A stretch of DNA of 58,269 nt from Eubacterium sp. (GTDB lineage Bacteria > Bacillota > Clostridia > Peptostreptococcales > Anaerovoracaceae), in assembly GCA_017511535.1 (NCBI GenBank), contig JAFWJS010000034.1, positions 1 through 58,269 of the forward strand, in the 5' to 3' direction. Each line of letters opens with the position of its first letter. The stretch's first letter is position 1. This document shows, piece after piece, positions 1-58,269 of this stretch. The notes under the pieces were generated by a model. It did no database searches and was not told where the DNA came from. It worked only from the letters and a program-made list of their open reading frames with translations. The translations under genes and the position numbers were made by a program.

Positions 1-84
1 CGTTACTACAATGAAAAGCGCAGCAAGGCATCGCTGGGGTATCTGAGCCCATTAGAATATCGACAGCAGAAGCTCGCTGCATAG
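1..84 (+). CDS. IS3-family transposase OrfB, C-terminal fragment (cut by window edge)
   Basis: The first reading frame runs from the edge to a TAG at 82-84 and encodes 27 residues that begin RYYNEKRSKASLGYLSP. The YYNxxRxxxSLGYLSPxEY pattern is the hallmark C-terminus of IS3/IS150 transposases, just after the last catalytic Glu region of the rve integrase domain. It catalyses cut-out/copy-in transposition of the element. Only the tail is visible, so intactness of the gene cannot be judged. The element's inverted repeat follows 33 bases later. Confidence 0.8.
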   Translation, partial: RYYNEKRSKASLGYLSPLEYRQQKLAA

Positions 85-88
85 AAAA

Positions 89-112
89 ACCGTCGTGATT
101 TCTCACGACGGT
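89..112 (-). terminator. Hairpin in IS end, terminator-like on the minus strand
   Basis: A perfect 10-bp inverted repeat (ACCGTCGTGA at 89-98, TCACGACGGT at 103-112) has a 4-base loop. On the minus strand it is followed by TTTTTC, so it has the form of an intrinsic terminator for transcripts leaving the ATPase gene at 167-1369. On the plus strand there is no T-run after it. Confidence 0.5.
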
Positions 113-166
113 AAAAAGTCTAACTTTTGGGGGTCACCTCACACAGCCCCGGTTTTTTGTTGTGCG

Positions 167-1369
167 TCATAATTCACTTCCGATCTTGAGAAGCTGCAGG
201 AACTGCTTTGCAGTCCTCGGACTTCTTCCGTTAGACCTTATCGCGAATCTTTCTGCCTGACGGAACAGCTCTTCTTCCGGGATATCGATCCCTTCGTCTT
301 CAGCAAGATGTTTAACAATCTCGAGATAGAGATCCTTCTGAGGCTTCTGAAACGTCACGGTTATGCCGAACCTGGCGGAAAGACTCATAGTCTGCTGCAG
401 GGTGTCGTTTACATGTATGTCTGTTCCCGCTCTGTCTTCCGCGAGCTCGCGGACGAGATGCCTTCTGTTGCTTGTCGCATAGATCACTATGTTGTCGGAC
501 TTTCCGGTTATGTTCCCCTCAAGGATTCCCTTAAGATAGCAGAAATCATCATCTTCGCTTGTGAACGAAAGATCATCTATGTAGAAAATAAACTTGAGCG
601 GAGTATCGTATACTTTATCGATTATTGAAGGGATCTCTGATATCTGGTCTTTATTGAATTCTATCAGCCGTACGCCCTGTCCGCTGAATGCGTTGGCGCA
701 CGCTTTGATAGTGGAAGATTTGCCTGTCCCTGCATCCCCGTAAAGAAGCACGTTGGCGGCGTGTTTGCCTTCAGCAAGGGCGCGCGTATTGTCGAGTACT
801 TTCTTCCTTTCCTCTTCATATCCGTACAGTGTGTCCAGTGTCTGGGGATCAGCGTGCATCACAGGTGACAGCTCGCCGTCCGACAGCTTGAAAGCGTGAT
901 ATTTTGAATAGATACCATATCCGTTTTTCGGTATGTTCGTTATCATCTCACCATATTCTCCGACGAGATCAAAGCCGTCACTGCCTGATTCCCATTCGGG
1001 GATATTTCCAGCGTAACCCATTATCTCCGCAGCGTCCTCCGGAGCGAAGCCCGCCACTTTCTGAAGTGCTTCCAGCTCATGCCTGGCAGTCCTTTCCATA
1101 GCAGGAGAGACCGGAAGAGATTTCGCCCTTGCCGTAAGATATGCGTTCTCATCTTCCATTACGAGTGTCCTGATGTATTTCTTCAGATCGCCGCCTTGTT
1201 TATACAGCTCTGAGACAAATCCGGAAAGACATTCCAGCTGACCGGAAGTGTCTCCCTGAGCGGCGTCAAAGAACAGCTGAAGAGCCTCGATCGCAGGGTC
1301 ATCCTTTATTCCGGAAAAGACTGCGAGAGAAGCTATGATATCACGTATTTCAGAAGCTTTTGTAATCAT
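167..1369 (-). CDS. DUF815-family AAA ATPase
   Basis: This is a 400-residue cytoplasmic ATP-binding protein. A Walker A motif GDAGTGKS lies near residue 211, a Walker B motif FYIDDLSF near 265, and the ATSNRRHL sensor-1 stretch follows. These features and the length match the DUF815 family of AAA+ ATPases, which is widespread in bacteria and has no firmly assigned substrate. The N-terminal 200 residues are helical and unrecognised. The start is the ATG at 1367-1369, not the ATG 12 bases upstream, because the upstream codons ATG GAG GAT themselves form the GGAGG ribosome binding site. The gene stands alone, divergent from the ABC exporter, and ends 25 bases from the insertion sequence. Confidence 0.85.
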   Translation of the reverse strand: MITKASEIRDIIASLAVFSGIKDDPAIEALQLFFDAAQGDTSGQLECLSGFVSELYKQGGDLKKYIRTLVMEDENAYLTARAKSLPVSPAMERTARHELEALQKVAGFAPEDAAEIMGYAGNIPEWESGSDGFDLVGEYGEMITNIPKNGYGIYSKYHAFKLSDGELSPVMHADPQTLDTLYGYEEERKKVLDNTRALAEGKHAANVLLYGDAGTGKSSTIKACANAFSGQGVRLIEFNKDQISEIPSIIDKVYDTPLKFIFYIDDLSFTSEDDDFCYLKGILEGNITGKSDNIVIYATSNRRHLVRELAEDRAGTDIHVNDTLQQTMSLSARFGITVTFQKPQKDLYLEIVKHLAEDEGIDIPEEELFRQAERFAIRSNGRSPRTAKQFLQLLKIGSEL

Positions 1370-1397
1370 TGTATCCTCCATGTTTTTCTATGTGTCC

Positions 1398-1406
1398 ATT
1401 TTACCA
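1398..1406 (-). promoter_or_regulatory. Extended -10 promoter for the DUF815 gene
   Basis: On the minus strand this reads TGGTAAAAT, an extended -10 (TGn plus TAAAAT) about 30 bases before the start codon. No good -35 is present, which is usual for extended -10 promoters. The same nonamer recurs before rimP and before the xpaC-like gene. Confidence 0.45.
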
Positions 1407-1458
1407 TAACAGAAGTATTAGAGCATATGCTTTTACAAGGAAAATGTGCGCTGTTTTG

Positions 1459-1467
1459 TGATAGAAT
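1459..1467 (+). promoter_or_regulatory. Possible extended -10 promoter for the ABC exporter operon
   Basis: TGATAGAAT has the TGn-TAnAAT form of an extended -10 and lies 39 bases before the ATG at 1506. A TTTACA at 1432-1437 is too far upstream to act as a standard -35. The call rests on the -10 alone. Confidence 0.3.
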
Positions 1468-1505
1468 AAATGAAAAAGCCGTTATATGATCTGCAGGAAT
1501 GAGAT

Positions 1506-2207
1506 ATGAGCTACGTAGTATTCGATAATGTGAGAAAAGTATATAAAGCGGGAGAAGTAGAGATAGAGGCTCTCCGGGGAGCGACTTTCCAGGTGGAGAA
1601 GGGTGAGACCGCTGTTATCGTAGGTGCTTCGGGAGCAGGGAAGACGACGCTTCTCAACATACTCGGCGGCATGGATACTCTCACATCAGGAAAGGTGTTC
1701 CTGGATGGAAGAGAGATCTCGGCGTTCAGTAAAAGAGAGCTTACTTCTTACCGCCGTAACGACATAGGATTTGTTTTCCAGTTCTACAATCTTGTGCAGA
1801 ACCTGACGGCTCTGGAGAATGTAGAGCTCGCGACGCAGATATGCAAAGATCCGCTCGACCCCGCTGAAGTGCTGCGCGAAGTGGGACTTGAGGACCGTAT
1901 GGGTAATTTTCCCGGGCAGCTTTCAGGCGGCGAGCAGCAGCGTGTGGCGATCGCCCGTGCTCTGGCGAAGAACCCCAAGCTTCTTCTCTGCGATGAGCCG
2001 ACAGGGGCTCTGGATTACAACACGGGCAAATCGATCCTGAAACTTCTGCAGGACACCAGCGGCAGAACAGGTATGACAGTGATAATAATCACACATAACT
2101 CTGCTATCACAGCGATGGCAGACAGGATCATAAAGGTCAGGAACGGGAATATCTATTCAGAAGAGATAAATACATCTAAAAAGCCTGTGGAAGAGATAGA
2201 ATGGTAG
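1506..2207 (+). CDS. ABC transporter ATP-binding protein (MacB/LolD-type exporter)
   Basis: A 233-residue nucleotide-binding subunit that powers the permease encoded next. Walker A GASGAGKT is at residues 40-47, the signature LSGGEQQR at 139-146, Walker [13 protein letters not shown] at 159-170 and the switch His in IITHN near 197. The DEPTGALD wording is typical of the MacB/LolD/FtsE branch, which pairs with FtsX-like permeases and exports peptides, lipoproteins or drugs. A Shine-Dalgarno AGGAATGAG precedes the ATG. The permease starts 4 bases after the stop, so the two are co-transcribed and probably translationally coupled. The substrate cannot be told from sequence. Confidence 0.93.
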
Positions 2208-2211
2208 CCTG

Positions 2212-5200
2212 ATGCTGGGGAAAGTCACGCTTAGAGAGATAAAAAGATCATTTGGACGATATGTTGCGATAATGCTTATCGTCGCTCTTGGCGTAGGATT
2301 TTTCTCAGGCCTTAAAGTCACAAAAGAAGATATGATCGCTACAGCTGACGATTACTTGAGAGAATATGCCCTGTATGATTTTGAGCTGTTTTCAAGTATG
2401 GGCTTTGATGATGAGAGCGTCGGCATCATAGAGGGAACGGATGGAGTAAAGCTTGCAGAGGGTTCTGTAACAGGAGACGTTCTCGTGAAGAGTGAAGCCG
2501 GGACAGACGAAGTGATCAGGTTCATGTCGTTGACGGAGGGCGTTAACAGGCTCTGTCTGAAATACGGGAGACTGCCGGAAAAGCCGGACGAATGTGTAGT
2601 AGACGCAGATAAGCTGGCTTCTGTTCTCGATGAAAAGACATTCAGAGTCAAAAATGAGCTCGTTCTTTCTGCGAATAACGATAAAGACGATCTTGAGAAG
2701 TTCAGGTACAGAAGATATAAGATAGTCGGCGCTGTAACTACGCCGCTGTATATGAATTTCGAGCGCGGATCCAGCGAGATAGGGAACGGAACGGTGAGCG
2801 GATTCGCAGTGATCCCCGGCGAGGGCTTTGATATGGATCTCTATACGGAAATATATGTGAGAGCAGACAGCGAAGCTCTGGCATATTCCGATGAGTATGA
2901 AGAAGCATGCGACGGTGTCGAACCTGGGATCAAGAAGGCGGGAAGGGCTGCCGCGAAGGCACGATATGACGATGTCGTGAAAGAGGCCAGAGAGAAGCTG
3001 GATGAACAGAAGAAAAAGTATCAGAAAAATGCGGATAAATTAGAAAAGGAGAAAAATAAAGCATATGGAGAGCTTGCTGAAGCGCTTGAGAAAATAGAGG
3101 ATGGGGAGAAGAAGCTTGCCTCAGGAAAGAAAAAGATCAGAGCCGGCAGAAGCATGATCAGGAAAAACGAAAAACTCCTGAAAAAGAACCGCAGAGCTAT
3201 AAGCAGAAACGAAAAGAAGATAAAGGCAAACAGGAAAAAGCTGAACGCCCGTCAGAAAGAGCTTGATAAGAACAGTAAGGAGCTTGAGAAGCAGAAGGCA
3301 GAGCTTGAGGCTCAGAAAGCATACATCCCTGAAGAGGCATATCAGCAGGCGGCAGCACAGATCGGGGCCGCTGAGGCAAAACTGAAGAAAGGCCAGAAAA
3401 AACTTGATAAGGGTGCAGCCGAGATCCGCAAAGGTGAAAAGAAGATAGCGGCGGGGAAGAAAAAGCTGGCTTCCGGCAAGAAAAAAGTGTCAGCAGGAAA
3501 AGAAGAGATCCGGGAAAGTGAAAAAGAGCTGAAAAAAGCAGAACAGGAGCTTCAGGACGCCCGGAAGAAATATGAAGACGGTAAGAAAGAGGCGGATGAG
3601 AAGTTTGATGAAGCAGAGGAGAAGCTCCGGGACGGCGCGCGGAAGATAAAGAAGGCCGAGCGCAAGATCGGAAAGATCAAGAAAGGAAAGTCATATGTAT
3701 ATGGCAGGGAGATAAATATCGGCTATTCAACATTTGAGAGCAACGCAGGTATCGTGGAAAGCATAGCAACTGTATTCCCGCTGTTTTTCTTCCTTGTAGC
3801 TGCTCTGGTATGCATGACTACGATGACCCGCATGATCGATGAGCAGAGGACACAGATAGGGGTGCTCAAGGCTCTTGGCTACAGCGATCAGGCAGTGCTT
3901 GGCACATATATGTTCTATTCGGGAAGCGCTGCGCTGACAGGCGCGGCAGCAGGATTCTTTGCCGGATGCAGGATATTCCCGTCTGTGATATGGCACGCGT
4001 ACGGTATGATGCTGAATATGGCTGACAGGCCTGTGGCGTATAAGATCAATATGCCGCTCCTTGTCATATCACTTGCGACTGCGCTGATATGCTCCACCGG
4101 TGCCACATGGATATCTTGTGCGCAGGATTTCTCGGTCGCGCCGGCGCAGCTCATACGTCCGAAAGCACCGAAAAACGGGAAACGCATACTGCTGGAGCGG
4201 ATATCATTCATCTGGGACCGCCTGGGATTCCTCCGTAAAGTATCGCTGCGCAATATATTCAGATACAAGAAGAGATTTTTCATGATGGTAATGGGGATCA
4301 GCGGATGTACGGCGCTTCTCATTGCCGGCTTCGGTATAAGCACTACGGTTAAGAACGTAGCGGAGTTCCAGTATTCTGAAATAGAGAAATACGACTATAC
4401 AGTAAGCTTTGACAGGGATATGACAGAAAAGAGGCAGTCGGATTTCAGGAAGTATGCCGGGGAGCATGCTCGCGATATTCTTTTCGTGCATTCCGCCGGA
4501 GCCGACGTGACATGCGGCAGGACAACAGTGACTGCGGATATCGTGTCTTGTGACGGTAAAGGGTTTGCGGATTTCATAGACCTTCATGACGGAGATAAAG
4601 AACTGGCTTTCCCGGGGCAGGGTGAAGCGATAGTATGCAGAAAGTTCCGCGACCATTACAACGTAAAGACAGGTGACGTGATAACTGTAAAAGAAGGCTC
4701 GAGACGCGCAGAATTCACTGTGAGCGGGATATGCGACAACTACGTTTCCAATTACGTGTATATAAGCAGCAGCTCATATGAAGAGGGCTTCGGAAAGAAG
4801 GCGCAGATAAAGACAGCACTTGTAACTGACAGCGGAAGCGACGCTGAGATACGTGAAGACGCGGCGTACTGCGCAAGGTACAGGTATGCTGGTACGATAA
4901 GCGTGAATGCGGACATGCTCGACAGGGTAAGGGACATGATGGTGAGTCTCGACGCAGTGGTGCTTGCTGTAATATTGTCTGCAGCGCTTCTTGCGTTCAT
5001 AGTTCTGTATAACCTTACAAACATCAATATCACTGAACGTATAAGAGAGATCGCGACCATCAAAGTACTCGGCTTCTATGCGGGTGAGACTTCGGCGTAC
5101 GTGTTCCGGGAGAATTTCTTCCTTACAGGCATAAGCGCTCTTGTCGGTATACCGCTTGGCAAAGTCCTTCTTGATTTCGTCGTCAGCAATATCAAAGTCG

Positions 5201-5349
5201 ATATGATCTTCTTCGCAGCAAGGATCACATGGGCAGACTACCTGTGGTCAGTTGTCCTGACGTTTGCATTCGCGGTGCTTGTAGCTGCTGCGATGTACAG
5301 AAAGCTTGACAGGATAAGCATGACAGAATCGCTGAAAAGCATAGAATAA
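2212..5349 (+). CDS. FtsX-like ABC permease with giant Lys/Glu coiled coil
   Basis: A 1045-residue membrane protein and the partner of the ATPase just upstream. One membrane span lies near residues 13-35. An extracytoplasmic domain follows, then an extreme Lys/Glu/Ala-rich coiled coil from about 248 to 495. Next come three membrane spans of a first FtsX domain (about 510-640), a span near 690, a second extracellular domain, and three C-terminal spans of a second FtsX domain. This arrangement is known in large clostridial MacB-like permeases, where the coiled coil would project from the cell surface. It is more than twice the usual length of FtsX permeases because of the duplication and the stalk. 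No terminator follows closely, and the rimP promoter begins 18 bases downstream. Confidence 0.88.
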   Translation: MLGKVTLREIKRSFGRYVAIMLIVALGVGFFSGLKVTKEDMIATADDYLREYALYDFELFSSMGFDDESVGIIEGTDGVKLAEGSVTGDVLVKSEAGTDEVIRFMSLTEGVNRLCLKYGRLPEKPDECVVDADKLASVLDEKTFRVKNELVLSANNDKDDLEKFRYRRYKIVGAVTTPLYMNFERGSSEIGNGTVSGFAVIPGEGFDMDLYTEIYVRADSEALAYSDEYEEACDGVEPGIKKAGRAAAKARYDDVVKEAREKLDEQKKKYQKNADKLEKEKNKAYGELAEALEKIEDGEKKLASGKKKIRAGRSMIRKNEKLLKKNRRAISRNEKKIKANRKKLNARQKELDKNSKELEKQKAELEAQKAYIPEEAYQQAAAQIGAAEAKLKKGQKKLDKGAAEIRKGEKKIAAGKKKLASGKKKVSAGKEEIRESEKELKKAEQELQDARKKYEDGKKEADEKFDEAEEKLRDGARKIKKAERKIGKIKKGKSYVYGREINIGYSTFESNAGIVESIATVFPLFFFLVAALVCMTTMTRMIDEQRTQIGVLKALGYSDQAVLGTYMFYSGSAALTGAAAGFFAGCRIFPSVIWHAYGMMLNMADRPVAYKINMPLLVISLATALICSTGATWISCAQDFSVAPAQLIRPKAPKNGKRILLERISFIWDRLGFLRKVSLRNIFRYKKRFFMMVMGISGCTALLIAGFGISTTVKNVAEFQYSEIEKYDYTVSFDRDMTEKRQSDFRKYAGEHARDILFVHSAGADVTCGRTTVTADIVSCDGKGFADFIDLHDGDKELAFPGQGEAIVCRKFRDHYNVKTGDVITVKEGSRRAEFTVSGICDNYVSNYVYISSSSYEEGFGKKAQIKTALVTDSGSDAEIREDAAYCARYRYAGTISVNADMLDRVRDMMVSLDAVVLAVILSAALLAFIVLYNLTNINITERIREIATIKVLGFYAGETSAYVFRENFFLTGISALVGIPLGKVLLDFVVSNIKVDMIFFAARITWADYLWSVVLTFAFAVLVAAAMYRKLDRISMTESLKSIE

Positions 5350-5367
5350 GCCTGAAAATTTAAACAG

Positions 5368-5396
5368 TTGACCTTTTTGCATATATATGGTAAAAT
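5368..5396 (+). promoter_or_regulatory. Promoter of the rimP-nusA-infB operon
   Basis: TTGACC (5368-5373), a 17-base spacer and TAAAAT (5391-5396) make a near-consensus sigma-A promoter. TGG before the -10 extends it. Transcription would start near 5403, leaving a leader of about 137 bases before rimP. Confidence 0.75.
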
Positions 5397-5422
5397 TCAT
5401 ATCGTTGAATAAGTTATTGTTG

Positions 5423-5456
5423 AAGAGTGGGTGAGAAAATCCCCACTCTTTATCTT
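5423..5456 (+). terminator. Attenuator-like hairpin in the rimP leader
   Basis: AAGAGTGGG (5423-5431) pairs with CCCACTCTT (5442-5450), and TATCTTTT follows. It sits about 20 bases after the predicted transcription start, so it could end most transcripts before rimP. A GAGTGGG...CCCACTC stem of this kind is, as I recall, common ahead of rimP in Firmicutes. A second stem, GCGGCGC (5495-5501) with GCGCCGC (5513-5519), lies closer to the rimP ribosome binding site. Confidence 0.55.
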
Positions 5457-5539
5457 TTAGAGCGAAACGGACATTACGTCATGCAGGGACTCATGCGGCG
5501 CAGTGTATGGCCGCGCCGCTGATCATGTGAGAGGGAACA

Positions 5540-6049
5540 ATGGCTGATAAGAAGGAAAAGATCACAGAGCTTGTCAGCAGCGTGCTTTCTGATTTTCTGG
5601 ATGAAAACGGACTTGAGCTGTATCATACTGACTTCAGAAAAGAAGGGAAAGACTGGTATCTCAACGTCTATATAGATATCGCAGAAAGCGTGCGCGAAGA
5701 GAATGAGAAAAACGGCGAAGTCAGGTATGTGAGTACTGATGACTGCGAGCTCGTAAGTGATTATCTGAGTGAAAGGCTCGATGAAATCGATCCGATCGAG
5801 CAGAACTATATGCTTCAGGTCAGTTCTCCCGGGATGGACAGAGAACTTTATGAGCAGAAAGACTTCGACCGTTTCGCGGGAGAGCTTGTTGACGTTAAGC
5901 TCTATAAGGCAAGCAGCGGAAAGAAAGAGATCCAGGGGATCCTGAAAGGTCTCGTGGACGGAAACATAATAATAACAGACGAAGAAGGAAATGAAAGGTC
6001 ATTCAGCAGCAGAGATGTTGCTAAGACCTGTCTCGCGGTGGTTTTCTAA
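5540..6049 (+). CDS. rimP: Ribosome maturation factor RimP
   Basis: A 169-residue cytoplasmic factor needed for maturation of the 30S subunit. The N-terminal alpha/beta domain contains GLELYHTDFRKEGKDWYLNVYID and the central YMLQVSSPGMDREL motif, which is the family signature. The C-terminal SH3-like domain starts near residue 95. The length is normal to slightly long. The start is preceded by GAGAGGG. It is the first gene of a long operon, and its stop overlaps the AAGGAGG ribosome binding site of nusA, the standard Firmicutes arrangement. Confidence 0.95.
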   Translation: MADKKEKITELVSSVLSDFLDENGLELYHTDFRKEGKDWYLNVYIDIAESVREENEKNGEVRYVSTDDCELVSDYLSERLDEIDPIEQNYMLQVSSPGMDRELYEQKDFDRFAGELVDVKLYKASSGKKEIQGILKGLVDGNIIITDEEGNERSFSSRDVAKTCLAVVF

Positions 6050-6059
6050 GGAGGAAGAC

Positions 6060-7199
6060 ATGAACGAAATGAATGGTGAGATCGTGCCGGCTGAATTTCT
6101 GGCAGCACTGGAGCAGCTTGAAGAGGAAAGGCACATTTCCAAGGAGATGCTTATCGAGACTATCGAGAACGCGCTCCTTTCAGCGTACAGAAAGAATTAT
6201 GGCACGACTTCTAACGTAAGAGTGCTGATCGATCCTGATGAGGGGCAGATCATGGTGCTTATGCGTAAGGATGTTGTGGAGGTCGTGGAAGACGACCTTA
6301 CCCAGATCTCTCTTGAAGAAGCATGGGAGATAGATCCGCGCTATGAAGTCGGAGACTATATCGAATTCCAGGTGACGCCGTCAGATTTCGGAAGGGTCGC
6401 CGCGCAGACAGCCAAGCAGGTCATAGTACAGCGGATCAAAGAAGAAGAAAGAAATCAGGTACTCGCTGAGTTCAAGGACCGCGCCGGGGAAGTCGTTACA
6501 GGATATGTGTCCAGGAAAAGCGACGACAAGATCTACATCAATCTGGATAAGGCTGAAGGTGTGCTGCCGTTCAAAGAGCAGGTCCCGGGCGAGCATTACA
6601 ATATAAGACAGAGGATAAAGGTATATATCGTTAAAGTGCTTGATGAGTCCAAGGGTCCGCAGGTGCTTGTATCAAGGACAAGATCAGAGCTTGTAAGATG
6701 CCTGTTCGAGTCTGAAGTGCCGGAGATCCAGGACGGTATTGTTGAGATCAGGGGTATCGCGAGAGACCCTGGATCACGTACCAAGATCGCAGTATATTCA
6801 GAAGATCCTAACGTGGACCCTGTAGGAGCCTGCGTAGGTACAAGAGGAACGCGTGTACAGTCGATAGTCGACGAGCTGAACGGTGAGAAGATCGATATCG
6901 TGTTCTGGAGTGAGGATCCTGTCGAGCTGATCAGCAGTGTGCTCAGCCCTGCAGACGTAGAAGAAGTCATAATCGAGGACGAAGACGCTATGATAGCAAC
7001 TGTCATCGTTCCTGATTCACAGCTTTCACTGGCCATCGGAAAGCGCGGGCAGAACGTAAGTCTCGCTGCTAAAGTAAGCAAGTGGAAGATAGATATCAAG
7101 AGTCATTCAGATTATTATTCAGACGACTACGAAGAAGAGTTCCCTGAATATGACGACGCTGAGCCTGAAGCTGAAGCGGAGACTCAGGAAGAAGAGTAA
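6060..7199 (+). CDS. nusA: Transcription termination/antitermination factor NusA
   Basis: A 379-residue factor that binds RNA polymerase and modulates pausing, termination and antitermination. An N-terminal polymerase-binding domain covers about residues 1-125, and an S1 domain follows (about 135-200, GEVVTGYVSRKSDDKIYINL). Then come two KH domains, with VGACVGTRGTRVQSI and LAIGKRGQNVSLA as their GxxG loops, and a short acidic tail. It has the short Firmicutes form with no C-terminal repeats. The start is the ATG after AAGGAGGAAGAC; an upstream in-frame extension into rimP has no ribosome binding site. The stop shares one base with the rnpM start. Confidence 0.96.
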   Translation: MNEMNGEIVPAEFLAALEQLEEERHISKEMLIETIENALLSAYRKNYGTTSNVRVLIDPDEGQIMVLMRKDVVEVVEDDLTQISLEEAWEIDPRYEVGDYIEFQVTPSDFGRVAAQTAKQVIVQRIKEEERNQVLAEFKDRAGEVVTGYVSRKSDDKIYINLDKAEGVLPFKEQVPGEHYNIRQRIKVYIVKVLDESKGPQVLVSRTRSELVRCLFESEVPEIQDGIVEIRGIARDPGSRTKIAVYSEDPNVDPVGACVGTRGTRVQSIVDELNGEKIDIVFWSEDPVELISSVLSPADVEEVIIEDEDAMIATVIVPDSQLSLAIGKRGQNVSLAAKVSKWKIDIKSHSDYYSDDYEEEFPEYDDAEPEAEAETQEEE

Positions 7200-7492
7200 T
7201 GAACAGAAAGCAGAAAAAGGGATTCACAGAGCCCATGCGTACATGCATAGGGTGCAGAGTATCCAGGCCGAAAAACGATATGATAAGGATCACATGCTTT
7301 GAGGGCGTGATAAGCGTGGATGTGACAGGACGCTCGAAAGGCCGCGGAGTATATATCTGCAAGGATCCTGAGTGCCTTGAGAAGGCAAAGAAAGCAGGCG
7401 CTTTGAAGAGGGGATTCAGAATGAATTTTGATCAGAAGGATCTGGACAGAGTATATGAAGACCTCAGGATGGTGATAGAAGATGCTTTCTGA
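7199..7492 (+). CDS. rnpM: YlxR-family RNA-binding protein RnpM (DUF448)
   Basis: A 97-residue basic protein with the family signature MRTCIGCRVSRPKNDMIRI near its N-terminus and GRGVYIC in the middle. YlxR of Bacillus has been described as a modulator of RNase P and renamed RnpM; the older label is DUF448 nucleic-acid-binding protein. It lies between nusA and ylxQ as in most Firmicutes. The ATG overlaps the nusA stop by one base and its end overlaps ylxQ by 11 bases, so translation is tightly coupled. Confidence 0.92.
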   Translation: MNRKQKKGFTEPMRTCIGCRVSRPKNDMIRITCFEGVISVDVTGRSKGRGVYICKDPECLEKAKKAGALKRGFRMNFDQKDLDRVYEDLRMVIEDAF

Positions 7493-7811
7493 TAAACTCA
7501 GAGGATATCTGGGATTCGCGGCAAGATCAAGGAATCTTCAGTCAGGCTATAATACCGGCCTTTACCTGATCGGGAAAAGAAAGGCGAAGCTTGTGATAGT
7601 TTCAGAAGAGGCCGCGGAGGGGACCAGAGAAAAAGTGGCCGGCAAGGCCAGGGCACAGAATATCCGGTGCATCGTTTTCGGAGAAAGCGAAGAGCTTTCA
7701 AAATCAACAGGTACAGGATCAGGAATGGTCTTTACCATAACAGACAGACATTTTGCAGAAATAATAAGCAGGGAGATCGACCGCATTCGATCAGAAGGAG
7801 AGAACAGCTAA
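7482..7811 (+). CDS. ylxQ: L7Ae/L30e-like ribosomal protein YlxQ
   Basis: A 109-residue member of the L7Ae/L30e/S12e/Gadd45 fold. [13 protein letters not shown], followed by [18 protein letters not shown], fits the family pattern of a small K-turn RNA-binding protein. In Firmicutes this nusA-operon paralogue is thought to bind RNA, but its exact target is not settled. It overlaps rnpM by 11 bases, and its TAA shares a base with the ATG of infB. Confidence 0.9.
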
Positions 7812-10669
7812 TGCCGAAGAAAGTATATGAGCTCGCGAAAGAAATGGGAGTGGCGAGTAAAGAACTGCTTGATAAAGCGGCTGAGTTAGGTATCGACGCA
7901 AAGAACCACATGAGTGTCGTGTCAGATACAGACGCGAAGAGACTTATGGCGAGACCGTCAAGGCCGGCAGGCAATCCTGCCATGAGGCCGGTCGCGCCGG
8001 GACAGGTACCCGGAAGAAAAGGCCCGGCAGGAAGACCTATAGTCAGCGACAGCTATTTTGAGAACAAAAGAAAGCCGCCTGTAGGGAAGCCTATCGTTGA
8101 CGACGATTTTCTTGCCAGACGTGAAAAGGCAAAGACAGAAGCATCTGTGAATCCTGAAGAGGCGAAGGCTCAGGAAAAGCCGGAGAAAAAGGATGAAAGC
8201 AGGATCTCTGCGCCTTCAGCACAGGAAAAGAAGCCTGAAAAGGGTGAAACTGCGCCAAAAGAAGTCCCTGCAGCAGTGAAGTCTGCGGAAAAAGCTGAAG
8301 ACAAGGCGGAAAAGGATAATAAAACTGTTTCAGCTCCTGTTGAATCAAAGATAGAAAACACTCCCGAAAAACATGTTGAAGCAAAGAGTTCCGTTAAAGC
8401 TGAAAAGAGTGGAAATGCGGCTGCTCCTAAGGCAAAGGAACCAGAGAAAAAACAAGAAGTACCGAAAAAGAATCTTGACGCTGAGATCAAAGTGCCAAGA
8501 GTCAAGATAATCAAAAGAGCTTCTGAAGACGAGGCACAGAACACAAAGCCTGAAAGAAAGCCGGGACAGAAGCCTGAGAGGAAGCAGGGTCAGAAGCCGG
8601 TCGGCAGAAAACCGAAGGGAAGACCTGGGCAGAAGCCGCAGCAAGGCAATGAGGAAAATGCTCCTAAGCCTAGCAACAGGAGGCCTCAGCACCAGCATGC
8701 CCAGACTTCTCAGACAGATGCTTCCAGAGACGCAAAGCATGGAAGGAAAGGTGCTGACAAGCGTCATGGAAAACATGATGCCGGCGGATACGACAAGTTC
8801 GACAAGTTCGAGAAAAAGTCGCTTGAAAGACAGGAAAGAAAGAAATACACCAAAGAGAAGCATGTAGAGGAAGAAGAGGAAGTGATACTTCCGGAAGGAA
8901 CTTACAGAGTAAACGTTCCTATTACGGTAGCAGGATTCTGCGAGCAGGTAGAAGTATCGACCTCACAGGTCATCATGGCTCTTATGAAGCTCGGTATCAT
9001 GGCTAATATCAACCAGAATATCGATGAAGACATGCTTGAGATGCTGGCCGCAGAGCTCGGTATCGAAGTGGTAGTAGGCAAAGTGGGTGAAGGAACAGAG
9101 GAAGAAAGCGCCGCTGAAGCCGCGATCGAGGACTTCGTCGACGATGAAGAAGATCTGGTCGAGCGTCCTCCTGTCATCACTGTCATGGGACACGTTGACC
9201 ATGGTAAAACATCCCTGCTGGACGCCATAAGAAAAACAAATGTGACCGCGAAAGAATCCGGAGGCATCACTCAGCATATCGGTGCTTCCGAGGTAAAGAT
9301 AAACGGAAGGAAGATCGTGTTCCTTGATACGCCGGGTCACGAAGCATTTACAGCTATGCGTGCCAGAGGTGCGCTGATAACAGATATAGCTGTTCTCGTC
9401 GTAGCGGCGGATGACAGCGTAAAGCCTCAGACCATAGAATCGATCAGTCATGCCAAGGCTGCCGGAGTTCCTATCATCGTAGCCATAAACAAGATGGATA
9501 AGCCTGGCGCCAATCCTGACAAGGTAAAGAAAGACCTTGCGGATCAGGGCGTACTGGTTGAAGACTGGGGCGGTGAAGTTATCAGTGTTCCTGTTTCAGC
9601 AAAGACAGGAGACGGTATCACTGATCTTCTGGAGATGATACTTCTCCAGGCAGACGTTCTGGAACTCAAGGCAAATCCTAACAGGATGGCAAAGGGAACT
9701 GTTATCGAGGCCAGACTGGATAAGGCGAGAGGACCTGTGGCCACACTGCTCGTATCTAACGGAACTCTCAAGTCAGGAGAAAGTATCGTAGCAGGAACAT
9801 GCTCCGGACATATCAGAGTGATGACTGACTACAAGGGGAAGAAGATCAAAAAGGCCGGTCCTGCTACAGCAGTAGAGATCCTGGGTCTCACTGACGTACC
9901 ACAGGCAGGCGATGAATTCAACGCCGTAAAGGACGATAAGATAGCAAGGGATATCGCGGAATCAAGAGCTCAGAAGCTCCGTGAGGAAGTACTTGCCAAG
10001 AATGCCAGCACGACACTGGACAAGATGTTCAGCGAGATGCAGGAAGGCGATGTCAAGGAACTCAACGTTATCATCAAGGGAGACGTTCAGGGATCTGTCG
10101 GAGCTCTCATCTCATCGCTTGAAAAGCTGAACTCAGACAGCGTAAAAGTCAATGTGATCCATTCAGGCGTAGGTACTGTAACAGAATCAGACGTTATGCT
10201 CGCGCAGACATCAGGCTCTATAATCATCGGATTCAACGTACGTCCGAGCACAGCAGTAACGACTGCTGCCGACAGAGACGGAGTCGAGATAAGACTGTAC
10301 AGAGTCATATACGACGTTATCAACGATGTAGAGGCGGCCATGAAGGGTATGCTGGAGCCTGATTATAAGGAAGAAGTGCTTGGAAAGGCTGTCATCAGAG
10401 ACACATTCAAGGTGCCTAATGTAGGAGTCGTAGGCGGCGCGTATGTAACAGAAGGCAAGGTGATGAGAAACGCCGAGATCAGACTGGTAAGGGACGGTAT
10501 CGTCATTCTGGAAGGCAAGATCTCATCACTCAAGAGATTCAAGGACGACGCCAAAGAAGTCGCGCAGGGATATGAGTGCGGAATAGGTATCGAGAATTAC
10601 AACGACATAAAGGAAGGCGACGAGATCGAGTGCTTCCGTATGGTCGAAGTAGCGAGAGAGGAATTATGA
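7811..10669 (+). CDS. infB: Translation initiation factor IF-2
   Basis: A 952-residue GTPase that positions initiator tRNA on the 30S subunit. Residues 1-50 form an IF2-N domain ([18 protein letters not shown]). Residues of about 55-370 are a low-complexity Lys/Glu/Pro/Ala linker, and a second IF2-N domain follows near 375-450. The G domain has GHVDHGKT at 460-467, DTPGHE and NKMD. Domains II, III and IV follow and end in the usual [18 protein letters not shown]. The start is the ATG that overlaps the ylxQ stop; an in-frame extension upstream lies inside ylxQ and is not credible. The linker is longer than in many Firmicutes. The rbfA start overlaps its stop. Confidence 0.96.
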
Positions 10670-11040
10670 GTAAAGGACACAGGACTGAGCGTGTCGGTGA
10701 AGAGATCAAGAAGATCATAAGCGATATGCTGCTTAAGGATATCAAGGATCCGAGGCTTGAAGGCAGGATGATCAGCATCACTGCGGTGGAAGTCTCTGAT
10801 GATCTTGGGTATGCTCACGCCTATATTGACATACTTACTCCGCAGAATACCGGAGAAGAAGAACGCAGGGAAATAGAGAAAGATGTACTGGACGGCTTTG
10901 ACAGCTGTTCAGGACATATCAGGAAAGAACTGAGCAGGAAGCTGAGGGTCAGGCACGCGCCTGAGCTCAGCTTCAGAATAGACAAGTCTATGGAGTATGG
11001 AAGCCACATAGACAAGATGCTTAAGGACCTGGGACTGTAG
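10666..11040 (+). CDS. rbfA: 30S ribosome-binding factor RbfA
   Basis: A 124-residue KH-fold protein needed for late 30S assembly and 16S rRNA 5'-end processing. It begins with [17 protein letters not shown] and has [20 protein letters not shown] and the C-terminal [21 protein letters not shown], all family signatures. The ATG at 10666 is used because it overlaps the infB TGA (ATGA) and gives the normal length; the GAGAGGAATT just before it serves as ribosome binding site. Confidence 0.95.
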
Positions 11041-11075
11041 GCCGTATACGGGCATTTTACGAGAAATATAAAGAT

Positions 11076-12041
11076 ATGAACAACAGTTTTACAGAAATAG
11101 CAGAGAAGCTTGGCGGCGCAGGAAGGATATATCTCTTTCCTCATGAGAATCCTGACGGAGACGCAGTAGGCTCTACAGCGGCGCTGTGCAGCATGCTTCG
11201 TGACATGGGGAAAGAATGCTATGTCATGATAGAGGAGGAGCTGCCGGAAAATCTACGGTTCATGGATGACGACATGTTCGTAATACCTGAAGAAAATGTT
11301 GAAAGGCCTGACCTTTCAGTTGCGGTGGACTGCAGCGAGACATCCAGATTCAGCAAGCTGAAGGATCTGTTCCTGTCCGGAGGATACACGATATCGATCG
11401 ATCATCATGAAAATGAGAAGCCGTCTTTCGATATGAACTATATTGATCCGGGAGCTGCCGCCGCAGGAGACCTTATCTACAAGTTAATGAAAGAGATGGA
11501 TCATATCCCGTCAAAGAAAGAGGCAGAGGCGCTCTTCGCGGCGATCACGACTGACACAGGCAACTTCCAGTATTCCAACACGACGAGAGAGACGCACAGT
11601 ATTATCTGCGACCTTTATGAAAGCGGGATAGATATCTCGTCGGTCAGTACTGAGATCTATGAAAACGAGTCACCTGAGAAGATAAGGCTGATCTGCAGAG
11701 CGGTAAGCGAAATGGAGCTGCTCTTCGGAGGAAAGCTCGCTCTCACCAGAGTCACGCAGGATATGCTGAAGGAAACAGGTACAGTGATGAGCGACGCAGA
11801 GCCTGTAATAAAGGAGATCAGGTCTGTCAGGGGCGTAGAGATCGCCATAGTGCTGAAAGAGCGCGGACCGGGGAAAGTTTTTGTCAGCATGAGATCCAAA
11901 TCATACGCAAGCGTACTTGAGATCGCCCGCGAGCTTGGAGGCGGCGGACATCAGAAGGCAGCGGGCTGCACTCTGAACATGACTGTCGATGAAGCTGAAG
12001 AAGCAGTTCTGAAGGCAGCAAAGAAACAACTTGAATCATGA
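11076..12041 (+). CDS. nrnA: DHH/DHHA1 phosphoesterase, NrnA-type oligoribonuclease/pAp phosphatase
   Basis: A 321-residue cytoplasmic enzyme that degrades nanoRNAs and dephosphorylates 3'-phosphoadenosine 5'-phosphate. The DHH domain shows HENPDGDAVGS (residues 23-33), VDCSETSRF, the SIDHHENEKPS motif and TTDTGNFQYSNT. The DHHA1 domain ends with GGGGHQKAAGCTL. These metal- and substrate-binding motifs are complete. It lies between rbfA and truB, the usual Firmicutes location. The Shine-Dalgarno before the ATG is weak (AAAGAT), and the stop overlaps the truB start in an ATGA junction. Confidence 0.92.
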   Translation: MNNSFTEIAEKLGGAGRIYLFPHENPDGDAVGSTAALCSMLRDMGKECYVMIEEELPENLRFMDDDMFVIPEENVERPDLSVAVDCSETSRFSKLKDLFLSGGYTISIDHHENEKPSFDMNYIDPGAAAAGDLIYKLMKEMDHIPSKKEAEALFAAITTDTGNFQYSNTTRETHSIICDLYESGIDISSVSTEIYENESPEKIRLICRAVSEMELLFGGKLALTRVTQDMLKETGTVMSDAEPVIKEIRSVRGVEIAIVLKERGPGKVFVSMRSKSYASVLEIARELGGGGHQKAAGCTLNMTVDEAEEAVLKAAKKQLES

Positions 12042-13135
12042 CACCAGACGGAATAATAAACATATACAAAGAGAAAAACATGACATCCCATGATGTGGTC
12101 GGACATATCCGGCGCATTCTTGGAGTAAAGCGTGTCGGACACACAGGTACCCTCGATCCAATGGCAACGGGGGTACTTCCTGTATGTGTGGGACGATCTG
12201 CCAAAGTCATGGAATATCTTGATACAGATCTGAAAAAATACCGCTGCACGATGCTGCTCGGACGTTCGACCAACACGTTCGATATCTGGGGAGAGCCTGA
12301 AGAGGAGACTCCTGAGGAAGCTGTAAACAGAATAACAGAGAGGGATGTGGTCAGCGCGCTTGAGAAGTTCCGCGGCAGGATAACTCAGCTGCCGCCCCTC
12401 TATTCGGCTGTCAAAGTCAACGGGAAGCGGCTTTATGAATATGCGCGTAAGGGACGTGACGTTGATATACCTGAGCGTGAAGTGTTCATTACATCTCTGG
12501 AAATAGAGGACATGGAGCTTGGCAGAGGATACGATTCATGGGTCCGCTTTTCCTGCGAGTGTACCAAGGGTACTTTCATCAGGTCCATCTGTCATGATGC
12601 CGGTGAAGCTATAGGCGTGCATGCGGTCCTGTCAGAGCTGGAGAGGGCAGCAAGCGGCGTATTCACTGTAGATACAGCCGTAACTCTGGACGACCTCAGG
12701 AAAATGTGCGGCTATACCAGAGAAACAGAGCCGCACGGAGGAAGTATCCAGAATGGAAAGCAGAACAGGTCAGGAGCGTTGAGTGACGATGTGCTCGCGA
12801 TGCTCAGACCGCCTGATGATGTGCTCGGCATGTTCGGGTCTGCAGAAATGAAGCCGGACACGGCATTGAGACTCATCAACGGTCTTGAGATCGAACGCCG
12901 GGCATATGAAATAACAAAGTTTCCAAGGTACAGCAGGCATGATTTTTATTTCCCTGTAAGAGAGGAATACGGACGCATGTACAGACTGTACAGCAGTATC
13001 CCGGATGACATGGAGATACCGGGAAGACCTGAAGGAGTACAGTGGTATCCTGAAAGGGGCGGCCTCAGATTCATAGGGCTTGCAGAGATGAATGAAGATA
13101 ACGGGCATCTTGTTCCTGTGAAAATATTTATTTAA
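12038..13135 (+). CDS. truB: tRNA pseudouridine(55) synthase TruB
   Basis: This enzyme makes pseudouridine 55 in the T-loop of tRNAs. GHTGTLDPMATGVLPVCVG carries the catalytic Asp at residue 40, and YRCTMLLGRSTNTFD, PLYSAVKVNGKRLYEYAR and CTKGTFIRSICHDAG follow. The protein has 365 residues, about 60 more than the usual 290-310. The extra length is mainly a hydrophilic stretch near residues 230-265 between the catalytic domain and the C-terminal PUA-like part. The ATG overlaps the nrnA stop. Confidence 0.94.
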   Translation: MTPDGIINIYKEKNMTSHDVVGHIRRILGVKRVGHTGTLDPMATGVLPVCVGRSAKVMEYLDTDLKKYRCTMLLGRSTNTFDIWGEPEEETPEEAVNRITERDVVSALEKFRGRITQLPPLYSAVKVNGKRLYEYARKGRDVDIPEREVFITSLEIEDMELGRGYDSWVRFSCECTKGTFIRSICHDAGEAIGVHAVLSELERAASGVFTVDTAVTLDDLRKMCGYTRETEPHGGSIQNGKQNRSGALSDDVLAMLRPPDDVLGMFGSAEMKPDTALRLINGLEIERRAYEITKFPRYSRHDFYFPVREEYGRMYRLYSSIPDDMEIPGRPEGVQWYPERGGLRFIGLAEMNEDNGHLVPVKIFI

Positions 13136-13147
13136 CGGAGAAAAGTT

Positions 13148-14074
13148 TTGGAGATCATCAGAAATCTGGAAGAGATAAAAGGCATAGACAGGACAGCGGT
13201 GGCTCTGGGTAATTTTGATGGTGTGCATCTCGGACATCAGGAACTCATAAGAGAGACTGTAAACAGGGGAGAAGAGGACGGCGTGAAGTCGGCGGTATTC
13301 ACTTTCTCCAATCATCCGTCAAATATCATTCCGGGAGCAAAGGCCGTGAAGAGCATCCTGACAGAAGACCGCAAGATGGAGATAATAGAGTCTCTCGGAG
13401 TGGACTATCTGTTCAATGTGCCGTTTACAGAAGAACTCATGGATCTCGAGGCTGAGGACTTTGTGACAGAGATACTGGTCGGGCGTCTGAATGTGAAAAC
13501 AGCTGTCTGCGGGTTCAACTATCAGTTCGGGGCGAGGGCGTTCGGCACGCCTGAGATCCTTGAGATATATGGAGAGAAATATGGATTCGATGTGTTCGAG
13601 ATGGCGCCGTTTGAGATAGACGGGAAAGTCGTCAGCTCCTCGCTGATCCGTCTTCTCATATCAAAGGGCTATGTGGACAGGTGTGCCAGGTTCATGGGCA
13701 GGAACTATGAAGTGGGCGGAGAAGTCGTGGTAGGGAACAGGCTCGGAAGATCGCTCGGCTTCCCTACGTCGAATCTCAATATAGACGAAACTATGGTAAC
13801 GCCTCCGAACGGAGTGTACACGACGTACTGTGATTATAAGGGCGTGAAGTACCCGAGTATAACAAACGTTGGAGTCAAGCCGACTGTAGGCACTTACGAG
13901 AAAAATATCGAGACTCATATATTCGATTTTGATAAAGTACTTTACGGTAAGCATATTACCGTTGAGTTCCTCAAGAAGATGCGTAACGAGGAGAAATTTG
14001 ATTCGCTGGAAGATCTTTCTTCGCAGATCGTGAAAGATTGTGAGAAAGCAAAAGCCTGGTTTTCTGAAAGATAA
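13148..14074 (+). CDS. ribF: Bifunctional riboflavin kinase/FAD synthetase RibF
   Basis: A 308-residue enzyme that phosphorylates riboflavin to FMN and adenylates FMN to FAD. The N-terminal nucleotidyltransferase has ALGNFDGVHLGHQELI (residues 19-34) and CGFNYQFG. The C-terminal flavokinase starts near 185 with GEVVVGNRLGRSLGFPTSNL and has PPNGVYTTY. Translation starts at a TTG, placed 5 bases after GGAGAAAAG, with no ATG in a suitable place. It ends the promoter-distal part of the rimP operon; rpsO has its own promoter that begins 8 bases downstream. It supplies the ligand sensed by the FMN riboswitch at 43124-43236. Confidence 0.94.
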   Translation: MEIIRNLEEIKGIDRTAVALGNFDGVHLGHQELIRETVNRGEEDGVKSAVFTFSNHPSNIIPGAKAVKSILTEDRKMEIIESLGVDYLFNVPFTEELMDLEAEDFVTEILVGRLNVKTAVCGFNYQFGARAFGTPEILEIYGEKYGFDVFEMAPFEIDGKVVSSSLIRLLISKGYVDRCARFMGRNYEVGGEVVVGNRLGRSLGFPTSNLNIDETMVTPPNGVYTTYCDYKGVKYPSITNVGVKPTVGTYEKNIETHIFDFDKVLYGKHITVEFLKKMRNEEKFDSLEDLSSQIVKDCEKAKAWFSER

Positions 14075-14082
14075 GAAAATCC

Positions 14083-14111
14083 TTGCATTTTCAATAAGGG
14101 GTGTGTATAAT
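14083..14111 (+). promoter_or_regulatory. Promoter of rpsO
   Basis: TTGCAT (14083-14088), a 17-base spacer and a perfect TATAAT (14106-14111). It directly follows the ribF stop and gives a leader of about 110 bases before rpsO. Confidence 0.8.
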
Positions 14112-14117
14112 AAAGTG

Positions 14118-14218
14118 TCGCTGTGTAAGAAGCGGCTTATAAACCTATTTTTTACTCCGGCTTGGTCCTGAAGCCGCTCCGGCGCGGGACTCAGATGGGG
14201 CGTATGACACAAAAAGGA
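14118..14218 (+). promoter_or_regulatory. Structured rpsO leader, probable ribosomal protein S15 autoregulatory region
   Basis: The leader can form two competing stems that share one strand. AGCGGCTT (14131-14138) pairs with AAGCCGCT (14171-14178), while CGGCTT (14158-14163) pairs with AAGCCG (14171-14176). GGTCC (14164-14168) and GGGACT (14186-14191) could add a further helix. S15 represses its own mRNA through structured leaders in several bacterial groups. That this one binds S15 is inferred from position and structure only. Confidence 0.5.
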
Positions 14219-14226
14219 GAAACGAC

Positions 14227-14493
14227 ATGATCACTAAGGAGAAAAAGACAGCAATCATCAATGAGTATGCTACAAAAGAGGGCGACACAGGTTCCCCTGA
14301 AGTACAGGTAGCGATACTTACAGCAAGGATCAACGAGCTCAACGAGCATCTGCAGAGCCACAAGAAAGACTTCCATTCAAGAAGAGGTCTTCTGAAGATG
14401 GTAGGTAAGAGAAGAAACCTTCTGAACTACCTGAAGGAGAAAGACATCGAGAGATACAGAAGTCTTATTCAGAGACTGGGTCTGAGAAAGTAG
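14227..14493 (+). CDS. rpsO: 30S ribosomal protein S15
   Basis: An 88-residue 16S rRNA-binding protein of the small-subunit platform. It has the typical [24 protein letters not shown] and [21 protein letters not shown], and ends in RLGLRK. Length and sequence are fully normal. AAAAGGAG precedes the ATG. A structured leader and a separate promoter lie upstream, a hairpin terminator lies downstream, and pnp follows, as in most bacteria. Confidence 0.98.
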
Positions 14494-14505
14494 TTTATAA
14501 GATCT

Positions 14506-14538
14506 GGCGGGCACCATCAAGGACCCGCCGATTTTATT
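14506..14538 (+). terminator. Terminator after rpsO
   Basis: GGCGGG (14506-14511) pairs with CCCGCC (14524-14529), and GATTTTATT follows. The T-run is interrupted, so partial read-through into pnp is likely. Confidence 0.6.
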
Positions 14539-14580
14539 GTATAGAAGCTGCCGGCCGGGCGGCAGGCGGCGTAAAGAGGT

Positions 14581-14607
14581 TAATTTACAGGAAGTAGTTG
14601 TAAATTA
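14581..14607 (+). promoter_or_regulatory. Hairpin abutting the pnp ribosome binding site
   Basis: TAATTTACA (14581-14589) and TGTAAATTA (14599-14607) form a perfect 9-bp stem that ends exactly where the GGAAGGAG of pnp begins. Another stem, CTGCCG with CGGCAG, lies just upstream near 14548-14565. PNPase of E. coli controls its own mRNA through a leader stem, so a similar role here is possible but unproven. Confidence 0.45.
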
Positions 14608-14624
14608 GGAAGGAGCAGAATTTA

Positions 14625-16733
14625 ATGCCAAGGTTTACAGATTACAGAACATTCAAGACCGCTATAGGCGGAAGACTTCTGCAGCTCGAGATCGGAAAGG
14701 TCTGCGAGCAGGCAAACGGACAGGTAATGGTAAGATACGGCGATTCAGTCGTTAACTGCACAGTGTGTGCATCCAAGGAAGCGCGTCCAGACGCGGACTT
14801 CCTTCCGCTCTCATGTGACTATGAAGAGAAGATGTACGCCATCGGAAAGATCCCGGGAGGGTTCATCAAGAGAGAAGGAAGACCAAGCGAAAGAGCTATC
14901 CTCTGTTCAAGACTTATGGACAGACCTCTTCGTCCTCTTTTCCCGAAGGGATACTATCACGACATAGTAGTGGTAGCTACAGTAATGTCAGTAGACCCTG
15001 ACTGCGAGACAGACATCATGGCAATGATCGGTTCGTCGGTAGCGCTTGCTATCTCCGACATTCCATGGGACGGACCTACCGGTTCGGTAAGAGTAGGAAG
15101 AGTAGACGGTGAATTCGTCATCAACCCTACGCTCGCGCAGAGAGAAGAATCAGATATCAACCTCACAGTAGCAGGAACCAAGGAAGCTATCATGATGGTT
15201 GAGGCAGGAGCAAAGGAAGTTCCTGAGGAAGTCATGCTTGACGCTATCTTCTTCGGTCATGAAGAGATCAAGAAGATCGTTTCATTCATCGATGAGGTCG
15301 TTGCTGAAGTAGGCAAGGAAAAACAGCAGGAAGAACTCTATAAAGTACCTGAAGAGATCGATCAGGCAGTCAGAGAGTTCGCAACAGAGAAGATGAAGCT
15401 TGCTGTAAGAAATTCCGACAAGATGACAAGACTCGACAACATGGACGCAGTCGAAGTTGAGACACAGGAGCACTTCGCTGAGGAATACCCTGACAATGAG
15501 AAAGATATTGCCGCTGTGCTCTACAACATCACCAAGGAATCAGTAAGGAACTCCATTCTGGACGACGGTGTAAGACCGGACGACAGAAAGCTTGACGAGA
15601 TCAGGCCTGTCTGGTGCGAGACCGGACTTCTTCCGAGAGTACACGGATCCGGACTGTTCAAGAGAGGACAGACACAGGTAATGTCATCGGTCGCACTTGC
15701 TCCTCTTTCGGAGAAACAGAGGATCGACGGCCTGACAGAACAGACAGAAAAAAGATACATCCACCACTATAACTTCCCGGGATACTGCACAGGAGAGGCC
15801 AAGGCTCCGAGATCACCTGGAAGGAGAGAGATCGGACATGGAGCTCTTGCTGAGAGAGCACTCCTCCCGGTGATCCCGAGCGAGGAAGAGTTCCCATACG
15901 CGATAAGAGTCGTTTCAGACGTTCTTTCATCGAACGGTTCTTCATCAATGGCTTCAACATGCGGATCATGTCTCGCTCTCATGGACGCAGGCGTTCCTAT
16001 CAAGCGCCCTGTATCCGGTATCGCGATGGGTCTCATCGAGAGAGTTGAAGAGGACGGCTCCAGCAAGATGGCTATCCTCTCAGACATCCAGGGCATGGAA
16101 GACTTCCTCGGCGACATGGACTTTAAAGTCACAGGAACAACTGAGGGCGTAACAGCCATGCAGATGGATATCAAAGTCCACGGGCTTTCAAGAGAGATCC
16201 TTCAGAAGGCTCTCCAGCAGGCTCATGAAGGCAGGATGCATATCATGGACATCATGCTTGAAGAGATCCCTGAGCCAAGAGCTGAGCTCAGCAAGTGGGC
16301 TCCTCGCTGCGTAGCCATGAGAATAGATCCGGATAAGGTACGTATCGTCATCGGACCTGGAGGAAAGACGATCAATAAGATCATCGAGGAAACCGGTGTT
16401 GATATCGATATCTCTGAAGAGGATCTTGGACTTGTTACTATCTACGCGGTAGACATGGCCAGCGCAGAGGCTGCCAAGAAGCAGATCGAGCTTCTGACGG
16501 CTGAAGTGGAAGTCGGAAAGACTTACATGGGTGAAGTAAAGCGCATCATGAACTTCGGTGCGTTCATCGAGGTGCTTCCGGGCAAGGAAGGTCTGCTTCA
16601 CATTTCCAAGATGGCAAAGCGCCGTATCGATAAGGTCGAAGACGTTATGAACATCGGAGACAAAGTAGAAGTCAAAGTAGCCGAGATCGACAGCCAGGAC
16701 AGGATCAATCTTGAGCGTACGCATCTTGACTAA
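14625..16733 (+). CDS. pnp: Polyribonucleotide nucleotidyltransferase (PNPase)
   Basis: A 702-residue phosphorolytic 3'-5' exoribonuclease that forms trimers and takes part in mRNA decay. It has two RNase PH-like cores; the first carries REGRPSERAILCSRLMDRPLRPLFP, and the second carries GEAKAPRSPGRREIGHGALAERAL and SSMASTCGSCLALMDAGVP. The helical linker lies between them. A KH domain (GPGGKTINKIIEETG, near residue 575) and an S1 domain (GKTYMGEVKRIMNFGAFIEVLPG) follow. All domains are complete. A very good ribosome binding site precedes the ATG, and a strong terminator follows the stop. Confidence 0.97.
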   Translation: MPRFTDYRTFKTAIGGRLLQLEIGKVCEQANGQVMVRYGDSVVNCTVCASKEARPDADFLPLSCDYEEKMYAIGKIPGGFIKREGRPSERAILCSRLMDRPLRPLFPKGYYHDIVVVATVMSVDPDCETDIMAMIGSSVALAISDIPWDGPTGSVRVGRVDGEFVINPTLAQREESDINLTVAGTKEAIMMVEAGAKEVPEEVMLDAIFFGHEEIKKIVSFIDEVVAEVGKEKQQEELYKVPEEIDQAVREFATEKMKLAVRNSDKMTRLDNMDAVEVETQEHFAEEYPDNEKDIAAVLYNITKESVRNSILDDGVRPDDRKLDEIRPVWCETGLLPRVHGSGLFKRGQTQVMSSVALAPLSEKQRIDGLTEQTEKRYIHHYNFPGYCTGEAKAPRSPGRREIGHGALAERALLPVIPSEEEFPYAIRVVSDVLSSNGSSSMASTCGSCLALMDAGVPIKRPVSGIAMGLIERVEEDGSSKMAILSDIQGMEDFLGDMDFKVTGTTEGVTAMQMDIKVHGLSREILQKALQQAHEGRMHIMDIMLEEIPEPRAELSKWAPRCVAMRIDPDKVRIVIGPGGKTINKIIEETGVDIDISEEDLGLVTIYAVDMASAEAAKKQIELLTAEVEVGKTYMGEVKRIMNFGAFIEVLPGKEGLLHISKMAKRRIDKVEDVMNIGDKVEVKVAEIDSQDRINLERTHLD

Positions 16734-16750
16734 GCCAGACAGATAAACAG

Positions 16751-16798
16751 GACGGTTCCTGCAGGCATCGCACAGCTGCTGAACGGGACCGTCTTTTT
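16751..16798 (+). terminator. Terminator after pnp
   Basis: GACGGTTCC (16751-16759) pairs imperfectly with GGGACCGTC (16785-16793), followed by TTTTT. The outer sequence AAACAGGACGGTTCC resembles the arm of the palindrome at 26879-26960. Confidence 0.75.
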
Positions 16799-16876
16799 CA
16801 TTGTTTTGAAGTATTTTACAAAGGGTATATCTGGATTAACAGAATGCTTGATATACAGGGAGAAAGAGGTGATGGA

Positions 16877-17701
16877 ATGGACTTCGTAATGAATCACAGA
16901 AAAGATGCCGCGGCAGCCGCGGTACTTTTGATGCTTGCTCTGGTATCTTTCTTTCTGATCGGGAAAGCAGCGACAGATCCCGCTAATTTCGGGAACACGA
17001 TCAGAGATCTTGATGAGAAAAGTGAGACGGTAATGGCGCTTACAGGAGGAGCTGCGGCGGCTTCAGCCGCTATATCACTTCTGCCGGGGGATGCCGGCAC
17101 GCCGATAGCTGATAAGCTGGTGGACATGAGCGGGTATTTCATGCTAATTCTTTCCGCGATATTTCTTGAGAAATGGCTGATCACGATAACGGGTATGCTG
17201 GCGTTCAGGATACTCATACCGGTCGCTTTGACAGGGCTCGCTGCGGGCAGACTGCTCGGCAGAAATGCATTCAGAGATATTTTCATCAAAGTCATCTGCT
17301 TTGCTCTGGTGCTGTTCATTACTGTGCCTGCGGGAGTAAAGCTCTCACAGATGATAGATGAAAGCTATCAGGCTTCAATAGAACAGACGATAAAAAACGC
17401 TGAAGACAAGTCCAGGGATGTACAAGACGCTGCAGGGGGCGAAAGCGATGAAGGCGCGCTGGAGAAGATATTCAATTCCATCAAAGGCGGAGTAACAGAG
17501 CAGATAGAGAGATTCAGGGATATACTTTCTGACTTTGTCGAAGCCGCGGCTGTGCTAATTGTGACATCATGCGTGATACCGCTTGCCGTGATGCTGTTCT
17601 TTATATGGCTGATCAAAATGATAGCAGGAGTCAATATAACGATCCCAGACATGAGAATGTCAGAAAAGTTCAAAGGGCTCAGAGCCACGAAGGAGGAGTA
17701 G
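16877..17701 (+). CDS. Membrane protein of unknown function
   Basis: A 274-residue protein I do not recognise. It begins with a charged stretch and a membrane span near residues 9-29. A small-residue-rich segment follows, then two or three spans in residues 75-135, another near 140-160, a polar Asp/Glu/Ser region of about 60 residues, and a last pair of hydrophobic segments near 222-255. The start is the ATG preceded by AGAGGTGAT at 16865-16873; an upstream in-frame ATG at 16844 has a poorer site. The next gene starts 2 bases after the stop, so the two form an operon. Confidence 0.7.
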   Translation: MDFVMNHRKDAAAAAVLLMLALVSFFLIGKAATDPANFGNTIRDLDEKSETVMALTGGAAAASAAISLLPGDAGTPIADKLVDMSGYFMLILSAIFLEKWLITITGMLAFRILIPVALTGLAAGRLLGRNAFRDIFIKVICFALVLFITVPAGVKLSQMIDESYQASIEQTIKNAEDKSRDVQDAAGGESDEGALEKIFNSIKGGVTEQIERFRDILSDFVEAAAVLIVTSCVIPLAVMLFFIWLIKMIAGVNITIPDMRMSEKFKGLRATKEE

Positions 17702-17702
17702 A

Positions 17703-18131
17703 ATGTTCGCATATATCTGGCCGATAGCACTTGTCGTGTTTTCGAACACGGTCTATCAGATCGCAGCTAAACAGATACCGGAGAAAATCGATCCGCTTGC
17801 GTCTCTTACGGTCACATATCTCGTCGGAGCAGCGGCAAGTCTCATATTTTATTTATCGATCAACAGGAACGCAGATCTTATGCGCGAGTACAGTGCGCTG
17901 AACTGGGCGCCGTTCGCGCTTGGTATAGCAGTAGTAGGCCTTGAAGTTGGGATGATCTACGCGTACAAAGCCGGCTGGCCTGTGAGCGTGGCTTCGGTCA
18001 CACACAGCAGTATACTTGCGATAGTTCTGATCTTCGTGGGCGCGCTCATCTTTGGGGAAACGATAACATGGAACAAGATCCTGGGTATATTCGTCTGCAT
18101 GGGCGGTCTTGCCCTGATAAACTACAGGTAA
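17703..18131 (+). CDS. Half-size EamA/DMT-superfamily membrane protein
   Basis: A 142-residue protein with four or five hydrophobic spans. It contains the repeat unit of drug/metabolite transporters, for example GLEVGMIYAYKAGWPVS and the GALIFGETITWNKILGIF C-terminal motif. Canonical EamA carriers have two such repeats (about 300 residues), so this single-repeat protein should work as a dimer, in the style of small multidrug resistance proteins. The substrate is unknown. AAGGAGGAG overlaps the preceding stop codon. Confidence 0.82.
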   Translation: MFAYIWPIALVVFSNTVYQIAAKQIPEKIDPLASLTVTYLVGAAASLIFYLSINRNADLMREYSALNWAPFALGIAVVGLEVGMIYAYKAGWPVSVASVTHSSILAIVLIFVGALIFGETITWNKILGIFVCMGGLALINYR

Positions 18132-18153
18132 AGAATCAACTCTTTGAAAACGA

Positions 18154-18184
18154 TTGCGTACAGCATCCGCTTTTGTGGTAAAAT
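18154..18184 (+). promoter_or_regulatory. Promoter before the xpaC-telA pair
   Basis: TTGCGT (18154-18159) and TAAAAT (18179-18184) are 19 bases apart, with TGG before the -10 making it an extended -10 promoter. Confidence 0.5.
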
Positions 18185-18217
18185 GTACTTGTATAAGGAT
18201 ACACTGGGGAGAAATAA

Positions 18218-19663
18218 ATGATTTCACTGATAATACTGCTGATAATGTTCGGGATACCTGCCGGCATAGTGATGCTGATCGCGGAGATCCTTATCAGTTA
18301 CTCAAGGAGCAAAGAGGCAAAAGCCAGACTAGAGAACCTGATCCCGAAACGTGATACGTCAAAGGATGTCTCATTCCCCGACCTTCAGAACACGATAGGC
18401 GGGAAAAGGCAGGATAAGGCAGATGTGTCCGGGAAAAAGTTTGAATACAAATATACGAGTAACGGCACGCCTGTGCAGGGGAGCACGGTAAGCCAGGCGG
18501 GAAGCACGAATAACGTGAACACCGGGAACCAGAGATGGAAGGTGAATTCCGCTGAGCCGTACGCGCGAGCGATCAGGAAAAGCAGAAGCATGACAGCTGC
18601 CGCTGCCGCGTGTTTTGGTGTATCAGGGCTTACGTTCCTTGCGGCTGTCTCCGATATAACGGAGGGGATCGCACTTTATGGCCTGACTGATCTCGCCAGA
18701 TATGCGGATAACATCCCTATGCTGCTCATATCGATAGCAAGCCTGATAGCAGGCCTCTGGATAGTCATATCGAAACACAGAAAGATAGACAAGACCAACA
18801 GGTACATTGCCATAATAAATCAGGGCTACGGTATGATCCCGATCGACAATATCGCATACCTGTATCCGAAGAAATATGATCAGGTCGTGCAGGAGCTCCA
18901 GGAGATGATAAACACAGGCGACCTTCCGGGAGCGTACATCGATTACGGCAGGCGTCTTCTCGTGATAGATCCACATAATTCATCAGTTGAGCCTTTGATC
19001 GCGAAGGCAGGGGATGCCGCATCTTCTCAGATGGGCACAAGGTCTGACGCGTCAGGAAAGAGCAGGGCCAGAAAGTCTGAGGCCGACCATGTGGACTTCC
19101 TGAGTCTCGAGCGCCTCTCAAAGAAGGTAAAAGATGAAGATATAAAGATGAAGCTGATCAGGATCAGCGGCACTCTCAAACAGATCGGTCAGAAGGCGGA
19201 AGAAGATCCGTCGATAAAGAAAAACGCCGGGGTCGACACATTCATGGAGATGTATCTTCCGAAGACGATAAGGCTCGTGGAAGAGTACGAGGCAGTCGAC
19301 AGCGCAGCTGACCTTCCTGACGATAACGAACTTAAGAACAACATACTGGATACACTCGATGCTATCGACAGCGCTGCAATGTCGCTGTGGCAGAACATCA
19401 TACATTCAGATATGATCGATATCTCCACAGAACTCGACGCGCTTCAGACGAAGCTTGTCATGGACGGGTACAGCGAATCTGATTTCAAACCTGCAGATGC
19501 GGCATCTGAAGAAACGCCTGCGCCATCTGAAACAACGGAAGAAGAAGTAAAGGGAGAACTTCCTGAGCTTAAGCCTGAGCGTCCTGAGAACTCAGCTGCG
19601 GGACAAGATGTTTTCTCTAAGATAAGAAAAGAACAGGAAAAAGTTAAAGATACAGTCGATTAA
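18218..19663 (+). CDS. XpaC-family (5-bromo-4-chloroindolyl phosphate hydrolysis) membrane protein
   Basis: A 481-residue protein with a membrane span at residues 1-25. A polar Gly/Ser/Asn-rich stretch follows, then two spans near 127-150 and 165-187, and a long soluble C-terminal part. Residues of about 290-425 (DFLSLERLSKKVKDEDIKMK onward, with PSIKKNAGVDTFMEMYLPKT) resemble the XpaC family, found next to TelA proteins in Firmicutes such as Bacillus. The family name comes from an old phenotype, and the molecular role is unknown. The last 60 residues are acidic and Pro-rich. The telA gene starts 16 bases later, which supports the family call. Confidence 0.75.
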   Translation: MISLIILLIMFGIPAGIVMLIAEILISYSRSKEAKARLENLIPKRDTSKDVSFPDLQNTIGGKRQDKADVSGKKFEYKYTSNGTPVQGSTVSQAGSTNNVNTGNQRWKVNSAEPYARAIRKSRSMTAAAAACFGVSGLTFLAAVSDITEGIALYGLTDLARYADNIPMLLISIASLIAGLWIVISKHRKIDKTNRYIAIINQGYGMIPIDNIAYLYPKKYDQVVQELQEMINTGDLPGAYIDYGRRLLVIDPHNSSVEPLIAKAGDAASSQMGTRSDASGKSRARKSEADHVDFLSLERLSKKVKDEDIKMKLIRISGTLKQIGQKAEEDPSIKKNAGVDTFMEMYLPKTIRLVEEYEAVDSAADLPDDNELKNNILDTLDAIDSAAMSLWQNIIHSDMIDISTELDALQTKLVMDGYSESDFKPADAASEETPAPSETTEEEVKGELPELKPERPENSAAGQDVFSKIRKEQEKVKDTVD

Positions 19664-19679
19664 AACGGAGGGTCAAGAG

Positions 19680-20843
19680 ATGGAAACCAAATTGAAGGAA
19701 AAAGAAGAGCTGGTCCCTGAACTGACATTGGATGATGAAGCCCCGAAACTGAATTATATGGTAGGCGACGCGAAAGAGACCATCGCTGAAACTGTTAAGG
19801 ATATACCTGAGCAGAAATTCACCGAGGCAGAGCAGAGGCAGATAGATGACTTCGTAAAGCAGATAGATCTGAACAATATGGATCAGATCATGAAATACGG
19901 CGCAAGCGCCCAGAAGAAATCTGCTAATTTCTCTGAAGCGGCGCTGAAGGGAGTACAGACGAAAGACTTCGGCGAGATCGGTTCTCTTCTGGCCAATCTT
20001 ACGACAGAGGTGAGGGGATTCGGAGAAACCGACAAGAAAGGTATACTTGGACTTTTCCAGAAGGGAAGGAACAAGGTCGAGGCAATGAAAGTCAAATACT
20101 CCGAGACTGAGACAAATATCAACAAGATATCAAAGGCTCTGGAGACTCATCAGTTCACACTCCTTAAAGACGCGAGCATGCTCGACAAGCTGTATGACGA
20201 GAACCTGATATACTTCAAAGAGCTGTCAATGTATATTGCTGCAGGAGAAAAGAAACTCGCGCAGGTACGCCAGACTGAGCTTGCAGAGCTCCAGAACAAA
20301 GCTGAAGCAACAGGCCTCCCTGAAGACGCGCAGGCAGCTAAAGACCTTGCGGAGAAGTGTGAGAGATTTGAGAAAAAGCTTACAGACCTCAAGCTGACAC
20401 GTACCATCAGCCTCCAGAACGGCCCGCAGATCAGGCTTATCCAGAACGCTGACATGATGATGTCAGACAAGATCCAGAGTACGATAAACAACACTATACC
20501 ACTATGGAAGAATCAGATGGTCCTCGCGCTTGGAGTATCGCACGCTGAGGAAGCAGCCAAGGCTCAAAAGCTCGTGTCCGATGCTACTAACGAGATGCTG
20601 AAGAAGAACGCCGATCTCCTGAAGCAGGCTACAGTCGATACTGCAAAGGAGAACGAGCGTACGATCGTAGATATCGAAACGCTGCAGCATACGAATGACC
20701 AGCTTATATCCACTATCACTGAGGTCATCCAGATCCAGGAAGACGGAGCGAAGCGCCGTAAGGAAGCTGAAGCCGAGCTCACTAGGATCGAGGGCGAGCT
20801 GAAAAACAAACTTCTTGAAGCAAGCGGAAGGAAGCCGCAGTAA
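19680..20843 (+). CDS. TelA/KlaA-family toxic anion resistance protein
   Basis: A 387-residue soluble, mainly helical protein. LETHQFTLLKDASMLDKLYDENL, NGPQIRLIQNADMMMSDKIQSTINNTIPLWKNQMVLALG and the AKAQKLVSDATNEMLKKNADLLK stretch are characteristic of the TelA family, linked originally to tellurite resistance and more widely to envelope stress. It follows the XpaC-like gene with AACGGAGGGTC as ribosome binding site, the same order as xpaC-yaaN in Bacillus. A strong terminator ends the operon. Confidence 0.9.
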   Translation: METKLKEKEELVPELTLDDEAPKLNYMVGDAKETIAETVKDIPEQKFTEAEQRQIDDFVKQIDLNNMDQIMKYGASAQKKSANFSEAALKGVQTKDFGEIGSLLANLTTEVRGFGETDKKGILGLFQKGRNKVEAMKVKYSETETNINKISKALETHQFTLLKDASMLDKLYDENLIYFKELSMYIAAGEKKLAQVRQTELAELQNKAEATGLPEDAQAAKDLAEKCERFEKKLTDLKLTRTISLQNGPQIRLIQNADMMMSDKIQSTINNTIPLWKNQMVLALGVSHAEEAAKAQKLVSDATNEMLKKNADLLKQATVDTAKENERTIVDIETLQHTNDQLISTITEVIQIQEDGAKRRKEAEAELTRIEGELKNKLLEASGRKPQ

Positions 20844-20860
20844 ACAGCAGAATGATCCTG

Positions 20861-20895
20861 CGCGCCTGGAGAGCGATGCTCCTCAGGCGCTTTTT
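20861..20895 (+). terminator. Terminator after the telA-like gene
   Basis: GCGCCTG (20861-20867) pairs with CAGGCGC (20883-20889); GAG with CTC extends the stem inward. TTTTT follows. Confidence 0.85.
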
Positions 20896-20918
20896 ACTGT
20901 TTATAACGTGAATGATCC

Positions 20919-21206
20919 ATGACAACAGATACGATAAGATACATAATAATATATATCGCAGTTGTAAGTCTTGTCACCTTCGCCGTATATGGGACAGATA
21001 AGCGCAGAGCGGAAAAGTCCAGATGGCGCATACCAGAGTCTTTACTTATCGTACTCGCAGTGCTCGGCGGTTCTATCGGTGCACTTGCAGGCATGCTGTG
21101 TTTCCATCATAAAACCAAGAAGGCGAAGTTCGTTGTCGGGATACCGATCATACTACTGCTTCAGACAGCGTCAGCATTAGTTTTACTTATTTTACAGAGG
21201 CCATAA
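20919..21206 (+). CDS. DUF1294 small membrane protein
   Basis: A 95-residue protein with hydrophobic spans near residues 7-24, 42-60 and 72-92. [43 protein letters not shown] and GIPI match the DUF1294 family, whose function is unknown. It starts 24 bases after a terminator with no strong Shine-Dalgarno (GTGAATGATCC), so its expression is likely low. The deoC gene follows 10 bases after its stop. Confidence 0.88.
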
Positions 21207-21216
21207 AGAAGATAAT

Positions 21217-21885
21217 ATGGATATTCGAAGAATACTCGCGGCGTGCGACCACACGCTTTTAAAACAGGATGCGACACCGGATCAGATCCGAGAGCTTTGC
21301 GATGATGCGATGCTGTACCACACGGCGTCTGTCTGCATCCCGCCATGCTATGTGAAGCTTGCGAAGGACTACATGTCGGAGCTGCAGAACGCTGTCAAAG
21401 TCTGCACGGTGATCGGTTTTCCAAACGGTAACATGACAACAGAGACCAAGCGTTATGAGACACTTGACGCTCTTGAAAACGGTGCCGATGAGATCGATAT
21501 GGTGATAAATATCGGAATGCTGAAAGCGGGCAAGTATGGCTATGTCCTTGACGAGATCAAAGCCATAAAGAAGATCTGCGGAACGCACATTCTTAAGGTC
21601 ATAATCGAAACATGTCTTCTTACGGATGAAGAGAAAATCAGAATGTGTGAGATCGTGACAGAGTCAGGAGCAGACTTCATCAAGACCTCAACTGGCTTTT
21701 CGACAGGCGGCGCCACACTCGACGATGTAAAGCTGATGGCAGACCGCATCGGACCGGGAGTGAAGATCAAAGCCGCCGGCGGTATCTCGTCTCTCGAGGA
21801 CGCAGAGAAGTTTCTGGACCTTGGGGCATCCAGACTGGGAACAAGCAGGGTGGTAAAACTCGTAAAAGAAAAGGAACGGCATTAG
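21217..21885 (+). CDS. deoC: Deoxyribose-phosphate aldolase
   Basis: A 222-residue class I aldolase that splits 2-deoxyribose 5-phosphate into glyceraldehyde 3-phosphate and acetaldehyde in deoxynucleoside catabolism. [25 protein letters not shown] and [14 protein letters not shown] are present. The Schiff-base Lys lies in [12 protein letters not shown] at residue 156, and the activating Lys in KAAGGISS near 185. Length is normal. It has no other deo genes around it. The terminator stem begins within its last codons. Confidence 0.96.
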
Positions 21886-21897
21886 CCGTTCTTTTTC
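21874..21897 (+). terminator. Terminator overlapping the deoC stop, probably bidirectional
   Basis: GAACGGC (21874-21880) pairs with GCCGTTC (21885-21891), followed by TTTTTCTTT. The deoC TAG is inside the loop and stem. On the minus strand the same hairpin is followed by CTTTTCTTTTAC and can end the convergent transcript. Confidence 0.85.
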
Positions 21898-21910
21898 TTT
21901 GTCATATCAT

Positions 21911-22132
21911 CTATTCCGCGTTTCCGCTGTCCGGGCTGTCTTCCGGCTTATCAGATCCATGGCCGTCTGCCGTCGGGAGAAATATAACATTGTCCTCTTT
22001 ACGCAGATTGTCAGAAACTTTACTGTGAGGAGGATCTTTCTTCTTCTCCTGGCTGCCGGAGCTGCCTGTCGTCATTATGTAATAAACAAGGATACATACT
22101 ACAAGTATGAGACCCAGAATGATAAGATGCAT
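21911..22132 (-). CDS. Small single-pass membrane protein coupled to the glutaredoxin gene
   Basis: A 73-residue protein with one membrane span (residues 3-20, LIILGLILVVCILVYYIM). A polar tail rich in Lys, Ser, Asp and Pro follows. I do not recognise a family. Its ATG follows the TAG of the glutaredoxin-like gene with no gap, and AAAGGAG lies 6 bases upstream inside that gene, so translation is coupled. The pairing suggests a membrane partner of the redox protein, which is an inference. Confidence 0.6.
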   Translation of the reverse strand: MHLIILGLILVVCILVYYIMTTGSSGSQEKKKDPPHSKVSDNLRKEDNVIFLPTADGHGSDKPEDSPDSGNAE

Positions 22133-22390
22133 CTACTGCTCCTTTACAAGTGCTCTCCAGTCGTGAGACACTTCACCGTTGTCCTTTACAAGGAACGGCA
22201 CGCCAAGTTTTCCGTTTGCTCTGGCTTCTGCAAATTCCTCTTCATTGTTATCACGGATGATCAGGAACTGCTTCAGGTCCAGAAGTCCTTCAGAAATGTC
22301 ATGGAATTCATACTGGATCCCCGCAGCGTTATATTTTCTTATGCACTCCAGCGTGTAAGGGCAGAAGTGCGAACCGTATACCTTAAGCAT
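22133..22390 (-). CDS. Glutaredoxin-like protein
   Basis: An 85-residue thioredoxin-fold protein. The N-terminal MLKVYGSHFCPYTLEC puts a Cys at residue 10 in a CPYT motif, and GVPFLV near residue 62 supplies the cis-Pro of the fold. The second active-site Cys of classical CPYC glutaredoxins is replaced by Thr, with another Cys at 16. It may thus work by a monothiol mechanism or have a different partner. AAAGGAGG precedes the ATG. The gene is divergent from ileS. Confidence 0.78.
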   Translation of the reverse strand: MLKVYGSHFCPYTLECIRKYNAAGIQYEFHDISEGLLDLKQFLIIRDNNEEEFAEARANGKLGVPFLVKDNGEVSHDWRALVKEQ

Positions 22391-22419
22391 ATCAGAACCT
22401 CCTTTTGGTTTCTGACTAC

Positions 22420-22425
22420 ATTATA
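22420..22425 (-). promoter_or_regulatory. -10 box for the glutaredoxin-like gene
   Basis: A perfect TATAAT on the minus strand 30 bases before the start codon. The -35 at 22443-22448 (GGTACA) is poor. Confidence 0.4.
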
Positions 22426-22465
22426 CACTAAATGGCAACATATGTACCACAAGTTTCGGGAATCG

Positions 22466-22494
22466 TTGCAACTGTAATGGATAGAGTGTATAAT
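22466..22494 (+). promoter_or_regulatory. Promoter of ileS
   Basis: TTGCAA (22466-22471), a 17-base spacer and a perfect TATAAT (22489-22494). Transcription would start near 22501 and leave a leader of about 120 bases. Confidence 0.8.
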
Positions 22495-22537
22495 AACTGT
22501 GTATGCGCGTATTAGAGAACGGCGCATGTGACAGGTG

Positions 22538-22604
22538 TCTCCGAACTGCAGAGAAGGTCCGGAGAAATAAATGACCGCTCCGCTGCTGCAGAGAAGGCAG
22601 CGGA
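22538..22604 (+). promoter_or_regulatory. Tandem hairpins with identical loop sequence in the ileS leader
   Basis: Stem 1 pairs TCTCCG (22538-22543) with CGGAGA (22560-22565). Stem 2 pairs TCCGCTGC (22579-22586) with GCAGCGGA (22597-22604). Both loops carry the same 12-mer CTGCAGAGAAGG (22546-22557 and 22586-22597). The T-box core motif (GGGTGGNACCGCG) is absent and no T-run follows, so this is not a standard T-box. Confidence 0.45.
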
Positions 22605-22627
22605 CAGAAAGGATTACAGATGTTTGA
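22571..22627 (+). CDS. Possible 18-codon upstream ORF overlapping the ileS start
   Basis: ATG at 22571 opens a frame MTAPLLQRRQRTERITDV that ends with TGA at 22625-22627, 8 bases inside ileS. CCGGAG lies 7 bases before the ATG, so it could be translated and couple to ileS. It spans the second leader hairpin. It has one Ile codon, not a run, so classical attenuation by Ile starvation is not obvious. It may also be chance. Confidence 0.25.
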   Translation: MTAPLLQRRQRTERITDV

Positions 22628-25600
22628 AAAATTATCGGACAAGCCTGTTGCTGAAGTGCAGAAGGAACAGGTAAAGGAGTGGAATGAAGAAGACCTCCTT
22701 AAGAGATGTGTTTCTGAGAGAGAAGGGTGCACGCCTTTCGTTTTCTACGAAGGACCACCGACAGCAAACGGAAAACCCGGTATCCATCACGTGATGGCAA
22801 GGACTCTTAAGGATTCGATCAACAGGTACAAGACCATGCAGGGCTACCAGGTGAAGCGTAAAGCCGGCTGGGACACCCACGGACTTCCTGTTGAGATAGA
22901 AGTCGAGAAGCAGCTCGGCATGACGGGAAAGCAGGATATCGAGAAATACGGTATCAAAGAATTCAACGAGAAGTGCCGCGAATCGGTATTCAAGTATACA
23001 GATATGTGGCGCGACATGAGTGAGCGTATGGCGTACATGGCTGACATGGACGACCCGTACATCACTCTCGACAACAATTACATCGAGACAGGATGGTGGA
23101 TCCTTAAGCAGTTCTTTGACGCGGGGCTCATCTACGAAGGGCACAAGATCCTTCCGTACTGCCCGCGCTGCGGAACAGGACTCGCGTCACACGAAGTAGC
23201 TCAGGGCTACAAAGAGATCAGCGTAAACACGCTCACAGTCAAGTTCCACAAGAAGGGAACAGAGAACGAATACTTCCTCGCATGGACGACAACAGCATGG
23301 ACACTCGCGTCCAACGTCGCTCTTACAGTAGGTCCTGACATCGATTATATCAAAGTCAGGATGCTCGAGGGAGACGACGAGGGCAATATCTTCTATCTCG
23401 CAAAGAATCTCGCAGACAAAGTCCTGGGCGAAGGCAAGTATGAAGTTCTTGACGAGATGAAGGGTAAGGACCTGGAGTACATGGAGTACGACCAGCTGAT
23501 GCCGTTCTGCACTCCTGATCCTGCAAAGAAGGCATTCTATGTGACTTGCATGGACTACGTTTCCGTTGACGACGGAACCGGCATCGTACACACAGCGCCG
23601 GCATTCGGTGAAGACGACTACAACTGCGGACAGAAGTACGATCTTCCGATGCTCAAGCCTGTAGACGAGCGCGGATGCTACACAGAGACACCATGGAAGG
23701 GCCGCTTCATCATGGAAGACGGCCTGGACGTCGAGATAATCAAGTATCTTGCTCAGGATAAAAAGATCTTTGCAAAGCAGAAGCTCAACCACGATTATCC
23801 ACACTGCTGGAGATGCGGAACACCTCTCGTGTACTACGCAAAGCCGGGCTGGTACATCAAGATGAGCGCTCTCAGAGACGATCTCGTAGCAAACAACAAA
23901 ACAGTAAACTGGTATCCTAAGTTCATCGGCGAAGGACGTTTCGGAAACTGGATCGCAGACGTAAAGGACTGGGCTATCTCAAGAAACAGATACTGGGGAA
24001 CACCTATTCCGATCTGGCGCTGCGAATGCGGCCACCTCGAGTGCGTTGGAAGCAGGGCAGAGCTCGTCGAAAAGGCGCAGGAGAATATCGATGAGTCGAT
24101 CGAGCTCCACCGTCCGTATGTTGACGACGTACATCTTACTTGCCCATGCTGCGGCAAGAAGATGACAAGGATCCCTGAGGTAATGGACTGCTGGTTTGAC
24201 TCAGGCGCGATGCCTTACGCGCAGTGGCACTATCCGTTCGAGCACAAAGATGATTTTGATCAGCTGTTCCCGGCTGACTTCATCAACGAGGGGATAGACC
24301 AGACAAGAGGATGGTTCTATTCACTCATGGCGATCTCGACATTCATAAAGAAGCAGGCGCCGTACAAGAATGTACTCGTAAATGACCTCATCCTTGACAA
24401 GAACGGAAAGAAGATGAGCAAGCACCTCGGGAATACGGTAAATCCGTTCGAGATGCTGGATAAATACGGTGCGGACGCTACAAGATGGTATCTCTTAAGC
24501 GTATCGCCGGCATGGTCCCCGACAAAATTCGACGAGGACGGCCTGAAAGACGTTGTAAGCAAGTTTTTCGGGACTTTGAAGAATGTGTACAACTTCTTCG
24601 TTCTGTACGCCAATCTGGACGAAATCGACCCTAAAGAGATCGAGATCGACTACAAGGAGAGACCTGAGCTTGACAGATGGATCCTGTCAAAGTATAACCG
24701 TCTGATCAAGGCAGTGACTGAATCCATGGATCAGTACGACCACATGAAGGCTGTAAGAGCCATACAGGATTTTGTTGTTGAAGATCTTTCGAACTGGTAT
24801 ATCAGAAGGGCACGCCGCCGTTTCTATGCTGACGGTATCACTGACGACAAAAAGAGCGTATACGCTACGACATATGAGATCCTGGTAGGGATCGCGCGCC
24901 TGATCGCTCCTGTCGCGCCGTTCATCTCAGATGAGATGTACAAGAAGCTGACAGACCCGTCGCTCACAGTCCACACTGCATACTATCCAAAGTGCAATGA
25001 GGAGCTTCTCGACGAGCACGTGGAAGAGAGAATGGACCTCGTGAAGAGGATCTCAGGACTCGGCCGTGGGATCAGAGAGAAGGAGAGCATCAAAGTCCGT
25101 CAGCCGCTTCAGGAGATCCTGGTAGACGGCAAATACAGAGATCTCATCAGCGACCTTGCTCCGCTCATCAAAGAAGAGCTTAACGTCAAGGACGTCGTAT
25201 TTGCAGACGATCTCAATACATACATGAACTTCCAGCTCAAGCCTGATTTCAGAGCCGCCGGTCCTGTTCTCGGCAAGAAGATCAGAGCGTTCGGACAGGC
25301 TCTTGCAAAGGCTGACCCGGCAGAGTTCCAGGCTGAGCTCGAAGAAGAGGGCAAAGTCAACATGGAGCTCGATGGAGAGAACGTGGAGATCACGCCTGAG
25401 CTCGTGGACGTGAGGATCGATGCCAAGGAGGGCTTTGCTGTAGCGATGGAGAACAACGTGTTCGCCATACTCGATACAGAGATCACACCGGAGCTTGAAA
25501 AAGAAGGTATCGCGCGTGAGATCGTATCAAAGATACAGCAGATGCGTAAGCAGAACAACTACGAGATGATGGACAACATCGCGATCACACTCGAGGCGGA

Positions 25601-25742
25601 CGAAGATGTCATGGCTGCAGTAGAAGAGCATAAAGAGTACATCATGAAAGAGACTCTTGCTCAGGAACTTGCAGAAGGGACTGTTGCGGCCAAGGTCAAC
25701 ATCAACGGCCACGACACAGGTATCGCTGTAGAGAAGAAGTAA
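22620..25742 (+). CDS. ileS: Isoleucyl-tRNA synthetase, type 2 (long form)
   Basis: A 1040-residue class I aminoacyl-tRNA synthetase that charges tRNA-Ile. The HIGH motif appears as GIHHVMAR near residue 54, and the KMSKS motif as KKMSKHLGN near 597. Editing-domain residues TTTAWTLASNVAL and CWRCGTPLVYYAKPGW are present. The long C-terminus and the sequence around HHVM fit the type-2, eukaryote-like IleS group, which is known to be naturally less sensitive to mupirocin. That trait is inferred here, not seen. AAAGGATTACAG precedes the ATG. It has its own promoter and terminator. Confidence 0.96.
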   Translation: MFEKLSDKPVAEVQKEQVKEWNEEDLLKRCVSEREGCTPFVFYEGPPTANGKPGIHHVMARTLKDSINRYKTMQGYQVKRKAGWDTHGLPVEIEVEKQLGMTGKQDIEKYGIKEFNEKCRESVFKYTDMWRDMSERMAYMADMDDPYITLDNNYIETGWWILKQFFDAGLIYEGHKILPYCPRCGTGLASHEVAQGYKEISVNTLTVKFHKKGTENEYFLAWTTTAWTLASNVALTVGPDIDYIKVRMLEGDDEGNIFYLAKNLADKVLGEGKYEVLDEMKGKDLEYMEYDQLMPFCTPDPAKKAFYVTCMDYVSVDDGTGIVHTAPAFGEDDYNCGQKYDLPMLKPVDERGCYTETPWKGRFIMEDGLDVEIIKYLAQDKKIFAKQKLNHDYPHCWRCGTPLVYYAKPGWYIKMSALRDDLVANNKTVNWYPKFIGEGRFGNWIADVKDWAISRNRYWGTPIPIWRCECGHLECVGSRAELVEKAQENIDESIELHRPYVDDVHLTCPCCGKKMTRIPEVMDCWFDSGAMPYAQWHYPFEHKDDFDQLFPADFINEGIDQTRGWFYSLMAISTFIKKQAPYKNVLVNDLILDKNGKKMSKHLGNTVNPFEMLDKYGADATRWYLLSVSPAWSPTKFDEDGLKDVVSKFFGTLKNVYNFFVLYANLDEIDPKEIEIDYKERPELDRWILSKYNRLIKAVTESMDQYDHMKAVRAIQDFVVEDLSNWYIRRARRRFYADGITDDKKSVYATTYEILVGIARLIAPVAPFISDEMYKKLTDPSLTVHTAYYPKCNEELLDEHVEERMDLVKRISGLGRGIREKESIKVRQPLQEILVDGKYRDLISDLAPLIKEELNVKDVVFADDLNTYMNFQLKPDFRAAGPVLGKKIRAFGQALAKADPAEFQAELEEEGKVNMELDGENVEITPELVDVRIDAKEGFAVAMENNVFAILDTEITPELEKEGIAREIVSKIQQMRKQNNYEMMDNIAITLEADEDVMAAVEEHKEYIMKETLAQELAEGTVAAKVNINGHDTGIAVEKK

Positions 25743-25751
25743 TAGTTAAAG

Positions 25752-25825
25752 CGCCGCCGCTTCTTTCTTCACTGGTTCGCAGGCTTCATCCTGCGGGATC
25801 GTTCAGAAAGAAGGACGGCGTTTTT
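25752..25825 (+). terminator. Long hairpin terminator after ileS
   Basis: CGCCG...CTTCTTTC (25753-25767) pairs with GAAAGAAG...CGGCG (25806-25820), with an inner stem GCAGG/CCTGC near 25779-25794. TTTTTC follows. Confidence 0.8.
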
Positions 25826-25836
25826 CAGTTGAAGAT

Positions 25837-26871
25837 ATGAAATACTTACGAGATCTCACAATTGAAGAAATGAAAGAACTCTGCGTGGAACTGGGCGAGA
25901 AGCCTTTCCGCGCAAAGCAGATCTTTTCGTGGCTGTATAAGGGCATCCAGGATATCGATGAGATGAAGAATCTTCCATCAGGTTTTCTCGCCCGGCTGAA
26001 AGAGCACGCTGAAGTTGGCATGCTCCGCGTGCTTGCACATCAGCAGTCAGCCCAGGACGGAACAGAAAAGTATTTGTTCGAGCTCGAGGACGGGAATGCC
26101 GTAGAAAGCGTACTCATGGTATATGACTATGGAAATACCGTCTGCGTTTCGACGCAGGCAGGCTGCAGGATGGGCTGCAGCTTTTGCGCATCGGGACTTA
26201 ACGGCCTGGTACGCGATCTCACGGCGGGAGAGATCGTTTCGCAGATTCTTGACATCGCGAGAAATTCCCTGGTCAGAGTCAGCCATGTCGTATTCATGGG
26301 TACGGGTGAGCCGTTCGACAACTACGAAAATATTTCGAAAGCTATCGGTATTCTCACTGACCATGAAGGCCTTGGTATGAGTATGAGAAACATAACGGTC
26401 TCCACATGCGGGATCGTTCCGGGAATCAGAAAGTTCGGCGATGATTTCCCGCAAGTCAATCTCGCCATCTCGCTTCATGCGTCGAATGACGATAGAAGGC
26501 GTGAGATAATGCCGGTCGCGAAACGCTGGTCGATCAAAGACCTTATGGTAGCTTGTGATGAATACACGGACAAAACAAACCGCCGCGTAACATTTGAGTA
26601 TGCGCTGATAGCAGGGGAGAACGACAGCGACAAAGATATGAAGGAGCTTGCAGGCCTTCTTCGAGGGCACTTGTCACATGTGAATCTCATACCATTGAAT
26701 GAGGTGAGCGAGACAGGTATGAAGTCAGCAGGGCGCGCGCGTGCAAAAGAATTCAAGTCGTATCTTGAATCACACGGAGTGCCGGCATCAGTTCGCCGAG
26801 AGCTCGGTTCAGATATCGACGGTGCCTGCGGACAGCTCCGAAACAAAGTTGCAACGGCGCCGGGCGAGTAG
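25837..26871 (+). CDS. rlmN: 23S rRNA (adenine-2503-C2)/tRNA methyltransferase RlmN
   Basis: A 344-residue radical SAM enzyme that methylates C2 of A2503 in 23S rRNA and A37 in some tRNAs. The CxxxCxxC iron-sulfur motif is Cys110, Cys114 and Cys117 in QAGCRMGCSFCASG. VVFMGTGEPFDNYENI and the C-terminal RRELGSDIDGACGQLR, which contains the methyl-carrying Cys, are present. Length is normal. It starts just after the ileS terminator with a weak ribosome binding site (TTGAAGAT), so it may depend on partial read-through. Confidence 0.96.
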   Translation: MKYLRDLTIEEMKELCVELGEKPFRAKQIFSWLYKGIQDIDEMKNLPSGFLARLKEHAEVGMLRVLAHQQSAQDGTEKYLFELEDGNAVESVLMVYDYGNTVCVSTQAGCRMGCSFCASGLNGLVRDLTAGEIVSQILDIARNSLVRVSHVVFMGTGEPFDNYENISKAIGILTDHEGLGMSMRNITVSTCGIVPGIRKFGDDFPQVNLAISLHASNDDRRREIMPVAKRWSIKDLMVACDEYTDKTNRRVTFEYALIAGENDSDKDMKELAGLLRGHLSHVNLIPLNEVSETGMKSAGRARAKEFKSYLESHGVPASVRRELGSDIDGACGQLRNKVATAPGE

Positions 26872-26878
26872 GTAAACA

Positions 26879-26960
26879 GGGACGGTTCCCAAAGACACAA
26901 AAAAGGCGGACGCTGATGTGGCGCCCGCCTTTTTGATTTTGTGTTTTTGGGAACCGTCCC
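26879..26960. repeat. REP-like long palindrome acting as bidirectional terminator
   Basis: The 15-base arms GGGACGGTTCCCAAA (26879-26893) and TTTGGGAACCGTCCC (26946-26960) are perfectly complementary. Inside them ACACAAAA pairs with TTTTGTGT, and GGCGG-CGC pairs with GCG-CCGCC around a 7-base loop. T-runs flank the inner stem on both strands. Elements with GGGACGGTTCC arms are common dispersed repeats in Clostridia, and I recall that many are linked to REP-associated transposases. It lies between convergent rlmN and the amino acid transporter. Confidence 0.8.
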
Positions 26961-26970
26961 CAAAAACACA

Positions 26971-27813
26971 CTATTCAGCAGTTGGTTCTACTACCAGCTC
27001 TTCTTCGTAATCTTTTCCGTATGTATCGAGAAGGGTAGCTTCATAAGCTTCGTGGAAGAACTTTTCTTCACCGAGCTTCTCAAGTTCTACGTTCAGGACT
27101 TCGAGGAGGGTAGTGTTTCCTTTTGAAACTGCAGGAGCGATCTTGTCCTGGCTTCCGAGCTCCGGGATACCTACAGTATAGCCTTTGTTCTCATTGGCGA
27201 ACGCGATGACTTCTGTGTTGTCGTTAGCCCAGCAGCATGCGTTTCCGTTCTCAAGTGCGTTCTTCGCGTTTGCATATGTGTCGTACTTCTGGAGCTTCAC
27301 GTCCGGAAAGTTTTCGGTGAAGTATGTCTCAGCTGTTGTTCCCGAGATCACGATCACTTCGTCGTCTGCCTTAAGATCTTTGACGTCCTTTATCACGCGT
27401 GAGTCAGGTGAAACTACCCCGAGAGATACGTTCATGTATGGATGAGCGAAATCGACTTTCTCAGCTCTTTCATCTGTAACTGTGAAGTTTGCCAGGATGA
27501 TGTCTACTTTTCCTGTCTCAAGATATTCTACGCGGTTTGCAGCCTCAGTTGAAATGTAGTTTACCTTTACATTGAGTTCCTTGGCCAACCTCTCCGCAAG
27601 GTAGATGTCATATCCCTGGTATTCGCCGTTTTCATCTACATAGCCGAACGGGCTCTTATCTGAAAATACGCCGATATTGATCTCTCCGGACTCCTGGATC
27701 TCCTTCAGGTTGCGGTACACTTTCTTGTCTGCTTTCTTGCCGCATGCCGTCAAAGCGAATACCATTGTGAGCACAGCGAGCAGAACGGTCATCTTTATTA
27801 AGGTATTTTTCAT
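26971..27813 (-). CDS. Amino acid ABC transporter substrate-binding lipoprotein
   Basis: A 280-residue extracytoplasmic receptor of the SBP_bac_3 family. The signal peptide ends in the lipobox LTAC with Cys24 as the lipid-anchored residue. GEINIGVFSDKSPFGYVDENG, GYDIYLAERLAKEL, KVDIILANFTVTDERAEKVDFAHPY and the VVSPDSRV region are typical of receptors for polar amino acids. The ligand cannot be fixed; Peb1-like aspartate/glutamate, glutamine or cystine are all possible. It is the last gene of a four-gene operon, with AAAGGAGATG before the ATG. A long palindrome lies 10 bases beyond the stop. Confidence 0.93.
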   Translation of the reverse strand: MKNTLIKMTVLLAVLTMVFALTACGKKADKKVYRNLKEIQESGEINIGVFSDKSPFGYVDENGEYQGYDIYLAERLAKELNVKVNYISTEAANRVEYLETGKVDIILANFTVTDERAEKVDFAHPYMNVSLGVVSPDSRVIKDVKDLKADDEVIVISGTTAETYFTENFPDVKLQKYDTYANAKNALENGNACCWANDNTEVIAFANENKGYTVGIPELGSQDKIAPAVSKGNTTLLEVLNVELEKLGEEKFFHEAYEATLLDTYGKDYEEELVVEPTAE

Positions 27814-27832
27814 TTTTTACATCTCCTTTATG

Positions 27833-28609
27833 TTACAAGATCTCATCAGAGTCTTCTTCTTTTTTCACATGTTCGAATTCGAATGTCTTCAGGAACTGCT
27901 TCGCGCGGTCAGTCTCAGGATGGTCAAAAAACTGCTCCGGCGATCCTTCCTCGACGATATGATGGTTATCTATGAATACCACGCGGTCCGCGATAGCTTT
28001 GGCGAAGTTCATCTCGTGCGTTACTATCAGCATGGTCCGGTCATGTCTGGCCAGGTCTACGATAACGTCCAGAACTTCACGTACCATCTCCGGATCGAGC
28101 GCCGCCGTGACTTCATCGAACAGCATGATCTCAGGGTGCATACACAGCGCACGAACGATAGCCACACGCTGTTTCTGCCCGCCTGAGAGCTGACGCGGGA
28201 AACTATCCGCTTTATCCTTCAGGCCTACACGGTCGAGGAGCTGCAGCGCTTCCTTTTCAGCCTCTGCTTTTGATTTCTTCAGTACTTTCATCGGCGCAAG
28301 TGTGATATTGTTGATGACAGTCATGTGAGGGAAGAGATCATAGCTCTGGAATACCATGCCGATCTTACGCCTTACCGAAGTAAGGTTCCTGCTTCCCTGG
28401 GTCACACTTTCCCCGCGGAGCATTATGCTCCCGCCCTGGATAGGCTCCAGAGCATTGATACATCGCAGCAGCGTGCTCTTGCCGCATCCGGAAGGACCAA
28501 CGATCACTATTACCTCGCCTTTGTGGACTGTCATGCTGAAGTCGTCGAGTATAACGTTGCCGTCAAATTCTTTTCTGAGATGCGATATGGTCAACAGTTC
28601 TTCTGCCAT
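27833..28609 (-). CDS. Amino acid ABC transporter ATP-binding protein (GlnQ type)
   Basis: A 258-residue ATPase that drives the importer. Walker A GPSGCGKS is at residues 38-45, the signature LSGGQKQRVAIVRAL near 140, Walker B IMLFDEVTAALDPEM near 160 and the switch in IVTHEMNFAKAIADRV near 195. The wording is that of the polar amino acid transporter (PAAT) family. The Asp/Glu of Walker B is followed by VTAALDPE, as is common in the group. It lies between the permease and receptor genes. AAAGGAGGTG, its ribosome binding site, overlaps the permease end. Confidence 0.95.
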   Translation of the reverse strand: MAEELLTISHLRKEFDGNVILDDFSMTVHKGEVIVIVGPSGCGKSTLLRCINALEPIQGGSIMLRGESVTQGSRNLTSVRRKIGMVFQSYDLFPHMTVINNITLAPMKVLKKSKAEAEKEALQLLDRVGLKDKADSFPRQLSGGQKQRVAIVRALCMHPEIMLFDEVTAALDPEMVREVLDVIVDLARHDRTMLIVTHEMNFAKAIADRVVFIDNHHIVEEGSPEQFFDHPETDRAKQFLKTFEFEHVKKEEDSDEIL

Positions 28610-28613
28610 GACT

Positions 28614-29288
28614 TTATGCCCACCTCCTTTCGAGCCAGCCGGCCAGCATGCTTATCGGCCAGCATACGATGAAATACATTATGAATATAGTCAGATATAC
28701 GCCAAATGCAGCGTTCGGACTAGACATTCTGTTTGCTTCGATTATCTGCTGTCCTACTTTCAGGACTTCAACTACTCCTATCATGAGAACGAGACTCGTC
28801 GTTTTGATCATACGGGTGATCAGGTTGATAGAAAGTGGTATGAGCCTTCTTACGACCTGCGGTATGATTATGTAACGGTAGGTCTGACCATTGTCGAGTC
28901 CCAGCGCGGCACTGCTTTCATACTGGTGTTTCGGTATGCTCGTAAGAGAGCCGCGGACCAAATCGCTCATTTCTGCCGTTCCCCACAGTGTGAAGACGAT
29001 TATCGCTGACAGCTCACCGCTTATGTCCAGGCCGAAGATCCTCGTTGATCCGAAGAATACGATGAACAGAAGGACGAGCTGAGGCATTATTCTCATTACC
29101 TCAAGGAATATCCTGGTGACAGCTTTCGTGAACGGATTCTTCCATGTCATCACGATACCGAGCAGGATCCCGGCGGGGATGCTGATCAGGACAGCTATCA
29201 TGCTTATCTCAAGCGCGACGCCAAGTCCGCCGAGAAGGCGGGCGAAGTTGCTCCCTTTGAAAAGGACCTCAAGACCCAAATTCGGCAT
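28614..29288 (-). CDS. Amino acid ABC transporter permease, second subunit
   Basis: A 224-residue membrane protein of the His/Glu/Gln/Arg permease family, with five predicted spans. The EAA loop, which contacts the ATPase, reads SSAALGLDNGQTYRYIIIPQVVRRL. The GxxxL-type N-terminal segment LLGGLGVALEISMIAVLISI is typical. It overlaps the other permease by 20 bases and should form a heterodimer with it. Confidence 0.93.
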   Translation of the reverse strand: MPNLGLEVLFKGSNFARLLGGLGVALEISMIAVLISIPAGILLGIVMTWKNPFTKAVTRIFLEVMRIMPQLVLLFIVFFGSTRIFGLDISGELSAIIVFTLWGTAEMSDLVRGSLTSIPKHQYESSAALGLDNGQTYRYIIIPQVVRRLIPLSINLITRMIKTTSLVLMIGVVEVLKVGQQIIEANRMSSPNAAFGVYLTIFIMYFIVCWPISMLAGWLERRWA

Positions 29289-29931
29289 AACGCAGCCTCC
29301 TTTCGATCAAAGACCCCAGTATGGAAACAGGGAGAAGTATTATAAGATAGAAGAATACCAGCAGTGCGAGACTCTCGACAGTATCGTAGTAAAGGCCGAT
29401 CAGGTCCTTGGATACGAACATGAGGTCCATGAGGCTTATCGCGCTGAATACGCTCGTTTCCTTGAGAAGGAAGATCACGTTGGCTACGAATGCAGGAACA
29501 CTCACAGAGACCGCCTGCGGCATGATGATATATCTGAACGTCTGGCCTTCGGTAAGACCGAGGCTGAACGCGCTTTCCTTCTGAACAGGCGGGACAGCGT
29601 CAAGACCGCTCCTGAAGGCTTCAGCCATGTAGCTTCCGCCAAGAAAAGTCAGGCCTGCGATGCCGCATAATTCGGCAGACATGGAAATACCGACCTTAGG
29701 GAGGCCGTAGTATATGAAGAACAGCTGTATCAGCAGGGGAGTGTTCCTGCTGATCTCTATATATACTGCCGCGATCTGGCGCAGTACAGGTACTCTGTAA
29801 TAGCGTACAGCGGCGCATATGACGCCGACTATGATCGAGAAGATTATCCCGACAGCGCCGATCTTTACAGTGAGTACTGCAGCGTCCTCGAACAATGGTA
29901 GATATTTCTGTATGACTTCCCAGTCAAGCAT
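29269..29931 (-). CDS. Amino acid ABC transporter permease, first subunit
   Basis: A 220-residue inner-membrane permease, homologous to the next gene. Five spans are predicted. The EAA loop reads ESAFSLGLTEGQTFRYIIMPQAV, and YIEISRNTPLLIQLFFIYYGLP is the classical permease motif. It opens the operon permease-permease-ATPase-receptor. Its ribosome binding site is weak (TGCAGGTTTATTTAT). Confidence 0.93.
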   Translation of the reverse strand: MLDWEVIQKYLPLFEDAAVLTVKIGAVGIIFSIIVGVICAAVRYYRVPVLRQIAAVYIEISRNTPLLIQLFFIYYGLPKVGISMSAELCGIAGLTFLGGSYMAEAFRSGLDAVPPVQKESAFSLGLTEGQTFRYIIMPQAVSVSVPAFVANVIFLLKETSVFSAISLMDLMFVSKDLIGLYYDTVESLALLVFFYLIILLPVSILGSLIERRLRYAEFGS

Positions 29932-30064
29932 ATAAATAAACCTGCAGATCTTTCAAAAACTGATACAAAACTGCGGAAAAACCGCATAATTTAACATTTT
30001 TATATTACAGCAAAACAGTTTGCCATGCAAGAGAAAATGCCATAAAATGGTCGCTCGTTTACGG

Positions 30065-30093
30065 TTGAATGACTTTGCTGTTTCGTGTATAAT
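30065..30093 (+). promoter_or_regulatory. Promoter of the P-loop/Nudix operon
   Basis: TTGAAT (30065-30070), a 17-base spacer and a perfect TATAAT (30088-30093). It lies in a 200-base divergent region that also holds a short palindrome TGCGGAAAAACCGCA near 29972-29986 on the side of the transporter operon, where an operator could sit. Confidence 0.75.
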
Positions 30094-30131
30094 GAAACTA
30101 CAAAAAGCAAAGAAAGAGAGGCATACTAAAT

Positions 30132-30554
30132 ATGGTCAAATTACTGATTGGACATAAAGGTTCCGGCAAGACCAAGCAGATGATCGATCTTGCCAACACA
30201 CAGGCTGAGGATGCTCAGGGCAGCGTGATCTATATCAATAAGAACGCAAGGCTGACTTTCGATCTTTCATATAAGATCAGAGTCATCTGCATGGAGGATT
30301 TCGAAGAGATCACGAACGCTGACGAGTACATCGGATTTCTGTATGGGATCATAAGTCTTGACAGTGATATAGAAACCATTTATATAGACAGCATTCTGAA
30401 GCACGCAAACTTCCAGCTGGAAGATATACCTGCTTTCCTGAAGAGACTCGAGACTATTTCAGACAGATTCGATATTGAATTCATCGTAAGTCTTTCTGCT
30501 GATAAGGAAGAGATGGTCGGAGTGGACTTCAGCTCATACGAAGTGCTGAACTGA
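30132..30554 (+). CDS. P-loop NTPase-like protein of unknown function
   Basis: A 140-residue soluble protein. A clear Walker A motif, GHKGSGKT, lies at residues 7-14, followed by a short alternating alpha/beta pattern and the acidic YIDSILKHANFQL region near residue 85 that may contain a Walker B-like Asp. The small size suggests a minimal P-loop fold. Similar clostridial proteins are often labelled PilT-like, but no PilT motif is seen. Its TGA overlaps the ATG of the Nudix gene. Confidence 0.7.
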   Translation: MVKLLIGHKGSGKTKQMIDLANTQAEDAQGSVIYINKNARLTFDLSYKIRVICMEDFEEITNADEYIGFLYGIISLDSDIETIYIDSILKHANFQLEDIPAFLKRLETISDRFDIEFIVSLSADKEEMVGVDFSSYEVLN

Positions 30555-31192
30555 TGGACATCAGTGATATAAAAGAGATATATGGCACAAGGACACCGGG
30601 AGTGATCGGCAGACACCGTTTCTACGCTGTTCTTGTGCCTTTTTGTTTACAGTCTGATACACTTTCACTGCTGTATGAAGTCAGATCAGGTTCTGTCAGC
30701 CAGCCGGGAGAGATCTGTTTCCCGGGAGGACATATGGAGGAAGGCGAGACTCCTGAGGAATGCGCGGTGCGTGAGACATGTGAGGAGCTCGGTATCGGAC
30801 GTAACGCTGTCGAAGTCATAGGTCAGGGCGACACTTTGTACGGGAACGGTAATTTCACACTTTATACTTTTATCGGTAAGATCGATCCCGGTGCGTTAAA
30901 TACAGCAGAGCCGGATGACAGTGAGGTCGGGGAGATATTCTTTGTTCCTCTGGACCGGCTGCTTGAGGAAACGCCTGAGCATTACGGGGAGAAGATGAGA
31001 GCTGAGATAGATACGCACTTCCCGTATGATAAAGTGGGTATAGGCCGTGATTATTCATGGCGTACTCCGTCGAATGACATTCCTGTCTATGACATTGATG
31101 GAAGAGTGATCTGGGGGCTTACCGGAAGGATCACCGAAAACGTTATTGAGACACTGAAAAAGATCGAAATGAGGGCATCAAATGACAAGTAA
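30554..31192 (+). CDS. Nudix hydrolase, CoA pyrophosphatase type
   Basis: A 212-residue hydrolase. The Nudix box GX5EX7REUXEEXGU is intact at residues 59-81 (from GHMEEGE through RETCEELGI). The motif SVSQPGEICFPGGHMEEG just before it matches the UPF0035 pattern of enzymes that split coenzyme A into 3',5'-ADP and 4'-phosphopantetheine. It is co-transcribed with the P-loop gene and overlaps the secreted protein gene by 11 bases. Confidence 0.87.
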   Translation: MDISDIKEIYGTRTPGVIGRHRFYAVLVPFCLQSDTLSLLYEVRSGSVSQPGEICFPGGHMEEGETPEECAVRETCEELGIGRNAVEVIGQGDTLYGNGNFTLYTFIGKIDPGALNTAEPDDSEVGEIFFVPLDRLLEETPEHYGEKMRAEIDTHFPYDKVGIGRDYSWRTPSNDIPVYDIDGRVIWGLTGRITENVIETLKKIEMRASNDK

Positions 31193-31916
31193 GGCAACAA
31201 GAGTTATCGCAGTTATCGTTATTGCTGTTTTGACAATGATGGCGTTGTGTACAGCGGCATCATATGCAGCATCAAAGAAAGTATATAAGATCCCTGTAAA
31301 AATAAAGGGTCAGGATAGTACACATAAGATCACCTACAAAGGGAAGACGGTGAAACGTACTATCACAGGAAACGGGTTCGAGAAATTTGTGTTCAAGGGA
31401 AGTAATAAGTACAGTTTTAAGGGGAAATCGCCTTATGAAGGCAGCAGCACTTACACGATGAAAAGAAAGAGCGGCCGCCTGGTTTTGCTGAAGGGCAGGA
31501 ACAGTGCGGGAGACAGAATCACCGTAAAATATTATTACAAAAAAGGTAAACTTAAAAAGAGTATCACGAACCAGATATTTGCCGATGATGAATCGTATAA
31601 GAAGGGTAAAACGGTCTCCACTGTGAAAACAGACAAATATGGCAATCTCAAGAAGGTCATTACAAAAGGAAAACTGACAAAGCAAAACGGAAAACTGGAA
31701 CAATACACTAATAAGACTGTTTTCAGTAATAAATATAAAGGCGGGTCGCTTTACAGGTCGTCTATGTCCTACTACACGAGAACGGGTAAACACTGGGAGA
31801 AGACGTTTGCTGATGCCAGGACATTCTCGTATAAGAAGGTAAAGCTGTCAAAGAAGCAGTATAATAAGTACAGGCCTATCATAGATTATATGGTCCGGAA
31901 CAGCATGGTTTTCTGA
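31182..31916 (+). CDS. Secreted Lys/Tyr-rich repeat protein, unknown function
   Basis: A 244-residue protein with a signal peptide (residues 1-29, cleavage likely after SYA). The mature part is very rich in Lys, Tyr, Thr and Gly, with short repeated units such as YKGKTVKR, YYKKGKLKKS, DKYGNLKKV and TKGKLTKQNGKL. These look like strands of a beta repeat sheet. The predicted charge is strongly positive, fitting a wall-associated or polyanion-binding protein, though this is inference. GAGGGC precedes the ATG, which lies inside the end of the Nudix gene. Confidence 0.72.
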   Translation: MTSKATRVIAVIVIAVLTMMALCTAASYAASKKVYKIPVKIKGQDSTHKITYKGKTVKRTITGNGFEKFVFKGSNKYSFKGKSPYEGSSTYTMKRKSGRLVLLKGRNSAGDRITVKYYYKKGKLKKSITNQIFADDESYKKGKTVSTVKTDKYGNLKKVITKGKLTKQNGKLEQYTNKTVFSNKYKGGSLYRSSMSYYTRTGKHWEKTFADARTFSYKKVKLSKKQYNKYRPIIDYMVRNSMVF

Positions 31917-31935
31917 CAGCTGATCAGAACAAGCA

Positions 31936-31975
31936 AAAAGCAGGCATGGAAGTCGATCTCCATGCCTGCTTTTAT
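31936..31975. terminator. Bidirectional terminator between the secreted protein gene and trpS
   Basis: AAAAGCAGGCATGGA (31936-31950) and TCCATGCCTGCTTTT (31959-31973) form a perfect 15-bp stem with T-runs on both strands. It serves both convergent operons. Confidence 0.9.
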
Positions 31976-31984
31976 TTCTGAAAA

Positions 31985-33028
31985 CTATCTGACTATCTTT
32001 GCCGGCACTCCGAGTCCGAATGTATCGTATACGCGCTTCATCGTGCGCTCAGCGATGGAATTTGCTTTCTCTGCACCGTCGTGAAGGGTCGTGAGCAGCT
32101 CTTCTGAATAGCGGATCTCATTGTATCTTTCCTGGATAGGGGCAAGGGCCTTCTGCACTACGCCGACGAGATCTTTCTTGAAATCGCCGTAGCCTTTTCC
32201 TGCGTACATTTCCTCTATACTGTCCAGCGACTCGCCTGATAATACGCTGTAGATATTCATAAGATTGCTGACTCCCGGCTTCTCATCAGGATCAAATCTT
32301 ACTATTCCTTCTGAGTCGGTAACGGACTTCATAATTGATTTTTTGATCTTGTTCGCGTCGTCGAGGAGAGCGATCGAGCTGTGGATGTTCTTGTTGGATT
32401 TGCTCATCTTCTGCGTAGGATCATCGAGTGCCATGATCCTGGCGCCTTCCTTCATGAAGCGTCCGTCAGGCACTACGAATGTCTTCTTGATCGTATTGTT
32501 CACCCTGATAGCGATGTCACGGCAGAGCTCTATATGCTGCTTCTGATCGCTTCCGACAGGTACGATGTCAGTGTCATAGAGCAGAATATCAGCTGCCATA
32601 AGGACAGGGTATACGAGAAGGCCGGTGCCGACAGACTCTTTGCCGCCGCTTTTCGCCTTGAACTGAGTCATTCTGAACAGTTCGCCGGTATATGAGCTGC
32701 AGGCGAGCACCCATCCGAGCTGCGCGTGGCCGGGTACCTCTGACTGCACGAAGATGATCGATTTCTCAGGATCTACTCCTACAGCCATATAGAGGGCAGC
32801 AAGGTCCAGTATATGTTTTCTGAGTTCCTTCGGGTCCTGCGGTACTGTTATGGCATGCTCGTCCACTATACAGTAGATGCAGTCATTGTCGTTCTGAAGA
32901 TCAACGAACTGCTTGATAGCGCCGAGGTAGTTTCCAAGATGGAGACTTCCTGAAGGCTGAACGCCCGAGAATACTCTCTTCCTTCTTTCATGTCTGGTTT
33001 CTGTTAATTTTTCTTCGTTCTCAGCCAT
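31985..33028 (-). CDS. trpS: Tryptophanyl-tRNA synthetase
   Basis: A 347-residue class I synthetase that charges tRNA-Trp. RVFSGVQPSGSLHLGNYLGA holds the HIGH-like HLGN at residues 30-33. QKMSKSNKN near residue 208 is the KMSKS loop. WVLACSSYTGELFRMTQFK and LLVYPVLMAADILLYDTDIVPVGSDQKQH (binding site) are present. GAAAGGAATAACAGC precedes the ATG. No T-box or Trp leader is seen in the 60-base leader. Confidence 0.96.
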   Translation of the reverse strand: MAENEEKLTETRHERRKRVFSGVQPSGSLHLGNYLGAIKQFVDLQNDNDCIYCIVDEHAITVPQDPKELRKHILDLAALYMAVGVDPEKSIIFVQSEVPGHAQLGWVLACSSYTGELFRMTQFKAKSGGKESVGTGLLVYPVLMAADILLYDTDIVPVGSDQKQHIELCRDIAIRVNNTIKKTFVVPDGRFMKEGARIMALDDPTQKMSKSNKNIHSSIALLDDANKIKKSIMKSVTDSEGIVRFDPDEKPGVSNLMNIYSVLSGESLDSIEEMYAGKGYGDFKKDLVGVVQKALAPIQERYNEIRYSEELLTTLHDGAEKANSIAERTMKRVYDTFGLGVPAKIVR

Positions 33029-33063
33029 TGCTGTTATTCCTTTCGCATTGATATAACGTTGAG

Positions 33064-33093
33064 ATTATAACATTGAATACTGGTGCAGGTCAA
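33064..33093 (-). promoter_or_regulatory. Promoter of trpS
   Basis: On the minus strand TTGACC, an 18-base spacer and a perfect TATAAT, 36 bases before the start codon. It is back to back with the argC promoter; the two -35 boxes are 4 bases apart. Confidence 0.75.
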
Positions 33094-33096
33094 GGA

Positions 33097-33124
33097 TTGC
33101 AGAAGCGGGGCATGCGTGTATAAT
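33097..33124 (+). promoter_or_regulatory. Promoter of the arginine operon
   Basis: TTGCAG (33097-33102), a 16-base spacer and a perfect TATAAT (33119-33124). Transcription should start near 33131. A weaker alternative is TTGCAT (33136-33141) with TAACAT (33159-33164). Confidence 0.65.
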
Positions 33125-33134
33125 CTAAAATAAA

Positions 33135-33152
33135 CTTGCATTTTTATACATA
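33135..33152 (+). promoter_or_regulatory. ARG box (ArgR/AhrC operator) upstream of argC
   Basis: CTTGCATTTTTATACATA matches the Bacillus ARG box, which I recall as CATGAATAAAAATKCAAK, in 16 of 18 positions when read in reverse. It forms the imperfect palindrome TGnATnnnnATnCA. It lies just after the predicted transcription start and over an alternative -35, where a bound arginine repressor would block transcription of argCJBD. Confidence 0.7.
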
Positions 33153-33206
33153 ATATGTTAACATACATACTATATTGCAGATATATGGAATATATGGAGA
33201 AAAAGC

Positions 33207-34136
33207 TTGAAATATAAGGTTTTCATAGACGGAGGGCACGGTACTACGGGCCTCGAGATACGCGAGAGGCTTGCAGGCCGTGACGATATAGAGATCCTGG
33301 ATATCGACGACGAGAAGAGGAAAGACCTCGACGCCAGGATATCCCTGGCAGAAGAGGCAGATGTTACTCTGATGTGCCTTCCTGACGCGGCAGCCGTGCA
33401 GCTTGCAGACGCGCTTCCGGACGGTGTGAGAGTCATAGACACATCTACTGCGCACAGAGTTGACATGGGCTGGATATACGGGATGCCAGAGCTTGAGCCG
33501 GAAAGACGCGGTATGATAAAAGACGCCGCGAGAGTGGCGAATCCGGGATGCCACGCCACAGGATTCATCCTGCTTGCAAGGCCGCTCGTCGACGCAGGTA
33601 TCATATCTGAGGGTGCCGGTCTTGAATGTTTCTGCATCACCGGCTATTCAGGCGGCGGAAGAAAAATGATAGAAGACTATGACAGGCAGCATTCTCAGGG
33701 CATAACAGTAAGCCCGGCTCAATATGCGGCAGGACAGACTCATAAACATCTTCCTGAGATGAAGAAGATGTCCGGCCTTGCCAGAGAACCGGTATTCTGC
33801 CCGGTAGTTGGAGATTTCTACAGGGGCATGGTCATGACGGTAGAGCTGCAGGCCGAAGAACTGAAAGGATACACCTCTGAAGATATCAGAGCCGCATATG
33901 AGGACAGATATGCAGGAGAGCCTTTGATCAGGCTGACAGATGACCCCGGAGGCGGGATGATATACAGCGATCAGATGGCAGGATCAGACGGGATAGAGAT
34001 AATGGTCCTTGGAAATGATGAAAGGATCCTGCTGGTGTCGAGGTTCGACAATCTGGGGAAAGGCGCGTCAGGCGCGGCAGTACAGAACCTTAATATAATG
34101 CTTGGAACAGATGAGATGAAGGGACTGAACATTTAG
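33207..34136 (+). CDS. argC: N-acetyl-gamma-glutamyl-phosphate reductase, type 2
   Basis: This enzyme performs the third step of arginine synthesis, the NADPH-linked reduction of N-acetylglutamyl phosphate. The 309-residue length and the VANPGCHATGFILLARPL motif, with catalytic Cys115, place it in the short type-2 group. CITGYSGGGRKMIEDY and FDNLGKGASGAAVQN are other signatures. KVFIDGGHGTTGLEIRERL is the dinucleotide-binding N-terminus. Translation starts at TTG after ATGGAGAAAAAGC. It is the first gene of argC-argJ-argB-argD. Confidence 0.95.
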   Translation: MKYKVFIDGGHGTTGLEIRERLAGRDDIEILDIDDEKRKDLDARISLAEEADVTLMCLPDAAAVQLADALPDGVRVIDTSTAHRVDMGWIYGMPELEPERRGMIKDAARVANPGCHATGFILLARPLVDAGIISEGAGLECFCITGYSGGGRKMIEDYDRQHSQGITVSPAQYAAGQTHKHLPEMKKMSGLAREPVFCPVVGDFYRGMVMTVELQAEELKGYTSEDIRAAYEDRYAGEPLIRLTDDPGGGMIYSDQMAGSDGIEIMVLGNDERILLVSRFDNLGKGASGAAVQNLNIMLGTDEMKGLNI

Positions 34137-34162
34137 TCAGGGCAGAAGACAGAGGAGAAAAT

Positions 34163-35377
34163 ATGCTTATAGAAAAAGGTGGAGTGACATCGCCAAAAGG
34201 ATTCAGAGCATCGGCCGGCTACGCCGGGATAGGAGATGACAGCGTAAAAGGTGATATCGCAATGATAGTGAGCAGTGTTGTGGGAAACGCTGCAGCTGTA
34301 TACACGAAGAACAAAGTCAAGGCCGCGCATATCAGCGTCATGAAGAATCATCTCGAAGGCGGCATGGCTCAGGCTATAGTATGCAACAGCGGCAACGCCA
34401 ACACATGTACGGCGCACGGAAGAGAGATAGCACAGAGGGCGTGTGAGATCGCGGGACGTGAGCTCGGGATAGATCCGGTATTCGTACTTCCTGCGTCAAC
34501 AGGTATAATCGGAGTCCAGATGAGGCCGGCCCCGTTTGAGAGGACGATCCCTGAGCTGGCCGCAGGTCTTTCCAGAGACAACGCTGCCGCGGCGGCAAAA
34601 GCCATAATGACTACAGACACCAGGCCCAAAGAGGCAGCTGTATCTTTCAAGGCAGGCGGAAGAGAATGTGTGCTCGGAGCTGTGGCCAAGGGCAGCGGCA
34701 TGATACATATAAACATGGGTACCATGCTCTCGTTCATGACGACAGATGCCGCGATCAGTACTGAGCTGCTGCAGAAAGCGCTTGATGAAGAGATCAGGGA
34801 CAGCTACAACCAGGTCAGTATAGATGGGGACACATCAACGAATGATACCCTGGCGATCATAGCGAACGGCGAAGCGGGCAATGTGATGATAGACAGGGAA
34901 GGCGCCGACTATGACAGCTTCAGAGCCGCGCTGCATGAGATTAGTGTGGAGATCGCGAGAAAGATCGCAGGAGACGGCGAGGGCTGCACCAAGCTGATAC
35001 AGGCGCACGTAAAGAACGCACCGGGCAAAGAAGAGGCAAGAGTAATATCCAGGAGCATAATCTGCTCAGACCTTGTGAAAACGGCGATCTTCGGAGAAGA
35101 CGCGAACTGGGGCAGGGTGCTCTGCGCTATAGGATATGCTCCGTGCGATTTCTCGGCGATAAACATAGATGTCGATCTTGCGTCGGCAAAAGGTGTGCTT
35201 CCGGTCTGTAGAGGGTCGTTCGCTGAAGACTTCAGTGAAGATATTGCGGCAGAGATACTAAGTGAAGAGGAAGTGGATATAGAGGTCGATCTTCACGACG
35301 GTACTGAAGAAGCGTACGCGTGGGGATGCGACCTGACATATGATTACGTCAAGATAAACGGGGAATATCGTACCTGA
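34163..35377 (+). CDS. argJ: Bifunctional ornithine acetyltransferase/N-acetylglutamate synthase
   Basis: A 404-residue enzyme that moves the acetyl group from N-acetylornithine to glutamate, recycling it in the arginine pathway. The precursor cleaves itself before Thr187 in [11 protein letters not shown], the conserved autoproteolysis site. [25 protein letters not shown] and the [17 protein letters not shown] motif are present. The presence of argJ and absence of argE nearby indicate the cyclic pathway. A strong GAGGAG precedes the ATG. Confidence 0.96.
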
Positions 35378-35390
35378 TGGGGGACATGAA

Positions 35391-36284
35391 ATGATCAAGC
35401 AGGAATACATAGACAAGGCGAGCGTACTGATCGAGGCGCTGCCGTATATACAGAGATTCAACGGGCAGATAATCGTAGTGAAATACGGCGGAAGCGCGAT
35501 GCTTGATGAAGGGCTCAGGCAGAGCGTGATAGAAGATGTCGTGTTGCTGAAGCTCGTTGGATTCAAGCCTGTCATAGTACACGGAGGCGGGAAAGAGATC
35601 AGTAAATGGCTGACGAGAAGCGGAGTTGAGACTAAGTTCTACGACGGCCTCAGGATCACAGATACCGATACGCTTGACGTCGCGGAGATGGTGCTTGGCA
35701 AAGTCAATAATGAGCTTGTATCCAGAGCAGAATCTCTGGGTATCAAAGCTGTTGGAATAAGCGGGAAGGACGGTAATCTTCTTACTGCGGAGAAAAACGA
35801 GCCGGGAGGCAGGGATATCGGATACGTCGGAAAAATAACGGACGTCGACCCCAAGATCATATATGACCTTCTGGATAACGATTTTCTGCCTGTGATCTAT
35901 CCGATAGGAAAAGGAAAAGACGGACAGGGATATAACATAAACGGAGACCATGCAGCCACAGCCATAGCTAAGGCGCTGGAAGCCAACAAGCTCGCATATC
36001 TGACCGATATCGTCGGAGTATGTACAGATCCAAGAGATCCGGAGACTCTGATTTCAGAACTGTATTCGGATGACGCCAAAAAGCTGATCGATGAAGGAAT
36101 AGTGAAAGGCGGAATGATACCGAAGCTTGAGAACTGTATCGAGGCTATAGAAGCAGGAGTAAAGCGTGTGCATATACTTGATGGACGTATCCCGCATTGT
36201 CTTCTGCTTGAGATCTTCACCGATAAAGGTATCGGAACGGCAGTAATGAACAGTAACGAGAAAAAATATTACAGAGGAGAATAG
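35391..36284 (+). CDS. argB: Acetylglutamate kinase
   Basis: A 297-residue amino acid kinase that phosphorylates N-acetylglutamate, the second step of the pathway. The phosphate-binding Lys lies in [10 protein letters not shown], the nucleotide loop in [11 protein letters not shown], and [14 protein letters not shown] and [27 protein letters not shown] form the rest of the site. The N-terminal helix ([20 protein letters not shown]) is typical of hexameric, arginine-feedback-inhibited kinases, which fits the regulated step of the cyclic pathway. GGGGGAC precedes the ATG. Confidence 0.96.
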
Positions 36285-36294
36285 ATGACGAGAT

Positions 36295-36326
36295 GATGTA
36301 ACTGTTGAAATACCAGCAGTTACATC
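36295..36326 (+). promoter_or_regulatory. Intercistronic hairpin between argB and argD
   Basis: GATGTAACTG (36295-36304) and CAGTTACATC (36317-36326) form a perfect 10-bp stem. No strong T-run follows, so it is more likely an RNA stability or partial attenuation element than a full terminator. TATAAT at 36331-36336 overlaps the argD ribosome binding site and might act as a weak internal -10. Confidence 0.5.
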
Positions 36327-36346
36327 GATTTATAATGGAGGCTGAA

Positions 36347-37591
36347 ATGACTTTTGAGGAGATAAGAAATAACGATAAAAAATATATCGTCAACATGTAC
36401 GGGCGCTTCGATATGGCGGTGGATCATGCGGAAGGAGCGACTGTTTTTGATGTTGAAGGAAGGAAATATATCGATATGACCGCGGGGATCGGCGTCGTTT
36501 CCATGGGATATGCTGATCCGGGCTGGATCAAAGCTGTCAGCGGGCAGCTTGAGAAGTATCAGCATGTTTCAAATCTGTTTTATCAGGAGCCTGGAGCAGA
36601 GCTGGCTGAAGAACTGGTCAGGCGGACAGGTATGAGCAAGGCGCTTTTTGTCAATTCAGGTTCTGAAGCCAACGAGGCAGCTTTCAAGATAGCCCGTAAA
36701 TATGGCAATACAGCCGCAAAAGGCACAGGAAAACCCGGAAAGATGGAATTCAGCTATGGAGTGTTCAAAGGCAAGGCTCCGGAGAGCTTCGACAAGGGAA
36801 GAAACGCGATAATATCACTCAGGGATTCATTTCATGGCCGTACGATAGCAGCTATAACAGCTACGGGGCAGGAAAAGTATCATAAGTATTTCGATCCGTT
36901 CGCGCCGGGATTCTATTATGCTGATCCCGGAGATCTCAGCGGCCTTAAAGAACTTGCCGATGAGGTGTATCCATGTGCTGTCGTCATGGAGCTCGTTCAG
37001 GGCGAGGGCGGAGTCAATGTGCTGGATAAGGAATTTGTTAAAGGCGTTGAAAAGCTGTGCAGGGAACGTGATATAGCGCTTATCGCAGATGAGGTACAGA
37101 CAGGTATAGGCAGGACAGGGTCTCTGTTTGCTTTCCAGCAGTATGACATAAAGCCTGACATGGTGACATTCGCCAAAGGTATAGGGAACGGACTTCCGAT
37201 CGGCGGAGTGATATGCAGTGATAAGTATGCGGATGTCCTGGAACCGGGTGATCACGGCTGTACTTATGGGATGAATCCTGTATGCTGCTCGGGGGCGTCA
37301 TACGTGCTCAGCAGAATAGATGATCCGTTTCTTGCCGGCGTCAGAGAGAAAGGTGAATATATAAGAGAGAGGCTGGAAGCTTTCAGTGAAGTTGAGAAGA
37401 CGACCGGCCTGGGGCTCATGATCGGCGTGGTGCTGAAATCGATGGACCCTTCCGAAGCATGTGTGAAGCTTCTGGAAAACGGGGTCATGACGCTTACTGC
37501 CGGAAATAAAGTGAGACTGCTTCCTCCACTTGTGATATCATATGAAGAGATAGATGAAGCGATGAAAGGCTTTGAGAAAGTATTTGGATAA
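36347..37591 (+). CDS. argD: Acetylornithine aminotransferase
   Basis: A 414-residue class III PLP aminotransferase that makes N-acetylornithine, the step between argC and argJ. The PLP Lys is Lys277 in FAKGIGNGLPIGG. FVNSGSEANEAAFKIARKYG, SFHGRTIAAITATGQ and IADEVQTGIGRTG are present. The start is the ATG after ATGGAGGCTGAA; an in-frame TTG 42 bases upstream is inside a hairpin loop. A region near residues 115-145 (GKPGKMEFSYGVFKGKAPES) is about 20 residues longer than in many ArgD proteins. Confidence 0.95.
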   Translation: MTFEEIRNNDKKYIVNMYGRFDMAVDHAEGATVFDVEGRKYIDMTAGIGVVSMGYADPGWIKAVSGQLEKYQHVSNLFYQEPGAELAEELVRRTGMSKALFVNSGSEANEAAFKIARKYGNTAAKGTGKPGKMEFSYGVFKGKAPESFDKGRNAIISLRDSFHGRTIAAITATGQEKYHKYFDPFAPGFYYADPGDLSGLKELADEVYPCAVVMELVQGEGGVNVLDKEFVKGVEKLCRERDIALIADEVQTGIGRTGSLFAFQQYDIKPDMVTFAKGIGNGLPIGGVICSDKYADVLEPGDHGCTYGMNPVCCSGASYVLSRIDDPFLAGVREKGEYIRERLEAFSEVEKTTGLGLMIGVVLKSMDPSEACVKLLENGVMTLTAGNKVRLLPPLVISYEEIDEAMKGFEKVFG

Positions 37592-37620
37592 GGGGTGTCT
37601 CTGACACGCAGGAGGATCTC

Positions 37621-39399
37621 ATGAACGGCTATAAAAAGGATTACGGACTGGAGAAGAGGTTTTTTGAGTTTACTGATATGAGAGAGCTCATGGAGTACGC
37701 GTCTAAAAAGTACGCGGACCATGTCGCGTTTATCACCAAAACAAAGCGAGGTCCGGAGCCTGAATATAAAAAAACGACTTACAGCGAAATGTTCCGTGAG
37801 ATGGGATACCTCGGGACTGCTCTCATGAAGAGAGGTCTGAAAGATAAGGCAGTTGCGGTCGTAGGCGAAAACAGCTATCAGTGGGTGCTGTCTGACATGG
37901 CTGCCGCGTGCGGCGTCGGGACAGTGGTGCCGCTGGATAAAGCGCTGCAGAAAGATGAGCTTCTCAGCTGTTTCAACAGGAGCCACGCCAAAGCAGTATT
38001 TTACGACAAAAAGCACGCTCCGATGCTGAGGCAGATCTTTGACGAAAACTCAAGCGAACTTACACAGGCGTTCGCGATGGATGGGGCAGAGCTTCTGGAA
38101 GAAGACCGGGATGATAAGTTCTGTACTCTGGGAGATCTGCTGGCTGAAGGGAAAGCTTCGGTGGAAGCCGGAAACAGGGATTATCTGGACGCAGAGCTTG
38201 ACAGAGACAAAATGTCATATCTGCTGTTCACGTCCGGTACGACCGAGCGTTCCAAAGCGGTGATGCTTTCACATAAGAATCTGATGAGCTGTAACTACGG
38301 TATGAATTGTGAAGAGCTGTTCTTCCCGGACGATGTCGATATGATGATCCTGCCGCTGCACCATATCTACGGGTTCATGGGTCTGGTGACGTTCCTCTCT
38401 CAGGGACTTACGACGTGCTTTACGGACGGACTGAAGTATATCGCAAAAAACATGCAGGAGTATCAAGTTTCAGTAATGATGAGCGTGCCGCTCCTTCTTG
38501 AGAATATGTACAAGAAGATCTGTAAAGGCATAGAGAAACAGGGTAAGACAAAACAGGTGGAGCTCGCGAAGAAGGTGTGCAGCGCTGCAGACAAAGTAGG
38601 GATCAATCTTCGCAAGGTCGTATTCAAGAAAATCATAGACGAGATGGGAGGACGCATGCGCTTCTTCATCAACGGTGCCGCGGCACTGGATCCTGTAGTG
38701 CAGGAAGGGCTGAACAGCCTGGGTATCCTTACGGTACAGGGATACGGCCTTACAGAGACGTCTCCGACGATCGCGAGCGAGACCTACAGATACATAAGAA
38801 AGGGTTCCTGCGGCCATGTCATGCCTAATGTGGAAGCCAGGATCGACGACCCTGACGAGGAGGGCATAGGAGAACTGGTGGTGCGCGGAAACAACGTGAT
38901 GCTGGGCTACTATGACGATCCGGCAGCAACTGAGGAAGTCATGGAGGACGGCTGGTTCCATACAGGTGATCTCGCGTACTTCGATAAGGACGGCTATCTG
39001 TTCATCACCGGCCGGAAAAAGAATGTCATAGTCATGAAAAACGGTAAGAACGTATTCCCTGAAGAGATAGAGAATCTTATAAATTTCCTGCCGTATGTTT
39101 CGGAAAGCATGGTGTTCACGCAGAATAAAATGAACGACTATGTGCTGTGGGTGAAAGTAGTGTGCGATCAGGAATACATGAGAGAGCACGGACTGGATCA
39201 GGAAAAGGTCGAGGAGATGTTTGCCGGGGATCTGGATTCTATCAACGATACGATGCCGGCTTATAAGATGGTCAAGCGGTTCTTCATTTCTGACAGGCCT
39301 ACTGTCAAGACAACGACAATGAAGACCAAGCGGCGTGAGGAAATAAAGCAGATAGAAGCTGAGATGGAAGAACGAGGGCTGAAAGAGCAGCACCTGTGA
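37621..39399 (+). CDS. AMP-dependent long-chain acyl-CoA synthetase/ligase
   Basis: A 592-residue adenylate-forming enzyme that activates a carboxylic acid with ATP, then transfers it to CoA or another thiol. The P-loop motif LLFTSGTTERSKAVMLSHKN lies near residue 202, VQGYGLTETSPTIASE near 377 and GWFHTGDLAYFDKDGYLFITGRKKN near 445. The catalytic Lys of the C-terminal domain should lie in the last 50 residues (PAYKMVKRF, TTTMKTKRRE). Fatty acids are the likely substrate, but the exact chain is unknown. AGGAGG precedes the ATG. Placement after the arg genes seems incidental. Confidence 0.9.
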   Translation: MNGYKKDYGLEKRFFEFTDMRELMEYASKKYADHVAFITKTKRGPEPEYKKTTYSEMFREMGYLGTALMKRGLKDKAVAVVGENSYQWVLSDMAAACGVGTVVPLDKALQKDELLSCFNRSHAKAVFYDKKHAPMLRQIFDENSSELTQAFAMDGAELLEEDRDDKFCTLGDLLAEGKASVEAGNRDYLDAELDRDKMSYLLFTSGTTERSKAVMLSHKNLMSCNYGMNCEELFFPDDVDMMILPLHHIYGFMGLVTFLSQGLTTCFTDGLKYIAKNMQEYQVSVMMSVPLLLENMYKKICKGIEKQGKTKQVELAKKVCSAADKVGINLRKVVFKKIIDEMGGRMRFFINGAAALDPVVQEGLNSLGILTVQGYGLTETSPTIASETYRYIRKGSCGHVMPNVEARIDDPDEEGIGELVVRGNNVMLGYYDDPAATEEVMEDGWFHTGDLAYFDKDGYLFITGRKKNVIVMKNGKNVFPEEIENLINFLPYVSESMVFTQNKMNDYVLWVKVVCDQEYMREHGLDQEKVEEMFAGDLDSINDTMPAYKMVKRFFISDRPTVKTTTMKTKRREEIKQIEAEMEERGLKEQHL

Positions 39400-39410
39400 T
39401 ATATGAAATC

Positions 39411-39444
39411 AAAAAAGCGGGTGGACTGGTCCACCCGCTTTTTT
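39411..39444. terminator. Bidirectional terminator between the acyl-CoA synthetase and rib operons
   Basis: AAAAAAGCGGGTGGA (39411-39425) and TCCACCCGCTTTTTT (39430-39444) form a perfect 15-bp stem with a CTGG loop and T-runs on both strands. Confidence 0.95.
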
Positions 39445-39462
39445 CAGCCTGAGAGTCTGCTG

Positions 39463-39927
39463 TTATCCTATCTCTTTCAGAACGTTGATCATTTCGATCG
39501 CGCCGAGAGCACAGTCATATCCCTTGTTTCCACCCTTGGAGCCTGCGCGGAGCAGTGCCTGCTCTACATTTTCTGTTGTGAGCACGCCGAACATGACCGG
39601 CATACCGTACTTGAGTGACAGCTGTGCTACTCCCTTTGATACTTCTGCGCATACATAATCGAAGTGAGGCGTATCGCCGCGGATAACTGTTCCGAGACAG
39701 ATCACAGCGTCATATCTGCCCGATTCACACATCTTCTGAGCTACAAGCGGGATCTCGAAAGCACCCGGACACCATGCGACGTCAATGTTCTCCTGCTTTA
39801 CTTCATGACGCTTCAGTCCGTCAAGCGCTCCGCCGAGAAGCTTGTTTACAACAAGCTCGTTGAATCTGGAGCATACGATACCGATCTTCACATCTTCTGA
39901 TACAAGATTTCCTTCAAAAACGTTCAT
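39463..39927 (-). CDS. ribH: 6,7-dimethyl-8-ribityllumazine synthase
   Basis: A 154-residue enzyme that condenses 5-amino-6-ribitylaminouracil with 3,4-dihydroxybutanone 4-phosphate, the penultimate step of riboflavin synthesis. [48 protein letters not shown] and [15 protein letters not shown] are typical. Such proteins form icosahedral 60-mers. It is the last gene of the rib operon. AGGAGGAATC precedes the ATG. Confidence 0.96.
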
Positions 39928-39953
39928 TTTGATTCCTCCTGAAAAATTATATA

Positions 39954-41198
39954 TTATTCACCGTCTTCATTGTTTCCGTCAGCGTCGTCGTCATAGTTCA
40001 GCAGATGACCCATCTTCTTCTGCTTGGTCTTCAGATAGAAGAGATCCTGCGTCGTAGCCGGCATCTGGATCGGGACACGTTCTTTTATTTCAAGCCCGAA
40101 CTCTCCGAGCTCATAGACTTTCTGAGGATTGTTCGTAAGAAGCCTCATCGTATGGACTCCGAGATCGCGGAGTATCTGCGCTCCTATATAATATTCACGC
40201 GCGTCTCCGGGGAATCCGAGCGCAAGATTGGCTTCCAGCGTATCCATTCCGTTATCCTGCAGCTCATAGGCTCTCAGCTTATTGATCAGTCCGATACCGC
40301 AGCCTTCCTGACGCATATACAGGATGACCCCGCGGCCTTCCTTTTCGATCTGCTGCATGGCTGACTGGAGCTGCTGTCCACAGTCGCACCTTAAGGATCC
40401 GAATGCGTCGCCTGTCAGGCACTCAGAATGAACTCTCACAAGGATATTTTCACCATCACCGATATCGCCTTTGACGAGGGCCACATGGTGCTCTCCGTTA
40501 AGCTTGTTGACGAAAGCTCTGGCGCGGAAAATGCCGTATTTCGTAGGAAGTTTGGTGTTTGCGACCTGTTCGACCAGATCGTCGTGTTTCTTCCTGTAAT
40601 CCTGCAGATCTTTGATCGTTATAAATTTAAGGCCGTATTTCTTCGCCATTTCTATAAGGCCGGGGGTCCTCAGCATCTTTCCTGAATCCGCCATTACTTC
40701 GCAGCAGATGCCGCAGGGCTGAAGGCCTGCTATCTTCATAAGGTCTACCGTGGCCTCTGTGTGACCGCTCCTTTCGAGTACGCCGCCTCTTCTCGCCAGG
40801 AGAGGGAACATATGTCCGGGACGTCTGAATTCCGTAGGCTTACTGGAAGGATCTGCGCACATTCTTGCTGTGATGCCGCGTTCTTCAGCCGATATACCGG
40901 TAGTTGTCGTATAGTGGTCGATCGATACAGTGAATGCTGTCTCATGATTATCAGTATTCTCAGTCACCATCTGTGAGAGATTGAGCCTTTTGGCGATGCT
41001 TTCACCGATCGGCGTGCAGATCAGGCCGCGTCCGTGAACTGCCATAAAATTGATATTGTCTGTAGTCGCGAATTGTCCTGCGCAGATCAGATCGCCTTCA
41101 TTCTCACGGTTTGGATCATCAGAACAAAGGATTATCTTTCCAGCCTTGAGATCTTCTACTGCCTCTTCTATGGTGTTATATCTGAATTCTTCTTCCAT
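39954..41198 (-). CDS. ribBA: Bifunctional DHBP synthase/GTP cyclohydrolase II
   Basis: A 414-residue fusion of the two entry enzymes of riboflavin synthesis. The N-terminal half makes 3,4-dihydroxybutanone 4-phosphate ([20 protein letters not shown], and [22 protein letters not shown]). The C-terminal half opens GTP. Its zinc ligands are in [19 protein letters not shown], and [21 protein letters not shown] is present. The two-domain form is normal in Firmicutes. AAGGAGGAAGGC precedes the ATG. Confidence 0.96.
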
Positions 41199-41226
41199 GC
41201 CTTCCTCCTTGATCAGTCTGAATCAT

Positions 41227-41901
41227 CTATAAGAGCTCAAGCAGACTTCTGTCTGCTCCTGGTTTTCTGGTATCAGGGCCGGCGGCTGCGCTTATGCGAC
41301 CTTCCTCCGCCAGTTTCCTGACATATTTTCCGACGACATCTGTCTCCAGATTGACTGTTGAGCCGACCTTTTTGCAGGGCAGTATCGTCTCTTCAACAGT
41401 ATGCGGTATGATAGAACAGCTGAATTCAAGACCTTCTGTTTTTGCGACGGTCAGGCTGATGCCGTCGATAGCTATGGAGCCTTTCTCGACTATCAGCTCA
41501 GCGATCTCACTGCTTGTTTTTATATCATACCAGACGGCGTTCCCGTCTTTACGTATACCTGTGATCTCGCCGGTACCATCGATATGGCCTGACACTATAT
41601 GTCCTCCGAATCTTCCATATGCAGGCATCGCGCGCTCCAGGTCTACCTTTGCGCCTGTATGGGCGTCTTTCAGTGATGTCCTGGATACTGTCTCAGGCAT
41701 TACATCTGCAGTAAATGATGAGTCGGTGAGTTCTGTAACTGTCAGACAGATCCCGTTCACAGCTATGCTGTCTCCGACAGCGGTAGGGCGCATATCTTCC
41801 AGGCCAAGCACTTTGCTGCAGGCTATTTTGAGCTTATATGAGCCTCCGCCTTTTCTGACAGACTCTATAGTTCCTTTTTCTTCTATTATTCCGGTAAACA
41901 T
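41227..41901 (-). CDS. ribE: Riboflavin synthase, alpha chain
   Basis: A 224-residue enzyme that dismutates two 6,7-dimethyl-8-ribityllumazine molecules to riboflavin. It has two homologous lumazine-binding domains. The first has MFTGIIEEKGTI and GDSIAVNGICLTV, the second has GHIVSGHIDGTGEI and GSIAIDGISLTV. The final 25 residues (ISAAAGPDTRKPGADRSLLE) go slightly beyond the usual end. It lies between ribD and ribBA with AAGGAG before the ATG. Confidence 0.96.
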   Translation of the reverse strand: MFTGIIEEKGTIESVRKGGGSYKLKIACSKVLGLEDMRPTAVGDSIAVNGICLTVTELTDSSFTADVMPETVSRTSLKDAHTGAKVDLERAMPAYGRFGGHIVSGHIDGTGEITGIRKDGNAVWYDIKTSSEIAELIVEKGSIAIDGISLTVAKTEGLEFSCSIIPHTVEETILPCKKVGSTVNLETDVVGKYVRKLAEEGRISAAAGPDTRKPGADRSLLELL

Positions 41902-41910
41902 CGCAGCTCC

Positions 41911-43023
41911 TTATCTTATGAGATCTCCTTCTACCGCTATATCGGTCCCGACAGCTCTTACGGTCCCGTGTACCAGCTGAAATGCGGTATCCGGGGAATC
42001 ACATCCGGTCCCTGATACAGGGGTCTTCGCTGTCCTGCCTCCGAGGATCTTAGGCGCGATAAAGCAGTAAGCATGGTTCGCAAGCCCGGATTCAAGCACA
42101 GACCAGTTCAGCTCCGCTCCGCCTTCTACGAGAAGGGAATCTATTTTCATGTCACCGAGCTTGTGCATAAGATCACAGATGCTTATCTTTCCATCTTTTT
42201 CAGCAACATCAAGTATCATTACTCCCTTATCTTCATACTCACTGATCTTTCCGGCATCAGAGCAGCATGTGGCTATGATAGTCCTTGGAAGCCAGTCTCT
42301 GTAGTTTCCGTCTTTGCCTGAGGCAGTCGTCACCACCTTTGATGAAAGGGGAGTTCTGAGGTCAGTATCACAGATCACCCGTACCGGATCGAGGCCCTCG
42401 GCGCTGCGTACGTTCAGCATTGGATCATCTGCAAGTACAGTCCCGACGCCTGCCATTATAGCCATATTTTCTGCGCGCATATGGTGTACATATTCTCTGG
42501 ATTCAGGGCAGCTGATCCACCTGGATCTGCCTGATACTGAAGCTATCTTGCCATCGAGCGTCATGGCGTATTTCATCGTGATATACGGAAGGCCCTTTGT
42601 TATATAATAGAAAAATTTCCGGTTGATCGCATCGCATTCGCTACGAAGATAGTCAGTGGTAACACTGATACCAGCAGCTCTGAGTATCTCGATCCCTTTA
42701 CCAGCGACAAGAGGATTTGGATCAGGCGAGCCGACTATCACTTCGGTAACGCCTGCTTCAATCAGAGCATCTGTGCAGGGAGGCTGCTTCCCATGATGGC
42801 AGCATGGCTCAAGCGTGACGTATACAGTAGAACCGTGTGGATCGTCTGTACAGTGAGCAAGAGCGTTTCTTTCAGCATGAAGCTCACCGTACCGCTCATG
42901 ATATCCTTCTCCGATTATTCTGCCGTCCTTGACTATGACAGCGCCGACTCTTGGATTAGGGTCGGTATATCCTGTACCTTTCAGCGCGAGTTCTATCGCA
43001 CGTCTCATATATTTCTCTTCCAT
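41911..43023 (-). CDS. ribD: Bifunctional diaminohydroxyphosphoribosylaminopyrimidine deaminase/reductase
   Basis: A 370-residue enzyme of the second and third steps of riboflavin synthesis. The deaminase zinc site is formed by His49 (LHAERNAL), Cys74 and Cys83 (LEPCCHHGKQPPC). The reductase domain starts near 148 with PYITMKYAMTLDGKIAS. The start is the ATG at 43021-43023 after TGAGGTCAAG. A longer in-frame version to 43101 would begin inside the riboswitch terminator and is rejected. The N-terminus MEEKYMRRAIELALKG is normal for the family. It is the first gene behind the FMN riboswitch. Confidence 0.96.
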   Translation of the reverse strand: MEEKYMRRAIELALKGTGYTDPNPRVGAVIVKDGRIIGEGYHERYGELHAERNALAHCTDDPHGSTVYVTLEPCCHHGKQPPCTDALIEAGVTEVIVGSPDPNPLVAGKGIEILRAAGISVTTDYLRSECDAINRKFFYYITKGLPYITMKYAMTLDGKIASVSGRSRWISCPESREYVHHMRAENMAIMAGVGTVLADDPMLNVRSAEGLDPVRVICDTDLRTPLSSKVVTTASGKDGNYRDWLPRTIIATCCSDAGKISEYEDKGVMILDVAEKDGKISICDLMHKLGDMKIDSLLVEGGAELNWSVLESGLANHAYCFIAPKILGGRTAKTPVSGTGCDSPDTAFQLVHGTVRAVGTDIAVEGDLIR

Positions 43024-43071
43024 CTTGACCTCAGGCAGGGCATGGTCGGTATAATGATCAGCCCTGTAAAT

Positions 43072-43097
43072 AAAAAAGCTCTGGAACACTCCAGGGC
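43072..43097 (-). terminator. Riboswitch-linked terminator before ribD
   Basis: On the minus strand CCTGGA-GTGT-TCCAG forms a short stem (arms 43090-43095 and 43081-43085), followed by TTTTTTATT. It sits between the FMN aptamer and ribD, where it would end transcription when FMN is bound. A further stem, CAGGGC (43036-43041) with GCCCTG (43061-43066), follows before the ribosome binding site. Confidence 0.75.
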
Positions 43098-43123
43098 ACA
43101 TGAAAAAGTAAATATATCATGTA

Positions 43124-43236
43124 TATCTCTTCTTCCATCCAGACTGTACTGTCGGTACCGGAATCACACCGGATCATGCCGATTGGCTCGCGGACTTTAC
43201 CGCCGGTCGGGAATCACACCCTGCCCTGAAGATAAA
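43124..43236 (-). ncRNA. FMN riboswitch (RFN element)
   Basis: Read on the minus strand, the conserved RFN blocks occur in order. They are ATCTTCAGGGCAGGGTG, ATTCCCGACCGGCGGTAAAG, TCCGCGAGCC, GGTGTGATTCCGGTACCGAC, and the closing AGTCTGGATGGAAGA. The first and last blocks pair through ATCTTC and GAAGAGAT to form P1. Binding of FMN shuts off the rib operon. The aptamer is complete. Confidence 0.95.
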
Positions 43237-43258
43237 ATGCGTTTCAACACGCAATCAC

Positions 43259-43287
43259 AGTATATGATACAGTTCTGATATTGTCAA
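43259..43287 (-). promoter_or_regulatory. Promoter of the rib operon
   Basis: On the minus strand a perfect TTGACA (43282-43287), a 17-base spacer and TATACT (43259-43264). Transcription starts near 43252, about 15 bases before the riboswitch. Confidence 0.85.
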
Positions 43288-43336
43288 ATGCATTCTGTGA
43301 GGAAAGTCTGAATATGGATGAAAATGGAAATAATGG

Positions 43337-43365
43337 TTGACATTGTATGGGGAAGCTGATAGTGT
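43337..43365 (+). promoter_or_regulatory. Promoter of the Tad pilus locus
   Basis: A perfect TTGACA (43337-43342), a 17-base spacer and TAGTGT (43360-43365). It gives a leader of about 30 bases before the first gene. The -10 is weak, so an activator may be needed. Confidence 0.6.
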
Positions 43366-43403
43366 GTGGTTCACAAGGAAAACTGATACAGGAGGTTTCA
43401 GCT

Positions 43404-44459
43404 ATGGAAACGGTAAAGATAGGCATTCAGGTCAGAGACAGGGACTACAGAAACGCGCTTCTCAGGGGGTTGTCACATGAGAGCAGAGATTTTCAGTTCA
43501 TCGCGCTGGCTGCGGAAGGAACAGGGCCTTCGGGAAAAGATGAAAAGGATATCCAGATACTGCTCACTGATATCGATACCGGCAGAGATAATGAGGCCGT
43601 CAGGAATCATCCTGTCATCATACATCTTACATATCGTGAATCATATGATCTGAGCTACAGCGCAGGGAATATGGAGATATTCAGATATGAAGACGCGGGA
43701 GTATTCATAGGAAAGATCATATATTACTACGCCAGGACCATGGGTATAGATCTGTACTTTCATGGAAGAAGGAAGTGTCACAGCGTAGTGTTCTTCTCAG
43801 CCAGAGGCGGGTGCGGCACGACCTCAGCCGCAATGACAGCAGCAAGATTTCTGAAATACAGGTTTGACAAGCAGACTCTGTTCCTGAGCCTGTGTCCTCT
43901 CGACGGCTCAAGAAAGTATACAGGTGAAGGTGACGGCGGCAATATGACGTCTCTTCTGTATCATCTCAATGCCGGTGATGACGTCCCTCTGTGTAAATTC
44001 ATTTCATCTCAGGAAGGAGTCAGCCACATACGTGGAATGAGTAATAACAGAGCGGCAAGTGAGATGACGCCGGGAGAGCTGAAACAACTTTTTAAGATGA
44101 TAGACAGGATGGGTGATTTTTCATATCTTGTCATAGACGTCGGGAACCACCTTACATCTCTCGCGAAATATGCCATAGAGAGCGCTGATGTTGCTGTCTG
44201 TGTAAGGCAGAAAGGCGATAAGGCTGATGAAACGGGAGAATACAGCTTTGATAAGGAAACTCCGCATGGACGTCTGATATATGTTACTGAACTTGACAGT
44301 GGATGTGACAGACCGGAAGAAGATCCTTCTGCAGTGTCTCTTACATATGACCCTTCGGCGTTCGTGAACCAGAGCGGCAGGACTTTGATAGACATAAGAG
44401 GACGATATGGAAGAGATGTGAGCATGCTCACGGAGAAGATAGTGGGGTGCGCGGAATAG
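43404..44459 (+). CDS. tadZ: TadZ/CpaE-like pilus localisation protein with atypical Walker A
   Basis: A 351-residue protein of the MinD/ParA-like group, known as TadZ or CpaE, that places the pilus machine at the cell pole. It has an N-terminal receiver-like domain (residues 1-110) and a ParA-like domain. The P-loop, FFSARGGCGTTSAAMTAARFL around residue 134, lacks both Lys residues of the usual KGGxGKT (Arg134 and Thr139 instead), so ATP binding is probably altered, as reported for other TadZ proteins. YLVIDVG near 245 is the Walker B. The start is the ATG after AGGAGGTTTCAGCT. It starts a nine-gene locus. tadA follows immediately after its stop. Confidence 0.82.
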   Translation: METVKIGIQVRDRDYRNALLRGLSHESRDFQFIALAAEGTGPSGKDEKDIQILLTDIDTGRDNEAVRNHPVIIHLTYRESYDLSYSAGNMEIFRYEDAGVFIGKIIYYYARTMGIDLYFHGRRKCHSVVFFSARGGCGTTSAAMTAARFLKYRFDKQTLFLSLCPLDGSRKYTGEGDGGNMTSLLYHLNAGDDVPLCKFISSQEGVSHIRGMSNNRAASEMTPGELKQLFKMIDRMGDFSYLVIDVGNHLTSLAKYAIESADVAVCVRQKGDKADETGEYSFDKETPHGRLIYVTELDSGCDRPEEDPSAVSLTYDPSAFVNQSGRTLIDIRGRYGRDVSMLTEKIVGCAE

Positions 44460-45677
44460 ATGAAAGACAGTATGAAAATAATATACAGAAGAGATCTGGC
44501 AGAGATAAGGAAGATATTCTCGGGACTGTCAGCGTTTGAGAGAGAGACTTTCACGGAAGATTCGTACAGAGAAATAATAGAGAATATGATCATGAAAGAA
44601 GACGCTCTTTCTGCGGCTGAGATGAAAGAGATAGTGGACCTCATTTATGCGAGAACAAGGAGCAGACTCGGGGTACTAATGTATCTGGTCAATGATAGCA
44701 GTGTGAATGAGATAATGGTCAACGGTACAGACAATGTGTTTATAGAGACCGGCGGCGGAATTTCTCGTGTAAAGAGTGACTTTGATTCCACAGATGAACT
44801 GGAGGAGATCATCAGAAATATCGCCGCGTCATGCAGGCGTGAGATCAATGAGATGAATCCGATCCTTGACGCGAGGCTAGAAAACGGATCGAGGGTCAAC
44901 GCGGTATACAGGAATGTGGCATACGGCGGTCCTGTCCTGACTATCAGAAAGTTTTCTGATGAAAGAATAACGATAGAAAGGATGGTACAGGAAGGGACGC
45001 TGACTGAGGAATGCAGGGACATGCTTAAGGCCCTTGTTGAGTCGGGATACAACATACTGATAAGCGGAGGGACTTCTTCCGGGAAGACTACGTTTTTGAA
45101 CGCACTTACTGACTTCATACCGTCAGATGAAAGGGTGATCGTTATAGAGGATTCGCGTGAGCTGATGCTCGGGAACATAGACGATCTCGTTCAGATGGAG
45201 TGCCATACGGCTAATTCACAGGGGAACGGCGAAGTAACGATGGATATGCTTATCAGAACAAGTCTGAGGATGCGTCCTGACAGGATAATAGTCGGAGAAG
45301 TCAGAGGCCGCGAGGTCGCAATGATGCTTCAGGCGATGAATACAGGACATGACGGGAGTATTACGACAGGACATGGTAATTCAGCGGCAGGCATGCTCAG
45401 AAGACTTGAAGCCATGTATCTGATGTCTGAGGAAATACCTCTTGAGGCAGTAAGAGCTCAGATACTGGAGGGAATAGATATTTGCATACATCTTTCGAGG
45501 ATGCGCGGCGGGGAGCGAAAAGTGACAGAAGTAAGTGAACTGACGGGATACAAAGACGGAGAATATGTGCTCAACAAGCTGTTCAGGCTGGATAAAAATA
45601 TGAGGCTTATCAGAGAAAACAACAGTCTTATGAACAGAGAGAAGCTTGAACGAAGAGGATCTCAAAGGGAGCTGTGA
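44460..45677 (+). CDS. tadA: TadA/CpaF-type secretion ATPase
   Basis: A 405-residue hexameric ATPase of the type II/IV secretion family that powers pilus extension and possibly retraction. Walker A GGTSSGKT lies at residues 203-210, the Asp box RVIVIEDSREL near 228, the His box GHDGSITTGHGNSA near 300 and the Walker B-like MRPDRIIVGEVRG near 276. The N-terminal half includes VNEIMVNGTDNVFIETGGGI, typical of CpaF. It starts directly after the TadZ stop, and its stop overlaps tadB. Confidence 0.94.
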   Translation: MKDSMKIIYRRDLAEIRKIFSGLSAFERETFTEDSYREIIENMIMKEDALSAAEMKEIVDLIYARTRSRLGVLMYLVNDSSVNEIMVNGTDNVFIETGGGISRVKSDFDSTDELEEIIRNIAASCRREINEMNPILDARLENGSRVNAVYRNVAYGGPVLTIRKFSDERITIERMVQEGTLTEECRDMLKALVESGYNILISGGTSSGKTTFLNALTDFIPSDERVIVIEDSRELMLGNIDDLVQMECHTANSQGNGEVTMDMLIRTSLRMRPDRIIVGEVRGREVAMMLQAMNTGHDGSITTGHGNSAAGMLRRLEAMYLMSEEIPLEAVRAQILEGIDICIHLSRMRGGERKVTEVSELTGYKDGEYVLNKLFRLDKNMRLIRENNSLMNREKLERRGSQREL

Positions 45678-46414
45678 TGGATTACAGGAAATACGATGCA
45701 GGCAAGGCTGAGAGAATAATGCTTATGATCATTCTGACTGCATTTCTTGCTGCCGTGGGTATTCTCTTTTATAACACTGTCCTGACATGCGCTTTATCCG
45801 TTATTCTGTACATCCCGGCATGCAGGATATACAGCCGTGTCATGGCTGACAGAAGAAGAAAGGAGCTCAGGGATCAGTTCAGAGACCTTCTGGATTCGCT
45901 AGCCGCCTCATTTGCAGGGGGAAGGCATATGCAGGAAGCACTGTCTGAGGCTGAGAAAGAGCTTTCGGCTATATATGAGGATGATGAAGTAATAATGACC
46001 GAGATACGGGGCATGCTGAAGCGTATGGGCGAAGGTGAAAATGATGAGCATGTTATGGATGATCTGGCCGCGAGGTCAGGGATAGAGGATATCGAGGTAT
46101 TTTCAGATGTATTCAGCGCATGCAGAGAGACAGGAGGCGACATGATAACTGCCATGACAGATGCTTCATCTATGCTTGGCGACAAAATAAAAATAGAAAA
46201 CGAGATACGTGCGATTACAGCTCAGAAGAAAACAGAAGGAGTGATGATAAGTATAATGCCGGCAGCGATAATACTTTTCCTGAGGCTGATCGCGCCGGAT
46301 TACATAGAAGTGCTGTATGGTGATCTGACCGGCGCAGTTCTGATGACGGCTGCGCTCGCAGCTACCATATACTCATATCATCTGATCAGGAAGATAACGG
46401 AGATAGAAGTATGA
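45677..46414 (+). CDS. tadB: TadB-like inner-membrane pilus assembly protein
   Basis: A 245-residue protein with two N-terminal spans (about residues 12-55), a cytosolic type II secretion F domain in the middle and two C-terminal spans (about 188-237). FRDLLDSLAASFAGGRHMQEALSEAEKEL and CRETGGDMITAMTDAS fit the T2SSF family. It should form the membrane platform with the next protein. The ATG is used rather than the GTG one codon before it; it overlaps the tadA TGA and follows AAAGGGAG. Confidence 0.87.
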   Translation: MDYRKYDAGKAERIMLMIILTAFLAAVGILFYNTVLTCALSVILYIPACRIYSRVMADRRRKELRDQFRDLLDSLAASFAGGRHMQEALSEAEKELSAIYEDDEVIMTEIRGMLKRMGEGENDEHVMDDLAARSGIEDIEVFSDVFSACRETGGDMITAMTDASSMLGDKIKIENEIRAITAQKKTEGVMISIMPAAIILFLRLIAPDYIEVLYGDLTGAVLMTAALAATIYSYHLIRKITEIEV

Positions 46415-47415
46415 ACAGAGTAATAAAAGAGCTCAGAGCATTTCTGCTTTTCATCCGAGATGAGCAGAACAGAAAAACGATAATCATGATAATCATTTCT
46501 GTTATTTTGCTTACATCTGTCAGCATGCTTAAAAGTCTTATGTCAGGAGCAAAGTATATAAGCGCAGGAAACGGAACAGTGCAGGGCGTCATAAGAGACG
46601 ATACAGATGAGACTGTTTCTTTTCCGCTGAAGGTCGAGGCGGACATAGACGGCAAAAAGAAAACGAAAGATGTAACTCTCACGATCAGAGGTGACAATAA
46701 GGAGACCGGTGAGAAAACTGATCACAAAGATGAGAGGACTCTTTTTGAGACAGAAATATCTGAGATGATCTCAAGACTTTCAGAAGAATGCAGTAAAAGG
46801 ATAATGTTTCCTTCTTCACTTTCAGACGGGACAGAGCTCATCTGGAGAAAGGGCAGCAGCAGTACCGAGCTGATACTGGTATTCATAGCGCCTTTTCTGA
46901 TATGGCTGCTTTATATCAATGGTGAGCGGAAGAAGCGTGAGCTGATCAGAAATAAGATCAGCAGCGTTGAAAGAGATCTTCCGGCATTCAATGATCAGCT
47001 GCTCCTTATGATGGGGTCAGGACTGATATTCCGTGAGGCATTCATGCGAATAGCTGAAGGATACAGGAAACGCAGTAAAAGAAGCTGTTTTGAGGATGCA
47101 ATAGTTGAGATAGAAGATGAGACAAGAAACGGTGTGGCCGATATAGTCAGCGTAATGACTAGGAAAGCTGAGTCAATGGGAGTAAGCCAGTTTTCCAGAC
47201 TTGCCGGCATAATACGGGATAATCAGCTGAAAGGATATGATATAAGCGGAAAGCTGAAGAGTGAAGCGGAGATATTATGGGATCTCCGGAAAAGAAACGC
47301 TGAAGAGCGCGGCAGGCTTGCTGAGACCAGGCTCACTATGCCGCTTGCGCTGCTTCTGCTGGTGCTTGTGCTGGTCACAGCGGCACCGGCGATCATACAA
47401 GTGGAGGGAGGATGA
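46411..47415 (+). CDS. tadC: TadC-like inner-membrane pilus assembly protein with N-terminal extracytoplasmic domain
   Basis: A 334-residue platform protein. The first span is at about residues 22-40. Then about 105 residues lie outside (GTVQGVIRDDTDETVSF and a basic-acidic stretch), a second span is near 150-168, the cytosolic F domain follows (ERDLPAFNDQLLLMMGSGL onward) and a last span is at 312-328. The F domain identifies it as TadC-like. The external insert is unlike bacterial TadC outside Clostridia. The ATG overlaps the previous stop. Confidence 0.85.
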   Translation: MNRVIKELRAFLLFIRDEQNRKTIIMIIISVILLTSVSMLKSLMSGAKYISAGNGTVQGVIRDDTDETVSFPLKVEADIDGKKKTKDVTLTIRGDNKETGEKTDHKDERTLFETEISEMISRLSEECSKRIMFPSSLSDGTELIWRKGSSSTELILVFIAPFLIWLLYINGERKKRELIRNKISSVERDLPAFNDQLLLMMGSGLIFREAFMRIAEGYRKRSKRSCFEDAIVEIEDETRNGVADIVSVMTRKAESMGVSQFSRLAGIIRDNQLKGYDISGKLKSEAEILWDLRKRNAEERGRLAETRLTMPLALLLLVLVLVTAAPAIIQVEGG

Positions 47416-47603
47416 GTATTATGAAGAAAAACAGAACAAAGAAAAAGGCAAGACAAGGTGTCGCTGAGATCTTAGGTAACAGACATGGGATGGAGATGGT
47501 ACAAGTGGCTATACTGATAGCTCTCGCGGTGGCGCTGGGTATCATATTCCGAACTGAGATAACAAGGTTCGTCAATAACGTATTCAGCTCGTTGAACAGC
47601 TGA
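47412..47603 (+). CDS. Flp1-like type IVb pilin
   Basis: A 63-residue major pilin candidate. A basic leader (MSIMKKNRTKKKARQGVAEI) ends at a Gly, then comes MEMVQVAILIALAVALGIIF and a short polar end. The size, single hydrophobic helix and RFVNNVFSSLNS end fit the Flp1 family of clostridial Tad loci. The predicted processing site is HG^MEMVQ, with Gln at mature position 5 where Glu is usual. The ATG at 47412 directly adjoins GGAGGGAGG; the ATG at 47421 has better spacing and would shorten the leader by 3 residues. Confidence 0.82.
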   Translation: MSIMKKNRTKKKARQGVAEILGNRHGMEMVQVAILIALAVALGIIFRTEITRFVNNVFSSLNS

Positions 47604-47618
47604 CCGGGTGTATCAGAT

Positions 47619-47930
47619 ATGTGCAGCAGAAAAGGTGAGGAAATGGTGGAAGCCGCGATCGTATTACCGCTCGTGATCCTTACGATATTAAGCGTGATCA
47701 TGATAACAGTTTTCCTGTTCATGTATGAGATCAGACAGTCAGAAGCACATATTGAAGTGATGCGTGAAGCTGCTTCTTCTGAAATTGTATTCGGGATAAA
47801 GAGAAAAAGCGTATCAGAGTCGTCATATATAAGAGGAACAGCTGCACGTACTGTACGTAAGGGAGCCACAGTCAGAGCGTATGCCTTGAATCAGGCAGAG
47901 GCGCTAATGATCGGGGAACTTGCCGGCTGA
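47619..47930 (+). CDS. TadE-like minor pseudopilin
   Basis: A 103-residue protein with a prepilin-type start, CSRKG^EEMVEAAIVLPLVI, with Glu at mature position 5, a single hydrophobic helix to about residue 35 and a basic soluble part. The pattern is that of the TadE family of minor pilins. GAGGTG-like sites are absent and the ribosome binding site is weak (ATATG), so coupling with the preceding gene, 15 bases upstream, may matter. Confidence 0.82.
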   Translation: MCSRKGEEMVEAAIVLPLVILTILSVIMITVFLFMYEIRQSEAHIEVMREAASSEIVFGIKRKSVSESSYIRGTAARTVRKGATVRAYALNQAEALMIGELAG

Positions 47931-47969
47931 TAAGAAGCATGTCCGTCTGCTGTCGTGAAGGGGATATCT

Positions 47970-49217
47970 ATGATCAGAGACAAAAGAGGTTCAGTTACAA
48001 TATTCATAATGATGTTCATGGTGAGCCTGATAATGATGTCCATGGCATTTATACGGGAAGCCATGAATGCGGCAGTCAGGGGATCATTCAGCGCTCTGGG
48101 CAACATGTGGTGTGATTCGGTGCTTGCTGAATACGATCTTAATCTTCAGGACAGATATGATATCTTTGCATTCTATGGGCTTCAGCAGGAGATAAACAGT
48201 AAGCTCAGGTTTTACGCAGGCAGATCGGTGATGGATAAGAGATATGTAAGCATGTCACGAATAGATTCTTCTCTTACAGGATATTCTCTGATGGATACAG
48301 ATAATTTCAGGAAGCAGATAGTAAGAGCGGCAGGCTTCAGGGAAGCAGGGAGAATAGCCGGTAAGTCTAATGAATATGAAGAGCATGGAGCGCCGCAGCC
48401 CAGAACGGAAGGAGGAAGCGCACTAATGACAGATCTTCCATCCGGAGGAACAGAGAGATCTGTTTCAGCATCTTCGCTAAAGCATGCAGTGGAGAGTACC
48501 GGATCTTTAAAGAATATCGTTTCTGAAGGGAGCGGCAGATTTCTGGAAGATCAATATGCTTTTATGTATTTCAAGGACCGATCTGACGACAGGGGACTGG
48601 GGAAGACTTATTTTGACAGTGAGATAGAATATCTGATAACCGGTAAAAAGAGTGAAGAAGATATCAGTGAGAGCATCAGGCGGCGGATCGTAGCCGTCAG
48701 ACTTGTGTTCAACACTATCTATGCGTTTGAGGATCCCGAGCTGGGTGCCGAAGCTCTTGCGGCAGCAGAGGTGATATCGCCCGGGCCGGGCGCTGAGGCA
48801 GTAAGGGCTTTGCTGCTGACAGGATGGGCCGCGTGTGAGAGCGTCAACGATTATAATCTTCTGATCAGCGGCAGTAAAGTACCGCTGTATAAAAACAGGG
48901 GATCATGGGCGCTGAGGCTGGATAATGTAATAAAGGGAGGAATAAAAGAGCATGAGGACGGGACTGCCCCTGAAGTGAAAGACGAAGTACCTTGTGTTGA
49001 TCCACATAACGAGAATGGAGATGTATATAAGGATTATCTGAAAGCGATGCTGTTCCTTATTGACGAAAATGTAATGCTTCTCAGGATGATGGATCTGATA
49101 CAGATCAATATGAGATACTGTCATTATTCTGATTTCAGAGTAAGAGAATACAGTACCGGACTCAAGGCAGTGTTTGAAGTGAATGGAGGCAGGTGTTCTG
49201 TTGAAAGGTCTTATTAG
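47970..49217 (+). CDS. DUF5702-like secreted/membrane protein of the Tad locus
   Basis: A 415-residue protein. A short basic start, MIRDKRGSVTIFIMMFMV, runs into a hydrophobic helix of about 25 residues, followed by a long extracytoplasmic part of 380 residues. Its N-terminus (GSVTIF) and size fit the DUF5702 proteins found in clostridial Tad loci, where they take the place of TadG. The central region (residues 125-180) is Ser/Gly-rich. The start is the ATG after AAGGGG; a GTG 15 bases upstream is less likely. The end overlaps the next gene. Confidence 0.72.
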   Translation: MIRDKRGSVTIFIMMFMVSLIMMSMAFIREAMNAAVRGSFSALGNMWCDSVLAEYDLNLQDRYDIFAFYGLQQEINSKLRFYAGRSVMDKRYVSMSRIDSSLTGYSLMDTDNFRKQIVRAAGFREAGRIAGKSNEYEEHGAPQPRTEGGSALMTDLPSGGTERSVSASSLKHAVESTGSLKNIVSEGSGRFLEDQYAFMYFKDRSDDRGLGKTYFDSEIEYLITGKKSEEDISESIRRRIVAVRLVFNTIYAFEDPELGAEALAAAEVISPGPGAEAVRALLLTGWAACESVNDYNLLISGSKVPLYKNRGSWALRLDNVIKGGIKEHEDGTAPEVKDEVPCVDPHNENGDVYKDYLKAMLFLIDENVMLLRMMDLIQINMRYCHYSDFRVREYSTGLKAVFEVNGGRCSVERSY

Positions 49218-49959
49218 CGTACTGGTCCCGTTCGGAAAGAAGGGAATGTACATAGTGGAGGCATCGATCATATTTCCTTTGTTTATCGTATCGATGGTCA
49301 TCATCACAGGCATCATCCCTGTGGTATCCGTATGTGAGAACGTGGTGTGCTCAGCATCAGATGAGCTGAGGTTTGAAGCGGCAAAAGCACCTTTCAGAGG
49401 CAGCGGAGCTGACTATATTGTAAGAGCTTCGGGCCGTATACTTTCTGAAAACCGCAGATTATCAATGTTTATATTGAATTCGTACAGGCATGGAATATCA
49501 GAGAACGGTATCGATGATCTTATGCATGTAAGATTCAGTGCAGGGTTCAGGAATAGTATATCGCTTATTGCGGTTAACAGTATAGTGTTTAAGGGTGACC
49601 TTATGGCAAGGGCATTTACAGGAACATATCATAAGGTTGGAGATGGGTATGATGATACTGTAGTGTATATCTTTCCACAGGACGGCAGGAAATATCATTC
49701 AAAAGGATGCAGGTATCTTACGGCTCACTGTCATATGACTGTTCTCAGCGATGCGCTTATGACAAGATTTCATGCATGTCCTCTATGCAGAGCCGGTCAT
49801 GCGCATATTGGAGAGACAGTCATATGTTTTGAAAGGGCAGGTGAAGCATATCATATGCCGGACTGCAGACAGGTGGAAAAAGAAAAGTATTATACAGAGA
49901 CCATCAGGTCGAGCGCAGAAAGAGCAGGATATACGCCGTGCTCGGTCTGCGGCGGATGA
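49201..49959 (+). CDS. TadE-like pseudopilin with two C-terminal HxxxC...CxxC modules
   Basis: A 252-residue protein. A prepilin-like segment GKKG^MYIVEASIIFPLFIV, with Glu at mature position 5, and one membrane helix are followed by a 110-residue external domain. Two copies of a motif follow. Copy 1 is KYHSKGC ending in CPLC; copy 2 is AYHMPDC ending in CSVC. Each has one His and three Cys, a likely metal site as in the Ada-like/nuclease-associated YHxxxC...CxxC modules. The start is chosen as the TTG after AGGTG; an ATG 18 bases upstream (49183) has no site but is possible. In that longer numbering the ligands are His172, Cys176, Cys199, Cys202 and His224, Cys228, Cys253, Cys256. Confidence 0.75.
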   Translation: MKGLISVLVPFGKKGMYIVEASIIFPLFIVSMVIITGIIPVVSVCENVVCSASDELRFEAAKAPFRGSGADYIVRASGRILSENRRLSMFILNSYRHGISENGIDDLMHVRFSAGFRNSISLIAVNSIVFKGDLMARAFTGTYHKVGDGYDDTVVYIFPQDGRKYHSKGCRYLTAHCHMTVLSDALMTRFHACPLCRAGHAHIGETVICFERAGEAYHMPDCRQVEKEKYYTETIRSSAERAGYTPCSVCGG

Positions 49960-49984
49960 GCAGGGGGCACCGGGAGGATGTAAA

Positions 49985-50512
49985 ATGGATGATGACAAGA
50001 TAGAGGTAGTATACAGGAATAATGAGCTTGAACGATTCAGGCAGGACATACTGGCAGGAAACCTGTGCGATATTTTCCTTCCCGTTTCATTTATACGTGC
50101 AGACGGGTATGTAGGTGCAGTATACGATATGCAGGGATATGAAAGATATTCAGATATCAGGGAGGTGAGGGCAAGCACACTGATAGGAGCTGTGACTTCG
50201 ATCATGGAGAAAAGCCGGCAGGGCGACAGGCGTTATATCTTCTCAGGTGAATACAGTCTGGATCCGGCTCTTGTATTCATTAATACAAGGATCCCTGACG
50301 CCGCGCTTATATACAGAAGAACAGAGCCGATGTCCAGGAGAGAGATACTTGACTGCCTGAAGCACCTTCTGCAGCCTGACGATGCGGATGTGCGCGGAGC
50401 TGATTATATACGTAAGGCGTTGTTCCTTCTGTCAGACAGCCATAAGAGTTTCGGAATAATCAGACACGATCTGATGGCGGTGGGTACCGAAGCGTTCAGG
50501 GCTGAGTGCTGA
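49985..50512 (+). CDS. DUF6382-like protein without FHA domain
   Basis: A 175-residue soluble protein, the last of the Tad locus. The order of elements LERFRQDILAGNLCDIFLPV, YVGAVYDMQGYERYSDI, YIFSGEYSLDPALVFINTRI and a basic helix near 135 resembles the N-terminal domain of DUF6382 proteins, which in clostridial Tad loci normally carry an FHA domain behind it. None is seen here. The family call is from memory of the pattern and is moderate. The start is the ATG after GGGAGGATGTAAA; a longer frame into the preceding gene is an artefact. Confidence 0.6.
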   Translation: MDDDKIEVVYRNNELERFRQDILAGNLCDIFLPVSFIRADGYVGAVYDMQGYERYSDIREVRASTLIGAVTSIMEKSRQGDRRYIFSGEYSLDPALVFINTRIPDAALIYRRTEPMSRREILDCLKHLLQPDDADVRGADYIRKALFLLSDSHKSFGIIRHDLMAVGTEAFRAEC

Positions 50513-50539
50513 GAGAATGCCCGGCGGTCAGGACCAAAA

Positions 50540-50570
50540 AAGATGCAGGCCGCTCTGCGGTCTGCATCTT
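50540..50570. terminator. Bidirectional terminator between the Tad locus and rnr
   Basis: AAGATGCAGGCCGC (50540-50553) pairs with GCGGTCTGCATCTT (50557-50570), with one mismatch. On the minus strand TTTTTTGG follows, so it ends rnr transcripts well. On the plus strand only CATTATTGTTT follows. The 188 bases from there to rnr hold a small TGTCCT/AGGACA hairpin near 50639-50659 and nothing else I can name. Confidence 0.8.
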
Positions 50571-50758
50571 CATTATTGTTTGATTGGTTTGAAAGAGGTT
50601 GATTGATGAATTAGATTATTTGCTGTTTAATGTTGTACTGTCCTTTCTTTTCAGGACAAGTATAATATATCAAAGCAATATGTAGGTGCAATAGCGTTAA
50701 CGTGAATCTTCATGAAAGAAATGTGAAGAATTCGACACAATCAACCATCGGCAGCATA

Positions 50759-52738
50759 CTATAGAAGGCTGAAATCTATCTGTCTTTCAACCGGATCTGC
50801 TCCTGTGACCGCTATAGTCACCGGGTCTCCAAGGGCATACATTCTGTGAGTGCTCCTTCCGGTGAGGCAGTAGTTTCCGGCGTCATATACGTAATAGTCA
50901 TCGTACAGCTCATCCATACTGACAAGTCCCTCGACAGTATTCGGAAGCTCGACGAAAAGCCCGAATTCTGTGACGCCGCTTATCACGCCGTCGAATATCT
51001 CGCCTATATGCTGTTTCATATATTCTGCTTTCTTGACTTTCTCTACATCGCGTTCCAGGTCCATGGCCCTTCGTTCTGTTTCTGAGGAATGTTCTGCTGC
51101 AAACTCAGTTATCCTGCGGAGTTTCTTCTCTTCCCGTATATCATACCGGTGATGAAGGATCTCTTTGATTATCCTGTGGATCATAAGGTCAGGATAGCGT
51201 CTTATCGGAGATGTGAAGTGTGTATAATAATGGAAAGCCAGCCCGAAATGTCCAAGTTCCTCTGTGTCATAATATGCTTTAGTCATGGAACGGAGAATGA
51301 CATGACTTACTACAGCTTCATATGGCTCTCCCTGGATCTCATCAAGTACCCGGCTTATCTCAGAAGGTGAGACGCTGTCTCCGCTCGTCTTCAGCCTGAT
51401 GCCGAACCCGCGCAGGAACGCGGAGAGCTCGGCTGTTTTCATTTCTTCCGGCTTTTTGTGTACCCTGTAGATAAAAGGCACACCCATATTATAAAAATGT
51501 TCTGCGACAGTTTTATTTGCGGCGAGCATGAATTCTTCGATCATGCGGTTTGCGGTACGTCTCTCGGCTGCATAGACGTCGACAGGAAGCCCGTTGTCGT
51601 CAAGAATTATCTCTGACTCATCAAAGTCAAAATCTATACTCCCCAGAGACATCCTTTTTCTGTTCAGGATCGACGCAAGCTCAGCCATGGTCTTCAGGGC
51701 CGAAAGCACATCATAGCCGTTATAGTCAGAGTATCTGTAAGTCAGTTCTTCATTCACTGCGCCGGCTTCGATCATATCTGAGACGTCGTCATATACCATG
51801 CGGGCCTTATTGCAGATCACAGATTCAAAAATATCGTGGCCGGTTATATTTCCTTCTGAGTCGATAGTCATCTCGCAGGTAAGAGCAAGACGGTCTGCGC
51901 CTTCAAACAGACTGCAGATACCGTTTGATATCGACTTGGGAAGCATTGGGATGACACGGTTCAGCAGATACACACTGTTGCCGCGGCTGAGTGCCTCCTT
52001 ATCAAGTACGGAATCCTGCTGGATGTACTCGCTCACATCAGCGATGTGGACGCCGAGCTTATATGTTCCGTCGTCATTTTTTTCTATGGAAACAGCGTCA
52101 TCCAGATCCTTGGCGTCTGATCCGTCAATCGATATGATGAGCCGGTCTCTGAGATCGCGTCTTTCTCTGATCTGTACATCAGTAATAAGCTCTGACGCTA
52201 TATTGGCAGCTTCATGCTCGCATTCTGAAGTAAAGTACTCATCCAGCCCCGATGACCTTATGAGCGCTTTGATCATCCCGTTTTCTGAGTCAGCACGTGA
52301 GATTATCTCTGTAATGATCCCTTCTGCGTCATGCTTTATCGAAGGGTACCTTAATATCTCACAAACGACGAAGTCGCCGTCTCTGGCGCCGCTGTTGTTA
52401 CCTGACCGGATGATCACACTGTCTGCATGCTTTCTGTGCAGTGGCTCAACAAAGCCCTCTGTATGCTGTTTCCTGAATATACCTGTAATTTCAGTACTGC
52501 CACGGTCTATGATGCTGTCAACGATGCCTTCAGGGCTTTTGCCCCAGAACATTTCAGGTAGAAGATCTACTGAGACTTTATCTCCGGACATGGCGCTGCT
52601 CAGATTTCTCTTGCTTATGTAGATGTCATCACCGGATTCTGTCCTGATGAATGCGTTGCCGGATCTGGTCTTGGTTACAGTACCGGTAAGAACGCCGACA
52701 GAATATGAATGTCTTTTGTTTTTTCTATGCTTTTTCAT
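50759..52738 (-). CDS. rnr: Ribonuclease R (3'-5' exoribonuclease), short N-terminus
   Basis: A 659-residue RNase II/R enzyme. An OB-fold cold shock domain (GTVTKTRSGNAFIRTESGDD) starts at about residue 17, then a second one. The RNB catalytic domain has the metal-binding Asp residues in ISIDGSDAKDLDDAVSI, and VHIADVSEYI and FHYYTHFTSPIRRYPDL are present. A C-terminal S1 domain ends the protein (GEIFDGVISGVTEFGLFVEL). The winged-helix N-terminal domain of most RNase R proteins is missing, as is the Lys-rich tail. The ATG lacks a ribosome binding site. A 25-residue longer frame starts inside a terminator and is rejected. Confidence 0.92.
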   Translation of the reverse strand: MKKHRKNKRHSYSVGVLTGTVTKTRSGNAFIRTESGDDIYISKRNLSSAMSGDKVSVDLLPEMFWGKSPEGIVDSIIDRGSTEITGIFRKQHTEGFVEPLHRKHADSVIIRSGNNSGARDGDFVVCEILRYPSIKHDAEGIITEIISRADSENGMIKALIRSSGLDEYFTSECEHEAANIASELITDVQIRERRDLRDRLIISIDGSDAKDLDDAVSIEKNDDGTYKLGVHIADVSEYIQQDSVLDKEALSRGNSVYLLNRVIPMLPKSISNGICSLFEGADRLALTCEMTIDSEGNITGHDIFESVICNKARMVYDDVSDMIEAGAVNEELTYRYSDYNGYDVLSALKTMAELASILNRKRMSLGSIDFDFDESEIILDDNGLPVDVYAAERRTANRMIEEFMLAANKTVAEHFYNMGVPFIYRVHKKPEEMKTAELSAFLRGFGIRLKTSGDSVSPSEISRVLDEIQGEPYEAVVSHVILRSMTKAYYDTEELGHFGLAFHYYTHFTSPIRRYPDLMIHRIIKEILHHRYDIREEKKLRRITEFAAEHSSETERRAMDLERDVEKVKKAEYMKQHIGEIFDGVISGVTEFGLFVELPNTVEGLVSMDELYDDYYVYDAGNYCLTGRSTHRMYALGDPVTIAVTGADPVERQIDFSLL

Positions 52739-52767
52739 TATATAAACAGTGTAATGTCTGATATCAA
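52739..52767 (-). promoter_or_regulatory. Promoter-like sequence touching the rnr start codon
   Basis: On the minus strand TTGATA (52762-52767), a 17-base spacer and TATATA (52739-52744), directly followed by the ATG. If used, transcription would begin within the first codons, so the real start or promoter may differ. Confidence 0.35.
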
Positions 52768-52805
52768 TAAAAAGGGCAGGCAGGCGATAGTCTCGTCTGT
52801 CTGCC
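52767..52805 (-). terminator. Terminator after the ispH-rpsA gene
   Basis: On the minus strand GGCAGACAG pairs with CTGCCTGCC, allowing one mismatch, and TTTTTATT follows. It separates the fusion gene from rnr. Confidence 0.8.
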
Positions 52806-52827
52806 TTGATCACTTCTGAAAGCCGGC

Positions 52828-54930
52828 TTATTCAGCAGGCGTTTCTTCAGGAGCGGCTTCTTCAGCAGGGACTTCCTCTTCAGGAGCAGCTTCTTCAGCA
52901 GGAGCTTCCTCAACAGGAGCTTCCTCAACAGGAGCTTCTTCAGCAGGAGCTTCTTCAGCAGGAGCTTCCTCAACAGGTGCAGCTTCTTCTTCCGGAGCTT
53001 CTTCAGCATCTTCAGCACCAGCGACATCTTTAAGTGAAAGGCTGATTCTCTTTCTCTCTGAATCGATGTCAAGGATCTTAGCTGTGACTTCCTGTCCGAC
53101 TGTCAGCTCTTCGCTGATATTGTTTACTCTCTTATTGGCAACTTCAGAGATATGAACGAGTCCGTCAAGTCCAGGCTCGAGCTCTATGAAAGCACCATAT
53201 TCCTTAAGCTGAACGACTTTACCCTTAACGATATCGTCGACATGGAACTTTTCGTCAATGATAGACCATGGCTCCGGTGTTGTCTGCTTAAGACCAAGAG
53301 AGATCTTTCCTTTTTCTTTATTCATGGAGAGGATCTTTACGTTGACTTTCTGTCCGATTTTGAGGACTTCGCTAGGATGTCTGAGCTTGCCCCATGAGAT
53401 CTCAGAAATGTGCAGAAGTCCGTCGATCCCGCCGAGGTCGATGAATGCGCCGTATTCTGTGAAACGCATTACTGTACCTTCAACGATATCTCCCTCATTC
53501 AGTGTCTCCCAGATCTCATCGACTTTCTGCTGTCTTTCTTCAGAAAGAACAGCTCTGTGTGAGAATACAGCTCTGTTGCCTCTTCTCTCATCGACTCTGG
53601 TGACTTTAACTGAAAGTACCTGTCCCAGGAATTCGTCAGCGCTTTCAACGAATCTGTTGGAAAGCTGTGACAGAGGAATGAATCCAGATGCTTCTTTGTA
53701 GAATGCAACAACTCCGCCTTTGACGACTCTGGAGACCTTGACATCAATAGTTGACTTATTTTCAAGAGCCTCTTTGATTTCGTTCCAGTGCTCGCTGATT
53801 TCCAGTTTCTTCTTTGACAGCAGGAGTCCGCCGTCATTGTCGTCAGTCTTGATGACTTTGGCTTCGATCTCGTCGCCTACCTTGAACAGATCTGTAAGTT
53901 TCTGTCCTTCTTCAAGAGATACCTCGTTAGGGTAGAGAATACCGTCTTTCTTGCAGCCGAGATTTACAATAACCTGATTGTCATCGACCTGATCGATCTT
54001 ACCCTTTACGATGTCGCCGCTTCTCGGTAATCTCAGAGATGCTTCAACATCTTCCATAACGTCTTCCATACTTGTAACTTCTTTTGTGTCACTCATTGCA
54101 GTAACTACCTCCTTAATTTCACGTTCGGGCGTCGATGCGCCCGCCGCAACCCCTATTTTACAATATTTACAGACTTCTTGCAATGGTAATTCTTTAAAAT
54201 CCTCAATAAAATAGGTGGCAGGGCAGACATTGCGGCAGATCTCGGCGAGTTTTCTTGAATTGGATGAAGTATAGCCGCCAACAACTACCATACAGTCTGA
54301 CTCTGACGCAAGTTCAGCAGCAGCTTTCTGCCGCTCGGTAGTGGCGCTGCATATGGTGTTGTTGATCTCGAGAGATATCCCTTTTTCAGACAGCACATTG
54401 ATTATACTGTCCAGAGTTTCTTTTTTACTTGTTGTCTGGCAGACGATAAAAGCTGAGTCACCGCCGAAATGTTCTGCATCTTCTGCATTCTCACAGATGA
54501 ATGCATTTCCGCCGCACCATCCGTTGATGCCTTTGACTTCAGGATGAGTCCTGTCGCCTGCGATGATTATATTTTTACCGGCTCTGGATGCGTCGCTTAC
54601 AAGCTTGTGTATCTTTGCGACAAAAGGGCATGTCGCGTCGACGATCTTAAGCCCGCGCGCTTCTGCAGCTTCATAAAAAGCTTCTGGTTCTCCATGTGAT
54701 CTTACGATCACAGTAGAGCCTTCAGGGATCTCGTCAAGGTCATCAGTTATGATCAGGCCTTTTGCGGTAAGGTCATCGTTTACAGACTGGTTGTGGATGA
54801 GCGGGCCAAAAGAATACACGCCGGATCGTCCCGGATGAGCGGCATGCTCAGATATTACGTTCTCTGCAGTTTCTATCGCCTGTTTTACACCGAAGCAGAA
54901 TCCGGAATGTTCAGCGATCTTAATGATCAT
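52828..54930 (-). CDS. ispH: IspH-S1 fusion: HMBPP reductase joined to ribosomal protein S1-like domains
   Basis: A 700-residue fusion. Residues of about 1-280 are IspH (LytB), the iron-sulfur enzyme that turns HMBPP into IPP and DMAPP in the MEP pathway; Cys12 (HSGFCFGV), the Cys of DATCPFV and the Cys of NTICSAT hold the cluster. Four S1 RNA-binding domains follow from about residue 300 (GDIVKGKIDQVDDNQVIVNL, STIDVKVSRVVKGGVVAFYK, GDIVEGTVMRFTEYGAFIDL, DDIVKGKVVQLKEYGAFIEL). An acidic Ala/Pro/Glu tail of about 60 residues ends it. The fusion is known in Clostridia. AAAAGGAG precedes the ATG. An internal start for the S1 part is likely. Confidence 0.95.
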   Translation of the reverse strand: MIIKIAEHSGFCFGVKQAIETAENVISEHAAHPGRSGVYSFGPLIHNQSVNDDLTAKGLIITDDLDEIPEGSTVIVRSHGEPEAFYEAAEARGLKIVDATCPFVAKIHKLVSDASRAGKNIIIAGDRTHPEVKGINGWCGGNAFICENAEDAEHFGGDSAFIVCQTTSKKETLDSIINVLSEKGISLEINNTICSATTERQKAAAELASESDCMVVVGGYTSSNSRKLAEICRNVCPATYFIEDFKELPLQEVCKYCKIGVAAGASTPEREIKEVVTAMSDTKEVTSMEDVMEDVEASLRLPRSGDIVKGKIDQVDDNQVIVNLGCKKDGILYPNEVSLEEGQKLTDLFKVGDEIEAKVIKTDDNDGGLLLSKKKLEISEHWNEIKEALENKSTIDVKVSRVVKGGVVAFYKEASGFIPLSQLSNRFVESADEFLGQVLSVKVTRVDERRGNRAVFSHRAVLSEERQQKVDEIWETLNEGDIVEGTVMRFTEYGAFIDLGGIDGLLHISEISWGKLRHPSEVLKIGQKVNVKILSMNKEKGKISLGLKQTTPEPWSIIDEKFHVDDIVKGKVVQLKEYGAFIELEPGLDGLVHISEVANKRVNNISEELTVGQEVTAKILDIDSERKRISLSLKDVAGAEDAEEAPEEEAAPVEEAPAEEAPAEEAPVEEAPVEEAPAEEAAPEEEVPAEEAAPEETPAE
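52831..53010 (-). repeat. Tandem repeat encoding an acidic PAEEA/PVEEA tail
   Basis: The 3' end of the ispH-S1 gene repeats a unit of about 15 bases (GCTTCTTCAGCAGGA and close variants on the plus strand). It encodes repeated A-P-A/V-E-E. The copies are near identical at the DNA level, so the number of units may vary between strains. Confidence 0.75.
54094..54114 (-). promoter_or_regulatory. Internal ribosome binding site and start for a free S1 protein
   Basis: On the minus strand AAGGAGG (54108-54114) is followed after 11 bases by ATG (54094-54096), in frame with the fusion at residue 279, the junction of the IspH and S1 parts. It could yield a separate 422-residue S1 protein from the same mRNA. 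Confidence 0.55.
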
Positions 54931-54960
54931 AATTACTCCTTTTCACGAGCGTGCAGACAG

Positions 54961-56445
54961 TTATCCTGTTACTCTGTTGGTATCCCAGAATGACCGGGAG
55001 AAAAGAACGAATACGCCGAAGAGCTCCAGCCTTCCGGCGATCATGACAAGAGTCGCGAAGAATCTCAGCGGATATGAGAACACGCTGAAGTCTCCGTAAC
55101 GCATCAGACCGATCCCTGTGCCGTTGTTGGTGATACAGGCGATAGATGCTGAGAATGATGTTTCTATCCCGAGATCCTGCAGAGAGAACACAAGCGCCGA
55201 AACTATAAGTACCGCAAAGTAAAGCAGGGCAAGCACCGTGATGGAAGAGGCGCGGTCTGCCGGAATAGCTCTTCCATTCACAACAACGGCTCTCATCGAT
55301 TTCGGATGGATCCTCTTGTAGAATCCTCTTGTGACTATCTTAAGCAGTATTGCCGCCCGGTGTATCCTGAGTCCGCTTGATGTCGAAAAGCCGCAGCCTC
55401 CGATCACCGGCAGGAACAAAAGTATGGCTTGAGCGAATGTCGGCCAGCTGTTTATGTCCGAGAAAGTAAACCCAGATGTCGAGGCGAAAGAAACCGTCTG
55501 AACGAAGGCGTTTCCGACACATGATACAGGAAGATATCTGTCAGACAGTATAAGAGATGCTGCTATTGAGACAGTAACGATAGCAATGACTGACAGATAC
55601 ACCTTTATTTCATAGTTGTTGAAAGCAAGCTTCCATCTTCTGTTGTAATAGAGATAGTATACGACGAAGTTAAGTGACGCCAGTATCGTGAATATGGTCA
55701 TGATGAATTTCATAGTCGCAGTGAGGTCGAACCCCGCAGAAGCAGAAAGATCTATCAGGCCTGAAGTACTCATCGTGGAGAGCGAGTTGACGAGCGCATA
55801 GTAGGGCGTCATTCCCGCAGCCATGAGCAGTACGAATTCAAAAAGGGCAAGCACCACATATATCGTAATAAGTATGCGTGCGGTCTGGGAGACCTTGGTG
55901 CCAAGACTTTCGAATTTCGCGCCCGGAAGATCCTGAGCAACACTTTTCTGGCTTCCGATACCCAGCTTCTGGAATACAGATACTGTGAGGAATATCATCA
56001 CGAATCCGCCCATGTAGTTCAGCTCGGATTTCCATAGTATCAGTGAGAACGGAAGGGCTCTCTTGTTGAGGACATAGGCTCCTGTTGTGGTCCATCCTGC
56101 TGCTGATTCAAACCAGGAATCGACGAAATTATATCCGTTTCCCGCAAGCATAAATGGTAGGGCGCCGATCAGTATCGCAAGGAGCATGCTCACTATCACA
56201 TAAAGGAATCCATCCCTCGCCTTCAGCTTTGTGTCTATACTCGTAACGAAGTGCCTTATCAGCAGACCGGCTGCTACCAGAGCAGTGCCGATCAAGGTGA
56301 ACCACAGGGCACATTTCATCTCGTTATATAAAGCGGCGCATCCTAAAGGAAGTACCATCGTAGCGCCTTCGATAATGAAAATCAGCGCTGTGAGCCTGGC
56401 AAACTGGTGTTTGTTTATTAAGTTAAGATTAGAAGAAAATCTCAT
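54961..56445 (-). CDS. TrkH/KtrB-family potassium transporter subunit (copy 2)
   Basis: A 494-residue membrane protein with about ten to twelve spans and four pore-like half loops. SAAGWTTTGAYVLN, TMSTSGL, SFASTSGFTF and NNGTGIGL fit the four selectivity filters, each with a Gly. It takes up potassium with the TrkA regulator encoded upstream. The Gly-Lys-rich loop RGFYKRIHPKSMRAVVVNGR is typical of TrkH. It starts 3 bases after its paralogue with ACAAGGCG as site. The ispH gene follows 30 bases later. Confidence 0.92.
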   Translation of the reverse strand: MRFSSNLNLINKHQFARLTALIFIIEGATMVLPLGCAALYNEMKCALWFTLIGTALVAAGLLIRHFVTSIDTKLKARDGFLYVIVSMLLAILIGALPFMLAGNGYNFVDSWFESAAGWTTTGAYVLNKRALPFSLILWKSELNYMGGFVMIFLTVSVFQKLGIGSQKSVAQDLPGAKFESLGTKVSQTARILITIYVVLALFEFVLLMAAGMTPYYALVNSLSTMSTSGLIDLSASAGFDLTATMKFIMTIFTILASLNFVVYYLYYNRRWKLAFNNYEIKVYLSVIAIVTVSIAASLILSDRYLPVSCVGNAFVQTVSFASTSGFTFSDINSWPTFAQAILLFLPVIGGCGFSTSSGLRIHRAAILLKIVTRGFYKRIHPKSMRAVVVNGRAIPADRASSITVLALLYFAVLIVSALVFSLQDLGIETSFSASIACITNNGTGIGLMRYGDFSVFSYPLRFFATLVMIAGRLELFGVFVLFSRSFWDTNRVTG

Positions 56446-56448
56446 TGT

Positions 56449-57915
56449 TTACGCCTTGTCCGGATTCCAGTAGTGAGGTGAGAACAGCATGAAGAACGTG
56501 AAGAGTTCCAGTCTGCCGGCGATCATCAGGAGCGCCAGGATCACCTTGGAGAAATCCGAGAAAATAGAGAAATTGCCGGCAGGCCCGATAAGCTCGAACC
56601 CAGGTCCTACGTTTCCGATACATGTAAGGACTGCCGAAACAGTCGTGACTATATCAAACCCATTGATCGAGATAAGAAGCGTACTTACCACGACAACGAG
56701 TATGTAGAAGAATATGAAATTTGCGATGTTCGTCATGACTTCCTGAGGTACGGATTTTCCGTTCAGCTTGATAGAGTAGACTCTGTTCGGATGTATCTTC
56801 AGCATTATGCCTCTTCTTATCAGTTTAAGGCCGATAAGAACACGGAGCACTTTGACTCCGCCTCCGGTAGATGAAGTTGAAGCACCGACGAAAAACAGGA
56901 AGAACAGAAGCATCTGTGCGAACGTAGGCCATAGTGTGAAGTCATCCGTACCGTATCCGGTAGTCGTTATGAAGCCTACTACGTTGAATGCGGCGGACGT
57001 GATACCCTTGAATACATCTGTAAAAGTTCCCGACGTTATCAGTGTTATGGAGATAAGTACAGTAGGAACCAGGATGAAGCCGAGATAATACTTCAATTCA
57101 TCATCTTTAAGCATGGCCCTCAGGCCTTGTCTGAACATAACGAAATACAGGTTGAAGTTGACTCCGCACATCATCATAAAGATGATGATGACCCACCGTA
57201 TATACGGACTTGTAAAATGTCCGACATTTTCAGCATAGTTTGAGAATCCTCCGGTGCCGACTGTTCCGAACGAGTGAACCAGGCTGTCATAGATCCCCAT
57301 GCCGCCAAGAATAAGAAGTATTATCTCGGCGATCGTTATGCCGACATAAAGCATATACAGGTTTCTCGCTGTGTCGGAGTACTTAGGAGTCAGCTTGTCC
57401 ATTGTAGGACCCGGGGTCTCAGCGCTTGCGATAAGCTGTCCTTCTATACCGATGCTCGGAAGCACTGCTGTAACAAATACGATGATACCCATACCGCCCA
57501 GCCAGTGGGAGAACGATCTCCAGAACAGCATTGACTTTGGGAGGGATTCTATATCGGTAAGGATCGAGGATCCGGTAGTGGAAAATCCTGAACACATTTC
57601 AAAGAAAGCGTCGACATAACTGGGTACAGCCCCGGATATAGTAAGCGGAAGTGCGCCTCCCAGAGAGAAGAGAAGCCACGCAAGAGTTACAATAAGAAAG
57701 CCGTATCTCATCTTGATACGGACTTCAAGGTCCTCTGTGAGCTTGGTCATGGTACCGCCGATCATTACCAGAGGTATGATCACGGCTGCAAAACTCCCAA
57801 TGGATGATATTTCGTTGTACCAGACTGCCACAAGGAACGAAGGTATCATGCTTACTCCAAGAAGGAGCAGGAGCAGACCTGAAAGCCTGGCGGCAGTCCT
57901 CTTCTTTTCTTCCAT
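56449..57915 (-). CDS. TrkH/KtrB-family potassium transporter subunit (copy 1)
   Basis: A 488-residue paralogue of the next gene. Pore loops are MCSGFSTTGSSIL, FGTVGTGGFSNY, FITTTGYGTDD and CIGNVGPGFELIG. GVKVLRVLIGLKLIRRGIMLKIHPNRVYSIKLNGK is the typical TrkH loop between spans. It lies directly behind trkA, so the operon is trkA-trkH-trkH. Its ribosome binding site region is made of two copies of a 12-base repeat. Confidence 0.93.
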   Translation of the reverse strand: MEEKKRTAARLSGLLLLLLGVSMIPSFLVAVWYNEISSIGSFAAVIIPLVMIGGTMTKLTEDLEVRIKMRYGFLIVTLAWLLFSLGGALPLTISGAVPSYVDAFFEMCSGFSTTGSSILTDIESLPKSMLFWRSFSHWLGGMGIIVFVTAVLPSIGIEGQLIASAETPGPTMDKLTPKYSDTARNLYMLYVGITIAEIILLILGGMGIYDSLVHSFGTVGTGGFSNYAENVGHFTSPYIRWVIIIFMMMCGVNFNLYFVMFRQGLRAMLKDDELKYYLGFILVPTVLISITLITSGTFTDVFKGITSAAFNVVGFITTTGYGTDDFTLWPTFAQMLLFFLFFVGASTSSTGGGVKVLRVLIGLKLIRRGIMLKIHPNRVYSIKLNGKSVPQEVMTNIANFIFFYILVVVVSTLLISINGFDIVTTVSAVLTCIGNVGPGFELIGPAGNFSIFSDFSKVILALLMIAGRLELFTFFMLFSPHYWNPDKA

Positions 57916-57938
57916 TTATTTATGCCTTTATTTATGCC
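57915..57938 (-). repeat. Perfect 12-base tandem duplication between trkA and trkH
   Basis: TTTATTTATGCC occurs twice without a gap. On the minus strand it reads GGCATAAATAAA twice and ends in the ATG of trkH, so it holds the ribosome binding region. Confidence 0.8.
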
Positions 57939-57942
57939 GCAG

Positions 57943-58269
57943 TTATCCGCGCTTCGGCTTCATAAGCTTTTCGATGTCGCCGATACCTGTAAGGAGGTTC
58001 AGTATAATAACTCTGTCATTGAGCTCGATCTCAGTTTCGTCGTCAGGAATGATGACTTTGCTTCCTCTGTGGATGGCTGCAATAAGCACATCGTCAGGAA
58101 GATCGAGCTGGCCGATCGGCACTCCGAGCATCTTCATCTTGGAGTTTACTATGATCTCCATGATCTCTGCCTGGCCCTGTATAAGAACTGATGAAATGAT
58201 CTTATTGGAGCCCTGGATATATCTGAGTATGTTGCTTGTTGTGATATCCAGAGGGTTTAGCACCATATC
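57943..58269 (-). CDS. trkA: TrkA potassium uptake regulator, C-terminal part (cut by window edge)
   Basis: The frame runs off the window end, so only the last 108 residues are present. VLNPLDITTSNILRYIQGS is the end of the second nucleotide-binding region of TrkA. The rest (EIIVNSKMKMLGVPIGQLDL through EIELNDRVIILNLL) is a complete TrkA-C domain, which binds ligands such as cyclic di-AMP in some Firmicutes. TrkA gates the TrkH pores encoded next in the operon. The M near the edge is internal, not a start. Confidence 0.9.
   Translation of the reverse strand, partial: DMVLNPLDITTSNILRYIQGSNKIISSVLIQGQAEIMEIIVNSKMKMLGVPIGQLDLPDDVLIAAIHRGSKVIIPDDETEIELNDRVIILNLLTGIGDIEKLMKPKRG

Follow-up and report, generated by a model that had tools for sequence, protein, structure and literature searches.

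Ada-like, probably zinc-binding modules on a minor pilin suggest that a Tad pilus may grab DNA

By what means monoderm bacteria that lack a ComG pilus import DNA is for the most part an open question, and few DNA receptors have been identified on type IV filaments. One such bacterium is Micrococcus luteus, which has both ComEA and ComEC. It is a monoderm bacterium that lacks the comG cluster, and its Tad genes are required for transformation (PMC4322843, PMC6370729). Its TadE-type proteins were not detected in pili removed by shearing, and the interpretation preferred there was an accessory structure at the pilus base (PMC4322843); the available parts of these accounts mention no zinc module for its TadE/TadF. 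Elsewhere, the minor pilins TadEFG have been proposed to act as exchangeable tips of Tad pili, and the Kil tips of Myxococcus xanthus bear C-terminal domains of other kinds (PMC12075869). In the Com pilus it is the minor pilins that capture DNA: the tip of the Streptococcus sanguinis filament, which is of the ComG type, is built from ComGD-ComGF with electropositive residues exposed at the pilin interface, and the abstract mentions no zinc module (PMC12153270).

Tad minor pilins and the zinc domain of Ada are each already known. We found no account of a Tad minor pilin with an Ada-type zinc module in the open-licence PMC literature; an earlier remark had called the pairing unexpected. In the Ada domain, N-Ada (PF02805; PDB 1adn, 1zgw, 1u8b and 1wpk), methylation of Cys38 acts by lowering the negative charge of the zinc cluster. 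The four-Cys cluster, whose ligands are Cys38, 42, 69 and 72, carries a negative charge, and N-Ada becomes a potent DNA binder once Cys38 is methylated (PMC10814553).

The window analysed here is a whole stretch of DNA of 58,269 nucleotides, contig C27 of a Eubacterium sp. assembly (1.38 Mb, 88% complete). It hosts a Tad operon at 43347-50512 on the forward strand (Table 1), and the gene that concerns us is the last pilin gene of this operon. Its product is a Tad minor pilin, read from a TTG start at 49201 to a stop at 49957-49959, with an in-frame ATG at 49183 as an alternative start. The gene overlaps the 3′ end of the preceding DUF5702 gene, whose product is possibly a TadG-like partner. 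A peptidase A24 gene, the candidate prepilin peptidase, lies outside the window on contig C39 of the same genome.

Table 1. The Tad operon, and the parts of its two-module pilin, in window coordinates
Feature	Position	Strand	Basis
TadZ/CpaE-like P-loop protein	43347..44459	+	weak NCBIfam matches to BcsQ/Ssd-type ATPases; Pfam: none
TadA ATPase	44460..45677	+	Pfam T2SSE 5.2e-48; TIGR03819 1.6e-84, under its cut-off
TadB	45674..46414	+	Pfam T2SSF 2e-7
TadC	46411..47415	+	Pfam T2SSF 4.9e-7
Flp-type major pilin	47412..47603	+	Pfam Flp1_like 1.9e-9
Short TadE-like pilin	47619..47930	+	Pfam TadE E 0.038, under cut-off; by eye G-EEMVE at start
DUF5702 protein	47955..49217	+	Pfam DUF5702 1.1e-47; with the minor pilin in 76/79 loci
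Candidate ribosome-binding site GGAGG	49185..49189	+	read from sequence; 11 nt upstream of TTG
Tad minor pilin with two Ada-N-like modules, 252 aa	49201..49959	+	sequence, alignments, locus comparison, AlphaFold model
Prepilin leader, residues 1-15, end K-K-G	49201..49245	+	sequence; G/x4/E in 30/30 sequences
Pilin body, residues 16-142	49246..49626	+	AlphaFold model: long N-terminal helix, second helix, three strands
Module 1, residues 154-196; H166, C170, C193, C196	49660..49788	+	motif, alignment, profile comparison
Module 2, residues 206-252; H218, C222, C247, C250	49816..49956	+	motif, alignment, profile comparison
DUF6382-like protein, last operon gene	49982..50512	+	Pfam DUF6382 E 0.0059, under cut-off (scan from 49985)

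In order to see how far this arrangement is kept, the nine operon proteins were compared with 79 named loci (L031-L109), which partly repeat the species and genomes of our 30 aligned pilins (L001-L030) and so do not form an independent set. The minor pilin was found in 78 of these loci, the DUF5702 protein in 76 and both in 76, always on a single strand and in a single gene order. At the ends of the operon, a TadZ/CpaE-like homologue is the first gene in 14/79 loci, many of them being too short to reach that far, and a DUF6382-like homologue occurs in only 20/79. The DUF6382-like protein of the window lacks the FHA part that belongs to that family.

The pilin itself has the architecture of TadE/TadF/TadG minor pilins, the Kil tips included, namely a prepilin G/x4/E motif, a long N-terminal helix and a gene at the end of the tad operon next to a large partner; it differs from them in its tandem HCCC modules. 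A preliminary description of the window had proposed a prepilin-like start with Glu at mature position 5 and a single membrane helix, and both proposals held. G15 is followed by MYIVE20, which makes Glu the fifth mature residue, and the prepilin motif, together with both YHxxxC motifs, is found in all 30 sequences, that is in the window protein (L001) and in 29 homologues, whose start codons were picked by rule and may be wrong. Segments of 19 residues that exceed a hydrophobicity threshold of 1.6 start only at residues 15-34, so there is a single hydrophobic stretch, and the N-terminal helix of the AlphaFold model spans residues 13-62. The Pfam TadE model (PF07811) gives no match to the window protein at E up to 1 and none in the window's genome at E up to 0.001; it matches 18 of the 30 pilin sequences at E up to 1, with a best value of 1.1e-4.

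The two C-terminal copies of YHxxxC-(x22-24)-CxxC that had been noticed at the outset, each with one His and three Cys, were confirmed as YHSKGC-x22-CPLC (residues 165-196) and YHMPDC-x24-CSVC (residues 217-250). A six-frame scan of the window for the module pattern returned these two matches and no others. When the same residues were shuffled 200,000 times, at least one module arose in 84 cases and two modules in none; together with the invariance among homologues this rules out a chance motif. The spacing H-x3-C-x22-C-x2-C is found in 27 of 29 first modules and likewise in 27 of 29 second modules. Each H-C-C-C set is probably a zinc site. In a tree of 78 modules, the 29 copies of module 1 form one clade (support 0.99) and the 29 copies of module 2 another (0.87). 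The duplication therefore looks old, and a recent or one-off fusion can be discarded.

The modules had also been likened to that of Ada, and here the comparison stands in part. Modules and N-Ada share the arrangement ligand-x3-C-x(about 22-28)-C-x2-C, preceded by Y or F and finishing in G[FY]xxCxxC. The Pfam model Ada_Zn_binding (PF02805) matches 10/30 pilins at E up to 1 (best 5.1e-7), although not the window protein, and the pilin of G044 with its neighbouring stretches scores 34.4 bits on this model, against a cut-off of 23. A fold comparison (VIA) ranked N-Ada with DNA (1u8b) first, as a weak match. Where the likeness fails is the first ligand. His takes the place of Cys38 in both modules of all 30 pilins, as it does in an alignment of the 21 other carriers (see below), whereas the Ada proteins of two relatives, G011 and G038, keep Cys as first ligand, following a Y or F, in the pattern C-x3-C-x26-C-x2-C. 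Because Cys38 is the methyl acceptor of Ada, the modules are not a genuine methylphosphotriester repair domain. They differ further from N-Ada in being C-terminal copies on exported proteins.

Related genomes host the module on at least 21 non-pilin proteins, a lower bound since L148, L170, L173 and L177 yielded no usable ORF by pattern and were left unclassified. Three further matches were treated as true Ada proteins and excluded, L139 and L140 by sequence and L141 by its PF02805 score alone. The models Endonuclea_NS_2 and Ada_Zn_binding each match 13/21 of these carriers (E up to 0.01), which agrees with an earlier suggestion that a similar module ends some secreted nucleases. ComEC_Rec2 matches seven; we take the 13 nucleases and the seven ComEC-type proteins as non-overlapping sets, and the remaining carrier (L171) is probably, by eye, the contig-cut end of a nuclease. 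The window's own genome has such a module-bearing nuclease on contig C14 (L151). The pattern [YF]H-x3-C-x(21-28)-C-x2-C is common to the pilins, the secreted nucleases and the ComEC-type proteins. With hhalign, module 1, module 2 and the modules of the other carriers are joined at 98.8%, 98.7% and 95.7%, the probabilities against the other carriers being 95.7 for module 1 and 98.7 for module 2. By profile, then, the pilin modules are homologous to the C-terminal modules of the 21 carriers.

These secreted non-specific endonucleases and clostridial ComEC-type MBL proteins have the same invariant H, C, C and C. They differ from the pilins in that the module is present as a single copy and is joined to an enzyme; the C-x28-C spacing, found in 14/21 carriers (the row of the contig-cut L171 being misread in this count), also contrasts with the x22 of most pilins. 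Most bearers of the module in these bacteria are exported proteins of DNA-cutting or DNA-import type. This suggests that exported proteins put an Ada-type zinc module to a second use.

The retention of the Cys and His residues in close relatives had been singled out beforehand as a point on which the metal-module idea would turn. Among the 30 sequences, the H and the three C of module 1 do not vary, nor do the H and the first C of module 2, whose two remaining Cys are present in 29, L016 ending at a contig end. A strict two-module test was passed by 67/79 named loci. Of the others, six (L087, L094, L099, L103, L104 and L105) have a pilin with one module only at the corresponding position, L102 is cut by its contig, and L101 and L106-L109 are TadE-like proteins that by eye have two modules with longer spacings; L101 and L109 also fail the prepilin pattern. 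These last five loci are titled Lachnospiraceae, Lachnoclostridium or Bacillota, and they suggest that the two-module trait extends beyond Anaerovoracaceae.

The profile search that had been recommended for other TadE proteins with this module extends the picture to whole genomes. The window protein matches 37 of 61 genomes at E up to 0.01, the window's own included, and the domain profile matches 39/61; among the named relatives are Aminicella, Hornefia, Mogibacterium, Gallibacter, Anaerovorax, Eubacterium brachy and many rumen MAGs. Within the family the pilin is present, with both modules, in 31/37 genomes, and a loss in close relatives was rejected. Among the other six, the Tad loci of G011 and G019 are cut by contig ends, G030 has no TadA match, G031 and G034 have one module (the G031 gene with a run of unknown residues), and G036 has a fragment only. 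In G036, where the fragment (L156:1435-1575, on C54) looks like the last part of module 2 within a short frame, TadA gave no match, so that this locus may be in decay or poorly assembled.

Outside the family, two genomes from another family of the order (G044 and G055) have the full module pair. In G043, also from another family of the order, the gene that follows DUF5702 encodes a TadE-type protein without CxxC (L183), so that the modules look like an add-on to this pilin position. Among 148 genomes sampled from the class, strong two-module matches were found in four, all Anaerovoracaceae. By eye, the five weaker matches in this sample comprise a TadE-like pilin with one module (L197), a ComEC-type protein (L194), a thermonuclease-like protein (L195, in G178) and two small proteins in which no enzyme part was recognised (L193 and L196), the module forming the end of the last three.

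In 16 of the 37 family genomes the gene setting would suit a DNA-uptake pilus. The ComEC model matches 58/61 genomes (35 over cut-off) and the ComEA model 60/61 (54 over cut-off). PilB-type motors are found in five of the 37 family genomes (G004, G009, G013, G019 and G035). Across all genomes, a PilB-type ATPase (ComGA model, E <1e-60) occurs in 4/33 with the two-module pilin versus 19/28 without it, a contrast that tracks family lines and is not independent evidence. In 16 family genomes the two-module pilin, TadA, ComEA and a ComEC match occur together without a PilB- or PilT-type motor; the ComEC match is over cut-off in 13 of these and under it in G005, G006 and G026, and G015 has an additional weak ATPase match (3.3e-17). 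The likeness to M. luteus is that of a monoderm Tad system in a cell without the comGA-F cluster (PMC4322843, PMC6370729), although that species belongs to a different phylum.

The window's own assembly fits this setting less well, since the ComEC model found no match in it, at 88% completeness, and since PilC-like and pilin-like genes lie in it next to a PilT-type ATPase; the latter rules out Tad as the only filament of this genome. The cluster (L186, G000:C30:8000-22000, at about 3551-7383) consists of a PilC-like gene, several small pilin-like genes and the PilT-type ATPase, with no PilB match, and by eye there are similar sets in G028 and G023 (L187 and L188). A type IV filament cluster with a PilT-type motor alone would be odd.

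We tentatively propose that this protein is a minor, probably tip, pilin whose Ada-N-like zinc modules contact extracellular DNA for uptake through ComEA/ComEC, our preferred reading, though at somewhat less than even odds. The pilin would belong to a monoderm Tad (Flp) pilus and would be cleaved at its N-terminus and packed as in other TadE-type pilins, its N-terminal helix entering a complex of minor pilins with the DUF5702 protein and the short TadE, most likely at the pilus tip. There the two zinc modules would point outward and grip the phosphate backbone of DNA, much as tip minor pilins capture DNA in S. sanguinis, and the captured DNA would pass to the ComEA/ComEC route. The His ligand might hold the zinc site permanently at the lower negative charge of methylated N-Ada, and a fixed charge of this kind would make a DNA binder without repair chemistry. 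A role at the tip is weakened by the failure to detect TadE-type proteins in sheared pili of M. luteus.

The broader form of this proposal is distinctly doubtful in our estimation. It holds that in Anaerovoracaceae and some neighbours Tad is the DNA-uptake pilus, in place of ComG/PilB-type filaments, with the pilin and its two Ada-derived zinc modules as receptor and His fixing a DNA-binding charge state that Ada gains only by methylation. A DNA-associated module on a pilin at a fixed operon position, in named species such as Hornefia, Aminicella and Mogibacterium among others, makes DNA uptake without a ComG pilus directly testable, and the pairing of a prepilin start with an HCCC module is a marker with which candidate DNA-capturing Tad pili may be found.

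A serious alternative, if on balance a somewhat unlikely one, is that the modules act as caps stabilised by zinc, through which a small exported domain can fold with no disulfides and touch its partner pilins (DUF5702, Flp), without any outside ligand; on the nucleases they would serve for stability only. The putative ligands are among the most conserved positions while the rest of the module varies, and in all 21 other carriers the module is C-terminal, as would suit a cap. Nor does charge speak uniformly for DNA: the mean net charge over the 30 sequences is +4.2 for the modules and -2.9 for the pilin body, but it is 0 or negative for the modules of 6/30 pilins and +2 in the window protein, and the invariant alignment columns contain no conserved basic-residue patch. 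Against this, a neutral cap would not predict the enrichment in nucleases (13/21) and ComEC-type proteins (7/21), nor does it sit easily with a tandem pair that is old and has been retained.

The same enrichment tells against a surface or cell-wall adhesin, in which the modules would bind some other anionic polymer (teichoic acid, polyphosphate or mucin) for attachment or anchoring, since most of the classified carriers are DNA-acting or ComEC-type. We consider an adhesin improbable, even though the tad locus was first identified through adherence and biofilm formation (PMC6370729) and one small carrier, L193, is by eye lipoprotein-like. A metal or redox sensor, whose His/Cys sites would load metal or oxidise and thereby alter pilus behaviour, is very improbable: each pilin does offer eight conserved potential ligands, but no metal or redox gene was recognised within the operon, the hosts are presumably anaerobes, and the modules on nucleases point to a shared role.

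Two further observations concern the reverse strand of the window downstream of the operon, both made by eye. The gene at 52828-54930 joins an IspH-like N-terminus to ribosomal-protein-S1-like repeats and ends in a long Glu/Ala/Pro-rich tail, and 54961-57915 encodes two large membrane proteins in tandem that resemble TrkH-type potassium transporters.
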